Assembly: GCA_023374025.1 (NCBI GenBank)
Contig: SIJG01000079.1
Location: 124,001-188,000, forward strand
Origin: Heterodera schachtii
Lineage: Eukaryota > Nematoda > Chromadorea > Rhabditida > Heteroderidae
Direction of reading: 5' to 3'
DNA length: 64,000 bases
Part shown: piece by piece, positions 1 to 64,000 of the stretch
How positions within the stretch are numbered: position 1 is the first letter of the stretch
How the letters are laid out: each line of letters opens with the position of its first letter
Position numbers and translations under genes: made by a program
Notes under the pieces: model-generated
The model's database searches: none
Told to the model about the DNA's origin: nothing
The model's input: the letters and a program-made list of their open reading frames with translations, nothing else

Positions 1-292
1 CAACAAAGTCATCGGATTCAGTGGCATTCAGATCATGTAAAAAACGATTAGATTTTTTATGCCGTCACATTTTCTGCTTTTCAGGTATATCGATCAAAAT
101 GTCGTCGCATTTCTCCGCCGTTTTCACCGTATTTTGGCCATTTGTTCAACGGATTTGTACATTAGCACAGAAATCCAATTGCGTGGGATTGGAGAAATTG
201 GAAAAAGGTGCGGGAAGAAACGAATGCTCGACCGAACCCAATTGACATTCGGATCAGAGATGGCGGATACGACGACGGGTGAACAATTTTAA
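1..292 (+). pseudogene. F-box-like family gene, 3' fragment (partial at window start)
   Basis: Bases 1-36 read as the end of one exon (NKVIGFSGIQI), followed by a 48-bp GT-AG intron (37-84) and an exon from 85 that starts YIDQNVVAFLRRF and stops at 290-292. The intron has the same position and phase (codon split 2+1, just before YI) as in the two F-box-like genes at 30-33 kb, whose next exons start YIDHSVIEFL and YINYSVIEFL. After about 25 residues the similarity to that family is lost and the frame runs to a stop in an unrelated tail (ending TTTGEQF). I read this as a related but distinct family member that is truncated or rearranged. The 5' part lies outside the window, so a working gene cannot be excluded. 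Its molecular role is unknown beyond the F-box-like relationship. Confidence 0.45.
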
Positions 293-386
293 ATGTTTTT
301 TTTTTGGCTTTTGAGTCCAATCGACAATTGCTTTGACTTTTGTGCTCTTAAATGGTACCAAAAATGTACGGTTAATGAACAGTATT

Positions 387-453
387 GTGATAATCAAGGA
401 TGTTTAGTTGGTTGGACTCATAAAATGCCATTGAATTAATAAAAAATTCACTT
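387..453 (+). repeat. Direct repeat, left copy (partner 1123-1188)
   Basis: This 67-nt stretch starting gtgataatcaagg is repeated almost exactly at 1123-1188, with one C/T change and one missing A. The two copies bracket a block of unrelated element-like sequence. An insertion with such a long flanking duplication is not a normal target-site duplication, so duplication plus insertion or an ectopic exchange is more likely. Confidence 0.85.
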
Positions 454-550
454 ACCGTATATTCTCTAATTAAGGCCCCGGCGGGGGGATTATTTTTCAA
501 CCTCTTCAGAAAGGGGGGGGATAATTGGAGACAGGGGGATTATTTTTCGA
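453..550 (+). repeat. Left end of a TACCGTAT-terminated element (fragment)
   Basis: It starts TACCGTAT, as do the ends of the elements at 34577-35486 and about 40605-40715. It then carries G-run words (gggggattattttt, three near copies) and the shared phrase tttttcaacct. No matching right end is visible nearby, so I treat it as a fragment. Confidence 0.5.
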
Positions 551-565
551 CAGATTTTTAATGAC

Positions 566-1122
566 TAAGGCCGCGACTTTAGTGATGAAAAATCTCGAAC
601 TACTTAATAAAATAGTGAGAAAATGGCGGTCAGGGTCGTTTTCGTACGGCCGTTTTCGTACGAGGGCCGTTTTGCTCAATTGATTTGAAGAAAGGAGCTC
701 AAAAAACGCATTTCTGCAGTCACTATTTTTTTTCACTATTTCGACATTTTTGGAAAAATTCTCAACAAAAATGCAATAAAAACGAAAAATACATCTAAGA
801 ATCGACCTAAAAATTTTTTCAAAAATACCACTAAAAATTGGAAAATTTTCTTAAAAATTCTTCCACAAATTTTTTTCTTGACGAAATTGTTGGTTTAAAA
901 TGTTCAATATTTGCTAAGAAAGTTTTATAAAGGATATGTACCTCATTTGCAACTGCACTAGTGAAAAAAAAATTAGTTTTATTCAATTTTTGGCTGAAAA
1001 TTATGTCACTATTCGAAACTATTTTGGACTTTTTGGCACTATTTTGTCACTATTTTGGCATTTTTACTCACTATTTTAGTTAACTATTTCGAGATTTTTA
1101 GTCACTAAAATTCCCATCCCTA
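566..1122. repeat. Imperfect inverted-repeat element with cactatttt words
   Basis: The left part (about 575-620) and the right part (about 1070-1115) are inverted copies of each other (ttagtgatgaaaaatctcg against cgagatttttagtcactaa). The right end is ttcccatcccta. The interior right half repeats the word (t)cactatttt many times. The middle holds the words tttcgtacgg and gtcgttttcg at 628-660, also found in altered form at 11495-11530. No flanking duplication is clear at the left end. Confidence 0.45.
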
Positions 1123-1188
1123 GTGATAATTAAGGATGTTTAGTTGGTTGGACTCATAAAATGCCATTGAATTAATAAAAATTCACTT
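1123..1188 (+). repeat. Direct repeat, right copy (partner 387-453)
   Basis: See the left copy at 387-453. After this copy the sequence continues into gcttataattttc, probably the original uninterrupted locus. Confidence 0.85.
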
Positions 1189-2049
1189 GCTTATAATTTT
1201 CAATGGAATTCGGTTTTTCAGTCTTCTCGACGACGCTTCTCCCGGGCCTAGTGATCAGCAGAAGAAATGAATGAATTAACCGATTAATTGATGCGATTGT
1301 GTGACCGAAATGATGTTGGTGGCAATTTGCCATTTAAATATTGCCTAATTGTTTGTTTGTCTGTTTTGTATTGTATTTGACCTTTGCTTGCTCGCAAATG
1401 CGTCCATTGTATATTATGTATACTATATATGTGAAATTCGTTGTGAGTAATTAATTGTTGTTAAAATGGCTAATAATAAAAACGGTAATGCATATTCGCA
1501 GTCCAACCCAATAAATGCCATGGCACAACATTTTTCGGCTGGCCTTAGACTGTCATTTTTAGTCACACACAATTATATATTATTAATGACAATTTCCAGT
1601 TCATGGAATTTTCAACAATTATATCCGCTGGAGTAGAGAAATGATCAATCGGAATGCTTACTTAAAAGTTACTGAGATTTGCGACTTACCTCCGAGTCCG
1701 AAAACCCCGAGACACAAAATCCGAAACTTTTTAAAACATTCTCACGCCCTTAAAAATCGATTAAAACTTTCTATATATTTATTTTTAATGAGTGATTGAT
1801 AAGAAATTATGAAAGAAATTCGTGAAAATTTTGTGCTCATTCCGTTGGACTTAACGGATTTTCCAGAAAATTTCCCAGCCTTCAAGAATTTTTTTCGCAT
1901 TTTTCGTTTGTCCACCATTTGCTTTGCCACTGTGCCGTGATTCCATTCAGCACTTTTGCTGATTGTCACCAGGGATTGCACGGAATTCCGACATTTTTCG
2001 GGTCGGAATCCCGACTTCCGAAAAGTTTTGATGCCTCAGAATTCCAGTG
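1189..2049. other. Non-coding stretch, nothing recognised
   Basis: AT-rich sequence without a convincing reading frame. The only coding-like hint is a possible acceptor (tttttcag ending at 1221) followed by a short open stretch to about 1270, too short to support. Confidence 0.5.
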
Positions 2050-2160
2050 CGAAATTCGAAAATTTGAACCTTCGACTTTTTGTTCGAATTCGGGTCCCGG
2101 ACTCGACATTGTTCGAAATGGGTGTCAGATTCGTGTTCAGCGTGCCTGAAACTCCATAGA
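2050..2160 (-). repeat. Dispersed repeat module C (GAATTCGAAC module), copy 1
   Basis: Reverse-oriented copy of a roughly 100-bp module that recurs through the window. Its landmarks, read on the minus strand, are a stretch like gtcgctgatcacgaatctga, then cccggacccgaattcgaac, then aaaaagtcgaa. Other copies are at 2466-2533, 2709-2815, 2920-3014, 8752-8850, 16712-16800, 28985-29045, 29818-29900 and 33796-33895, with weaker pieces at 10180-10300, 28145-28200 and 35260-35290. Confidence 0.7.
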
Positions 2161-2465
2161 AACTTGTTTTTAAGACTTTTGGAAATTTTTAGTTTTTTTG
2201 AAAAAGGTGTCATATGTACCATCTAAACTATTAGGAAATTTGGCCATTTCAGTCCCGGCTCTGTAATTCTTCAGGGATCGGTTTCCGCAAAAAATTTCTT
2301 TCGAGTTCTTCCATTACAGACCGAGAGCTACCGATTGATATATAAATATTTTGGCCATTTAATTTGCCACCTAATTTTAAAGTTTTTTGTGTATTTGGTG
2401 CATATTTCACGACTTTATTTGCATATTTATGCGCATATTTTGGTCATTTTTCGGCATGTTTTTGT

Positions 2466-2533
2466 AGCCCTGCTGATTATGAATTCGACCTCCATTTCAA
2501 ATTCGAAAATTTGGTCTAAAAGTCAAAAATTCT
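2466..2533 (+). repeat. Module C, copy 2 (short)
   Basis: Contains gctgattatgaattcgacc and ttggtctaaaagtcaaaaa, a shortened and diverged version of the module. Confidence 0.5.
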
Positions 2534-2623
2534 AAAAAAACTGCTTTTTACCAACAAAAAATGATCAACAATATAGAGCAATTAATTTCGCATGGACAAA
2601 ATTTTTTACGTATAAATTAACAG

Positions 2624-3095
2624 GGCTCTTATGCAGTTTAACCCCCATAATTTTTTTGGAATAAATTTTTTTTGTTCTAACAAGTCGTGATAATAAATTT
2701 AAAAGATTTTCTGGGTCGCTGATCAAGAATCTGACATTCTTTTTGACCAATTTCGAATCCCGGACCCGAATTCGAACAAAAAATCGAGAAATTCAAAATT
2801 TTCAAAATTCACTTCTATGTTCGTAGCTGTATTGAATGACCATTCTTTGGTGTTTCCGCGGTTATTGACCAACTTTAGCCTATTTTAATCAATTTAGAAA
2901 CAAAAGTAAGAATTTTTTAAATTTTGAATTTTCGACTTTTGTTCTAATTTGGGCCCGGGATTAGAAATTGGTCAAAATGAGTGTCAGATTCGCGATCAGC
3001 GACCCCGAAAACCTATACATATTGGTATGTTTTTTGCTTGGAAGTGAAAAAAAAATTTTTTTTTTAATTTATGGGCGTTAAACTGCATAAGAGCC
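2624..3095. mobile_element. Palindromic (foldback) element built from two inverted copies of module C
   Basis: The ends are inverted repeats of about 27 bp: ggctcttatgcagtttaac at 2624 and gttaaactgcataagagcc ending at 3095. The left half carries a forward module C (2709-2815) and the right half an inverted one (2920-3014), so the whole 472 bp is an imperfect long palindrome. No protein is encoded. The superfamily cannot be assigned and I do not see a clear target duplication. Confidence 0.65.
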
Positions 3096-3149
3096 AGTAA
3101 CAGTTATTCTACTGAAATGGACCAATTGGGTAAATAATTTCCCTGCTAC

Positions 3150-3154
3150 AAAAC
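3150..3154. repeat. Target-site duplication of LTR element 1, left (aaaac)
   Basis: The same five bases follow the 3' LTR at 8315-8319. A perfect 5-bp duplication is usual for Ty3/Gypsy integration. Confidence 0.85.
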
Positions 3155-3481
3155 TGTTCGGGTGGAACCCGAGAGACATTTATTTAATTTGATTTATTTC
3201 ATTTATTATTTATTTGTTGTGTCTGACCATTCACAGTCAGACACATTCACTCATTTCATTTGTTGTTATTTGTGGTGTCTGACCTTTCACAGTCAGACAC
3301 ATTCCTTATTGATTGTATTGTGACCATTTGCCCTCCCCTCATTTGTTTCATTCAGTTCCATATTTGTGTTCACATTTCCAATTGCTCTCCTCGCCGTCCT
3401 CCGACCAAATTTATTTGTTATTTAATTTGTCTTCAATAAATTTGTTATTTGTTCGTCCATTCGACATTCGGGGACCGAACA
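3155..3481 (+). repeat. 5' LTR of retrotransposon 1
   Basis: Starts TGTTCGGG and ends CCGAACA, a terminal inverted repeat. I compared it by eye with 7988-8314 and found no difference over 327 bases. It contains two spaced copies of a small palindrome, gtctgac...gtcagac, at about 3220-3246 and 3277-3300. It should supply the promoter and the polyadenylation signal (ttcaataaatt near the 3' end). Confidence 0.95.
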
Positions 3482-3484
3482 AAT

Positions 3485-3500
3485 TGGCGACGCCCTACAT
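3485..3500 (+). other. Primer-binding site, retrotransposon 1
   Basis: tggcgacgccctacat begins three bases after the LTR. The leading TGG can pair with the CCA end of a tRNA. The tRNA species cannot be named without a tRNA set. Confidence 0.7.
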
Positions 3501-3619
3501 TTGAGCTCAGCGCCTGATTTGTATAAACTGCTGTGTGCAATTTATTGAATTTGTCTACAAAAGGTCGGCAGGAAGCCGCCTTATTTGAAGAAAAAGCCAA
3601 ATTCGTCAGTCCGATTAAT

Positions 3620-3754
3620 CCGCCAGGCGCGGTTAATCGTGGAAATTCGACAAAAAACCTAGATACCAATACGGTTGCGGTTTCCGCCAGGTGCGGTTTT
3701 ATTCAACACAAAAACCAAGAAACCTAGGCGGTTGAGGTTCCGCCAGGAGCGGTT
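3620..3754 (+). repeat. Leader repeats before gag: three copies of CCGCCAGGNGCGGTT
   Basis: Copies at 3620-3634, 3684-3698 and 3740-3754, the middle base being C, T and A. They are spaced about 60 bases apart between the PBS and the gag start. Each can fold on itself (CCGC...GCGG). A role in RNA packaging or translation is possible but inferred. Confidence 0.75.
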
Positions 3755-3766
3755 ATTCGACGATAA

Positions 3767-4900
3767 ATGGCCAACCAAAACGCGACAATTCAACAGTTGA
3801 TGGACACTTTGGCGCAACAGCAACAATTGGTACAGCAATTGCTGACTTACCAAACACAGAACGCGGCTAGACCAGCAGTTGCGGCCACGACGATTCCGGC
3901 ACTCCCCGACATTATGCCATTTGAGCAAAACGATGACAAGGCAAGAGTGACGGAATGGATTTCGCGCTTCAAATTTGCGCTTGACTGCGCCGCACCAAAT
4001 GCCGCCGACGGAATCAAGGTTAAGGCGCTCATGAACAAGCTTAGTGAAGCAGCGTTCAGTGAGTACAGCCGTTCGGTGCTGCCGTCAGCAGTGACTGATT
4101 TTAATTTTGATGCGACAGTGCAAAGAATGGAAAAATTATTTGCGCGTCCGCAATCGGTCTTCATTGATCGATATGAATGCTTGAAAGCAAGCAGAGGCGA
4201 AGGTGAAGACTTTCGGAGTTTCATCAACAGGCACCGAAAATTGCTCGCCGATTTCAAGTTCAGTGAACTGAACAAAGAGCAATTCAATTGCCTAATGCTG
4301 TTAACTGCATTAAAATCGCACAGCGATTCGGCACTTCGTCAAAGGATTTTGGCGAAGCTGGCAGCGGACGGAACGAACATTTTATACGACGGAGTCGTGG
4401 AAGACCTGGTCAATTTCCAGGCAACAATTGTGGAGGCAAAAGCGATTGAAGCACCGACAAATTGGAGGAATGTGAATGCCGTGAATCGGCCGGTGAAACA
4501 CAACAACACGCCGAAAATGCAAGTTGCCAACGTGCCAGAGAAACGGCAGGCGAACAAGAATTGCTGGCGTTGTGGAGCTGCCGATCATTGGGGCAGCGAA
4601 TGCCGATTCATTGGAGCAAAATGCCGAATGTGCAAATTCACAGGGCATATTGAGAAGCAATGTGAAAGTGTGCAACAATGGCGGTTAAAGAACAAAGGCA
4701 AAAGGTTTGGCAACAAAAGAATCGGACATTTGCAAATCGGAATGGTAAACCCGAAAAATGAAGCCGATTCGCTGAAGACCAAAATTCGGTTCAACCAAAA
4801 GCCGATTCAATTTGCACTCGACACTGGATCGGATGTGAACGTCATTGATGTTGACTCACATGTGGAGGCTGGGAGCCCACCGATCAAAAAGTGCAGTTAA
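3767..4900 (+). CDS. gag: Gag and start of protease, retrotransposon 1 (ends at an in-frame stop)
   Basis: The protein of 377 residues starts MANQNATIQQL after the leader. It has a glutamine-rich N-terminus, an alpha-helical capsid-like region (about 50-215) and two CCHC zinc knuckles in tandem, CWRCGAADHWGSEC (about 265-278) and CRMCKFTGHIEKQC (about 284-297), both CX2CX4HX4C and expected to bind genomic RNA. Near the C-terminus FALDTGSDVNVID carries the aspartic protease DTG motif. The frame then meets TAA at 4898-4900, inside the protease domain. The same frame stays open after this stop and leads straight into reverse transcriptase, so this is a single nonsense change or a recoded stop, not a normal gag end. 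Gag packages the element RNA in cytoplasmic particles. Confidence 0.9.
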   Translation: MANQNATIQQLMDTLAQQQQLVQQLLTYQTQNAARPAVAATTIPALPDIMPFEQNDDKARVTEWISRFKFALDCAAPNAADGIKVKALMNKLSEAAFSEYSRSVLPSAVTDFNFDATVQRMEKLFARPQSVFIDRYECLKASRGEGEDFRSFINRHRKLLADFKFSELNKEQFNCLMLLTALKSHSDSALRQRILAKLAADGTNILYDGVVEDLVNFQATIVEAKAIEAPTNWRNVNAVNRPVKHNNTPKMQVANVPEKRQANKNCWRCGAADHWGSECRFIGAKCRMCKFTGHIEKQCESVQQWRLKNKGKRFGNKRIGHLQIGMVNPKNEADSLKTKIRFNQKPIQFALDTGSDVNVIDVDSHVEAGSPPIKKCS

Positions 4901-6427
4901 ATTGGAAGAGCCTTCGATGGAACGCCAATTCGGTTCATCGGAAAAGGCTTTGGCACATTTGAATTTGGTGGAATTTTGATTGAGAATGAACCATTTTACG
5001 TGGCAAAGCGTGGATCGCTTAATTTGTTGAGCCGCCAAACAATGGACAAATTTGGATTTTTAGATGGCATTAAGCTGCGGATCAGCGAACATGGAATAAA
5101 TTTCTGCAGAGCCACCGACCAAATTGGAAAGCATATTTCGGAATTAATGAAAGAATTCTCGACTGTTTTCGAAGATGCACTTGGCCATTGCATCAAAGAG
5201 AAGGCACAACTCAAACTGAAGGAAGGAGTCGCGCCAATTTACCGAAAGGCCAGACCGGTGCCACATCATTCGAAAGACGTCATCGAACGCGAGTTGGACC
5301 GGCTGGAAGGCCTCGGAATTATTCGAAAAGTCGAACATTTGGATTGGGCCGCACCCATTTTGGTGGTGAAAAAGGCGGATGGGAATGCCCGCCTTTGCAT
5401 CGACTATTCAACGGGGTTGAATGATGCATTGATCGATTACCAGCACCCGCTCCCGATTCCGGAAGACATATTTGCGACGTTGAATGGAGGACAATTCTTT
5501 TCGCAGATTGACCTCAAAGACGCGTACTTCCAGGTGGAATTGGATGAGGACTCGAAGAAATTGTGCGGACTGTCAACACACAAAGGCAATTTCGCCATGG
5601 AACGTTTACCGTTCGGCGTAAAATCGGCGCCCAGCATTTTTCAGTCTATTATGGACAAAATGCTCGCAGGCTTAAACTTTGCCACGGCTTATTTGGACGA
5701 CATTATCGTCGCTAGCCGATCATTCGCCGATCACATCGAGCATTTGAAAGATGTGTTCAGCCGGCTGAAGTCATACGGATTTCGTGTCAAAATGACGAAG
5801 TGCTCATTTTTCCAGGAGAAAATTAAGTACCTTGGATTCGTCATCGACAAAAACGGACGCAGGCCGGACCAAGCGAAGATTAAGGCAATTACGGAAATGC
5901 CTGCGCCGACGAATCTTTCTACATTGCGGTCCTTTCTGGGAATGGTAAACCATTACCAGCAATTTGTGCAAAACATGCGGTTCGTCAGAAAACCGCTCGA
6001 CGATTTGCTAAAGAAGGACGCAGAATGGATTTGGGCCGAAAATTGTCGTAAAGCATTTGATAAATTGAAGGAGATTTTGACTTCAAATTTGCTGCTGACT
6101 CATTACGACCCGAATTTGGAGATCATCGTTTCGGCCGATGCATCTGAACACGGGATCGGAGCAGTTATTGCACATCGTTTCCCTGACGGAACGATAAAGG
6201 CCATTGCACACGCATCCAAATCCCTCAATGCGGCTGAGAAAAATTATGCCCAGATTGAGAAGGAAGGATTGGCATTAATTTTTGCGGTGCAAAAATTTCA
6301 TAAAATGATTTATGGCCGTAAATTTGTGCTTCAAACGGACCATAAGCCACTCCTGGCCATTTTTGGTAACAAAAAGGGGATCAGGCAGTGCAGCGCCAAT
6401 CGATTGCTTTGTTGGTCGCGTCGCTGA
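4901..6427 (+). pseudogene. pol: Pol part 1: protease end, reverse transcriptase, RNase H, retrotransposon 1
   Basis: The frame continues from gag after the stop at 4898. The first methionine codon, at 4976, starts the readable part. Reverse transcriptase runs through FSQIDLKDAYFQVEL, LPFGVKSAPSIFQ and the catalytic box TAYLDDIIVAS (YLDD), with the thumb near YLGFVIDKNGRRPD. RNase H follows: VSADASEHGIGAVIA, then the catalytic glutamate in EKEGLALIFAVQKFH and TDHKPLLAIF. The frame ends at 6425-6427 in ANRLLCWSRR, where the family continues with a conserved RNase H tail. That tail is found one frame over from about 6405-6425, so a single-base indel is the likely cause. The enzyme copies element RNA into DNA using tRNA priming. 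Confidence 0.9.
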
Positions 6428-7098
6428 TTTTATTGGCCTATGATTTTGAAATTGAATATTTGAACACCAAAGAATTTGGCCACGCGGATGCCCTTTCAAG
6501 ACTGATTGCGAAAGGATCCGACGACGAAGATGAGCGAGTGATCGCTTCCGTCACAGAAGAGTCGGAAATGGAAGATCTTCTGAAATTGGCCACCAAAAAT
6601 TTGCCGATAAAATTTCATGATTTGGTTTTGGCCACCAAAAACGACGCTTTGTTGAAAAAGGTCGTTCAATTCGTCCAAAAAGGTTGGCCAAACGACAAAG
6701 ATTTGAGCAAAGAAGAGGAAATTGTCCGATTGTTTCACCGTCGGATGGCTGATTTGTCAATCCTCAAGGATTGCTTGATGTATGGCGAAAGAGTGGTGAT
6801 ACCGAAGATTTTTAAGAGCAAAATTCTTCACCTCTTTCACAAAGGCCATCCAGGAATGAAGAGAATGAAGCAATTAGCACGTCAGTATGTATTTTGGCCA
6901 AAGATGGACCAAAACATCGAAGAATTTGTGCAAAATTGTGAGCCGTGCCAGGCTGCTGCAAAGGCGCCCGTCAAAGTGAACCTTCATTCGTGGCCAAAGT
7001 CATCCGAGCCCTGGCAAAGAATACACATCGACTACGCCGGGCCATTTTATGGGAAAATGTTCCTAATTCTGGTGGATTCGTTCCTCAAAGTACCCTGA
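6388..7098 (+). pseudogene. pol: Pol part 2: RNase H tail, integrase zinc finger and start of catalytic core
   Basis: Read in the frame after the first frameshift. AYDFEIEYLNTKEFGHADALSR is the conserved end of RNase H. The integrase HHCC zinc finger follows (HLFHKGH, then CEPC after a run with QYVFWPKMD), then the first catalytic aspartate in HIDYAGPF. The frame ends at 7096-7098 shortly after FLILVDSF. The continuation, starting YPEVFEM, is in another frame, which places a second single-base indel at about 7088-7094. Confidence 0.88.
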
Positions 7099-7108
7099 GG
7101 TATTTGAG

Positions 7109-7954
7109 ATGACAACATCTTCGGCCACCGCAACAATTGACAAATTGCGTTATTTGTTCACGCGCCACGGCATTCCTGAAACGATTGTTTCAGACAATGG
7201 AACTCAATTTTCGAGTTCGGAATTTGCCAAATTCACAGCAGCGAATGGCATCGCCCATCTCTTTTCTGCGCCCTATAATCCGATGTCGAACGGGCAGGCA
7301 GAAAGATTTGTGGACACATTTAAGCGGGCTTTCCGAAAATTGAAAGGGGAAGGAATGCCAAATCAGGAGATCATGGAAACATTTCTGATCACCTACAGAA
7401 CGACTCCGAACGATTCGCTTCCAAATTCGGTGTCCCCAGCTGAAATGCTGCTTGGACGAAAGCCCAGGACAACGCTTGATTTGTTGAAACCGCCGCCATT
7501 TCGACCATTGATTAGGGATTTGGCGATGGAAGAGAAATTCAACAAAAGATTTGGAACCAAATCTCGGAAATTTGGAATTGGTGATAAGATCTTTGCGAGG
7601 CATCGATCTTCTGAAAATTGGAGACCCGGAGTCATCAAGGGATGCTCTGGCGTCATTTTTGAGGTTCAATTTCCGGACGGATCAAAGTCGCGATTCCATG
7701 CGAATCAGCTGAGGAACCGACAAAATTCGAACAATGGCGATGAAGCATTGGCGATCTTGAATGATGCCTTTGCATTGCCATTGCCACCTGCACAGGCAAA
7801 TGAGGTGCCAGCAGCAGTCCCGCCTGAAGATGACCACGAAGGCGAAGGAAACGGCAACCAAGGCATTGTGCCGCCGCCGCTGATCGAGGACCGGAATCAG
7901 CGCCGGTATCCGCATCGCCAACGCCGCGCGCCCAACCGCTACTCGCCCAGCTGA
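7109..7954 (+). pseudogene. pol: Pol part 3: integrase core and C-terminal domain
   Basis: Continues the integrase in a third register. The second catalytic aspartate is in VSDNGTQFSS and the glutamate in SNGQAERFVDTFKRAF, so all three DDE residues of the integrase are present, split over two frames. The C-terminal part has the chromatin/DNA-binding type motif WRPGVIKG and DGSKSRFHANQLRNR, and ends in a proline-rich, basic tail. The stop is 22 bases before the polypurine tract. Integrase inserts the double-stranded DNA copy and makes the 5-bp duplication. Confidence 0.88.
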
Positions 7955-7975
7955 TCGGTGATCACCGGACGAGCC

Positions 7976-7987
7976 AAAAGGGGGAGG
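7976..7987 (+). other. Polypurine tract, retrotransposon 1
   Basis: aaaagggggagg lies directly against the 3' LTR, the usual primer for plus-strand DNA synthesis. Confidence 0.9.
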
Positions 7988-8314
7988 TGTTCGGGTGGAA
8001 CCCGAGAGACATTTATTTAATTTGATTTATTTCATTTATTATTTATTTGTTGTGTCTGACCATTCACAGTCAGACACATTCACTCATTTCATTTGTTGTT
8101 ATTTGTGGTGTCTGACCTTTCACAGTCAGACACATTCCTTATTGATTGTATTGTGACCATTTGCCCTCCCCTCATTTGTTTCATTCAGTTCCATATTTGT
8201 GTTCACATTTCCAATTGCTCTCCTCGCCGTCCTCCGACCAAATTTATTTGTTATTTAATTTGTCTTCAATAAATTTGTTATTTGTTCGTCCATTCGACAT
8301 TCGGGGACCGAACA
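7988..8314 (+). repeat. 3' LTR of retrotransposon 1
   Basis: Identical by eye to 3155-3481. Followed by the right target duplication aaaac at 8315-8319. Confidence 0.95.
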
Positions 8315-8341
8315 AAAACTTGATGAAAAACCGGAACCGCC

Positions 8342-8702
8342 CAGTTGGGCCGGCACGGTTGGGCCCCAGCATGCTTTTCCACTATAGCTTTTTTATTTGT
8401 TATCCAAATCCAACATTCTTAATATCATTCGAAAGCTTTTAACATGCTCTATTAGCCTTACAAAAAGCGAATAGATTTTCAGCCTAGAAAAAATTTTATT
8501 AAGAAAAAACTTCAAAATTTCGACTTTTTCGCAATCTTCATGTGTAACTTTTTTGGTAAATGTTTAATCGCGAAGCACTAGATTAGGAAAGCTTCTAAAC
8601 ACATTAAGCTTTCGAATGATACCAACAATGTTGGATTTGGTTGACAAAGAAAAAAAGTTTTTGCCAAAAAAGTTCTGGGGCCAAATCGTGCTGGCCCAAC
8701 TG
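8342..8702. mobile_element. Foldback element on scaffold B, word GTTGGGCC
   Basis: The ends are inverted: cagttgggccggcacg at 8342 and cgtgctggcccaactg ending at 8702. Inside, both arms carry scaffold B in inverted orientation (tatcattcgaaagctttt about 8420, and aagctttcgaatgatacc about 8609). The word gttgggcc is iterated near the left end. I found no clean 8-bp target duplication. Confidence 0.6.
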
Positions 8703-8751
8703 AGGTAGACCGTGAAAAACACATTTATTTGGCAAAAACAAAGTTTTTGAG

Positions 8752-8850
8752 AATTTTTGACTTTTCGACCAAATGTTTGAATTTGAATCCTGGACTGTGA
8801 ATTGATCAAAATGGAGGTCGGGTTCACAATCAGAGCCCTCGAAAAGCCTA
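8752..8850 (-). repeat. Module C, reverse copy
   Basis: Contains gacttttcgaccaaatg, gaatcctggactgtg and cacaatcagagccctcg, diverged but collinear with the other copies. Confidence 0.55.
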
Positions 8851-8924
8851 AAATGAGTTTGAGAAATGCTATTGCTTTTGATATCGCTGCTTTTCTTTCG
8901 TCGTTTCAATTTTGCGTGCCGCTG

Positions 8925-9118
8925 CTAGGTAGTGCCATCGTCGCCGTTATTCTCGTTGCTGTTGTTGTTGGTGTTGTACACGTTGGCAAACCGTCGCCGA
9001 CAAATGTTCGGCCCGTTCTCCTCATATTCTGCGCGACTCACAAATTTGGCGGTCAACCGAGGCGAGAATTGAGTGGCAGCAGCATCAACATCAGCAGCAG
9101 ATGATGCAGAAGTCTCGG
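8925..9118 (-). pseudogene. Orphan terminal exon of an unknown gene
   Basis: On the minus strand an acceptor (ttggtttttag, AG at 9120-9119) opens a 194-nt stretch that stops at 8927-8925. After the two leading bases it reads about 63 codons: an alanine-rich part (ETSASSAADVDAAATQ), a basic part (FSPRLTAKFVSRAEYE; NICRRRFANVYN) and an asparagine-rich end (TNNNSNENNGDDGTT). GC content is clearly higher than in the surroundings and codon use looks coding. I do not recognise the protein. No plausible upstream exon is seen on the minus strand up to about 9480, so this may be the remnant of a gene disrupted by transposons, or the last exon of a gene with a long intron. Confidence 0.4.
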
Positions 9119-9479
9119 CTAAAAACCAATAAATTAGAAATTCTGAGAAAAACTAGGTAGAAAATTGTTTTGAATTTTTTGAAGAAAATTCATAGTAAAA
9201 ATATCGAAAAAATGCTAAAAAAATTTTCTATTTTCTTTCTTAAAATTTTCTTATAATTAGGCAGCGAAATTTTTGGGTGTATCCAAAGTAACAATTCTTT
9301 TTTAGTCAAAATTACAAAGAAAAAGAGAATCGACGAGATAGTACTAGGCTTTTTCTCTGCACAGTGGAGTTGACCCATAGTGTATAAAGTATAGAATACT
9401 ATAATTGAGAACTCTTATTTATTATTTATTGAAATTATTGAACAATAAAAAATTGCAAAATTAGTAACTTTTTGCAAAT
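9119..9479. other. Non-coding AT-rich stretch
   Basis: No gene or repeat end recognised. Confidence 0.4.
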
Positions 9480-9640
9480 GGAAATATGGACAAAAACCTG
9501 AAATATGAAAAATATGGAAATAAAAAGGGCATCCTAGAAGCATCAAACCAAGCTAAAAAATACAATACAATTTACTTGGTTTTTAGGCCGAAATAAGTGT
9601 GCAAAAAAAAATATGGAAATCCATACAAATCCGGTCCCTC
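9480..9640. mobile_element. Truncated hAT-type MITE, scaffold A with word ATATGGA
   Basis: Contains the words atatgga and atatggaa several times, then scaffold A (agaagcatcaaaccaagct, about 9536-9555), then gcaaaaaaaaa, the palindrome TATGGAAATCCATA (9612-9625) and an end caaatccggtccct. The right end matches the TIR style of the 28280-28814 element (aaaatccggtcttta). No left terminus is visible, so the copy is truncated. Confidence 0.55.
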
Positions 9641-9798
9641 GAGATTTTGATTCTTTTCAAAAATATTTTGTTGTTTTTTAAGGAATCTTTAAAAATCGGA
9701 AACATTTTTAAATACTTGCTTTGTTTACAGATTTTATCAAAAAGGAATTGGATTTTTGAGTCAAATTAAAAAAAATTTTAATTTTTTCTTTCCACAGC

Positions 9799-9960
9799 TT
9801 TGGACAATATTTTGCCCTGACCCTCATTCTTACCAGTGTATTTTCGTACCCGGTATAGCCGGACCTACCGGGTCGGGTACAGGGTACTGGATTTTCAAAA
9901 AACCGGGTCCGGGTACCGGGCTCGGGTATTGAAAAAATCGGGCGCCCGGTTACCCGACAT
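9799..9960 (+). mobile_element. Fragment of the CCGGGTA-word hAT element (right end)
   Basis: Closely matches 18740-18900 of the outer hAT element: ccctgaccctcattcttac, then accgggtcgggtac and ggattttcaaaaaaccgg. It lacks the terminal ttgcaaccctag, so it is a truncated copy. Confidence 0.7.
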
Positions 9961-11477
9961 GGACAATGAAAAAAGTTATAATCTTTGGCTATTTAAAAGT
10001 GCGAAATCCGAATATGCATTTTATTTTGAATTTCAAAAAACTTTGGGGACGTGAAACCTTTTGAAAATTTTCGTTTTTGGGCCTTGGAAAATGTAGTAAA
10101 ATTTGAAAATTCATAACTAAATTGAAACTAATCTCATTAAAATATGCCTAAGAGTTGATTGGGCGAATATTTTGATAATTTTTTGGTATTTGTTCGAATT
10201 CGGGTTGCCTGTTTTTTTGTGCATAGTGTTTCATCGAAAATGGCCATAAGGACATTTTTAAAGCCGACTCTTCGAGCTGATTGTGAGTCTGAATGCCATG
10301 ATCGGTCATGTTTCAATCCACTCAATCATCATATTTTCTTATACATTTTTGCTTCTCGTAAGCAAATATAAAAATTTTTTCTATTATTTTAACAGAAATT
10401 TAAAAACTTAATTTATGCTTGTGACTTTCAAAATTTTTAATGAAAATTGTAATTTAATTATAATTTAAAAAATATAACAATTTATATTATTTCCTCTGAC
10501 GGAATACCGTCATATTTTTGTGGATTTTCATTTTTCTATGTTTAATAAAACTAACAATCTAATAAATCTTGAAAAAAAAAAGTCGGAATTTTTTTCCAAA
10601 AATTTCAAAAACTTTTTTAATAAGTTACCTATATTTTTTTTGGTTTTGTTCCTACATCTCAAAAATTTTAAAAGTGAACAAAATGGCATTCAGAAAGAAC
10701 AATTTTTGGCCCTTTCCAATTGCATAAATTATCGGTGCGATAAAAAAAGGCCGTTCTCACTCTCACCCTTTTATCATAAATAATTGGTTTTGTACGCAAA
10801 CATCACAGTTCCTTCCTCATTTTCCTATTCACCTTATATTTTCAATTTTGAGATGTACGAGCAAACGCAAAAGTACACTTTTTAAAAAAATTTTAAAATG
10901 CGTTGAATGCCGATTTCGAATCCTACTCCATTAATTTTTTCAACAGATTTTTGCTTCAAAAATTTCCTATTTTTTCAGTTTGTGAGTCATTATTTTTTAT
11001 GTCCGCAGAAATTATGGAGCGCGAAAAAAGTTCAAATGTGCTCAGAAAATGAGATATAGATTCAAAAAGAGTTAAATTTAAAAGATTCGAATTTGTTTGA
11101 AATTTTGATCTATACTTACAGTATGGGTGGGACATAAGTTTATGCCCAAACAGTTTGGCTGAATAAAATGTCGTATAAAATCCTTAAAACGAATAAAATC
11201 GAAAAATTTTCTTTACAAAAATTTAACCCCGTTCCTGAGCTTCCAAAAGAACACAAATTCACTTCCCTTCCTTAGCTCTACGAACTTTTTGTTATTTAGA
11301 AAATTTATGCTAAAATTTGGGTGGTCAAAATTATGCACAAAAAGTTTAAAAAAAAAAAATTTCTCAGAGCTAAGCGATGGGAAAAATCATCTGAAAACCT
11401 GAAAATGGCTTGAAACTTGGAAAATTTCCGAAAAATAAACCCTAGGGTGAATAAATTGATCAAAAACTAAAGAAGTT
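9961..11477. other. AT-rich non-coding stretch
   Basis: Open frames here are short and AT-driven (for example 10520-10783). A weak module C trace lies at 10180-10300. No gene is supported. Confidence 0.5.
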
Positions 11478-11492
11478 ATGAGCGAATTTGTG

Positions 11493-12235
11493 GGGGTCGG
11501 GGTCGTTTTCGCGTGGGCCGTTTTCGCGTGGGGCGACTTTTTGAACTATAACTTTTTTCTTTGTCAACCAAATCAAATAATCTTGGTATCAATCGATAGC
11601 CCTAAGTGTTCTCTATTAGCCTACAAAATTTGGAAAAATTTCATTAAGGTTCAAAAAAGTTATGGTCAGAAGAGTTCAACAAACCAAAATTTCCAACTTT
11701 TTTTNNNNNNNNNNNNNNNNNNNNNNNNNNNNNNNNNNNNNNNNNNNNNNNNNNNNNNNNNNNNNNNNNNNNNNNNNNNNNGCAAAAAAACGAGATAATA
11801 AATAAATAAATGTTATAAAACATTTGTTTTTGTAGCCTCATATATGGACCAACCGAGTTGGATAAGCTTTGCATTAAAAGCCAGGTGCAAACTCAAGAAA
11901 ATAAAAGCAGAAGAATTTTTTTAAATAAAATTATATTAGCTAAAATCAAATTTAAAATAAAATAAAATAAAGATACATAACAAAATTCACAGAATATATA
12001 ATAAAAATTAATAAAAAATATTTAATTTTTAATGCAAATGCCAATTTAATAAATAAATTTAAAAGTTAAAACATCACTTTGTTAAATACGCACAAGGTTT
12101 TTTGAGTTCCTATAGCCATAACTTCTTTGAATCTTAACGAAATTTTTGAAATTTTGCAGACTTAAAGAGAACACTTAAGGTTATCGAAGGATATCAAGAT
12201 ATACATCAAAATTTTGTTGCATAATTAATTTTTGG
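11493..12235. mobile_element. Foldback element on scaffold B, word TTTTCGCGTG, with assembly gap
   Basis: The left arm has two iterations of the word (gtcgttttcgcgtgggccg, then ttttcgcgtgggg) and then scaffold B: tttgtcaaccaaatcaaa, cttggtatcaatcgatag, ccctaagtgttctctatt, ending in gttatggtcaga. The right arm (about 12106-12235) is the inverted scaffold B (ccataacttctttgaatc ... ggttatcgaaggatatca). A 77-base run of N separates them. I cannot place the outer right end. Confidence 0.55.
11705..11781. other. Assembly gap (77 N)
   Basis: Run of N. It lies inside an inverted repeat, a structure that often breaks assemblies. Confidence 1.
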
Positions 12236-15090
12236 TCAAAAATTTCACATTGATATTTTTTAAAAGAAAGCCCTTTATACAGTTTTTTAAATACGAATGC
12301 TCACCAAGCAATGAGAAAATATATTTTTTTAATGGAGAATGATCTAAAAAACGAACTTTTATATACATATAAAATCGAATTAATCGTTCGTTCTCTGGTC
12401 AATACAAAAATGTTTATGTCTTTTTTCAAAATATATTTATTGCTTTAAAATTTAATTGCTTAATTTGAATTAAACATTTTTTTCTGACATTGTTTCTTTG
12501 AATGATTATGCCAATTCTCACACTAAAAATGGCACAAAAAACAATGGAATGGTCAAATTAGTGAACAATAACAAACGTACAGCAACAAAAAAACGCTCAA
12601 TAATATAAAGTGATCACCCTATAAAAGACACAGCTCATAAAAACGTGTTGCGACACTTGCGCCGCTCACTTAATATATTTTAAAATATTTTTACCAATTT
12701 TCAACGAATTTTACTCAAAATTCTGTGCAACAATAAAAAAGCAATTAAAAGAAATGCGAAAAAAAATTAATCACAACGATAGACATTTATTTTTTGTTTT
12801 TGTTAATGCGTACATCAGCAGCAAAAGCAAATTTGATGACAAGGAAAACAAAAATTATAAGCCACATTTATATATACAAATTTTCTGTTTAAAAAAATTT
12901 TTGGATTAGTTAAAATGGTGCAATTGGATTTTGTAGGGTGGCGCAAAAGTCGGTACACCCATAAAAAGACGCAAAAGAAATTTTTTATTTATTTTTATTG
13001 TTAAAACAAGCAAAACATATAAAGTTATCTGAATGATAGCGTGGAATGGAAAAGGTAATCAAATCACATTTATTAACCACTTATAAATCATGTCAAAGTA
13101 AAAGATAAAAGATTGAAAAGGTGTGGCGATTTTAATGGGCATTTCAAAGGGTTTTGGATACGAGAAAGTAAAAAGAAGAAAAAAAAAACTGAAAAAACCA
13201 AATTAAAAAAGTACTTTTATTACACAAAATGAAATTGTACAAAAATAGAATTTAAATGTAATAAACATTGAAAATTTTATTGAATTCAAAATTGAAAAAA
13301 ACCCAAAGAAAGCAGAAATAATTATAGAAAGGAAAATTATTGTTCTATAAAAAAATAATGATATATAATTCATAATTTTTAATTTTATTAAATTTTCAAA
13401 ATAGAAAATATCAAATTTGACTGTATTGCAGTTTACACGACCATAAAAAAATAAATAAAAGTCGACAATTAAATGTGCCATATTTTTTCTCTTTAGAAAT
13501 AATTATGAATAAAAAAATGTTCAAATTTACATTTTCGCACTTTTTAAATTAAATTTGTCAAATTATTCTATGAACTTGTCTTTTTATGATCCTATAAACT
13601 GCAATTGAAGCTAAAATTTATCTTATATTCTTTAATTAATTTTCGGGTTGAAAACCCGAGAATTTTTGGCTTGGAAACCGGGAAAAAACTGGGAATTTCC
13701 CGGTCCCGGTCAAAACTGTCAAAACCAGGACTTCGGTACTCAGCTTTAAAGGTATCACAATGCAGTAAATTTATGCCAAAGAAAAAACAATTTCTTAACC
13801 CAATTTATTAATGCACATTTTGCAGCAGCGTTTTCTGCCGGTGCATTCACTCAATATTTTGACAGTTCCTTTAATTTATTTTTCCTAATTAGCAGCTCAT
13901 CATCCAAATGCCTTTTATTAAATTATATCTTTTATCGGTTCGTTCGATATATTTCCTTTATTTTCTTTTTTTACGTTCATCCGAAACAGCAAATTTCTCG
14001 AACAGAAAATTTCTCAGAAAATCAGCATCTCAACAAAAAAAAATCAGAATTGACCTCTTGAAATCATCAAAATGCTGATAAATCTGCAGTGTTGGGGTGA
14101 CAATGTTTATGAAATTCTTAATTAGTTTCCAAATTTTGCAATTTAGCAACATTTTTACGGTTTCACAAAACTTTATAAATATTGAATTGGTTTTTAATGA
14201 TTAATAAATCGAAATGAACTGTAAAATAAGCATTTAATAAACACCATTAAAGTCAATAGCCTAAAAACAATTCGGAGATTAAATTTTATAAATCAGAGAA
14301 CGCATTTAAAAACCAAATCACATTACTTTTATAATCATATGACAATAATATAAAATACTATCAGATGCTTTGGTATTGCTTTTGTCTTAATAAAATACTA
14401 TTTAATAAATATTGCAAGAAAATTTTTTTAACAATATGACCAAATTACCAAATTTATGATTTAACCTTAAAAAACATAAAACCAGAAAAGGCCTAGCAAC
14501 TTTTTAATTAATTTTAAAATTTATTAGTAAAATGCATTTTTTTAAACATTTAAAAATATTCTTTTTGTAGATTCAAACAGTGCAAGAATTTGAAGTACGA
14601 TTTTATTTAATAATTGAAGCAACAAAAAGAACATTAATTTTCTTTACAAGAAAATAAATTGATTAAAAAATATTAAATTTGAGCTTAAATTAAAATGAAA
14701 TATTCAGGTCATTATATTAAAAATAGCTATAATAATACAGTAAAAATAATAATGAAAATTTATAATGTCTTTTGAAAATATATCTCTTGAAATTTGTATA
14801 AATTGAAATTTAAGAAATGCCATATTAAAATATATAAAAGTAAATTAATGCAAAAAAATGATTTCTTTTATAAATTAATATTGTTAAGAGCGCACAAAAA
14901 CAAAATTATCACTGATCATTAGCAAAATATTAACAAGAGAAAATGGCATTTTGAAAAACAAAAACAAAATTTTGCACATAAATTTTAAATTTAATCATAA
15001 TTGAATTGAAAGTGAAATTTATGAAAAAGAGAAATAAAAAAAAACATAAATTTGTTCTAAAAATATTTATTATTAAATTAATTTATTAAA
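12236..15090. other. A-rich non-coding block
   Basis: Long AT-rich DNA with A favoured over T on this strand and no supported gene. At 13643-13735 a small GC-richer patch carries the words cccgag, ccgggaa and cccggtcccggt, probably a fragment of another word-type element. Confidence 0.5.
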
Positions 15091-15098
15091 GTCTGAAC
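15091..15098. repeat. Target duplication of outer hAT element, left (gtctgaac)
   Basis: The identical eight bases are at 18933-18940, on the other side of the element. An 8-bp duplication is typical of hAT transposition. Confidence 0.85.
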
Positions 15099-15423
15099 TA
15101 GGGTTGCACGGGTACCGGGTATTTGGGAAAAACCGGGCCCGGGTATTACCGGGTATTGAAAAGCCGGGTACCGGGTCGGGTAGCAGTTTTGAAACCGGGT
15201 ACCGGGTCGGGTACCCGGTAAAACCGGGTATTATAAAAATCCAAAAAAAAAATCCATTTTTTAAAAAATTTTTCATGAAAATAAAAGCTTATATTTTTAA
15301 AAAAGCATGAAAAATATAATGTTTACAAATAAACGCTTTATTATTTGCCAAATTTTTTTATTGCTATTTAAACCACTTTTTTGCGGTGCGCTTTTTCTAA
15401 AAACTTTTCGGGGTAGGGGCGGT

Positions 15424-15449
15424 CCGGCGGTGCCGATAGGCGCCGCCGG
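15424..15449 (+). other. GC hairpin module D, copy 1
   Basis: ccggcggtgcc, loop gata, ggcgccgccgg: an 11-bp stem with one G-T pair. Other copies are at 19792, 20894, 21030, 28552, 34316 and 44028. Confidence 0.8.
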
Positions 15450-15634
15450 GAAAAATTTTATTCTTTAAAATTGGCTCAAAAATCACCAAAATTGGGGCAA
15501 TTTTTAGACAAAATCTGTTAAATTTTTTGAATAATTGTCGCAAAAAAAACTTTTTAGTGTAAAAAAATGTTTAAAAGAGTTTGCATTGAGGAGGACTGAT
15601 TGAACCTAAAAAAGAGCGTACAGAATCCAAGAGA

Positions 15635-15642
15635 CTAACCAG
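15635..15642. repeat. Target duplication of inner hAT transposon, left (ctaaccag)
   Basis: Repeated exactly at 18663-18670. It fixes both borders of the transposon at 15643-18662. Confidence 0.92.
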
Positions 15643-15654
15643 TAGAGACCGGAC

Positions 15655-15845
15655 GGGATCGGGATCCCGCGGGATTTCTTCGGGATCCCGCGGGATTAAA
15701 TTCGGGATCCCGACCTCGGGATCCGTCCCGAGCGATTTTTTAAATTCATCGGGATTGATCGGGATCGGGATTTGATCGGGATCCCGAATCGGGATCCCTC
15801 CCGACCATTTTGCCAATCCCGCGGGATCCCGCGGGATTGAAGTCA
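15655..15845. repeat. Left subterminal repeat array of the hAT transposon
   Basis: Dense direct and inverted copies of tcgggatc / gatcccga, including several cccgcggg palindromes. In hAT elements such subterminal repeats are transposase binding sites; here that role is inferred. Confidence 0.8.
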
Positions 15846-16058
15846 CGATAAATTTTTGAAAACTTTTCATTTTCTTATTACAATTGCACATGGACGGTAA
15901 AAAAGAAAACTTTTTTTTTGTTAATTATAAAAAAATTGGCGTTCTGTTACCTTTTACTATGCCCAAAGTTTCCTTATTTTTTTCTCCACCACAAGATATT
16001 TCAACCATTTTTATTTATACATTTTACAAATATAAATCTTTTTCATTAAGCCTTTTAA

Positions 16059-18422
16059 ATGCAATCAATTATTTGGTCCATTGGACTATTCAGCAAAGTT
16101 TCTAAAGATGAAGCTGAGTGTGCCGTTTGCAAAGAAAAGGGGGGCAAAAAATTTGTGTTTAAATTATCGGCCGGCAGCACAAAAGGCTTAATCACACACC
16201 TAAACACCATACATGCAAATAGTAGCTATGCTTCTGATTATGCCAAACAATTTGAACTGAAGAAGGAAGGTGGGACAGGAATTGGCAAAATTAGTACATT
16301 CTTCAAAATATCAACCTCCGGTCCTATATTTTTCGTTTTCCTTATAATTCAATTTTTTCAGGGGATCTGTCACACTTGGACAAGCGTGTTATTAATTTTA
16401 TCGCATGTAACGCTCTTTCATTTGGCATAATTAATAACCCGACTACCCTCATGCTCTTCAACCAAAATAACACACTTTCAGCGCTGAAGGAAGAGTCTTA
16501 TTACAGGAAAAAATGCCTGCCATTGGTTTACAGTGCTGTCAAAAAGAGAGTCTCTGAGGAATTGGAAAAATGTCCTTTCCTGTCTTTTACTTCCGACATT
16601 TGGAGCAATTCTATTGACAGTTTCATGAGGTATGCCACGAAAAATGGATGGCAATGTTAAGAATTGTGGTCCCTAATTTTACTTTTTTAATTTTCTATTC
16701 AAATTCAGTTTTCGTGGGGTTTCGAGGGTGCTGATTATGAATCTGAACTCGAATTTGCCCACTTCCGAACCCCGGACCCGAATTCGAACAAAAAGGAAAA
16801 AATTCTTAAATATATAAGTTAAAACCGGTTAAATTTTCTTTACCATTGCCAAATGGATGGTCAAATCAATTTTTAGTCTGACTGCTCATGGCATCACCCA
16901 TGATTGGAAACGGGTGGATTTTGTTCTTTCTGTCGGACAAATTAAGGGAGAGAAAACTGGCGAACGAATTGCTGAAAGAATACGCCAAATTTTGGTGGAT
17001 TGGAAAATTCCCCAAGAAAAATGTGCAGTTTTTGTCCGGGATGGTGGCTCAAATATGAGAAAAGTAAAAACATTTTAAAAATTGTTTTTTTTTTTACAAA
17101 TTTTTAGGCTTTTTCTGCGATTTACAACCCTGAGACATTTATCGATAGTGATTGTTCTGCACACCTTCTTAATCTTTGTGTAAAAGAAGGATTAAAGGAG
17201 GAGAGAATTAGCGCTCTGCTAACAAAGTGCAAAAAGATTGTGGCACATTTTAAACATTCTAACACCGCAATGGGGCAATTGCGCGAGGTCCAACTGGAAG
17301 AGGACGCACCAACTCATACACTGCTCCAAGTTTCGAAATGTTTAAAATATTAATTTAAAAAAAAACCAAGGAAATTCCCGTTCGATGGAACTCTGCTTTT
17401 TTTATGGTAAAACGGCTATGTGAACAAAAAAACGCATTAAATGTTTTTGCATATCAAAAAGGTTAATCTAATTATATTATGTACATTAAAAATATGATTC
17501 AGGCGTGCCAAATTTAACTTTTGCCGATGACGAATGGAATGTTTTAGAAGAATTGTCGTCTTTATTAGAAGGATTAAATGAACTTTCTGGGATTTTTTGC
17601 CGCAGAGAATCTTCCATTTCAATTATTTTCCCGTTTTCAAAAATGACCGTTCGGAATTTGGAACAAAAAATTTTCGTAAAGCATGAAGTGCATGATTGCA
17701 AGCGGACCATAGTCAATTCATTAAAGCAGCGTTTTGGCCGCTTTGGAAATGAAAAGTGCGGTCATCTCATTAAAAATTATTTTAATGTTTTTCCATTCAG
17801 AATTTATCTTCTTGCTCAATTTTTGGACCCACGATTTAAATCATTTTTTATCGAATACCCAGACGAATTTCGGTACTAATTTTTAGGATAGTTTTAATTT
17901 AAATAGTCTTATTTAGTCGTGATGTAATTGAATGGCTTGGAGAATCGCCATCAAATGACGACCAATTGGTTGAAGAGCAATTAGTTCCAATCAGGTCGCC
18001 CTCACCGAAAAAAACCAAATGTGGATTATTTGATTTTTTTTCATCAACTTTGGACCAGGATTCGCCTCAAACCATATCAAATGGTTCGGCATAATTTAAA
18101 ATTTATTTTTGAAAAATAAATTTCAGGAGAAAACGCACAAATGGACTTAAAAACTGAAATTTTTGAGTATAATGCATTGGCGCGGCAGATTTTAGAAAGT
18201 GATCCACTGGAATTTTGGAAAGAAAATTCCAAAAAATTTGCCCAGTTGTCAAAGCATGCGAGACGGTTTTTATCAGCACCGGCCACAAGTGTTGCGTCGG
18301 AACAACTTTTCTCAACGGCTCGTGATGTTTATGATTATCGTCGTTCTCGTTTGAGAGCGAGAAAAGCGGAAATGCTAATATTTCTCAATAGAGTGCTTCC
18401 TTTGATCAATTACAAATATTAA
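16059..18422 (+). CDS. hAT transposase with BED zinc finger (8 exons, 620 aa)
   Basis: Joining 16059-16320, 16362-16629, 16877-17063, 17108-17329, 17371-17461, 17503-17872, 17917-18083 and 18127-18422 gives 1863 nt, exactly 621 codons with one final stop. All seven introns are GT-AG; six are 41-44 bp. Intron 2 (16630-16876, 247 bp) carries a module C repeat. The protein begins with a BED-type finger (C21, C24, H47, H52). The RNase H-like catalytic domain has the first aspartate in FTSDIWSN (about D166), the second in VFVRDGGSN (about D232), the family CxxH motif in CSAHLLNLC (255-258) and the RW motif in VRWNSAFF. The last 80 residues are the hAT dimerisation domain ([32 protein letters not shown]). 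It would cut and paste the element in the nucleus, making 8-bp duplications. Start choice: first ATG, directly before the finger. Expression is unknown. Confidence 0.9.
16712..16800 (+). repeat. Module C copy inside intron 2 of the hAT transposase
   Basis: Contains gggtgctgattatgaatctg, ccggacccgaattcgaac and aaaaagg. It explains why this intron is 247 bp while the others are 41-44 bp. Confidence 0.7.
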
Positions 18423-18477
18423 CCATGCATTTGGATAAATCTTGGCGCAAATGAAAAAAAAATTGTTTGAAAATACA

Positions 18478-18640
18478 AATCCCGATAATCCCGCGGGATC
18501 CCGAAAAAAAATCTTCGGGATTCATCGGGATCGGGATTCGGTCGGGATCCCGACTCGGGATCCGTCCCGGTCTGTTTTTCAAAATGTTCGGGATTGATCG
18601 GGATCGGGATTCAGTCGGGATCCAGACTCGGGATCCCTCC
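18478..18640. repeat. Right subterminal repeat array of the hAT transposon
   Basis: Same tcgggatc words as the left array, leading to the right TIR at 18651-18662. Confidence 0.8.
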
Positions 18641-18662
18641 GACCCCAGTTGTCCGGTCTCTA

Positions 18663-18670
18663 CTAACCAG
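18663..18670. repeat. Target duplication of inner hAT transposon, right (ctaaccag)
   Basis: Exact match to 15635-15642. Confidence 0.92.
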
Positions 18671-18932
18671 TAAGCCATATGAACAATAAATTAACTCTTT
18701 TCTAGAGTAAATATTAATTAAATTAAAAAATTTTCTTCCAACTTTGATCAACATTTTGACCCTGACCCCCATTCTTACCAGTGTATTTTTGGTACCCGGG
18801 TACCCGGACCTACCGGGTCGGGTACCGGGTATTGGATTTTCAAAAAACCGGGTCCGGGTACCGGGTCCGGGTATTAAAAACCGGGTATCCGGGTCGGGTA
18901 CCCGGTCGGGTACCCGGACCCGTGCAACCCTA

Positions 18933-18940
18933 GTCTGAAC
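18933..18940. repeat. Target duplication of outer hAT element, right (gtctgaac)
   Basis: Exact match to 15091-15098. Confidence 0.85.
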
Positions 18941-20647
18941 CTGTTTCTGCTTCAAAACGGGGAGAAAACACGATTAATCTAAAGAAAAAATAATGAAACC
19001 AAAAAATAAATAAAACACTTAACAAAAGTACTTTTATTAGCGAAAACATAAAAATAATTTAATAAAAACGAAATGACTTAAAAAATATTCATAATTAATC
19101 ATTTTGGAGAATGGTATTAATTTCTTGAATTAATGTTTGTTTATATAACCATTAAAATGCATAAGTAAATAAAGAAAGTAAGTCATAAAATTGAATTTAT
19201 TAAAAAAACAAAAACAAAAAATATATACATAAAATCATTCAAAAATTCCATTTAAAAGTAAATAAGTGTTAGCACATGACGGGGGTCGGGTCGGGGGATG
19301 ATAAATTGTCGGCGGTCGAGGACCCCGATCGGGTGAAAAAACTATTTTTCCTTTTCTTTTAAATGCTCGTAAATGCACCCAAATGCGCTACAAAAAAAAG
19401 AGAAGCTGTTCCCCTTGTAACACCCACCTGTAATAGCAGTAACGGTAACCACTAAATCCTCCAATCTTGAAGCCACACTATTAATAAAAGCCGATAAAAA
19501 AAAGTTATAGGGAAATAGGCCATAGAATATAATGCACAAACAACCTCTTCCTTTAAGCAGTCTGTTCCTTGTCCGCCAGGGTAACCTGAGTGATTCCGCT
19601 AGTTGCCTTTTTGCCTCTAAACGCACAAAAAAAAAAAGATTTTTCTTTTACCACCCTTTGCTTAAGCAAATGAATGCTTTGGTCTGGTTATAAGTAATGC
19701 TTCCTTAGCTGCCTGCTCAAATAGGAGCTGATGAATTAAAAGAGAATCATTTGTTGGCGCCAGTAAAAGTGCGTCCGATTTGGCATTTTATCCGGCGGTG
19801 CCTATAGGCGCCGCCGGAAAGTTTTTCGGAATTTTTAATTACTTTTATTAAGAAAAAAATTGTTCAAAATTCAAAAATGTTCACCTTTCCCCCATTCTTG
19901 TGAAATTAACATTTTTTTTCTTTTTTTATTGAATAGAAATATCTAAATAGAAATATTCTTCAAGTTTGATAAGTTTAAATAAACTATTCAGTTATTCTAT
20001 AAAAAATAATGAAAATGGAAATTTTAATACCTTTTTAAAAGAATCTTTTGAATTTGAATGAATTGAAGTTTAAGAAATACTAAATTAAAATAATTAAAAA
20101 GTAAAATAAACAAAAGTAAATTTTTTTATCAATTGTAATAATTTAAAAATATTCATAAAGCAATTAATTAATGGCATCTTGAAAGTTGAGTCAAAAAGAA
20201 CCCATAGGGAAGAAAAAATAATTTAAAAAATAACAAAAGAAAAGATAAATATATAATTAACCTAATTACAGGCAAAATAAATAAATAATAAATATAATTT
20301 AAAAAAGAATAATTATAAATTAATTGACAGCTAAGATATCTTAATGAAGCGAATAAAATAAAAATTTAAAGAAAATTGTAAAAAAAAAAATTATTATTGA
20401 GAGCACAAAATTATTTTAACAAAAATGAAATGATTTAAAGATATTCATTATCGCGATCAAATTTACGTACATTTTTTTTTACACCGACAAGAGTAATTTA
20501 AAGAAAGAAAAATAACGCAAATAAAACAGAAACAAATATAATTTATATTATATATTTATTAAAGCTATAATCTCATAAAAAAACGAGATAATAAATAAAT
20601 ATAAAACCAAAGATAAATTATAAATTAATTGAGCCTCGGTTATAAAC
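18941..20647. other. A-rich non-coding block with isolated GC patches
   Basis: No gene supported. A GC patch at 19277-19335 (gggggtcgggtcgggggatg ... gaccccgatcggg) looks like a word-type fragment. Hairpin module D with loop tata lies at 19792-19817. Confidence 0.5.
19792..19817 (+). other. GC hairpin module D, copy 2 (loop TATA)
   Basis: ccggcggtgcc, tata, ggcgccgccgg. Arms as in copy 1; the loop has G changed to T. Confidence 0.75.
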
Positions 20648-21160
20648 TAGTGCTTCGATCGAAAATTTTTCGAAATCAGAACATCGGGCTCAAAAATTCA
20701 GTTTTTGGGGTCGAAAATCAGAACATTTTGCGAAATTGCTTCAAATAATTTTTTAATCTCGCATTATCGTTTTTAACAAATTTGCGGAGAGATTTAGCAA
20801 ATCATATTTTTCAGTGTATCGAGATTAAAATTTAAACAATTTTTTGCTATGCCTTTTTCTTAAAATCTTTTGGGGAACTAGGGGGAGGTGGGTCCGGCGG
20901 TGCCGGTAGGCTCATCCGGGAAATTTTTTGAAAATTTGAGTGCAATTTGTTAACAGATTTTGTCGAAAAATTGTCCAAATTTTAAAATTTTTGGGCTATT
21001 TTTTAAGAAAACAAAGGATTATAGTGTCTGCGGTGCTGATAGGCGCCGCCAGAATTTTTTTTTAAATTTTGGCTAGCTTTCTCAGATTTTTGTCTAAAAA
21101 TTTGTGCCTCTACCCTCAAATCAGAGCATTTCTGATAAATTAGAACAACTCGAAGCCCTG
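20648..21160. mobile_element. hAT-type MITE with ATCAG words and two hairpin modules
   Basis: Related end to end to the well-bounded MITE at 43777-44262: both start with a cgatcgaa/tgatcgaa phrase, then aaatcagaacatcgggct, ttttggggtcgaaaatcag and cagaacattttgcgaaa, and end with gataaattagaaca. The terminal repeats are diverged (tagtgcttcga / tcgaagccctg) and the flanking 8-mers match at only 5 of 8 positions (ttataaac / attcaaac), so this is an older copy. Module D occurs at 20894-20919 (right arm decayed) and 21030-21054. Confidence 0.65.
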
Positions 21161-24100
21161 ATTCAAACTTGAAGTGCCGTTCCAGAGTCTCGACTCGGGA
21201 AAAATCTCGGGTTTTTGCTTCTTATTTCTCAAAACTCGGAACTTGATTTTTTTACATCATTTTAATGTGTTTTTAATATCAATTTTTAAATGGATTTGGT
21301 CAAGAAAATTAATTAACATAATAATTACATTAAAATTAGAACCGATGAAAGATTTACGAAACTTGGTCAGTTTATCAAATTCGATGTGCTTGACAAATAA
21401 AGTTCAGCGCAAAATGAGTAGGAAATTCGAAAGTTCACTTTAGCGGAACAAAAGGCTCTTTTTTTACCATGGATAAAATCCAAAAATACTCCTGCACACA
21501 GCGACTCAAAAAATAAATAAAAATGGAAATTAATAATCAAATTAAAAATGTTATTTCCTAAATTAATAATTTGGAGTGTACAAAAACATATCACGGAACA
21601 ATTGGCTAAATATTAACAAGTTTCCCTCACTTTTCCCCAAATGCTTTTCATTTCATTTTTAATCTCCATAATTATTTATTTAGAAAATTGTAAATTTCAA
21701 TTAACATTTTAAAAGTATAAAATTCATTAAATTTATGCCAAAAAAACACAATTTTATTGACCTCATTTATCTTTTATTATGGTAAAATGTGAGTAAAATT
21801 AAAAATTAAATAATCATATAGTTTAAAATTATGAATTTGAATTTTTAAAGAAAAACTGTACTCCATCAGTTACAACTTACTGTATTCCATATGAACATAA
21901 TTTGAGGAAAAATTCTTTAATGATTAAATTATTTTATTAATTATTCGTATATTATGTAATAGTAATAGTGATATTTGAAGGAAAAAAGAAACGGTTAAAT
22001 GAGAGGAGACAATCTTAAACAGTAGCAATATTATTAATCAAATTATAAAATCATAAAACATTCACCAAGATTTATTCAAAAGTTATGTTGGATAAAGTCA
22101 AGAATTTTTTTTATATTCAATTTTTGATGAAAGATATTAAATGGGGAATGATCTTAAAAACAACAACTTTTGTAAATTTGAATTGATCATTCTCTAAGTA
22201 AAAGCAAACTGTTACACAAAATATTTTGAATAAATACTTATTTAATAAACCAAAAAATATTTAAGCAGTGACAAATTAATCAACAAAAAATGAAAAGCTG
22301 AATGAATTTAATTTTTATTAAAAAAAGTCAAGAAAGAAAAACTTTTATTATTCTTAGGCAAAAAGTGATTTCAACGCACTTTTTTATATAAAATTCCGGT
22401 AATTATTCACAAAAAAACCTGCTGAAGAATTGGAAATGAAATGACACAAAAAAAAGAAACAACGGAATGAATGATCAGATTAATAGACAATTAACGAAGA
22501 TACAGCAAGAAAAAAGGCATAAATAAAGTTACAAATAATGACAACAAAAACACAAATAGTGAAGTTAAAGAAAACCTAAATTATAAAATGATGAATAAAA
22601 TATTATGAAATTATATATAATAACTTATGGAAATGTAATAAATTTGATATTTATTAATAAAAAATAAATAAATATTTATAATTATGGTCTTCAAGAAAAA
22701 AAGGAAGGGGAAAAAGAAATCAGTGCGCATGAGTTATTAAAGATAAAAAAAAATAAAGCAAAATAAACAATAGTAATTTTTTTTACATAATAAAGCATCC
22801 GTTTATTTAAAAAGAACCCTAAATTTTGAATATCAATTAGTAATTAATCTTTTAATGTGTTTTATAAGAATTATAAATTTATTTAATGGAATGTGATATG
22901 TATATGAAAGAATAAAACCAAATTTCCATTTAATCTTCAAAAAGCCATAAAATCAGAAAATGGCGAACACTTTTTAAATTATATTTTATACTAAAAGTGA
23001 AATTGAAAAAAACATTAATTTTCTTCACGAGAATACCAACAAGATACACAACTCTTACAAAGAAGCAAAGAAAATTTTATTTTATTTTTTTAATTGTTAA
23101 AACACTGCAAAAAAATCAAAATTTATCTGACCAATTAAGTGGTCAGGAATGATTTTTCTCAAGCAAAATATTTTTAAATCCATCTAAAAAAAGCTTTTTT
23201 TTATTTGATCATTAAAAAATTTTTATAAATAAACAATTAATATTATAAAAATACTAAGCTTTAGCTAAAAATAAATTTCTTACACAAATTTTTCAGTATA
23301 AATATAAATTAAATCAAAGTAAAGATAAAGAATTTGAAAATGAAAAATGGAATAGCAAGGAAAAGTATTAAACAAAAAATAAATTTATTTTTATCAAAAG
23401 ATTTAGAAATAATGAAAGTAACAAAAAAATATATATATAATTTTATTAAAAATTGTAAAAACTGAAAACATAAAACCAATTATATAAATATTTTTGAATT
23501 TTAAATTTATGCATTTAAATTTGTTATTATTAAGACAAAAATATTAATTATTATTAAGACAAAAATATTCAATGTTTAAAAAAAATAAATTTATTGACAT
23601 AATTTATTTATTATTATGGTAAAATGTGCGTAAATTTAAAAATTAAATAAATCATTTTATTCAAGATTATAAATTTGCATTTTAAAAGAAAACAGTATTC
23701 TATCCGTTACAGGTTACAGTATGCCATAGAACCAATTTAATTTAGAGGAAATTCAAATTAATGGCTGTTAAATAAGAGAAGACAATTTTAAGCAGCAGCA
23801 ATATTATTAATCAAGTTTTAAAAACAATAAAAAATCCACAAAATTTATTCAAAAGTATATTTTTATGTTAAAAAGGAGTATGATTTAAATAAGGAATTTT
23901 TATATATTCATTAGAATTAATCGTCAGTCCATTCTCTGACCAATACAAAAAATATTTGTTCATCCATTTCAAAATATATATTTTTTAAATTGAAGAAAAT
24001 CGAAAACAATTTATAATTAATTAAAAACTGAAGCCTTAAACAGTTAATTTTTTGTTAGGCTTACAATGCTCCGAACTTACATTTTGATAAAAAAAATTTC

Positions 24101-27100
24101 CCGTAATTATTCAGATAAAACCACGGCATTGACAAAATCATATGAATTTGAAATGGAAAATGTTTTAATAATATATTGTAAAAATTTGCATTTATGATCT
24201 AAAAATAATTGCTTCAATTTGAATTATTTATTTTTATCTGATATTATTCCTTTGAGTGATTGTGCCGATTCAAACACTGAAAAATGGCACAAAAAATAAG
24301 ACACAACGGAATGAATTTAGTGAAAAATTTTAAAGATTTACAAGAAATTATTAAGTAATCGAATCTTTTCAAAATCATTGTAATGAAAAGAGCAATAAAA
24401 AATAATTAAAGTTTTTAAAATAAATATCTTGAAATTTGAGTTAAAAAAGAAGACAGCACATTAAAACAAAATGAGAAGAATTTTTTTAAAACAGAATTGT
24501 ATTTCATAATTCAAATTTTAAATAAAATAAATAAATAATATATAAAATATTATTCATACATTAAAAAAGAATAAAAATTTATTAAAAATTATATTCATAA
24601 ATTTTTAATTGGAGAATTAAATTTAATTTGTAATGTAATAATTAATTATAGAAAGCAAATATTATTTAAATTAAAAAAAAAATAAATTTACATAAATTGG
24701 TGAAATTATCATTTTATCATTTTATTGTTTTAATAAGATATAATTTATTTTATAAATTTTAATTATCTTTAAAAAACGAGAAAAAATGAAATTTGACACA
24801 ACGGAATGAATGGTTAAATAAGTAAACAAATGAACGAATGCATATAATTTTTGTATTTTAATCAAATTTCTTGCAATATTTTTTTAAACGGAAAATAATG
24901 TATTAAAAAACATTTAGTAATTAATTCGATGAACTTAATTATTCATTCTTCGTCCAAAAATCATTTTTTCCAATATACTTAATTTTATTTTTTGAGTTTT
25001 ATTTCTTTTTTTGCTCCTTGAAAATTTCCGAAAAACTTCGCCATCAGCAGCGTATTTATGAATTTCATTAATTATTGTTTAAAATGCAACTTAATTGCTA
25101 AACAAACAATCACTGCTCATAAAATTTTTAAATTTTTGTATATTTTTTCCCGAATTTTATATAATTGGAAATTCAAATAAAACTAAGAAAGAAATCACAA
25201 AAACCAAAGATTGAACTTTAAAAATAATCTGAATATCGCCAGCAATTTTACAAATATCAGAAGCCGAATTCCTAAAAAGGATATTTACTCGGAGGGAAAA
25301 AATTCAACAACAAAAAAATTCACTATTTCAAAACTGAGAATTCCTTGACCAAAGACTTACATAAAATTAGATGAGCATATTATAAGGAATTTTATTAATT
25401 GTTTTTAATGACTAAAAATTGAAATAAACTGTAAAAGTATTTATTTGTTGAATCGAATTTTCATTCGTTGTCCAAAAACCATTTTTCCATTTTACTTTTT
25501 TTTTATTTTAATTTTTTTTTTTCGTTTTTGCTTCTTTGAAATAAATTTTTCGCCATCAGCAGCATATTTATGAATTTCAACTAATTATTGTTTAAAATGC
25601 AACCCAAATTGCAAAACAAACAATCACTGCTCATGAATTCTTTATATAATTGGAAATTCAAATAAAACTAAGAAACATCATAAAAAGTACATGCAAGTAA
25701 GTCAAAGATTTGAACTTTAAACATTAATCTCAGAAGCCGAATTCCGTTGCAAACAAATTTTAAAATTCCTCAAACAATTGATAAGGGTATATAAAATTAT
25801 ATCAGCAGAGCTTTACTTGAGTTTTAATAATCACCCGTAAAAAAGGATATTTACGCGGACGGAAAAATTTCAAAAAAAAATTCACTATTTCCAATACTGA
25901 GAATTTCTTCACCAAAGACTTACAAAAATTAATGAACATATTAATAAATAATTGAATATTTTGAAAGCCATTTTTATAAAAGAAAAAAATATCGAAAGAG
26001 AAATGTTCAGATGAAAAATAAAGTTAATTCATTTAATTAAAAAAAAGAATAATATTTTTCCATTTTAATAAAGAAATTGAATTTACAGGGTAATGACCAT
26101 GTTCAGTCAATGAAAATTAACAAATAATATTTAAAGTCATGCCAAAGACTCAGGACTCTTGGGAATATAATTCTATAATTAAAGTCAATATCTCAAAACA
26201 ATTCGAAGATTAAATTTTATAAACCAGAGAAGGCATTTTAAAATTTGATTTAAAATTGCCTTTTTCGCGTCATCTCATCATTTAATCTATAAAAAGCGCA
26301 ACAACATTATGTGCCATATTAAAAAAAATAATAAATTACAAATTTTTTTATTATATTTATGCAATTGAAATTTTTATAATTTTTTTTTAATATCATTCAA
26401 ATTCAGCATATGAATATTGAAGAAACAATTCAATAAAAAAAAAGAATTTAAAAATGAAATTCCACAAAATTGCCCAATCGAATTTTAAAACATTTGTCAT
26501 AAATTGACGAAAAATTAAATCCAAATATATAATCCAATTTTTTTAATTTGTCATTTTAGCAAAGCAAAACAAATCAGATAAATTTCTTTTGAATTAAACA
26601 ACTAAACATTAATTATCTCTTAGAGCATTCATTATTATTCATTATTTATCTGAACAACAAAAATTTCATTTTTTTAGTAATTTGAAAACAAAACACGAAA
26701 TAAAATAAAATATATTAGTCTAAAAAGTATTTTATAGCAAACGAAAGATATAAACATAAAATAATTCATAATTCATTAATTGAGTCGCAGACGCCAACAA
26801 GACAAAAAGAATGAAAGCGAGAGAAAATGAAAATACAGTGGTATGGGTTGAAAGAATTTCGACTGCCCAAAAAATAGTAATTTTCCTTAGAATTCTCTCG
26901 TTTTCGGGATACTCGATATTCGACCTTTAAATTCTCCAAAAAAATATATGAGCATAGCCAATAAATTAATTGAAGAAAAAATAAACAATATGATCATATT
27001 TTCATTATCTTCAAAAAAATAAAACGAGAAAAGGCCAAACATTTTTAAGTTATATTTTTAAATTTATTAAATTCGTCCTATTTTTAATAATTGAAGCAAC

Positions 27101-27943
27101 AAAAAGAACATTACAAAAATACTAATCAAACTGAAATTTTTTTATTATTTTCTAAATTAATAATTTGAAGAGTGTAAAAACTGAAAATTGGCAAAATATT
27201 AACAAGAGAAAATGGCATTTTGAAAAAACAAACAATTGAATTTATCATAATAATTAAATTGAAATTGAAATTATGAAAAATATTTGCATTATTCTAAAAA
27301 TATTTATTAAACAAATTAATTTATTAAAAGCATCCATCATTTCGTAAATAAATCCGGATTCGCAGACAAGATTAATTTAAAGAAAGAATAATGAAGCAAA
27401 AAAATAAAAACATATTACAAAGATTAATCACATCAAATTATTATTAGCGAAAACATAAAATAAAAAATATTCATAATTTAATCATTTTAGAGATGGAGTT
27501 ACATTATTTCTGAATGTGTTGGTTGTTTATTACCATCGCAATAAATGAGTAAATGAAGAAGAAAAAAAGCATAAATTTGAATTTAAGAAAATAATAAAAA
27601 TATTTGAGATGAAATTACACTATTCAGAATAAAATTTGCGATTTAAAATTTAGTAATAAAAACCCATTAATCAAAATGTTCAAATATTGAATTGTTAAGG
27701 AATTTTCCAAAAAAGGCCAAAATAGTGTTGCAAATAGTGACAAAATAATTCAAAAAAAATATGTTAATCCATACAATTTCGAGCCCTAGTAATAAAGCGA
27801 GTTATGGCTGATTAAAATATGGAAATTCATTTCGATTTCATAGTCTATTCCATTTTCGGGGTGCTAAAAAATGTTACTTTAAATTGTTAGCTATGTGCTA
27901 ATTTTAAAAAATTCTTAAGCTTAAAATGAATTTTTCTCTCTGA
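21161..27943. other. A-rich non-coding block with diverged duplications
   Basis: No gene supported. Internal duplications are visible: 21750-21920 resembles 23590-23760 (ttattatggtaaaatgtg; ccat(a)gaac), and 24990-25380 resembles 25470-25945 (cgccatcagcagc; aaacaaacaatcactgctca; aaggatatttac). At 27710-27788 a short fragment with aaatagtg words ends in cgagccctag, like an element end. Confidence 0.6.
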
Positions 27944-28040
27944 GACGAAGTTGGCCCCTTATACACTAAGACGGAGTTGGCCAGACGGAGTTGGCAAGAC
28001 GGAGTTGGCCAGACTGAGTTGGCCCGTTTCGTTCGGCGGG
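27944..28040. repeat. Short word array, (a)gacggagttggc
   Basis: Five near copies of gacggagttggcc (with gacgaagttggcc and gactgagttggcc) in about 80 bp, followed by cgaaatgtcc and gaaagtcc. It resembles the terminal word arrays of the small elements but has no clear boundaries. Confidence 0.5.
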
Positions 28041-28271
28041 GTGGGAAAAGCGCTGACCCACAAAATGTCCAAGCCTCGAAATGTCCAAAAGAGTAAAAAC
28101 CCACGAAAGTCCAAAATTCTAAAAACCTAATAAAACCCGGAAACGAGTCTAATTTAGGGTTTTCGGAGTCGCTGAATACGAATATGACATTTATATTGCC
28201 GCTTGCTTAACCCTGGACACAAATATTGACATAAAAGAGCAAAATAAATTTAAATGCTTATACACTTGATA

Positions 28272-28822
28272 GTCATCAATAGAGACCGGAGTTTTAGGCA
28301 CGAAAATTTCTCAAATAGGCACCTTAAATAGGCACGAAAAATGTGAAAAAAGGCATAAAAAATGAACAAAAACCTCAAAAAAAGCACGAAAAATTGGAAG
28401 GCAGCAAAAAATCTACTTTTAGGCAATAAATTTTTGTCCATTTTTAAAAGACCTTTTTTTTTTGCTCCTCGGGCCAAAATTTTTTTCTCCGATGTTATAT
28501 CCACAATTTCAGTGGTGTTAAAAATTAAAAAACCAAGGTACAAATGGGGGTCCGGCGGTGCCGATAGGCGCCGCCGGAAAATTTTTTTTGAAAATTGTAA
28601 GAATATGATAAGAAAAATTGCGAAAAATTTTAAAATTTTCTATTTTTTTCCAAAAATGCTGAAAAAGGCATGAAAAAGGCACCAAAAGGCAAAAAAGGCA
28701 CCAAAAAGTTCAAGCTAGAAGCTTCAAACCAAGTTAAAAACTCGTTTTTCGTGCATATTAGGCCGTAGCAAGTTTGCAAAAAAAAAAGGCATATGCCTCA
28801 AAATCCGGTCTTTAGTCATCAA
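28272..28822. mobile_element. hAT MITE with AGGCA words, 28280-28814 plus 8-bp TSD gtcatcaa
   Basis: The element 28280-28814 (535 bp) is flanked by perfect gtcatcaa duplications (28272-28279 and 28815-28822). TIRs are TAGAGACCGGA and TCCGGTCTTTA, with one mismatch, and share tagagaccgg with the autonomous transposon at 15643. Both sides carry many aggcac/aggcat words. The centre holds hairpin module D (28552-28577) and the right side scaffold A (ctagaagcttcaaaccaa, about 28713-28730) followed by AGGCATATGCCT (28787-28798). No coding capacity. Confidence 0.88.
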
Positions 28823-28984
28823 AATTCGAACAAGTTTTAGGGTTCCTAAACGATCCGAATTCTATCTTTAGACACACCCTAAACTTCTCACATTGAAATG
28901 AATAAATTTATTAACATTCAACAAAAAAATCATTACATAACATGGACAATGAAGCATCAAAATTCTCGAATCCTTCAATTTTTT

Positions 28985-29166
28985 GGACCAAGACCGAATT
29001 CCGGGCCCGAATTCGAACCAAAAGTCGAAAACTCAAATTTTCCGATTTTTCATTTTTAGTCTAAAAATGGTTTAAATACACGAAAACGTAACAAAAGTCA
29101 TTAGTGCTTCAATAAAAGGCCATTTAAACCATTTTTAGACTAAAAATGAAAAATCGGAATTGAGGA
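28985..29166. repeat. Module C copy and perfect 37-bp inverted repeat
   Basis: Module C landmarks (ccgggcccgaattcgaacc, aaaagtcgaaaactc) at 28985-29035 are followed by arms 29041-29077 and 29122-29160, which are exact inverted copies (tccgatttttcattttta ... taaaaatgaaaaatcgga). The spacer is about 45 nt. Transcribed from either strand it would fold into a long hairpin. Confidence 0.75.
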
Positions 29167-30313
29167 TTTTGAAATGCGAAGTGAAAACGGATGGATGGAT
29201 TACGGACGATAAAATGATAAAGGGATTTGATAAACCATCATTTGTATTGCTGATAATTGTATTTGTCCCTATGTATATTATATGTATGTGAATTTGTTTC
29301 ATTTATTGCATATTTCTGTCCATTTTAATTTTGTTTGAGTGTATAATGGTCTCTTATATGTACATACATAGCACATTGGAAAATTTTAACAGAGTTTCTG
29401 AGGTTTTATTAGTCATCCAAATTAAATAAGCCTTGGTATGGTTTTAATGACAGGCCCTATTAGCCTCCAAAATTTTAGCTGCGATACAAAAGAGTTATGG
29501 CCAAAAACTTCAAAAATTGAATTTATCTGGCCATTTTTGCGCCGTATCTTTTTTTGAAGCGAATAGAATTTTATGAAATCGAAAATTTACTTGGACCTAT
29601 AGGTTTGATATCAAGATTATTTTCCGGGTTTGACCGTTCTAGAAAGTTAGAAGTCCCATTTGTTGTTCAATTTTTCATTTTGAAATTTTTTCCAAAGGCT
29701 TTTTTTCACTTTTGGTGTCCAATTAATGACCATATATATCTTCAGTTTCTTAAATGGTTTTATATGATTGATGATATTTTGTTTTTTGCTCTTTGGACGT
29801 ACGATATAAAAGTGAGTTTCGAAAATTTTCGACTTTTTGTTTGATTCCGAGTCCGGGGTTCGGAAATGGCCAAAACAGGTGTCATTTTTGGGACCAAGCA
29901 TCCCTAAAAACCTGCTCGACTTTCAAAAATTGCAAAAAATTTGTTCAAAAAATGTGTGGTACCATTCTAACAATTAGCAATATTTGAATTACTCAATCCA
30001 AAGGCTCTTAAAGCGGATGCACTTTCGGTGGTCTATGATTCATCAAATTTAATAAAAACCAATAATCGTTTTGGACAAAAAAGTTTCTGCAAATCTTTTG
30101 GTAAATTCAAGCAAATCTGTGACGACCGAAGAAAAGTGCTAAAATCAAGCACTTGATTTTAATTTACCTAATTTAATTAGTAAGGTTAACAATAAGATAT
30201 TAAATGTAAATATGTTTTATTCGAATGAAAGAATCAACAAAAGCATTTCTAAGAGAAAATGATGGCACAAAATCCGTTTCCTATTGATGAGATCGATCAT
30301 TTCCCAAAAATAA
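29167..30313. other. Non-coding stretch with repeat pieces
   Basis: Holds a scaffold B piece (29395-29500: ccctattagcctccaaaat, gagttatggccaaaaac) and a reverse module C copy (29818-29900: cgactttttgtttgattcc, gtccggggttcgg). The part at about 30180-30300 is the 3' flank of the gene at 30314-31619; its inverted counterpart lies at about 33320-33430. Confidence 0.55.
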
Positions 30314-31619
30314 TTAATTTCCGTTGCTTTGATCCGCTTTTTCTTTCTCTTCTTCCGCTGGTGGTGAAAATGGCCTAAAATATTTTCATTTTTCGACTAA
30401 ATCAAAAATTGCTTTTGCTGCTCACCCAATGCAACTATTTCCACCCCATAAATCAAATAAGATTTTGTTCAAATTGGCACCCGAATAATTGGCATGACGT
30501 AGACCAAATCTGATATAGTTAAAATTGACACGCGATTTTTCGCGGTTTTTCCACTTAACTGGCGCCGTCTCCAACTCCCCAATTGGGCACCGTTGCAACA
30601 GCCAATTAAACATTAAATCATTGTGTTCTTTGCTCATTTTCAGTGTAAGCTTCTCATTCGTAACTTCGTTCACCAATTCAAATTGTTCGTTTGGCGTTGG
30701 TTCGATACGAAAATAAAGTTGAATTGTGTAACTGACAGAAGTGGTGGCACGGCGAAATGTCTAAACAAAATTTGTAAAACAAAACAATTTATAGAAAATA
30801 TGGCGGGCCACCTCTTTGAAGTTGTTGACCCATCCGAAATTCAGTGAACCCGCATAATTATTGCGATACAATCGCTTCGGTTGTCCATTTTTGCTCGAAG
30901 TATGCAGCCATTTGGCCAACGCTTGGCCAGCAGTTGCCGTTGGTCCATCGTCAACAATTCCATCAGGACACAGACCGGAATCGATTGCGTTCAATTGATC
31001 AAGATCAGTGAGAATTGTTGGCGAAATGCGACGACGCAAATTGTCCAAATCATTGGCATTAAAGCCCAACTGGCGAATGTTCGTCGCAAAAATTGGCCAA
31101 ATTTCAGGGACCCAAATTGGCTGCTGTACAACATTTGTAATAGTGAATTCCAATTCGGTGCCACTTCTGTCCCAAATTTGCTTGTTTGAACGCAGAAATT
31201 CAATGACGGAATGGTCAATGTAACTGAAAAAATGTAAAAAATGCTTTAATACATACAAAAGTATAAAATTGCTTTATCCGAAGCTTCTTAAAGCGAAGTT
31301 TGATGGGCAACGGACGGTCCGGCAACGGAAAATCCACAAAATTGTCATCGATCCATTCAGACAGTTTCGCTTTTGGTCCTTTGTCCTTGCGAATTCTTAT
31401 TTCTCTCCAAATTGTCAATTCGCTTTTTCCACCAAAATGCGCGTCCACCAAAACATCGAAACGGTCGGAAAGCAATGCCATTTTGAGGCCAAGTTGGGCA
31501 TGGTCAAAAGATGGCAGAATGTCCATCCAAACGTCGCCACAAATCCAGCTAAATGCGCAAAAAAATAGCATGGGTAAATGAAAATTATTTTCAAAAGAAA
31601 TTGCTTACCGTCTGTTCAT
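30314..31619 (-). CDS. F-box-like family protein (5 exons, 364 aa)
   Basis: Exons on the minus strand: 31609-31619, 31273-31548, 30812-31223, 30426-30760 and 30314-30374. The sum is 1095 nt, exactly 365 codons. Introns are 60, 49, 51 and 51 bp; intron 2 has a GC donor (AA|GCAATT), the others GT. The protein starts MNRRWICGDVWMDILPSF, an F-box-like start, then YIDHSVIEFLRSNKQIWDR, a middle with LDNLRRRISPTILTDLDQL and TAGQALAKWLHT, then WLLQRCPIGELE and a charged tail CIGPFSPPAEEEKEKADQ. I remember this family as very large in cyst nematodes. An F-box would link a bound target to an SCF ubiquitin ligase, but that role is inferred. The start is set by the conserved tiny first exon, also present in the paralogue at 32292. 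No signal peptide is seen. Confidence 0.82.
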
Positions 31620-31659
31620 TTTTGCGCTATTCTGCAATCAAAAATGTCTTTTCGACCTC

Positions 31660-31667
31660 TTTATATA
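31660..31667 (-). promoter_or_regulatory. TATA-like box of the F-box-like gene
   Basis: tatataaa on the minus strand, about 41-48 bases before the ATG at 31619. The short distance would leave a very short leader. Confidence 0.45.
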
Positions 31668-31802
31668 CGCAAATAAAAGTGAAAGATTTGAAAACGGATG
31701 AACAGATAGGGGAGATTAAGATAGAAAGTAATTGAAAAAAATGTGTTGGATTATAAATAGTAAATAGGTACGTACATTCTATTTCAAAATTGTTTTTGTG
31801 TT

Positions 31803-32180
31803 CTTTTTGCTAAGGTGCGCAAAACCTGTCATTTTTAACAGTTTCCTGCGTGCGGCAGAGAAGCGAAATAAAAAGTAGGTAATTGCAGAAACCTGTCTTC
31901 ATTACGCCAAAAACCCCGCTAATTCAAAATTTCCCTTGCTGCCAGACAAGCAGACAGTGAGGACAGTGCATTATTTCTTCCTTTCATCCAACGAAAACAG
32001 TGCACTGTCGTTACTGTCTGCTTGTCTGGCAGCAAGGGAAATTTTGAAAATTTTTGAATTAGCGGGGTTTTTGGCGTGCTGACAACAGTTTCCTGCAATT
32101 GAATAACAGGTTTCTGTTGGTCAGACACTAACTACAGGAACCTGCAGTAAATAACAGGTTTTGCGCACCTTACTTTTTGC
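31803..32180. mobile_element. hAT-type MITE between the divergent genes, 31811-32172 plus TSD ctttttgc
   Basis: The 362-bp element has 19-bp TIRs (taaggtgcgcaaaacctgt and its complement) and perfect 8-bp flanking duplications ctttttgc (31803-31810 and 32173-32180). Most of the inside is a large palindrome at 31905-32076 with arms of about 70 bp (cgccaaaaaccccgctaatt; ttgctgccagacaagcagac). The ends repeat the words aacctgt and tttcctgc. It lies in the only intergenic space between two head-to-head genes, so it may affect their promoters. No coding capacity. Confidence 0.88.
31905..32076. repeat. Long palindrome inside the MITE
   Basis: Arms about 31905-31972 and 32000-32076 are inverted copies with few differences (a short aaaatttt insertion in the right arm). 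A transcript would form a stable hairpin of the small-RNA precursor type; that function is inferred. Confidence 0.75.
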
Positions 32181-32212
32181 TCTCTCATTTTCCCAATTGT
32201 CTCTTTTTAAGT

Positions 32213-32220
32213 TATATAAC
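32213..32220 (+). promoter_or_regulatory. TATA-like box before the plus-strand paralogue
   Basis: tatataac, 72-79 bases before the ATG at 32292. The MITE ends only about 40 bases upstream. Confidence 0.35.
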
Positions 32221-32291
32221 AACAGATTTTTGACTTTTGCTGCCACACCAACCAATTGAAAAGGGAAAAGTGTGCTAATTGAGCCACCAAA

Positions 32292-33313
32292 ATGAATCGA
32301 CGGTAAGGAAAATTTTTTGGAAAATTAAAGCTTTTTGTCAACCCAATTTTTTTCCATGTTTCAGTTGGATTTGCAACGATGTTTGGATGGACATTCTGCC
32401 ATCCTTTGACCATGCTCAACTCGGCCTCAAAATGGCATTGCTTTCCGACCGTTTCGATGTTTTGGTAGACAAACATTTTGATGGCAAAAGCGAATTGACA
32501 ATTTGGAAAGCAATCGAAATTCGCGAGGGCATTGGAATGCCAAAACTTTCTGTCGATTGCACATTTGTGGATTTTCCATTGCCGGACCGTCAGCTGCCCA
32601 ACAAAATTCGTTTTAACGAGATTCGGATTGAGTAATTCAACATTTTTAAAATTTCTGATCTATCTAATGCTTCCTTTTTTAGGTACATTAACTATTCCGT
32701 CATTGAATTTCTCCGTTCCAACAAACAAATTTGGGACAGAAGTGGCACCAATTTGGAATTGTATATTGAACATTGTGACCAGTCAATTTGGGATGTTTTG
32801 GACCGTCAAATTTGGCCACTTTTTGCGACAAACATTCGCCATCTGGGCATTGCGATTGCGTTCCGTGCTTATGTGGGCCGACCAAATCTCGAATGGCTCA
32901 ACAATTTCAGAGAGGTGGTCGGCCACTTTTTTACATTTTCATTAACCGACTAATTGATTTAATTGCTCTTGATTTACGCCGCTTTATTTCTGTTTAGGCA
33001 TTTCGCCATACCACCACTTCTTCTGTCAGTTACACTGTTCACTTTACTCTGTCCGCGTCAACACAATTATGCCATTTGAATTGGTGAACGAACGGACCAA
33101 AGAAAGGCTGACATTGATTAACGATGGATATATTTATTGGGTGTTGAAGCGATGCCCAATTATTGGGGAGACGGCGACGAATCAATGGGAAAACGACGGA
33201 AATTCGGATGCCAATTTGAACAATATCCAATTTATTTTTTTGGGCGGCAGTAATTGTATTGGGTGAGCAGCAATAGCAATTTTTGAAATTCGGATCAAAG
33301 CAATGGAAATTAA
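32292..33313 (+). pseudogene. F-box-like paralogue, decayed inverted copy
   Basis: Exons 32292-32302, 32365-32631, 32683-32914 and from 32998, with introns of 62, 51 and 83 bp at the same positions and phases as in the minus-strand gene. It starts MNRRWICNDVWMDILPSF; exon 2 matches well. Exon 3 lacks about 60 codons in frame (the LDNLRR...AKWLHT region). In exon 4 a one-base loss just before the MPFELVNERTKE segment puts the reading into a stop at 33085-33087; the correct register continues from 33069 to 33266. The last intron and most of the last exon are deleted: only the sequence for DQSNGN and the stop (about 33292-33313) remain. A shortened protein of 199 residues could still be made, so some function cannot be excluded, but the losses point to a pseudogene. 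Confidence 0.8.
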
Positions 33314-33534
33314 TTAATTATATTTGATGAAATGGTCCATCTCACTAATTGGAATTTGGTTTGATGCTCTCATTTTCTCTTGCCCGAAATGCATTTGTTG
33401 ATCATTTCGTTCGAATATACAAAACTTAAATTTATTTGCTTGCTTTTTTTGTGAGAATTTTTTGGTACCAATGAATGAAAAGCTTAAAGTCCATAGAATT
33501 ATTTTTTCATTTTTACCTAAAAATTGCCGAATTC
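33314..33534. other. 3' flank shared with the opposite gene
   Basis: About 33320-33430 resembles the inverted 3' flank of the minus-strand gene (cattttctctt; tgttgatcatttcgttcg), so the duplicated block extends past the genes. Confidence 0.5.
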
Positions 33535-33690
33535 CAAATCCAACTTTCTTGGTATCATTTTAGCCCTCAGAGTCCTCTATTTATTGGCCGACATTTGCGG
33601 CGATGACACTTGCGGCGTTACAGTTGCGGCGCCCAGTCAAAACGACATTTGCGGCGCCGACACTTGCGGCGCCAAATCAAAATGACATTT
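33535..33690. repeat. Scaffold B piece with GACATTTGCGGCGCC word array
   Basis: Scaffold B (ccaaatccaactttcttgg, tcctctattt) runs directly into repeated words gacatttgcggcg / gacacttgcggcg / agttgcggcgcc, about six copies in 95 bp. No second arm is seen, so this is one end of a foldback-type element. Confidence 0.55.
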
Positions 33691-33795
33691 GCGGCACAAA
33701 ATTAATGACCCCTAAGCCAAAAATTTGGTAATACTGCCGATGGTTGCCCCCCTTTTTTGAATTTCACATTTCAGGGAGATGCTTCCAGGGCTTTC

Positions 33796-33895
33796 CCGGG
33801 TCGCTGATCACAAAACCGGCATCCATTTCGACCTATTTCGAACCCGGACTTGAATTGGAACAAAAAATCGAAAATTCAAACATTTTCAAAATTCA
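33796..33895 (+). repeat. Module C, forward copy
   Basis: gggtcgctgatcacaaaacc, tttcgaacccggacttg and ggaacaaaaaatcgaaa, ending caaaattcactt as in the copy at 2709-2815. Confidence 0.7.
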
Positions 33896-33939
33896 CTTAT
33901 ATATTCAGAATGATTTTTGTTGTTTTTCTTGTTTTAATC

Positions 33940-34576
33940 AGAGATGTGATCTCAAAATTTTGAAAATCCTTATTTCAGCCGTAAAAAATCCTCATTTGCC
34001 ACTAAAATACCTCAAAAAAATCCTCATTTGGAATGAAAAATCCTCATTTTTGAAAGCAAAAAAATGCAAACAAAATCAATTATGTCATATTTTTCGTTTG
34101 AAACAATCAAATTCATCAATTTCTTGTCATTTATAAGCATTTTGTGGAAGTCTGAGCACGAAAAATCGAAGTTGCTCTTCACTTGGGCCAATGCTTTCAC
34201 TGTGTCCATGTGTAATGAATTCTGTTTATCTGTCCACTGAGACCCAGAAAAAATTGCTTTTTTTTTGTGGCGCGGTTTTCCAAAAAAACTTTTTGGGAAC
34301 ATTGGGGGAGGGGGTCCGGCAGTGCCGATAGGCGCTGCCGGAAAAAATTTGGAATTTTGAGTGCGATTTGTTAACAGATTTTGTCAAAAAAATGATTTTG
34401 ACTGAGGATTTTTCGAAAAAAAAAAGTTTAAGATTGAAGAAAAAGTTCGAACATTTTGCCAAATATACCTATTTTTCAAAAAAGTATGCGTTTTTGTCAC
34501 TTTTTTATCAAAAGACCACAAAAATCCTTAAATTTCTCAAAAGACCACAAAAATCCGCAAATCCTCAGTTTCAAAA
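33940..34576. mobile_element. hAT-type MITE fragment with AAATCCTCA words and hairpin module
   Basis: Starts cagagatgtgatctcaaaa, like the caggggtgtgatcgaat end of the 43777 element, then iterates aatcctcattt. The middle has the same phrases as the other module D elements (gtggcgcggttttcc, ttgttaacagattttgtc) around hairpin 34316-34341. It is interrupted at 34577 by the TACCGTATTT element; after that (35487-35510) one aaatcctc continues, but no clear right end follows. Confidence 0.5.
34316..34341 (+). other. GC hairpin module D, copy with compensatory change
   Basis: ccggcagtgcc, gata, ggcgctgccgg. Against the other copies, base 6 of the left arm is A instead of G and its partner in the right arm is T instead of C, so the pair is kept. 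Confidence 0.8.
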
Positions 34577-35486
34577 TACCGTATTTCCTGTATTTGAAGG
34601 CCCGGGCCTTCTATTTTTCAACCCCTCCAAAAAGGGGCCTTAAATTACAGGGGGGCCTTCTACCAAAGGGGGGCTTTGTATTGTTCAACCCTTCAAATCT
34701 CGGAAATTTTTTTGTGGGTAAAAAAGGGGTGAAACCATTTTTCTAATCAGTTTTATAGTGCAGAGCATGAATATGTATGAGTATTATTTTACCTTTTACA
34801 AATTTTTGAATTTTTTAAAAATATTGAAAATTTTTCATTTTGGCCCTCGGGAATTTGGGCTCGTATTTGAAAATTCATAACTCATTTCAAACTGGGTCAA
34901 TTTAAGTACAATAAAGATTTAAAAATAGAGAAAAATATGGAGAATTTTATGGATTTTATTTGAAATTTCTATCATCAAAATGAAAAAAATTTTTCCAGAA
35001 ATTCGGGAAAAATTCGAATTTTCAGACAAAAAATCAGAACTCGGTTCTTAAAGGATGTTTTCAAAAATTAATAAACTCAAAAAAACGCGCAATTTTTTGC
35101 TCTATAGAATTGTATTTATTTCATATTTATACTATTTTTTGTAAAAGATTAGAAAAATAAAATTGATTTGGGAATTTGGGACCAAAGGGGGGACCACATG
35201 GTTTTTGAGTGGGAAAATTTTTTTAACCCAAATTTAGCTGAAAAATACTTTTTAGGGGTATTTTAGGGTGCTGATAACGAATCTGTAAAAAGATTTCGCT
35301 TTCGGCATCGTTAAAGCCCCAGAATCCCTGCGGATATACTCGATCCCTCCTGGAAGGGGGCCTTTAATTGTGGGGGGCCTTCTACCAGAGGGGGGCCTTC
35401 TATTGTTCAACCCCTCCAAAAAGGGGCCTTAAATTAGAGGGGGGCCTTCTACCAAAGGGGGGCCTTCAAATACAGGAAATACGGTA
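34577..35486. mobile_element. TA-flanked element with GGGGGGCCTTC words
   Basis: The ends are 26-bp inverted repeats, taccgtatttcctgtatttg and its complement ending aaatacggta, with TA at both borders, as in Tc1/mariner-type target choice (inferred). Next to the left end is the palindrome AAGGCCCGGGCCTT (34597-34610). Both ends iterate ggggccttctaccaaaggg and caacccctccaaaaaggggc. No coding capacity; length 910 bp including the TAs. It is inserted into the AAATCCTCA-word element. Confidence 0.75.
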
Positions 35487-35510
35487 AATCCTCTTTGACC
35501 CTCTAACTCG

Positions 35511-37262
35511 CCCCACCTAGTGGCCGCCGTAGTCGAGTGTGCGGCGGTTTTTTAGCGCAATACTCGATATTCAAAGCTAAACGATTTTTTTATTAATATA
35601 ATTATGCACAAAATGATAAAATAGAAAAGGATTTTATTAAATTGTTTTAGTGAATTTGTTCAAAAAAAGAGAAAAAAAAAGAATGAATGAAAATTAATAG
35701 GCAAATAAATAGAAATAAATGAAGTTATATTTTTTAGCAACTATAAATTGCATCCCTACTTATAATACAATTCAAATTCAGCATATGATTATTGAAGAAA
35801 GAATGCAATAAAAACAAAAATATTTAACCAAAAAACCCATAAACATCGAATCATAAAATAATGACAAAGCATCTAAAAAAGAAAAAAGAACCATTTTTTT
35901 TCATTAATTATTATTATGTTGATGAAAATAAATCATTGAGTCTTGATTCTTATGAGTTATTCTTTTTTATCAAAATTCAATTTCGATTACTAATTAATTT
36001 ATTCTCTTTTAAAACAAAATACAAAAAATAAAGCCAAACACATTAGACACATTTGTCTGCTTACTCTACCGGAAACAATTAGATAATTACCAACGAAAGT
36101 TCTAACGAAATCGCCCGTTAAATACACATTTATTTTATTCCTCCGTTTTGATCCTGTTTTATCGTTTGTAAATCTTTCATCAAAATTCGAAACATTTCCA
36201 AAAAGACCAAACAAAGCGCGAAAGTGTTGGACCAATTGCATAAAATGCCGATTCGCGTTTCTCAGGCGTAGAAGAAGATAAAAATTCCCTTTCAAAAATG
36301 ACAATTTCAATTTTTCTGTTTTTTGAGCTGCTTGAATTCTATAGCCATGGATTGGTGGTCTCTTATTTAAAAATCGCAACATATAATCAAATAATCATAG
36401 TTTTGAGTGTTTCTTAACAAATCATTGAAAATATCATTTTTACCACGACTGCGCCTATCAGTACCGTACCCCACGCCCCCCCCCCCCACGGCTCGCTAAA
36501 ATTTGTTTGAATTCGATTTTGGACACAGGCGCGAGGCGCAATGTCCGAGGTGCAAGTGCATGCACAACCATGGCATATCATAACAGGCAAAGCAACAGAA
36601 CATGGGAAATGAAAAAGAAAATATAAATAAAATTATGTGTTTATTCTTAAAAAATATTTATTATTAAAATTAATTTATTAAAATCATTAGTAGATACAGA
36701 CAGCAAGAAAAAAGGCCCAAATAATAACATGTAGAAATGTAACAATTTGATATTTAATAATAATAATAAATATTTATAATTATGGTCTTCGAGAAAAGAA
36801 GGAAGGGGAACCGTTGAAGTGAAATACCATTTTAAGACAGTCTACAAAAAATATTGGGTTATTAAAATTTGATCATGAACGGCCATTCAAACAATAAAGT
36901 TAAATAAAATAAAAGATTGAATAAAAGATTAATGTGAATTATAATGAAAATGGTTTTTAATAAAAATAAATAAAATCATCGTCATAGGAAAATTAGCACA
37001 ATTAACGAATAGTAATGAAAAATCAAGAATTCGAGTCTCTTAATGCAGTAATCCTAAGATTCACGAAGCCATTTATTTATTTCTGGCCGTAGACCTTGTT
37101 CGAAAAAGAAAGGAAGAAAGTCCTTACGCCGCACAAGCAACAGAAGAAGTAATCTCGCGCAGCGACCATTGGCATCCGAAAAGGATGTAGCTTAACCTTC
37201 AAAAGTGCTAGATTCATTTAGGACTTTAAACTTTATATAATGTAACAAAACTCCCTCTATAC
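35511..37262. other. AT-rich stretch, no supported gene
   Basis: The longest open frame is on the minus strand, 35999-36382 (127 codons, MLRFLNKRPPIHGYR...), without recognised motifs; it could be chance. Around 36448-36480 the minus strand has ggtactgataggcgcagtc, perhaps a decayed module D, next to a run of 14 C at 36474-36488 region. Confidence 0.4.
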
Positions 37263-37556
37263 TTACAAAGGAAGGTCCCCAGGTGTCCGTGGGATTTCCC
37301 AATAAATTTGGTGGGTGGATAGAACAGAGCTCCCATGGGTTCTTAAGAAATGAACAAGCTCCTTACCACAGAACAACACAAAACAGTGCATTTGTTTGTT
37401 TAATTTATAGAAATGAAAAAGACTTGCTTTGACGTCCCATTTTCCATGAAGCTTAATTTGGTATAATTTGTCGAAGTTTATAGCATCATCTGAATATGGG
37501 GATGAGGGACGTCCTTGCGAATTTCTCGCATCCCTGAGTTCTCTACTCCAAGTCAC
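37263..37556 (-). other. Open frame of unknown status
   Basis: 97 codons on the minus strand, MTWSRELRDARNSQGRPSS at the start and EIPRTPGDLPL at the end. The base composition is less AT-rich than the flanks and the first 40 residues look protein-like, but I recognise no domain, and no partner exon is evident. It may be an exon fragment or chance. Confidence 0.2.
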
Positions 37557-39944
37557 TCAGGTACACATCGTGAAGTTGTTGACACAATATTCAGCAATTT
37601 AAACAAATTTTTGCTAAAATTAACTATTTTAGATTGATAATTTTTGATGGTCATTTTTTGGAAAATTCAACCTAAAATCTGCTACTATAATAAACTATGA
37701 TTATATTAGTATCAGACAAGTTTATCATACAAGAAGAACTTTTAACTTTGATTTAAAGTGAAGATTAAGAAAAAGCAATCCACAATTTATAATGCAAACA
37801 AAAACGAATGAATTAAATTGTGGCACCAACGGAAATTATAAAGCAAACAACTTTAGGCCCAATATGAATTATAAATTTAATAATATTGTATAAAACCAAT
37901 AAGGAACCTAGACACACAATAGATGTTTGGGCAAAACAAAAAGGTTTAAAATGTACGAAGTTGGATTAAAACCCACAAATCGACGACCAATCAAATTCAA
38001 ATTATTTTACGCCCAAAACCAATTTAATTTAAAATCGTACGAATTCGTATTAAAACCTCCATTCTGTACCAAATTAAATAATTCATAGAGCCAAAAATTG
38101 ATCAATATTATAAAAAAACCAATAAGAAACCGCAACCGCTTTAATTTAATATAGTACTTTGTATTAAACCTCCTACCGGACAACAAACAAAAACAAATTG
38201 ATAAATATATTGGACCCAAAACTTTTAAAATTTAAGCCTTTAATTTTTTTTATTAAAAAGCTGAGGTAAACCTAAAAAAAAATAAAAAAATTTTGGGCCC
38301 AAAAATTGGTTAAAATTTGTAACCAATTAGTTCTCATACAAGGTAGGGCATGTATTTTTGTTAAAAAAAAATGAAAAAGGTGCTTAAATAGTTGCTAAAA
38401 ACTGCCATTTGTTTACTAAAAATTACGAAAATATCTGCTAAAAACTGCAAATAGTCGCAAAAGAAAACTTTTGCCAAAATAGTTGAAAAATTTTTGCCAA
38501 AAAAAAAAATTGAAAAAATTAGTCAATGTTTCCAAAATTGCCTCATTCTTTATCCATTTTGATAGTACATTTGCAAGTCAAACAGTTTCGGGCTAAAACA
38601 ACCAAAATAAAAATGCACGATTTTAGTTAGTAAAACAATTTAAATTTTAAGATTATTCATAAAGAACCATAATTTAATTTCTAAATTGTTTAAGAAGCCA
38701 CTTTAAAAATTAAATTAATTTCTGCCTAAAATTAAATGAAGAAGCCAATATAAAAAAGGCATTCGTCCAGTATCTTATTATTCGACACACATATTTTCTC
38801 CGTTGAGAATATGAAGTAATGAGCAAAAATCAAAGCAAATAGCTGACTACTCCTTCTCAGCGCCCTTTCTCCCCCGCCGGGGACGGAGGTCAGACCAAAC
38901 CAACGCCAAGTGGAGACCACGTCCACCTCGTCGCCTCGCGGACAACGGAAAAAAATGCTGATGTATGATTTACTTTAGTACCCCAGCAATTCAAAAACAC
39001 AAAAAAATTTATGTTGATATTACCGAAAAATATTTAAAATTTTTGTTTCTACCCCAAAACGAGGCCTTAGGTAGACAGGCTGTAAGGTTGAGGGTGGGAG
39101 TTATGAACCAAAGAAAAGAAATGTAAACATTGATTGCTTTTTTATTCTAAACGTTTGGGTAAATAAAAACGGCAAAATTTTTTTATTTTATTTTAGAAAA
39201 TTTTTCACATTATAATTTATAATTCGAAATTTTTGGGTTACATCGCCTCTAATAATTATTTTATGGCAGCCCCAAAAATTTTTCATGGCACAGCTGTCCT
39301 GGTTTAGGAACAGCTTAATGGCATTTCTGAGTCAAAGCGGCAAATTAATTGGCATTTGGAACAAATGACATTAGAAAATATTCAAAGTTTCCTGGTTTCA
39401 GGCTGTCCTTGCCTGTTTGGCATTTTATTTATGATTTTGTTTTGTTATTTTGTTTTGTGTAATTTGTTAATTCGTTGTTTTATGTATTTTGTAGAATAAT
39501 TTTGGAGTGTGCTGTGTGTGTCGTTTTGAGTTTTAATTGTAATTGACGGAGTTGGATTTTTGAAGGTTATGCTATTTCTTTTATTTAATTGGTTTTTTTA
39601 ATTAATCAACTTTTAATTTTAGTTTATCTCTTTCTTCTAATTAAATTTATGTCTGATTTTCTTATTTTGCTTTTATTAAATTTATTTGCATTTTCCATAA
39701 TTTTTTAATTCTTTTTATTTTATGGGATTTGTGCATTAATAAATTCTCTATTTTTTTATTATCACTCGCAAAAAGATGGTTTTTATTGATAGTACGATGT
39801 ACGATTAATCTTTTTATGTTGAATTTTATGTTTTATTATTTTTTAATAATTTAAATGCTTTAATGTGTCTTTTCTCGAATTAATGTTTTTCATGTTTTAT
39901 TTTGTATTTTTTATTTAAGGTTCGGACCCAGTCTATGTAATAAT
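37557..39944. other. AT-rich stretch with a GC-rich island
   Basis: No gene supported. At 38335-38500 a word tgctaaaaactgc is repeated, like another small-element array. At 38850-38945 there is an isolated GC-rich patch (ctcccccgccggggacggag; gtccacctcgtcgcctcgcg) that looks foreign to the surroundings and has no clear coding potential. Confidence 0.4.
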
Positions 39945-40138
39945 TAGGGCTGGGAATTATATGGACATAAAATATGGACTTAAATGCCAAAATATGGACA
40001 TAAATCGCGAAATATGGATATAGAAATCCATCCCAGAAGCTTCAAATCAAGCTAAAAATATATTTTTCGTGCGTTTCATGCCTCCAACAGTCCAGGAAAA
40101 AGATGGATTTCCATATAATTCCCAGCCCTAGTAATAAT
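39937..40138. mobile_element. hAT MITE with ATATGGA words, 39945-40130 plus TSD gtaataat
   Basis: The 186-bp element has perfect 21-bp TIRs (tagggctgggaattatatgg and complement) and perfect 8-bp flanking duplications gtaataat (39937-39944 and 40131-40138). The word atatgga is repeated about five times. It carries scaffold A (cagaagcttcaaatcaagct, then tttttcgtgc), the same scaffold as the AGGCA-word MITEs. Confidence 0.92.
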
Positions 40139-40604
40139 TTTTATACATTTGTGTTATTTTTTCGATTTCATTTTGATTTAAATTTTTACGATACAGTCGG
40201 AAATTTGCCAATTCTATAAAGAAGGCAATACGCGGGATTGAGTTGCACGGTTGGGTAATGTGTTTTTGGGCCGCGGGTTCTAATCCATTTGCCTGTAAAA
40301 AATTTCATTTTTTTTTGGGGGGAAGGGGATTAAGAATTTGGCATCAGTTTAGCCCAATTCCAAACCTCTGACACAAACTTGAAATCACAAAAATAATTTA
40401 AAAATTTTACAGACAAATAGATTTGAACTCATGGCCCAAAAAAGCCCAAAGAATTTTGGAATTAACCCGGATTTATTTAATGAAATCATTACCGAAATTG
40501 AAAAAAAATACCTATCATTTTTAATTAATGACTGAAAATTTTCAGTATTTTGGCAAAAATTTTACAAAAAAACGCCATTTTTGTCAGATTTTTGAAAAAA
40601 AGGT

Positions 40605-40715
40605 TGAACTATAAAGCACTCCTCTCGAATAGAACCCTCCTCTCGAATAAAGCCCCCCTTTTGAGGTGGGTTGAACAATAGAGCCCCCGGGGGCTCTAGT
40701 CGAGTAAATACGGTA
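40605..40715. repeat. Right end of a TACCGTATTT-type element
   Basis: Ends aaatacgg followed by TA (40714-40715). The palindrome GAGCCCCCGGGGGCTC (40681-40696) stands where the element at 34577 has AAGGCCCGGGCCTT, and ttgaacaatag / ctcctctcgaataaag words follow. No left end is found. Confidence 0.6.
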
Positions 40716-41630
40716 AATTTAATTGCGTTTTTAACTTTTCGTTAATTTAATTATTTAAGTCCGATGTTGATTGGTCCATAGCCTAAGCTTACATTCCTAT
40801 CTCTAATAATTCCGCCATTTGATGTTTAATCGGCTCATACCATACTTTTATAAAAATTGGAAAATGTTGTCATTTATTTTTATTGTTTTAGTTTATTAAT
40901 TTCATACTTCAAATATGGTTATTTTGTGCCATTTTTTGAATTCAAAGATTTCGTAACTTGTGGTTTTCAAAAAAAAATATTAATTTGATTTTGTTATATT
41001 TTTATTAAGATTTTTGTCATTTTGAATTATTATTTTTAGCTTTTTATCTTGTATTATAATAATTTGGTCTGCGGATCTTTTGGTTATTCTTTTTTAAATC
41101 TATTTATTTATTTTTAATTTACGTTTTCTTTGAGAAAAATAAAAATTTTATAAATATGCTTTTTAAATTTATATATTTATTCTGTATAATATTTTATTTT
41201 TAATTTCTCTCAATTTATTTATTAAGGAAAATTAATTTTATATTTAAATTTAACAAATCTTTCTGAATGTTCACTTATTAATTGCTTCTCATTATTTTCT
41301 TTTATATTGTTTTTTCCATTTTCATTAAAATAATTTAGATTTATTTTCTTTATTAATAATTTCGTTAATTGTCATATTTTAAATTCTCATTTTATTTTTC
41401 GTCTTATTTTTCCGTTGGCATATTCATGGAGCGAATGAATAATTATAAATTTAATGAATATATTTTCTGTGATAATTCTTTCTACAATTAAATTATTTAT
41501 ATTTATTATATTTTTATTTAATTTTTAATTTACGTTTCTTTGAAAATAAATAAATATAAATATACTTCTTAAATTTATATACTTTTCCTCACTTTTTGGA
41601 CAGAATCTGTTCACAAATCACAACTTCCAT
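40716..41630. other. T-rich non-coding block
   Basis: AT-rich, T favoured on this strand. No gene or repeat end recognised. Confidence 0.5.
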
Positions 41631-41858
41631 CATTTTATGGTACTTTTCCGTTTGGGGGCCCCACATTCAAATTTTTTAAAAACGTCAACAAAGAGCGCGC
41701 ACCATGCGAATCCATTCGATTATACTTTGGCCCAAATTGTTGCTTTTATGACTCCTAGTAACTGAAGCGCTATTTTTGAATGTTCAACACGCTTTTTTGT
41801 TGACGTTTTTAAATTTAAATAAATGTGGGGCCCCCAAACGGAAAAGTACCCATTTTAT
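41631..41858. mobile_element. Short TIR element, 41639-41850, TSD cattttat
   Basis: The 212-bp element has TIRs of about 60 bp (ggtacttttccgtttggggg inwards to aaaaacgtcaacaaa) and perfect 8-bp duplications cattttat at 41631-41638 and 41851-41858. It begins GGT and ends ACC, unlike the hAT ends here. The 8-bp duplication fits hAT, P or Merlin; the superfamily is not decided. Confidence 0.88.
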
Positions 41859-43410
41859 TTTCTGTTTTTTAACAATTTTTATGTTTCAACTCAAATTTTA
41901 TTTTATTTTTTAAATTTACTCACGAGGTTTTGAGGCCCGCCCTCTTCAATAGAGTTCACGGAATGTCCCGGAATATTCTGCGTCGAATGTTGTAATTTTG
42001 TATCTGATATTATATAATTATATTTTATGCTTTATATTTTATTAACTATAAAATTTATTTCTGTTTTATTTAAATAAATTGCTTTTTTAAATTTTATTAA
42101 AATTTTGTGCTTAATTTGTAAATAATCTAATGTAAAAAATGACTTTTGTGTTTATTAAATAATTATTAATTTATTTTTTGTCAATTTTAAATGTTTTTTA
42201 TTATTTTTAAAATTTGATTTAATCTTTCAGCTGATTCTTCTTTGGTCATTTTTGTTTTTTAAAGGTATATGTTTCTTTTTTTGCGTTTAATTATTGTAAT
42301 CCTTAAGTTGATCAATTCCCATTAGCCTTCTTTAATTACTGTTTTTTTCATTTATTTTCATTCTTTTTTACTATTATTTTTGCTAATTTTAGAAAATTAA
42401 ATGTTTTGTATTTTTATAGCAAAATTAAAAGGTAATTACAATATTATTTATTATCTTTTCTGTGAATTTTTTGTCAACTTTTTCTTGCAAATTTACGCCA
42501 AAATAGTAGCACAATAGTTACATAGACACACTTTTTGACTGATTTAAGTGTACTATTTCGTTTTCTATAATTTTATTTATTTATTCAAAATAGTAACTTT
42601 TTTTTGATAGATTATTTATTTTTAGTTTTTATATTGCAATTTTGCTATTTTTTAAATGTTTTCTTTATTTAATGAAAATAAATTTCATTAATTATAATGT
42701 GAATTAATTAACCTCCGTTTTAAATTAGATTGTGTTTTTTATACTGTAAATCGTTTATAAAACTTATATAAAACAGACTATAAATAACAAAAAGTTTACA
42801 TATTCTATTTATGATGATTTGCTATTATTTTTAGTATTTTAAATAATTATTTTACATTTTATATTTTTTCGCGTTAGCTGTTTAATTTTTATTTAATAAT
42901 CAATTATATTTTTATATGTATAATTTGCTGTCCTAACTCCATACCAATCAACAACAACACATCATAATGACGTTTTTATTAATTTTGGTTAATTATACTT
43001 TGCTTTTAAAAAGTTATTTTGTTTAATGAAACTTTTATTAATATGATGTGATTTAATTAATCTTCCGTTTTTAATTCGATGTAATTAATTTGAGTTTTAT
43101 TTCATTGATCACCTTTATATTTATTTTAATTATGTTTAATTTTTGAGAATGTTCATAAATTTCCAATTTTTCTGTAAATTTTTAATTAAATCTCATTAAT
43201 TTTATCTTTCGCTTTTTAATAAATTAAGGAATTATTTTTGATTTATTAGTTCTATTTAATATTTTTCATATTTACCATATTAATTTTATGCAAATCACGT
43301 AATCCAATTCTCGTGACAGCTTCATCCCCGTTCGTTTTTTCGCAAAAAAATAAAATTTAAAAAATGCTTCCATTTTCTTTGAAAAAACTTTAAATTTTCA
43401 TTTCGGAAGG
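41859..43410. other. T-rich non-coding block
   Basis: No gene supported. 42180-42410 is a diverged duplicate of 55943-56162 (tttcagctgattcttctttg; aaaggtatatgtttc), and 43120-43380 resembles 56570-56760 (gagaatgttcataaat; gacagcttcat). Confidence 0.6.
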
Positions 43411-43490
43411 GTGGGCACCAGTGATGCCGCGGGTTGAGAAAAATTTCGGGTTTCGGGTTTCGGGTTCGGGTTGGCATCACTGGTGGGCAC
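43411..43490. mobile_element. 64-bp hAT-type mini-element, 43419-43482, TSD gtgggcac
   Basis: cagtgatgcc at the left and ggcatcactg at the right form 10-bp TIRs, flanked by perfect gtgggcac duplications (43411-43418 and 43483-43490). Between them are four copies of the word tttcggg / ttcggg. This is an extremely small DNA element. Confidence 0.85.
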
Positions 43491-43776
43491 GTCCCCCTCT
43501 CTTTCCTCCCCATGGGTTTTGTTTTTCTCCAATTTCTATGTTTTTACAACTTAAGTTGGATTAAATGGCTGAAATTGTGATAGTTTTCGATTATTCCTAG
43601 GGGCCGGCTAAATTTCTTACATTAAAATATTTTGGTCGTATAACAAAAAATTATTGCTTTTTTAATTTAATTTAATGGTTGCATAATATCTGCCAAATAT
43701 GTACATATATATGTGCCAAAAAATCCCAAAAAAAGCCAAAATATGTGCCAAAAATTGAAAAATTTAGCCTTTAAAG

Positions 43777-44262
43777 CAGGGGTGTGATCGAATTTTCAAA
43801 ATCAGAATATCGGGCCCAAAAAATCAGATTTTGGGGTCTAAAATCAGAACATTTGGCAAAATTGCTTCAAATTTGTTATTTTACAATTTATTTGATCAAA
43901 AATATATTTTCGTCTTCCATTAATTTTTGCAACCAAGCGACGACTTTTTTTTGCCTTTAAAAATGCCTTTTTTTGCGCCGCGTTTTTTCAAAAAATTTTG
44001 GTGTTGGACAGGAGAGGGGAGGGGCGTCCGGTGGCGCCGATAGGCGCCGCCGGGAAAAAAATTTGTAATTTTTAATGCGATTTGTTAACAGATTTTTGTC
44101 CAAAAATGACCAAAATTTGCCACAACTTTTATATTTTCTTGTAAAATAGTGACATTATGCCATAAAATTTCAAAATTAATGAAGAATTTAAAGAAATCAG
44201 AACCAAATTGGGTCACTACTCAAATAGAACATTTTGATAAATCAGAACAGATCACACCCCTG
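43777..44262. mobile_element. hAT MITE with ATCAG words and hairpin module, TSD ctttaaag
   Basis: 486 bp, TIRs caggggtgtgatc and gatcacacccctg, perfect 8-bp duplications ctttaaag at 43769-43776 and 44263-44270. The first base triplet CAG followed by GG fits hAT ends. The words atcagaa and atcagat recur near both ends. Hairpin module D lies at 44028-44053. It is inserted in another repeat with gtgccaaaaa words. Sister of 20648-21160. Confidence 0.92.
44028..44053 (+). other. GC hairpin module D with shifted wobble pair
   Basis: ccggtggcgcc, gata, ggcgccgccgg. Here the G-T pair is at position 5 instead of position 8; the stem stays pairable as RNA. Confidence 0.78.
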
Positions 44263-44594
44263 CTTTAAAGTGAAAAAAGTCATGAAAAGCGCCAAAAAAA
44301 GCAAAAAATGAAAACATTGAAGATTTTTGGTGACATTTTGCCTAGAATTTGATTGCATTGTAAAAGAAATTCAAAATTTCTATAAAATTGCCAAATTATG
44401 TATGTGTATTTATTTACTTTTGCCCAAAATCAACCAAATTTTTAATTGATAGCCAGCCCTAAGTGTTCTCTATCAATTTGCAAAATTACAAAAAATTTCA
44501 TTATGTTTCAAAGAAGTTATGATTAAAGGAACTCAAAGCGTTTTTATTTAAATAATTGCTCTTTTTGACTTATTTTAAAGATCGCCGGCTGTTT

Positions 44595-45360
44595 AAAATT
44601 CCGGTGCTGAGTCGTTATATAAAAACCATCAATAAGGGCGTTATATAAAAAACCATCAAATGAAAATTTTCAACATAAAGCTGTCCATAACTATTGCCAA
44701 AGTCAACCAGATTTGACATTCTTGGTATCATTCGATAGCCCTAACTTTTCTCTATTAGCGCACCTAAATTTCAAAAAATTTGACCAAGTTTGAGCAAAGT
44801 TATGGCCAAAGGTACACATGTGGCCAGGTTTTCATCCATTTTTTGCTATAAAGGAAATTTTTTGAAATTTTGCAGGCTAATAGAGGACACCTAGGGCTAT
44901 CGAATAATAACAAGAAAATAAAAAACATAAATAATTTCTAACAGAAATTCTTTAATTGAAAATAAAATTATTTTGATCATTAAAATTCTGATCAAAACTT
45001 TCTTAGAACGAACAAAATAAAGTGATCCTGCTATCATTCGCTAGCTCTATGTGTTCTCTATTAGCCTGCAAAATTTCAAAAAATTTCGCTAGGTTTCAAA
45101 AAATTTATGGCCAAAAATGTTTGAAAACCAGGTTCCTTGGGTAGTCTTGGCCATAACTTTGCTCAAACTTGGCCAAATTTTTTGAAATTTAGGTGAGCTA
45201 ATAGAGAAATGTTAGGCCTATCGAATGATATCAATGATATTTAATTTTGTTGACTTTAACAAAAGTTATGGGCAGTTTTTGGTTGAAAATTTCCATTTGA
45301 TGGCTTTTTATATAACGCCTTATTGATGGTTTTTATATAACGACATAGCACCAAAATTCC
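44595..45360. mobile_element. Foldback element on scaffold B, 44603-45352, TSD aaaattcc
   Basis: 750 bp with inverted arms of more than 200 bp and perfect 8-bp duplications aaaattcc (44595-44602 and 45353-45360). The ends start ggtgctgagtcg and finish with its diverged complement. Each arm has the word gttatataaaaaccatcaa twice, then scaffold B (gtatcattcgatagcccta; tctctattagc; gcaaagttatggccaaa). More scaffold B copies lie in the middle (about 44820-44915 and 45030-45110). No coding capacity. A further scaffold B piece stands just outside at 44420-44535. Confidence 0.88.
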
Positions 45361-47868
45361 TGTCTCTGATAACTCCAAATTGATGTGATTTATTCGTTCG
45401 GTGGCTCTCATCTTCCAATTTCAAATTATGCAGCACAATACGCATTTGTTCATTTTGAAAATGTTTATTATTTATTTATATGAATTTTAGCATATTTTTT
45501 GAAATCTTTTCTTTATAATTCTTTTTGCAATTAATTTTTCTTTTTCTCAATTATTTTTTTTTTTTGTATTTTCTATGATTAATGTTTTTGAATTTTATTC
45601 GAGTTTTAGAAAATAAAAAACCATATTTTAATTCTATTCCATTCATTTATTCATTTTTTAATGCTTTTGTTCTGATGAATCGTTTAATCTCATCTTACTT
45701 CACATAAAAAACTTATGTTTTAATTTTCATTAGTTGACAAAATTATGTTTTTTAAGCTGGTTAAGTTGTAGTGGAAAATTTACAGATTATTTTTTATATT
45801 TAATTTTATTTTGTTTATATTTTATCCAACTGTTGTAAAATCTTCTTGCTTCTTTATTTATAGGTTTTTTGGATTTTAATAATAATCCTTTCTCAATTTT
45901 TCAATTTAAATCTTTATTTTTAGATATATGTTATGATTTTTAATTTTTCATCATTTTTAATTATTCTAATTTGGTTGGATAGTTTTCAATTAAATTAAAT
46001 CGTTATAAAAATTTTTTTTTAAATTATGAACATATTTTGAACTTTTTATATTAATAAAAAACCATTTTTGATTTTTTTAAATTATTTTGGTAACTTTTTT
46101 AGTTTTTTTAACAATTCATTGATTTTTTAAAATAATATTTTACTTTTTCATTTGTCTTTTATTTTAAATATATTAATTTTAGCATTCTTTTAATTAACGT
46201 TCTCGTTATTTTGCCTTTTTCTATTCATGAATTGCAAATGTTGCGATGGATAATTTTTGATTAGTTTTTCATTTTTTTAAATTTACGTTTCCTTTGAAAA
46301 ATTTATAAATAAATATGCTTGATAAATTTTTTTCTCGCTAAAACTATAAATTAACGATGCATTTATTCTATTTAATATTCTAAGAGATATATTATATGTT
46401 ATTCAATTAAATTCTTTAAAATTCCCTTACAAATTAGTAATTTAAGATTTAAATTAATTTTTTCATTTTGACTTCAAATTTATTTTTTATTGAATGATTA
46501 ATACCTTACAAATTAGGATTTAAAAATTTATTTTTAATATTAAATTAGCTTAATGAGATTATTTTTGTTGTTAATTTTAAAATATTTTTATGATTATAAT
46601 TGCTATCATGGTATTTATTTATTTAATTTTCATTACTTTTTCTTTTTTCAAGTTCTCGTCGATACGTTTTTTTCTGTTCGGGAAAGATGTAGATAATAAA
46701 GTGTTTTTATCTATTCTTAGTAATTTTTTATAATTACTTAATTTTATTTTCGGCCTTTAGGGTGGGGGTAAAAAAAGGAATTTGATAATTCATTTTTTCG
46801 TTAGATTTTATTGTCATTTAAATTGGTTATTTTGTAATGTTTTATTTTTGTTTTTAACTTTTTTTTTTGCATGCATCAATTTTCCACCTTATTTTTATTT
46901 TTTTTTCTCCTTTTTCCTAATATAAATATTCAGCTTTTTCATTATGATGTACATTTGAAGATTTGTTTTGAATGTTTGTTAATTATATATTTATATGTTT
47001 TCAAATTTTTTTTCTGATTAAATTTAAACTATTATACTTTTTATTTCTTTGCTGTCTCGGAAAAATTGTTCCCAGTAAATGATTGTGCGTTTTGCATGTT
47101 CATAAATCGAAATTGTAAGTAATAATGCAATGATTTATTGAGTTTTACAGTTAAATGATAATTTTACTCACTTTGGGTAATAATTTTTTGGCCATTATTA
47201 TTTATTTGTTCGATCAATTTTTGTATATGATGATGTTTTTTATCTATATGTGAAATGGATTTTTAACTTAAATTAAATTGTATTATTTGTCATTTTTATA
47301 TTTTTAAATTTGCTTATAAATTATAAAAAATTTTTTTATTATAAATCGTTCTGTTAATCTGATAATAGCCGATAAATTTTATTTAGTTAATTCGTTTTTT
47401 AGAGCCTTAGGCATCAAATAGAAAAGTAAATTAAAACAAATTTAATTCCAATTTCGATTATTTGGCGTTTGTTTTATATATTCTATTAATTACAATACGA
47501 ATTGGAGTACTATTATTGCATAAGAAACTTGTTTTTTCCCAAAAATGATTAAATTAATTTTAAATAAAAATATAAATTTTCTTATTAATTTTTTTTAATA
47601 TGTAAAAAGAATGTTAAACCAGAAGATTAAACCCAAACAGAAGTCACAAAAAAGCATTTTGAAAACGAAGCGTAAAAAAGGACAGATTGACAACTTCAGT
47701 CTAAGCTCGTAAGGAAATGATTTTATTTTTAATCAAAATTCTGTAAATATAAGCGTAAAAAAATCTACCGATGACGAGGGAAGGCATCCTTAAACATTTT
47801 GACCCTTTGATTGAATAAGGAAAAAAAGTTTTTTATTAAAAAAATTGTCAATTTTTGTGCATTGAAAA
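45361..47868. other. T-rich non-coding block
   Basis: No gene supported. 47395-47600 is a diverged duplicate of 55270-55470 (cttaggcatcaaat; gaattggagta), lying on the other side of the second retrotransposon. Confidence 0.55.
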
Positions 47869-48161
47869 TGTTGGAATTTGACCTTTTGTTTGTGATTTTA
47901 AATTATTTTGGCATTATGTTCTCATTTTTTTATTTTAATTTTCTTCTCAATTGTTAATTAATTATATGTGTTGTTCTCACTTCTCTCCGATTCTCAAATA
48001 TTTGTTCTTCATCTCCTCCGACGCTTTTTATTCGAATTGTGTAATTTAATTTGTTTGGAATTGACATTATAAAGAGTTCCAAATTCCCGCTCCAAAAGCT
48101 AAAGGTCTCGGTCCCAATTAAAAGCCCCAATTCTTCGACTGAAATTCAATAGTTTCCAACA
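47869..48161 (+). repeat. 5' LTR of retrotransposon 2
   Basis: Starts TGTTGGAA and ends TTCCAACA. Near the middle: cacttctctccgattctc and a possible TATA region (cattataaagagtt). Confidence 0.95.
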
Positions 48162-48179
48162 TGGCGCTCCTGCCAACAG
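48162..48179 (+). other. Primer-binding site, retrotransposon 2
   Basis: tggcgctcctgccaacag starts directly after the LTR; TGG pairs with a tRNA CCA end. Confidence 0.75.
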
Positions 48180-48264
48180 AACAGGTTTGACTCAACGGTT
48201 TCATTTTAAGGGGAGATCGGAGACTAAAAAGGGGAGGATTAACTGATTTGAGGAGCGTTATCGG

Positions 48265-48475
48265 TCCGGTTGGACGGTAATTGTTTTCAATTTGGAAGAA
48301 AAGATTCGGGTTGAACTTTTCTTTTCAAAAAGCGTGGAATTTGGAAAATTCGGTTGAATTTCCAAAGTAAAAGAGGCGAAAGGGAAAGTGAAAAGGAAAG
48401 ATCCGGTTGGACTTTGCCTTGAAAGATCCGGTTGGACTTTCATTGATTGCGGTTTGGAAAGTTCGGGTTGAACTC
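48265..48475 (+). repeat. Leader repeats with TCCGGTTGGAC-type motif
   Basis: Six related motifs in the untranslated leader: tccggttggac (48265), ttcgggttgaacttt (about 48306), ttcggttgaatttcc (about 48349), gatccggttggacttt twice (about 48401 and 48426) and ttcgggttgaactcc (about 48461). As in element 1, the repeats lie between PBS and gag; a packaging role is inferred. Confidence 0.7.
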
Positions 48476-48546
48476 CACTCTCGCCACGTCAACCGTCTCA
48501 ACTTCGCCAAATTTTTGCTGAACGACGGACAACAGAAAATCGGCGA

Positions 48547-49182
48547 ATGGCATTTGTGCGTAGCCCCTACTTGACGCGCCGACAAGCAGCAAATGCGGGA
48601 ATTGTGTTGAACAATGACGGCGCCATTCTCCAGCAGCAAAACCTCCTTGAAGAATCAACTGAAAGCCATAACAGAGGCTTCTTAAATCACCGAATTGACC
48701 CGCCATTGTTTCAAATTGATAGAAACTCTCCGATCTCTCCAAATTTGACACACCGCAACAATCATGGATTGATTTTACAGCCACAAATGACGGAGACCGA
48801 GCTGCGCAACCGACTTCTCAACGTGAGCATCGGACGCAACAATCGCAATGACAATGGCACTCAAAATGGAGACGCACAAAATTTGGGGCAACAAAACGGA
48901 AACGAATTGGTGGAAATCGGACAAAATTCGGAGCATGGCGGCGACGAGCAATTTGAATTTGGACAGCAAAGGCGTGGAGGTTTGCGTGACTTCGAAATTT
49001 TCGAAAATTTGGAGCATGAAAGAGGGGGGCTTCAAAATTTTGGAGTTGAGAGAGTCAACCCAAACCGACACCAGCAACCACAAATAACACCTACTGTTAT
49101 TCAATGTTTTGGAGAAAACCGCATGCAAAATAGACATGTCGGCGGCGAAATAAGGTGTCAAGCAAATTCCCGTTGCAAATAA
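48547..49182 (+). CDS. gag: Gag N-terminal frame, retrotransposon 2
   Basis: 211 residues from ATG, starting MAFVRSPYLTRRQAANAG. It is hydrophilic and rich in Asn, Gln and Gly (NNRNDNGTQNGDAQNLGQQN). It has no zinc knuckle. It ends with TAA at 49180-49182, while the large gag-pol frame, one base forward, is open from 49154, so the two overlap by 29 nt. Either the ribosome shifts by +1 here, or one base was lost or gained in this copy. Because the capsid lies after the junction, a mutation is at least as likely as a programmed shift. Confidence 0.8.
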   Translation: MAFVRSPYLTRRQAANAGIVLNNDGAILQQQNLLEESTESHNRGFLNHRIDPPLFQIDRNSPISPNLTHRNNHGLILQPQMTETELRNRLLNVSIGRNNRNDNGTQNGDAQNLGQQNGNELVEIGQNSEHGGDEQFEFGQQRRGGLRDFEIFENLEHERGGLQNFGVERVNPNRHQQPQITPTVIQCFGENRMQNRHVGGEIRCQANSRCK

Positions 49183-52100
49183 CCGCGAATTTGTGGAGCA
49201 ACGTCCAGTGTTGAATCGACCGCCACTACCGCCTCAACACAGCGTCATCCATCGGCAATACATTCAGCATGTTGAACCGCTTCCACCATCATTTCCATAT
49301 GCGAACGAACGGATTCCACCGGCTCCAAATTACGCGCAGCCAGTTTTTGAACAGCAGCGTTATCAGCCCCCACAAAATGCACCAAACCCCAGCCAAAATT
49401 TGGACGTTTTGTATAGTCTCGAATTTCATTTGGTCTTGGAAAAAATACCGGATTTGAATGGATCGGAGGGTACCGACGCAGTTCGACGATTTTTCAAAAA
49501 ATTCGATGTCTACACGGCGGAATGGCCTGAGAAAAAGCGCATCAGTGCGCTGGAGAGCAAAGTGTATGGGCGTGCAGAACGTGCATTTGAGGCCGCAAAA
49601 GCGACCCAGCCGTTTATGTACGCGCTTATTCGTCGCGATATGCTTAATCAACTAGAGGAAACCGACGCAACACTACTAAATGCGTTCGACGAATTGATGA
49701 TTGGCGTAAAGCGGGGGTCAAATGAAACGATTGACGCATTGGCGAATCGGATTTCGGGCCTAGTATGCAGAGCTTATGTGGGATTGGACCAACATTTGTG
49801 TGATGAATACGCGATCAAATTTTTGATCCGCGCAATGGCCAACCCAGAACTGGCATTAAACCTCGAACTTGCTCGAACGCAAGGCATGAGTCTTGACCAT
49901 TTTGTCTCACTTGCAGCGCGTGCGGAGTCCACCCAAAAGGCAGCAAAACGTTTTACGAACCCCAACCCGAGAAATGCTGACCGAATGGACAGCTATGACA
50001 GCCATGGCGTACCAAGCCACCAAAATCGAAATTTTTCGTCACGCCCGGCCAACACTTTCCAGCGTCAGTACCCAAATTCTTTGAAGTGCTATAACTGTGA
50101 TCAGCCTGGTCACATTTCGCGTAACTGTCCGCGTAACCGACAACCATTTTCGCCACCGCAAAATTTCGAAAGACAAATTGTGTCAAATTTTTCGGCGACT
50201 GGTGCTAACCGAGTTCCTTTAAACCATCCATTTGGCAACAACCAAAACCAAGAGGTTAAGCACCATAACTCATCAAGAAATTTTCTCCGTCAAAATTGTG
50301 TGGTTGTACAAGAAGAAGAAGTGCCTCATTTGAATGTGTGCCTCGGAAAAGTGGACCTTGACCCCGAAGTCACTGACTTCTTTGACAAACTCGGTACTGA
50401 GTGCAGTAAAAAAGAAGCTGTGGCATATACCATCGGAAAAGTTATGGTAACACGCCTTTTCGTCAGTGACGTCGAGACCAATGCCATGATGGATGGTGGA
50501 GCGCAGACTTCACTAATCAGTGCAACTTTTCTGTATCAGTTGGTCACCGAAAAGAATTTGAATTTGTGGGAGGCAGGGTTTTGCCATTCGTGCCCAAAAA
50601 TCTCGGATGTGAACGGCAAATTGTTAGAGTGCCTTGGAACAGTTTCAATTCCCGTCCACCGAAAAGGATTGACTGAACCAAAACTGTGCACTTTCAACAT
50701 AACAAAAGCCCCGATTGGTTTCAATTTGTTGTTGGGAACGGATGTTTTGGATGATTTGGGTTTCAAAATGTACGACGAACCGAACAATGTCGTAATACCT
50801 TTCGAAAAGGTTAAGCCCGAACGGAAGGACTTTCTGACGGTCATTTTTCGGACGACCCTCGAACCGATGTCATCGAAAACCGTCGAGTTGGATGTTGACC
50901 AAAAATTTGAAGGCTGTAAAATTGTGACTTCGCCAATTTCGTCACAAATTCGTTTGGAGTCATCGGTTGGTGTTGTCGAGAACGGCAAAATAGTTGCTCC
51001 AATAATGAATTTATCGGAATCGAAAGTGACAATTGAGTCGCATGAAAAAATTGGAGAGGTGGAAAAGGCCGAACAAATTTTTGATTTTGAGGATTTTTTC
51101 ATCAGTCCGCTTCTTCCCACGTCTAAATCGGTTCTACATGTCAATGAAATTCGCCAAAATGACATGGAAAAGAAGGAATCGTTCGAAACTGAAGTTGGCA
51201 CTCTTTCTGAGGATGATTCGAAAAAAATGCAGAAACTTCTTTCGGATTATGATGAAATTTTTGCCGAATTCGACAGCCAACTGACACAGACGGATCTCGT
51301 CCAGCACACAGTTGATACTGGTGATGCACCCCCAATTAAGTCGAAAATGCGTCCGGTCCCGTACGCATACAGGGAGAAAGTATCTGAAATGGTACAAGAT
51401 TACTTAGGACGTGATCTTATCAGGCCTTCACACTCACCGTGGGCCAGTCCAATCGTAATCGTCCCAAAAAAGGACGGAACACTTCGGTTTTGCGTCGATT
51501 ATCGTGGTGTAAACTCAGTGACCCGAAAAGATAGCTTTCCTCTCCCGAACATTGATAACACTCTTCTTATGCTTGGCGGAAAAAAGTTCTTCACGACTTT
51601 GGATTTCATGTCCGGATATTGGCAGATTCGGATGGATGACAATTCTGCAGAAAAAACAGCATTTGTGACAGAATTTGGTCTTCACGAATTTACCGTTATG
51701 CCTTTTGGGCTTACAAATGCGGTTGCAACATTCCAGCGGTTCATGTCAAGACTCTTCGAAGGCATTTTGAATGATTTCGTCTTTGTGTACATTGACGATA
51801 TTCTGATTGCGTCCGATTCATTTGCTAATCATATGAAGCACATTGAATCCGTTTTTCACCGAATAAGCGAGGCTGGGCTGAAACTGAAAGTTTCAAAATG
51901 CCGATTTTGTTTGATCGAGTTACCATTTCTTGGACATCTGCTCACCCGCGACGGAATAAAGATGGACCACGACAAAGTCAAGCCGGTTCTCGACTTGCCA
52001 ATTCCGAAAACCAAAAAGGAATTGCATTCTTTACTGGGATTTCTCACATACTACAGAAAATTCATCCACTCCTTTGGAACAATTGCAGCACCATTGTTCA

Positions 52101-54151
52101 AGTTGTTAAGAAAAGATGCCAAATTTTCCATTGGAGATGAAGAAAAAGAGGCGATCGCTGAACTTAAAGGGAAAATCTTGAGCAACGTCGTGTTGTACTT
52201 CCCAGACTTTGAAGCTGCTCAAAATGACCCGGAGAGGCAATTCATAATGATGACTGATGCCAGCAAAATTGGCATAGCAGCTGTTCTCTGTCAACCGGAC
52301 ATCGAGAAGCGAATTCGGCCAATATATTTTGCGTCGCGGCAATGCAATAAGCACGAAGCGAAATATTGTCCCACGGAATTGGAAGCGTTGGCAGTTCACT
52401 TTGGTGCTAAAAAATTTGCCCAATTTATCACAATGATCCCTGTAAAAGTGATCACTGACCATAAATCGTTGGTTGGAATGTTCAGGAGTAAAACTGAAAC
52501 GGGAAACGCGCGAGTGGATCGATGGCTTTTGGAGTTGAATGCGAAATTCATACTAAAAGTTGAATATCGCCCAGGGAAACTGAATGTCATCGCTGATGTT
52601 CTCTCTCGTTCCGGTGCCTTTTTGGAAAGCGTCCATCCAGCGAAAGCTGAAGAAATTGTGCCTTTGTGCTCAGTTAAAAACATTTTGGCTGAGGAAGCGG
52701 CGCTAAATTTGGAAGAAAGAGAGGAATGGGTGCACGAAACTCGTAAAAGTGAAATGAAAAATGTCTACGAATTTTTATCAATGAAAGTTTTGCCAACCGA
52801 CCCTCAGCAACGTCAAAGTCTCATGGACACATGCCATAAATATGCAATTTTGGAAGATTTGTTCTATTTATGTGACGAAAAAGGCAGGATCCGTCTTTTT
52901 GTGCCACCGAAATTTCGAACAGAGTTGGTCAAGTCACGCCATGAAGGAAAATGCGCAGGACATATGAGCGGAAAAAAGCTCTATCTTCAGCTTTCGGAAA
53001 TCTATTTTTGGCCGAACATGCTCGGAAGTTGCGTTCAAGAGCACCTGAAATGCAGAATTTGTGCCCACACAAGAATCGCGAGAGCGAATGAACCACCTTT
53101 ATGTCCAATCAACACGTCCGGACCAATGGAACTCGTTTGTATGGATATTTTGGACATTGGACCGAGCCAGTCAAATTTTAAGTACATCTGCGTAATTGTC
53201 GACCACTTCAGCAAATATTTGATTGCGGAGCCAATTCCCAAAAAATCAGCAGATTCGGTTGCTAAAATTGTTGTTGAAAAGTTGATTTTGGTTTACGGCA
53301 CCCCGAAACAGTTCCATTCTGATCGAGGGAAAGAATTCATGAATTCGACATTGGCTGAAGTTTCGAAAATGTTAGACATTAAAAGGTCATTCACTGCTGG
53401 TTATGACCCCCAGGCGAATGGATTGGCTGAAAGAGTGAATGGAATTCTCATTAAAATTTTGAAAAAGTCCACGGCAAGTAATTGGACTTGGGATGAACGC
53501 TTGGCATATGCAGTGTTCGCCTACAACATAACTCCGTCCAACACGACAGGATTTTCTCCATTTTCACTTATGTTTGGAAGACCCGCCCGATTTCCAGCGG
53601 AAAACATAGAAATTTTCACAAAAAACCCAATTTACACGGTGGATTGCGAAAGCTACATCCAACTGTTCCGGGAAAACCTCCTGAATATGTTGAAAGAAGC
53701 ACGAGCAAATTCGGAAGCAGCCAGAAAAGAAAGTAAACTTTGGTTCGATTCGCTGCCAAAAGTCACGCCAAAAAAATTTGCTACTGGTGAAAGAGTTATG
53801 GTAATCTTCCCAGGAATGCACCGTCGTTCTCCCCACAAAAAGCTTCTTTGGTCAAATTTTGGTCCGTATTTGATCACTGAAATTGGTGATTCTTCCGCAA
53901 AATTGGTGCCAATCGATAAAAAGGAAGCAGAACCAATCAAAGTCCCAATTGAGAGACTTATAAAAGTACCAAAAGGAGTACCGGACATCTCAACGCTGCC
54001 AAAAGGGAAAAATCCCTTCAAAAATGACTTAAAACTAATGGCCATGTACGCGGGCATTTGTTGTGAAATTTTGGTGTTGTGTTCGACCCCAGCCTTTCCG
54101 TCAAAAGCAGGGGACGCTTTTTTGTCAGGGAGCGGGGATGTTGGAATTTGA
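49154..54151 (+). CDS. pol: Gag-Pol polyprotein frame, retrotransposon 2
   Basis: Open for about 1665 codons; no ATG occurs near its start (position 49193 is GTG), so it needs the upstream gag frame for translation. Numbering from 49193: capsid-like helices (about 75-250), zinc knuckle CYNCDQPGHISRNC (about 299-312), protease with MMDGGAQTSLIS (about 433; DGG where D-T/S-G is usual) and LLGTDVLDDLG, reverse transcriptase with FVYIDDILIAS (YIDD about 865), RNase H with MMTDASKIGIAAV (about 1020), integrase zinc finger (HEGKCAGH ... CRIC) and catalytic residues in CMDILDIG, HSDRGKEFM and NGLAERVNG. The stop falls 13 bases inside the 3' LTR. The domains are undamaged, so enzymes could be active; the unusual DGG makes protease function uncertain. 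Confidence 0.92.
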   Translation, partial: GVKQIPVANNREFVEQRPVLNRPPLPPQHSVIHRQYIQHVEPLPPSFPYANERIPPAPNYAQPVFEQQRYQPPQNAPNPSQNLDVLYSLEFHLVLEKIPDLNGSEGTDAVRRFFKKFDVYTAEWPEKKRISALESKVYGRAERAFEAAKATQPFMYALIRRDMLNQLEETDATLLNAFDELMIGVKRGSNETIDALANRISGLVCRAYVGLDQHLCDEYAIKFLIRAMANPELALNLELARTQGMSLDHFVSLAARAESTQKAAKRFTNPNPRNADRMDSYDSHGVPSHQNRNFSSRPANTFQRQYPNSLKCYNCDQPGHISRNCPRNRQPFSPPQNFERQIVSNFSATGANRVPLNHPFGNNQNQEVKHHNSSRNFLRQNCVVVQEEEVPHLNVCLGKVDLDPEVTDFFDKLGTECSKKEAVAYTIGKVMVTRLFVSDVETNAMMDGGAQTSLISATFLYQLVTEKNLNLWEAGFCHSCPKISDVNGKLLECLGTVSIPVHRKGLTEPKLCTFNITKAPIGFNLLLGTDVLDDLGFKMYDEPNNVVIPFEKVKPERKDFLTVIFRTTLEPMSSKTVELDVDQKFEGCKIVTSPISSQIRLESSVGVVENGKIVAPIMNLSESKVTIESHEKIGEVEKAEQIFDFEDFFISPLLPTSKSVLHVNEIRQNDMEKKESFETEVGTLSEDDSKKMQKLLSDYDEIFAEFDSQLTQTDLVQHTVDTGDAPPIKSKMRPVPYAYREKVSEMVQDYLGRDLIRPSHSPWASPIVIVPKKDGTLRFCVDYRGVNSVTRKDSFPLPNIDNTLLMLGGKKFFTTLDFMSGYWQIRMDDNSAEKTAFVTEFGLHEFTVMPFGLTNAVATFQRFMSRLFEGILNDFVFVYIDDILIASDSFANHMKHIESVFHRISEAGLKLKVSKCRFCLIELPFLGHLLTRDGIKMDHDKVKPVLDLPIPKTKKELHSLLGFLTYYRKFIHSFGTIAAPLFKLLRKDAKFSIGDEEKEAIAELKGKILSNVVLYFPDFEAAQNDPERQFIMMTDASKIGIAAVLCQPDIEKRIRPIYFASRQCNKHEAKYCPTELEALAVHFGAKKFAQFITMIPVKVITDHKSLVGMFRSKTETGNARVDRWLLELNAKFILKVEYRPGKLNVIADVLSRSGAFLESVHPAKAEEIVPLCSVKNILAEEAALNLEEREEWVHETRKSEMKNVYEFLSMKVLPTDPQQRQSLMDTCHKYAILEDLFYLCDEKGRIRLFVPPKFRTELVKSRHEGKCAGHMSGKKLYLQLSEIYFWPNMLGSCVQEHLKCRICAHTRIARANEPPLCPINTSGPMELVCMDILDIGPSQSNFKYICVIVDHFSKYLIAEPIPKKSADSVAKIVVEKLILVYGTPKQFHSDRGKEFMNSTLAEVSKMLDIKRSFTAGYDPQANGLAERVNGILIKILKKSTASNWTWDERLAYAVFAYNITPSNTTGFSPFSLMFGRPARFPAENIEIFTKNPIYTVDCESYIQLFRENLLNMLKEARANSEAARKESKLWFDSLPKVTPKKFATGERVMVIFPGMHRRSPHKKLLWSNFGPYLITEIGDSSAKLVPIDKKEAEPIKVPIERLIKVPKGVPDISTLPKGKNPFKNDLKLMAMYAGICCEILVLCSTPAFPSKAGDAFLSGSGDVGI
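54127..54138 (+). other. Polypurine tract, retrotransposon 2
   Basis: agggagcgggga, ending at the 3' LTR border, interrupted by one C. Overlaps the end of the pol frame. Confidence 0.7.
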
Positions 54152-54433
54152 CCTTTTGTTTGTGATTTTAAATTATTTTGGCATTATGTTCTCATTTTTT
54201 TATTTTAATTTTCTTCTCAATTGTTAATTAATTATATGTGTTGTTCTCACTTCTCTCCGATTCTCAAATATTTGTTCTTCATCTCCTCCGACGCTTTTTA
54301 TTCGAATTGTGTAATTTAATTTGTTTGGAATTGACATTATAAAGAGTTTTCCAAATTCCCGCTCCAAAAGCTAAAGGTCCCGGTCCCAATTAAAAGCCCC
54401 AATTCTTCGACTGAAATTCAATCGTTTCCAACA
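54139..54433 (+). repeat. 3' LTR of retrotransposon 2
   Basis: As the 5' LTR but with gagttttcc for gagttcc, gtcccgg for gtctcgg and caatcg for caatag. Confidence 0.95.
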
Positions 54434-57400
54434 AAAACATAAAAAATAAAGTAAAGTAAATAAATGAACATATTGTTTCATTGTGGCTGGGGAGGGGTCG
54501 CATTGGTTGGGTCAATTCGTCGGTAAACAAATTGATGAATGGCACGGCAAAAGAAGAGGGCATGAGAAGACAGGTTGAAGGCAAATGATGGCATAATTAA
54601 GGGACGAAAAGTTGTGACAAATCAATTAAGGCATAATTAAAGATGGCAGGGTCGCGGAATGGCACCGCAAACAATGAGGGCATGGGAAGGCGAACGGACA
54701 AATGATGGCATAATTAAGGGACGAAAGGTTCCAGAACAATTAAAGCATAATTACGTAATTCAGGCAGCAGACAAAAATGTTTTTACATTAAAGAATAGGT
54801 TAAAACAGAACAAATTTGTTGATTTATGGAAAAATTTAAAAAATTTAGAGGAAAATCTATTTATTAATTTTTTCTATTTTGTTTTCTATACCATTCCTAA
54901 TTATTATCTTTAAATAATTTCCATTTCTTTATGTTTATTTTTAGTTATGTCTAATATGAAGGTTCATAAATTCCTAATTTTTTGTATATTTAATTAATTT
55001 ACATTATTCGTTTAAAATTCCTTTTTAATTTAATTTAATGGATGCACAAATATCATCAGATTCACAAAATTAATCAAATAAATTTATTTGTTTTTCTTTT
55101 GTTTGAGACCAAAAATCGAAAACAAATTAATTTATAAAAAAATTGCCAAAAATAAAAATACAATTGAAAGAAAATTAAATTAAAATGAGAAAAAATCGCT
55201 AAGTTTTAAACAAATGAGAAATTGTGTCTATTGACAATAAATGAATTTAAATTTTTTATTTTATTTTATTTTAATGTCTTAGGCATCAAATGAAAAGGTA
55301 AATTAAACAAATTTTAATTCCGGCTTAATTGTTGGTGTTTGTTTTACATTTTCTGCATATCAATCCGAATTGGAGTATATTATTACATGAGAAACATGTT
55401 TTTCCAAAAAATTATTGTTTAATAAATTAAATCAAAAATGAATTATTATTTTTTTTATTTATTATCATTTGTAGCCCCAAGGGTTATTTTATTTTATTCT
55501 TCAAAATAGTCTCTTTTTTCTTTTTTTATTATTTTATATTCAAATGCATAATTTAGTTTTTGATGCTTTAATAATACATATATTGTTGTTCATGCTGTTT
55601 AATATTTTTTAAATTTATTTGTTTAATTTTTGCATTTTTAATAGTTCATTTTCAAAATTTTTATTCTAATTGTTATTCATTTTACTGTGTAAATATATTT
55701 AAACTTTTGTTTTTTTCTAAATTCTCGGAAAACCGTCCGTTTATGTTCACGTAGGGATGTGTAAATAAGAATTAAAATTATATTTTTAATTTTCTCAGTA
55801 GATTATATTTATTGAATTTTATTTTGGTTATTAAATATAAAAATAATTTTTTTGATTATTATTATTAATTATTTTTATATTTAATTTTAAATTGTATATA
55901 ATTTAGTGAATTATATATCTTTTGTGTGTTTTTTTAATAATTTGTCAATTTTAAATGTTTTTTATTATTTCTAAAATTTGATTTAATCTTTCAGCTGATT
56001 CTTCTTTGGTCATTTTTGTTTTTTAAAGGTATATGTTTCTTTATTTGCGTTTAATTATTGTAATCCTTAATTGATCACTTCAAATTAGCCTTCTTTAATT
56101 ATTATTTTTCATTTATTTTCATTCTTTTTTACTATTATTTTTGCTAATTTTAGAAAATTAAACAGTTTTTTTGTTTAATGAATGGATTAGTAATTATTTA
56201 ATTTAGTATAAATATTATTTAAATTAATTATTTGTCAGTTTACTTTATATAAATCATTTAATCCAATTCTTTTACCATATTTCTTCAACGAATTATTCCA
56301 TATAGTATAATTTTATGTTCTCCAATTTTTAATTTTCGAAAAAATCAATTTTTTTGATTATAATATAAAATAATCAATAATTTTTTAATACACTCAATTA
56401 CCTTTTTCATATTTTTATTAATTTTTGTTAATTATCCTTTGTTTTTAAAATTATTTAATTTGTTTAATGAAAATTGATTTTCATTAATATAATGTGATTT
56501 TAATTAACCTTACTTTTAATTCGATTGATTAATTTAAGTTTTATTAATTTATCGCCTTTATATTTAGTTTTGATTTTGTATAATTTATGAGAATGTTCAT
56601 AAATAAATTCCCAATTTCACGCAATCAATTCTTGTGTCAGCTTCATGCCCGTATCCAGAAAATTTTTTTTTAAAGGACTAATTGTCAAAGCGATACCATT
56701 TTTTGTTTTTCGCAAAAAAAATCATATAAAATTAAAAAAACTTCCATTTTTCTTGCAAAAATGGTTGAAATTGTGAAAGTTTTCGAAATAAAATTCCTTG
56801 GGGCTGCCAAAATTTGTTGTATTTAAATATTTTTGGTCATCAATTGCTTTTTAATTTCGTTTAATGGTTGGATATCGCTGGCAAGTGGATTTCAATTTAA
56901 GAATATTTACAAACTTAATTATGATTGTTTTCTTTGATGATTCTTTCTAATTAATATTTTTAATTAGTTATATTCGAATATTTATAAAAATAAATAAACA
57001 ATATATTTAAATTTTACTTTATAATAATTTAAAAATTATTATTTTCCTTACATTGTTTAATTATTTTGTTTTTCATTTTTAAAATGGTCGGTTATTTACT
57101 AAATTTATTGTTTTTGTTAATTATCTTTTGCTTTTTAAAAAATTATTTTAATATTTTTAATGAAAATTGATTTTCATTATGAAGTTCAATTGAGTAATTT
57201 GATTAATTTTCATTTTTTAATTCATCGTCAAGTGGTTGGGGTCATTCAAATGATCAATAATCAGGACAATGATTTTTTCCTTTTTTAATAGGTTATCCAT
57301 CCATTAAAACATAAAAAATAAATATTTTTATAAATTTTTCATTTAATGAAATTTTATTTTTCATTGATATTAATTTATTTTTTTTTTCATTCTTTATGTT

Positions 57401-60130
57401 TTATACAAATTTGTTTATTATTGTAGTTCTTCATCAATTGATCAATTTCTCATTAGCATTGTTTAGTTTTGTTTTAGTTTTTCAATAAATAAATATACTT
57501 TTACATAACATTAACTCTTTTTTTAATTTAAAGACATTTGAGTAATATTTAGTTTAATATTTTTTTAAATTTTATTAAAATTTTTTGCTTAATTTGTCTT
57601 TTTAATCTGCAATTTATTTGTAATATAAAAAATGATTTTGTGTTTATTTAATAATAATTATTTGTTTTATTTTTCAATTTTCAACAGGATTAGAGCAAAA
57701 AACTTAATAAAATTTTTAAGGTTTTTCTGTGTTAATTGGGCCATTTTTAATACTTTAAATTTAATTTTTAATTTGCTTTGATAATACATATATTTTGTTC
57801 ATATTGTTTAACAATTTTTTATGTTTATATGTTTAATTTTTGATTCTTTTTTTTTCATTTTTTCAATTTATTTTTTAAATTTTTATTCATTTATTCTTTT
57901 ATTCTAATTGTTATTAATTATACTGTTTAAATATATTTAAACATTTTTATTTTTTTCCAAATTCTCGGCGTAGGGGTGAGTAATAAAATTAAAATTATTT
58001 TTTTAATTTTCTTAGTAGATTATATTTACTGAATTTAATTTGGTTATTAAATATAAAAATAATTTTTTTGATTATTATTATTATTTATTTTTATATTTAA
58101 TTTTAAATTGTATATAATTTAGTGAATTATATATCTTTTTGTGTGCTTTTTTATGTTTTTAAATATTGTTTTATTTGTTCGTCCTTTCCCTTTGAGGGAA
58201 ATAATATTTTAGAAATAATAATTATTATTTTTTGTTTAAATTAACTCCTTCCAAATTCTCTCATTTTCTTTTCCTTTTTTTCAAACTCACGTCCGTACGA
58301 CCGTTTGCATCTGCGAATGGATGCATTTCTACAAATTATCAACGATTTGCAAATAATTATGTCCGTTTTCTGTGGCTTATCTTTTGCTTTTTAAAAAATT
58401 ATTTTAATCTTTTTAATAAAAATTGATTTTTATTATGAAGTTCTGTTTTTAATTCAATTGAGTAATTTGATTAACTTTCCATTTTTCAATTCATCATCAA
58501 GTGGCTGGCATGAACAATAAGAATAATGATTTTTTCCTTTTTTAATAGGTTATCAATTTATTAAAACATAAAAAATAAAATATTTTTATAAATTTTCCTT
58601 TAATGAAATTTTATTTTTTCACTGATAGTAATTTATTATTTTATTATTTTTTTCATTCTTTATGTTTTATACAAATTTGTTTATTATTGTAGTTCTTCAT
58701 CAATTGATCAATTTCTCATTAGCATTGTTTAGTTTTGTTTTAGTTTTTCAATAAATAAATATACTTTTACATAACATTAACTCTTTTTTTAATTTAAAGA
58801 CATTTGAGTAATATTTAGTTTAATATTTTTTTTTATTTTATTAAAATTTTTTGCTTAATTTGTCTTTTTAATCTGCAATTTATTTGTAATATAAAAAATG
58901 ATTTTGTGTTTATTTAATAATAATTATTTGTTTTATTTTTCAATTTTCAACAGGATTAGAGCAAAAAACTTAATAAAATTTTTAAGGTTTTTCTGTGTTA
59001 ATTGGGCCATTTTTAATAGTTTAAATTTAATTTTTAATTTGCTTTGATAATACATATATTTTGTTCATATTGTTTAACAATTTTTTATGTTTATATGTTT
59101 AATTTTTGATTATTTTTTTTCTTTTTTTCATTTTTTCAATTTATTTTTTAATTTTTAAATTTTTATTCATCTATTCTTTTATTCTAATTGTTATTAATTT
59201 TATTGTGTACATATATTTAAACTTTTTTCTTTTTTTCCAAATTCTCTGAGATTCGTCCGTTTATGTTCACGTAGGGGTGAGTAATAAAATTAAAATTATG
59301 TTTTTAATTTTCTTAGTAGATTATATTTACTGAATTTAATTTGGTTATTAAATATAAAAATAATTTTTTTGATTATTATTATTATTATTTATTTTATATT
59401 TAATTTTAAATTGTATATAATTTAGTGAATTATATATCTTTTTGTGTGCTTTTTTATGTTTTTAAATATTGTTTCATTTGTTCGTCCTTTCCCTTTAATG
59501 AGTGTGTGTTTTCCATCTTAATCTATCGAATTCAAATAATAAATAATTTAACAATTTATTTAACATTTGGCAAATTTAATTTAATAAAATAGTTATTTTA
59601 ATTGGCATTTTTCAATTTCTGTATTTATATTATGATGAATTGAGTTTATTTACTTTTTCAAAATTTTCTTTTCTTTTTTCTCTATTCATTTTAATCCATT
59701 AATTTATGAATTCTTTTATAATTTTGATTTCATCATCTCTACATATTCAAAATATTGTAATTTGAATATTTTTATTTATTTAATTTTCTTGTCACCAAAT
59801 TGCGGTGTCTTTTAAAGCGGAAAGAATTGGCGACGGTTTTGATCATTGATTTTGGCCATCCAGCAGTTGGTATTTGCCGCGGGGCTCCATTGGCATTTGC
59901 ATTGACACAAATTGCTTTGTATATTTTCATCGTTTTTCAACATTTTGTCAATTTTTGAATGCATTATTTAAAATTATCATTTCGCCCGACCCATCTTTGG
60001 TCACTTCTCTTCTTTTTTCGTTTATAAGTTGTGTATTATTTCCTTCAGTTCACCATTTTCCATTAGTTTTATTTAAATTTTCAATTTTTAATTAATTTAT
60101 TTATGCCACTTTAATTGATTGGCCAAATTC
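54434..60130. other. T-rich non-coding block with three-fold duplications
   Basis: No gene supported. Near the LTR (54585-54720) gatggcataattaagggacg occurs twice. A segment of about 370 bp occurs at 55560-55930, 57778-58140 and 59040-59460 (ttaaatttaaacttt-like T-rich DNA with tccgtttatgttcacgtagg). A larger block, about 57117-58200, is repeated at about 58377-59500, an offset near 1.26 kb. 55943-56162 duplicates 42180-42410. Confidence 0.6.
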
Positions 60131-60132
60131 TT

Positions 60133-60538
60133 CACAGAACGGTGGCTGGACATTTCGACAATGACCGTTTCGACAATAACTATTTACGACCATATCATAT
60201 CTCCAAAATTTAAAAAATAAATTAAAATAAAAAATGAATATAAAAAATAATAATTTTCATAAGAAAATTCTAAGAAAATTTTTTTTCGAGTTTCAGCAAT
60301 TTTTTAGAATTTTTTTTCTTAGAGTTTTCTTTTCCGAAGATTTTTTAAAATTTGTTTCAAAGGGTAATAAAAAAATTGTTTGTGAGTGCTTATTTATCCC
60401 AATTCCGCACTGTCTCATATCATTTAGCAGAAATTTGAATTTTATTAGTAAAAATATTTAATTTTATTATCGAAATGGCATTGTCGAAAAAGTATTGTCG
60501 ACACGGTCATTGGCGAAATGTCCGGGAGCCCACAGAAT
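60133..60538. mobile_element. TIR element, 60141-60530, near-TSD cacagaac/cacagaat
   Basis: 27-bp TIRs with about five mismatches (ggtggctggacatttcgaca and ccaatgaccg against the right-end complement), 390 bp. The flanking 8-mers match at 7 of 8 positions. The word cgacaat/attgtcg is repeated at both ends (tttcgacaatgacc, tttcgacaataac, cattgtcgaaaa, tattgtcgacac). Begins GGT like 41639 and 44603. Confidence 0.7.
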
Positions 60539-61798
60539 TAACAGTTTGAAAGTGTTTGACTGTGACAATGACTAATGAATGGTTAATTAATTATACAAAC
60601 AATCTTTTAGGGTTTTAAAAATAATCAAATAATTTGTTCATTTTCTTTAAAAGAGAAAAAGACAAAAAATCGAGAAAATCAAAAAGTTTTTATAACAAAA
60701 TTTTTGCAATTTTTAGCCTATTTTATATGTATGCCCATTGTTTTTCGGTATTTGAAATGATTTTTTAGAATTTCAGCACCCCCAGGCGACCTGTAAAATT
60801 GCGCCCAATTAACCCTAAAATCATTTTTGTTTTATAAAAAGACTCGTTAAATCAAATAACATTCAACATTTTATGTATTTTACATTATATACAATTTTCT
60901 AAAATCTCTTTTTTCTAATCCACTAATTATGATTTCTTTGGTAAATTTGTTTTTTTATTATTTGGATGTAAATTTATTACAATTAAAAAAAGCAATAATC
61001 ATTTTCACACCCTCGCGAAATATGTACATCAGAATTTAATTTTATTTATTAAAATATAGAGACTAAATTATTTTATCAATTTTATTTCGACCGACACTTC
61101 TTTCATCATTTCTGTTTTTAAAAAGAGTTTTCTTTTAATTAATTTTACCATTTAAATTTAACCATTTTTATTGGTTATTTATGGCTATTATTGTATTTTT
61201 TCATTGTTTTTGTTTTAATAATTTGTATTTTTTTATTAGTTATTATTAATGATTCTTAAATTTTCACCTTCCTAATTTCCTTTTACTTCCTTTCGTTGTT
61301 CCTTACAAATTATGGTTGTGTTTTTCGGTTTTTTGCATTTTTTTTTTGAAAATTTATTTGCCGAAATATTTATAAAAAACATAAAAATGGCAAAATATGA
61401 ATTTATATGGACAAAAAAACTTTGACATAAGCAAATATTTTAAAGCAGACTATGTTTGAGCTCCTTTCTTTATAGTAAATTCGCTGAATAAATATTGTAG
61501 GTAAATCCATATATTTCTAAATTATTATTGTCTTTTATTCTATCCATAAATTCGCATTAACACTGTTTGTTTAGTTTAATTATTTTTTTAACCTTTTAAA
61601 AATATATCTTTTTGCCTCCTTTTGAAATATTTATTTCCATATTTTTGCAATTTATTTATTATTTTCTTATTTCTTTAATTATTTTAATTTGTCCAATATT
61701 TCTTTTTGGTATTAATTGTAACAAAAATAAAAGTGAAGCAAATTAATTTTTATATTTAAATTGGCCCATCTTTTAAATGGTCATTTATTTATTCATTC
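60539..61798. other. T-rich non-coding block
   Basis: No gene or element end recognised. Confidence 0.5.
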
Positions 61799-62389
61799 CT
61801 CATTATTAGAGACCGCAAAAAAGGCACCAAAAATCGCGAAAAAGGCACTATAATAGGCACCAAAAAATTGAAAAAAAAAGGCATGAAAAAAGGCATTAAA
61901 AATTTTTTTCTAAGGTTTTTTAAGGTGCAAAACACGTACAACTTAACTAAAAACTTAATTTTGGTCATTTAAACGATTATTAAATATTTAATATGTTTTT
62001 CGAATAAGGAAAATTTTTAAACCTAAAATTTATTATCAAGAAAAAAAAATGAATTTTGGCGACCAATTTTTGATAAAATTTTTCAATTCTTAGGGATGTA
62101 TTTTCTGAAAATTTTTTAAGTCATTTCTTAAGGGTGTATTTTCCCGATTTTATTTTATTTTTAATGGAAGTTTCCGGCAAAAAAGACCAAAAAAGGCATC
62201 AAAACGGCAAAATGCTAAAAAAGGCATTTAAGGCACGAAAATCCCGAAAAAGGCAAAAAAAAAAGGCATAATAAAAGTCAACGTAGAAGGCTCAAATTAA
62301 GTGGAAAATGTGTTATTTATGCTTAATATATCGAAACTAATGCGCAGAAAAAAAAGTATTTGCCTCAAAATGCGGTCTCTACTCATTAT
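61799..62389. mobile_element. hAT MITE with AGGCA words, 61807-62381 plus TSD ctcattat
   Basis: 575 bp with exact 11-bp TIRs (tagagaccgca and tgcggtctcta) and perfect 8-bp duplications ctcattat at 61799-61806 and 62382-62389. Words aaaggcac / aaaggcat are iterated on both sides. A decayed scaffold A is at about 62290-62360 (gtagaaggctcaaattaagt). Sister of 28280-28814; TIR core shared with the autonomous transposon at 15643. Confidence 0.92.
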
Positions 62390-64000
62390 TCTACTTAGTT
62401 TTTTTTTTCAGTTTTTAATTTATTATACAAGTATTATATGTATTTTTTAATCTTTTCGTTAAATATTACTTCTTTTTAAATTCTGTTTACTTTATTTTCT
62501 TTTTTTCAATTCATGATCATGTCGACGTTAACTGTACGAATTTCGCCAGCAGAGGTTGTGCTCTATTATTTGTCATTATGGCAAAATATTTTTTTAATTA
62601 TTAAATTTTTATCTTTTCGTTCACTTTTTATTATAAATTTTGATTTTTTTTATTTTAAATTTCAAAATAACTTCTTATTCTTTTTTTATTATTTTTTATT
62701 TAGTGTTTTTGCTTCTTAAATTCCTATGTTTTTCTCAATAATTTTTCTTTTTTTTTACAATTCCCGGCACTTCCGTTGCCATTCAAGAACGGATGTATAT
62801 CTTAGCCGATTAAATTACATTGTCTTTTTTTGTTTGATTATTATTAATAATAAGTTTATTATTGATTTTTCAAACAATAATCTCCTTAAAAAGTTTTGCA
62901 TTTCTTTTACTTCAATTTTGTAAGTTATTAAATCTTTTTAAAAGTCTTTTTCTAAGAGTAAAAATTTGATATTTCCGCCGGTGCATCTTTTGGTCAATTT
63001 TGCTTTTTTTTTAAAGACCGATTTCCTTTTTACTTTTTAATTTTATTTTTTACAAGTCTTATAAATAATTTTTAGATACTTCAAAATTATTTAATTGTAT
63101 TTTAAATTTCAAAATGTTTATTTTTCTTTTATTTTTTAATTTATTTTTTACTTCTTTTATTGTTTTTTCTTCTTCAATACATATATATTTTTTCTCATTA
63201 ATTTTCTTTTCTTTGCAATTATCGGCGCTTCTCCCGTTTGGATGCGACTAATTAGGAACAGCATTTGATTATTTAATAACAGCATCTTTTATTTTTTATT
63301 TTTTGTTAATTTGAAGATTTTTTTTCAAAGTATTCAAGGTTTTTATACAGAAAAATAAAAAATAATTCCAAATAGTATTTATATTCCGTAATCAATTTTT
63401 ATATATTTATTAATCATTATTTTTAATTATCCAATTCATAGATCCGTTAATTGGCTTATTTTTTCCTTTTATATAACTCTTTCCACGATGATAGAAAGTT
63501 GTCATTCTTTTTTAGCTCAAAAATTTGTTAAAATTGACAGAATACTAGTTATAATAATTTAATCAATTTTGAATTTATTCCTTTCCAAAATATTCTTCGA
63601 TTTCCGATTTAATCCATTCTAATTTATGAGTCCCATTGATTTTGCATTTAATTAAAATTAAAATTTATTTTTAATTTTAATTTTAAAATTATACTTATTT
63701 TTTCCGCAAAATTTCGCGGTGTCTTTATTATTGTTATTGTATACAATAAAACAATTTATTTGTTCACTATTTTCAATTTTTTGTTTTGTTTTTTAATTTT
63801 CGGGAACCAATATTTAAAGAGAAATTTTAATTGTTTTTTGTCCAAAAACCAGGGCAAAAATAGGGACCAATGCCAAAAGTGTCAAAATAGGGATGCCACT
63901 ATTTTAGGGGTGGAAAGTCCAAAGGATTCCTAGGGACGAATAGTTAAAACGAAGAATTTTCGTGCTAAAAAAATAATTTATTTTCGAGTTTTTCTCATTG
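62390..64000. other. T-rich non-coding end of window
   Basis: No gene supported; short AT-driven frames only. At 63840-63945 the words aaatagggac and aatagggatgcc recur and tcctagggacgaat follows, probably the start of another word-type element cut by the window end. Confidence 0.5.

Follow-up and report, generated by a model that had tools for sequence, protein, structure and literature searches.

The elements described here resemble Hermes in several respects, going by the available parts of its published description (PMC10368747): 8-bp duplications, a hAT dimerisation domain, a putative N-terminal BED-type finger, a motif iterated near the ends and a quasi-palindromic motif pair close to the terminus. 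Unlike Hermes, many families are found here in one genome, each with a word of its own, and relatives differ by a concerted change of that word in place. In Herves, a subterminal octamer present in repeats is bound by the transposase, and the repeated motif suffices for binding; the words here are likewise repeated, and the Tag1 motifs TGACCC and AAACCC resemble some of them. Herves, Ac, Tol2 and Tag1 were, however, studied as single elements, and no series of words on a common scaffold is seen in the accessible sections of that account (PMC3143072). The CGG-binding proteins derived from hATs combine a BED finger with a Hermes-type domain, and most have their own motif, mainly of the CGG/CGC kind with some AT-rich; for four CGGBP-type hAT proteins, the array motifs match their own subterminal regions. 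These are host genes of many species with specificities measured on arrays, and the portions of the study at hand hold no word series in transposon ends (PMC8097297). The Mar MITEs of Drosophila, of hAT origin, are short and non-coding with terminal repeats, as are the elements here, which differ from Mar, as far as the partial text of its description goes, in their dense word arrays and word classes (PMC3517528). Neither such word switching nor a BED-finger recognition code is described in the literature covered, which consisted of titles and abstract openings with subscription journals mostly outside it.

The window analysed is a stretch of 64,000 nt from Heterodera schachtii, in which an earlier note had described one scaffold with a different palindromic word at 9601 and at 28776; the strings it quoted are present at these positions, and the homology of the scaffold is beyond chance. 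Scaffold A is a homologous 3' block (AGAAGC.TCAAACCAAG...) of hAT-type elements that are non-coding and flanked by 8-bp target duplications; the words iterated on it are ATATGGA and AGGCA in the window and ATATGCA elsewhere in the genome. Its core, AGAAGCTTCAAACCAAG, has three window matches with at most three mismatches (9536, 28717 and 40035) against 0.25 expected, a count reached by none of 100 shuffles; the divergence of the fourth scaffold-A copy, near 62283, puts it beyond this tolerance. The first copy is the 3' part of a forward-strand element (9476 to 9640) with ATATGGA words, the palindrome TATGGAAATCCATA and the end CAAATCCGGTCCCT(C), in which the last terminal base is not the one carried by its relative L042; a 5' terminus was looked for from 8001 to 9700, and neither of the two short pattern matches there was terminus-like. 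The forward-strand element at 28280 to 28814 has AGGCA words, the palindrome AGGCATATGCCT, the TIR TAGAGACCGG...CCGGTCTTTA and the duplication GTCATCAA at 28272 to 28279 and 28815 to 28822, and its scaffold A block, placed by the core match and scaffold alignment, occupies 28717 to 28790 on the same strand. The pattern recurs, as had been claimed, in two further forward-strand elements, a short one with ATATGGA words (39945 to 40130; TIR TAGGGCTGGGAATTATATGGA, duplication GTAATAAT on each side) and one with AGGCA words and a diverged scaffold (61807 to 62381; duplication CTCATTAT at 61799 to 61806 and 62382 to 62389). Three of the four scaffold-A elements in the window carry both an 8-bp duplication and hAT-like terminal repeats. 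The claim that each element iterates its own word is qualified by the 9595 copy, in which exact ATATGGA occurs only three times.

Across the genome, AGAAGCTTCAAACCAAGCTA with at most one mismatch has 261 forward and 261 reverse matches and its reversed control none; the 30 loci taken from this search were those met first along the contigs. The 9595-type end has 106 genomic candidates, the 40 scored being 78-100% identical, and a 94-bp AGGCA-type end has 702, of which 40 were scored. The 30 AGGCA loci are those that matched a single query best; in 22 of them a 5' end could be recognised, and in 21 the duplication agrees at seven or all eight bases. In most of 12 paired ATATGGA/ATATGCA elements, 186 to 680 bp long, the duplications match. 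With their perfect or near-perfect 8-bp duplications, scaffold-A elements are short, high-copy non-autonomous hAT elements (MITEs) that lack a transposase. Words and termini are combined on the scaffold in four or more ways: AGGCA with CCGGTC, ATATGGA with CCGGTC, GCCCTA with either ATATGGA or ATATGCA, and, in the flank of L087, GCATCCCTA with a word of AGGC type. One locus with 26 copies of ATATGCA, L072, was set aside as a 52-bp satellite with no word array.

The words of ATATGGA elements and those of ATATGCA elements occupy the same aligned positions and differ there, and all flanks and spacers align; one comparison of ends covered 13 of the 30 loci, hand-picked for usable ends. The majority base differs between the two classes at word base 6 in 13 of 15 word columns and at the other word bases in 1 of 78; outside the words 116 of 545 columns differ, and within the scaffold block 0 of 61. 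The purity of words within an element is not produced by the labels: loci labelled ATATGCA hold 4 to 10 forward copies of ATATGCA and at most one forward ATATGGA, and those labelled ATATGGA at most one ATATGCA each. When words were masked, a tree of 23 of the 30 loci (L035, L037, L038, L044, L045, L051 and L055, with less than 60% identity to the consensus, being removed) separated ATATGCA from the rest by one branch, 0.025 changes per column long, the support of which (83/89) is not strong, with the bootstrap not yet settled. A branch of this length predicts about 0.3 changes over 13 sites. Replacement of the words outpacing divergence of their surroundings is supported by these observations, and we infer that the direction was from ATATGGA to ATATGCA. 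Grouped by word, the copies that share this scaffold fall into discrete classes, intermediates being few, as the earlier note had anticipated; the continuous drift between words that it set against this was not seen, though intermediates exist in L033, L076 and the 13 of the first 100 listed palindromes that have unlike arms. Concerted word replacement is supported for ATATGGA/ATATGCA, and for AGGCA/ATATGGA, the pair of the note, a change in place is not separated from an exchange of ends. It is an open question how specificity can change jointly in a transposase and at its many dispersed sites, as each lone change of a site should hurt; here the states before and after lie on alignable backbones in one genome, with some intermediates.

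Among coding hATs, the dimerisation domain PF05699 has at least 141 genomic matches, all above cut-off (150 of 238 candidates scored) and one of them in the window, and zf-BED has 61, of which 17 lie within 6 kb of a hAT match; several class-I fingers fall below the Pfam zf-BED cut-off or are missed by Pfam, yet can be aligned with one another. The finger of L062 was absent from the first upstream stretch examined and was then located. The top word exceeded all 40 shuffles in 24 of 31 chosen coding-hAT ends and did not in seven, which is no unbiased rate, the ends having been chosen and only some of the 30 best dimer loci used; seven of 20 flanks, those without an evident G+C word (L095, L103, L104, L105, L108, L109 and L110), were omitted. 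A ATCTTATTTT-like repeat is common to L103, L104, L105 and L110. The words of L094 (CCCCCG) and L107 (GCCGGG) were assigned by eye, their top 6-mers not exceeding shuffles. Relatives with 90-97% identical coding DNA have both an unlike word and an unlike BED-finger helix (ATCCTGC/ATCCCGC; CCCGTA/CCCGTG). The words are TCCCGG in L061 and TCCAGG in L081, CCCGTG in L083 and CCCGTA in L089, TCCCGG in L091 and TACCGG in L092, and TCCTGC in L063. L063 and L066 are 96.8% identical over 975 bp, and at the 12 CCCGC sites of L066, base 3 is T in L063 at seven and G at three, with one site unchanged and one gapped; the 3' ends of L083/L089 and L073/L089 show a similar word-by-word difference. The L066 finger is truncated by a deletion directly past the zinc histidine, so that the L066 word may have been selected by another protein.

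When helix residues were compared with word bases (45 tests, 15 families), the pairs 67/-4, 65/+1 and 62/+1 associated with family-wise p of 0.003, 0.020 and 0.035, and residues 66 and 70 were not significant (0.89 and 0.97). Helix distance correlated with word distance (r 0.48), with none of 4000 permutations as high. These statistics ignore kinship, the words and their frame were set after the data had been seen, and the 15 families were drawn from 24 with finger and word, the near-duplicates L062, L076, L080, L093, L098, L102, C59 and C22 being omitted together with L094. The base contacts of Hermes, in the sections of the structural account available, are made by N67, R70, S66 and Q64 and by the backbone of R63 and T65; residue 62, associated here, is not among them, whereas the contacts 66 and 70 are not significant here (PMC10368747). 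The inference of the earlier note, that the words are binding sites of diverging BED-finger transposases, is partly supported: in coding hATs the words change with helix residues, and for the scaffold-A words the searches described below found no matching transposase.

Word iteration, a shared scaffold, in-place differences, target duplications and an association of residues with bases were all observed, and we consider it probable that the words are subterminal sites predicted for the BED finger and that, as its specificity shifted, they were replaced at nearly every site with scaffold and spacers kept. Because words and helices differ together and residues associate with bases, the words most likely co-evolve with the finger as its binding sites. 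On this reading each hAT family in the genome iterates one word near its ends, which its finger would bind, and non-coding relatives carry like arrays; were the finger of a lineage to shift in specificity, the words of the elements it moves would be replaced nearly everywhere while scaffold and spacers stay, presumably by stepwise change selected for transposition and perhaps aided by template copying inside the element. If the words are finger sites, this would explain how non-coding elements keep their mobility or lose it, and the families would amount to a natural look-up table from BED residues to DNA words, of use for hAT-derived host proteins. A readable BED-finger code, with dozens of hAT families in separate word systems and switches that leave near-identical pairs differing only in helix and word, has in our estimate slightly less than an even chance of being correct; if it is, base -4 would depend on residue 67, base +1 on residues 62 and 65 and the remaining bases on other positions, and the switches could be likened to transposon speciation by a change of lock and key.

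Words and terminal repeats might instead have been corrected against each other inside the element at the DNA level with the protein unchanged; template switching from one inverted copy to another and abortive post-excision repair are examples of how this could happen. Inner terminal-repeat bases that vary between copies are matched within a copy in 52 of 55 cases in 11 elements (permuted mean 29.0, maximum 42 in 2000, kinship ignored), and, of the first 100 copies listed, 87 have the same base 6 in both arms of the terminal palindrome; ends that are variable and still complementary suggest copying and not protein recognition. Such homogenisation is nevertheless unlikely as the cause, since the unchanged spacers between words would limit copying tracts to a few bases, most words are direct repeats and the association of finger residues with words would be left unexplained; it may be the means of word switching rather than its cause. 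Rather less likely again is that hAT families swapped termini and word arrays by recombination round a retained scaffold, as might be read from the several word and terminus combinations on scaffold A and from the unequal length of the AGGCA and ATATGGA palindromes (12 against 14), because exchange of blocks gives no pattern in which ATATGGA and ATATGCA differ word by word with flanks and spacers aligned, and coding pairs differ in the same manner.

Decay of CpG by methylation-driven C-to-T change is very improbable: it would account for ATCCCGC becoming ATCCTGC, a C to T within CpG, but not for G at 3 of the 12 sites, nor for the opposite-strand C being changed at none, and ATATGGA/ATATGCA and TCCCGG/TCCAGG are transversions. 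We give almost no credence to the scaffold likeness being chance similarity of AT-rich sequence, which the earlier note had named as grounds for rejecting its reading; the region is AT-rich, but in all 21 pairwise comparisons of seven scaffolds that differ in word or end, the local alignment score was equalled by at most 3 of 500 shuffles, and the hundreds of genomic copies stand against none for the reversed control.

Matching of word classes to transposases, also put forward earlier, succeeded for many families of coding hATs, and for ATATGGA, ATATGCA and AGGCA ends no transposase was found near scaffold-type places or by similarity of hAT frames. All of 140 scaffold-type places were more than 9 kb from each of the 141 hAT and 117 BED matches, and the hAT open frames of 30 loci, compared with 60 scaffold loci and the window, revealed no attached transposase. 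In two further lists (40 and 100 places) five lay within 8 kb of matches, all more than 3 kb away, and one ATATGCA palindrome, in the stretch C44:865900-866500, stood 184 bp from a hAT match, its orientation suggesting a separate element. The window itself contains a coding hAT element on the forward strand (15643 to 18662), with the TIR TAGAGACCGG...CCGGTCTCTA and, as expected of the hAT superfamily, an 8-bp target duplication, CTAACCAG, on each side. Its open frame with a BED-type finger (16059 to 16430, forward; Pfam zf-BED 19.8 bits, cut-off 20.6) and its C-terminal dimerisation domain (PF05699; 18192 to 18392, forward; E 1.3e-16) lie between arrays of ATCCCG/CGGGAT with 20 copies at the 5' end (15654 to 15832) and 15 at the 3' end (18479 to 18629). 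Its tip is the same as that of the AGGCA elements, TAGAGACCGG, and its word, a third one in the window (ATCCCGA), differs.

Termini are clear, and flanked by 8-bp target duplications, in three of the four scaffold A elements of the window, at 28280-28814 (GTCATCAA), 39945-40130 (GTAATAAT) and 61807-62381 (CTCATTAT), and the fourth, the copy at 9595, retains the scaffold, the 3' end and three exact ATATGGA words, with no recognised 5' end. All of the strings cited in the earlier note were found in the window, and its observation that one scaffold carries different words is confirmed, with the homology of seven scaffolds beating at least 497 of 500 shuffles in 21 of 21 comparisons; judged from the sequences, the scaffold common to differently worded elements is a real homology. 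It belongs to a genome-wide family, the scaffold core having 261 forward and 261 reverse matches (control 0) in the 178,491,932 bases and 356 contigs searched. The 3' flank of one hAT locus (L087) also holds a diverged scaffold A element with AGGC-type words and another terminus (GCATCCCTA).

Clustering of the scaffold copies by word, which the earlier note had proposed as a check, gave discrete classes: among 30 scaffold loci, taken as the first in contig order, ATATGGA predominates in 23 and ATATGCA in seven. The ATATGCA-labelled loci contain four to ten forward copies of ATATGCA and none or one of ATATGGA, and those labelled ATATGGA have at most one ATATGCA. AGGCA makes up 244 of the 264 AGGNA words left of the scaffold in 30 AGGCA loci, these being the best matches to one query. 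A genomic census of the terminal palindrome returned 413 matches (control 0) and, among the first 100 listed, 54 have G on both arms, 30 have C and three have T, the arms being unlike in 13, of which eight are one sequence; because of these arm counts, word position 6 on the scaffold A end is seen to take at least three bases, mostly as matched pairs. Non-coding elements with ATATGTA words adjoin two hAT loci (flanks of L076 and L107), and ATATGTA, ATATGGA and ATATGCA thus give three bases at this position. An apparent ATATGCA array in L072 was rejected, as it is a 52-bp satellite (1947-3246) directly after the hAT end.

The change between ATATGGA and ATATGCA appears to have occurred in place. 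In 13 elements chosen by hand (eight ATATGGA, five ATATGCA), base 6 differs while the spacers between words align: 13 of 15 base-6 columns differ by majority (10 fixed), a difference that is partly definitional since the classes are named from their words, compared with 1 of 78 other word columns (none fixed), 116 of 545 non-word columns (seven fixed) and 0 of 61 columns of the scaffold block. The agreement of nearly all words within an element is not definitional. In a word-masked tree of 23 of the 30 loci, rooted for drawing only, a branch 0.025 long (support 83/89) separates the six ATATGCA rows from the rest, a length that predicts about 0.3 changes at 13 sites; the split recurs in 85% of trees from 200 bootstrap replicates, which had not yet converged. 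Near the base of this clade, L033 (G000:C1) has ATATGCA words and one terminal palindrome arm still of the ATATGGA form, and is likely to be an intermediate.

The inner terminal-repeat bases vary between copies and match within a copy in 12 paired ATATGGA/ATATGCA elements, including L033, which was paired without matching duplications; they are identical at both ends in eight. Across the 11 elements with five-base stretches, 52 of 55 bases match (permuted mean 29.0, maximum 42 in 2000 permutations). The tip pattern TAGGGNNNNNAATTATATG has 1508 matches in the genome (765 forward, 743 reverse). Tips that vary among copies yet agree within each one suggest that one end of an element is copied from the other, which may help new words to spread.

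Coding elements show comparable changes. The genome has 141 matches to the hAT dimerisation domain, one of which (18192-18392) lies in the coding hAT of the window at 15643-18662 (duplication CTAACCAG), with ATCCCG arrays at both ends and a tip (TAGAGACCGG) the same as that of the AGGCA elements, from which its words differ. Among 27 hits for its transposase, the closest named relatives include those of Meloidogyne, Heterodera trifolii and Ditylenchus destructor, the last at 41% identity with 100% coverage. In 24 of 31 coding-hAT 3' ends, which were chosen and not blind, the leading 6-mer ranks above every one of 40 shuffles, and their words include GTCCCGG, ATCCCGC, ATCCCGA, TCCGTA, CCCGTA, CCCGTG, TCCAGG, TACCGG, ACCCGG, CCCGAA, TCACGG, TCTCGG, ACCGAAA, TCGGAA and CTCTCG. 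The sister loci L063 and L066 are 96.8% identical over 975 bp of coding DNA, and at 12 CCCGC sites of L066 the third base in L063 is T in seven, G in three, unchanged in one and gapped in one; differences between the two fall at 12 of 58 word positions and 6 of 129 non-word positions. L083 and L089 (identity 91.3% across 676 bp and 90.6% across 594 bp) have CCCGTG and CCCGTA respectively in aligned 3' ends, L073 has TCCGTA where L089 has CCCGTA, and L076 (G000:C50), with TACGGA and ACGGG words mixed, is likely an intermediate. In a more distant pair, compared at the ends alone, L061 (TCCCGG) and L081 (TCCAGG) align at 129 of 165 positions.

Helix segments of the BED fingers, listed up to the zinc histidine (assumed, for numbering, to correspond to Hermes H71), are SNRSLKGLKIH (L063), SQRSVKGLKTH (L066, where a deletion directly afterwards cuts the finger), SDSSTKSLKMH (L061), NDSSTKSLIVH (L081), SHGSLKALITH (L089), KNGSLKALITH (L083), SHGSVKSLVVH (L073), DGSTKGMWRH (L091), DGSTMGMWKH (L092), DGSTRSMWKH (L096), TKSTKNMIRH (L097), DGTTGGMLRH (L099), MGNTTGMDKH (L100) and QGNTSNAINH (L101). 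In 15 families, with statistics that ignore kinship and word frames set by the analyst, the distance between helices correlates with that between words (r 0.48, which none of 4000 permutations reached), and after correction for the 45 residue-base combinations tested residue 67 associates with base -4 (p 0.003), 65 with +1 (p 0.020) and 62 with +1 (p 0.035), with no significant association for 66 or 70. In Hermes all base-specific contacts come from N67, R70, S66 and Q64, together with the R63 and T65 backbone, and residue 62 is not among them (PMC10368747).

By analogy with Hermes, Herves and CGG-binding proteins, the iterated subterminal words are predicted to be hAT-finger binding sites, and when these known systems are taken with the word-by-word replacement and the links between helix residues and word bases, the best reading of the sequences is that finger and words would co-evolve. 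The earlier note had proposed concerted replacement of words that are sites of diverging BED-finger transposases, and the ATATGGA/ATATGCA change and residue associations give this partial support; on the other side, no transposase for the scaffold A words was found among the genomic hAT/BED hits, with one lead at C44:866085, and the AGGCA/ATATGGA pair on which the note was based may reflect an exchange of ends, because scaffold A is seen with four or more different pairings of word and terminus.

Clusters of CCCGG words (GTACCCGG type) at 9849-9945, 15115-15224 and 18795-18913, two of which flank the hAT of the window, are probably ends of another hAT family. In L083 a long inverted-repeat insert (beginning AGTATAGTCAACCCCCCGTAAAA) lies between the stop codon and the word array, splitting the 3' end from the gene. 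The 3' ends of four hAT loci (L103, L104, L105 and L110) lack a G+C word but have in common a repeat resembling ATCTTATTTT, which may represent an AT-rich class of words.
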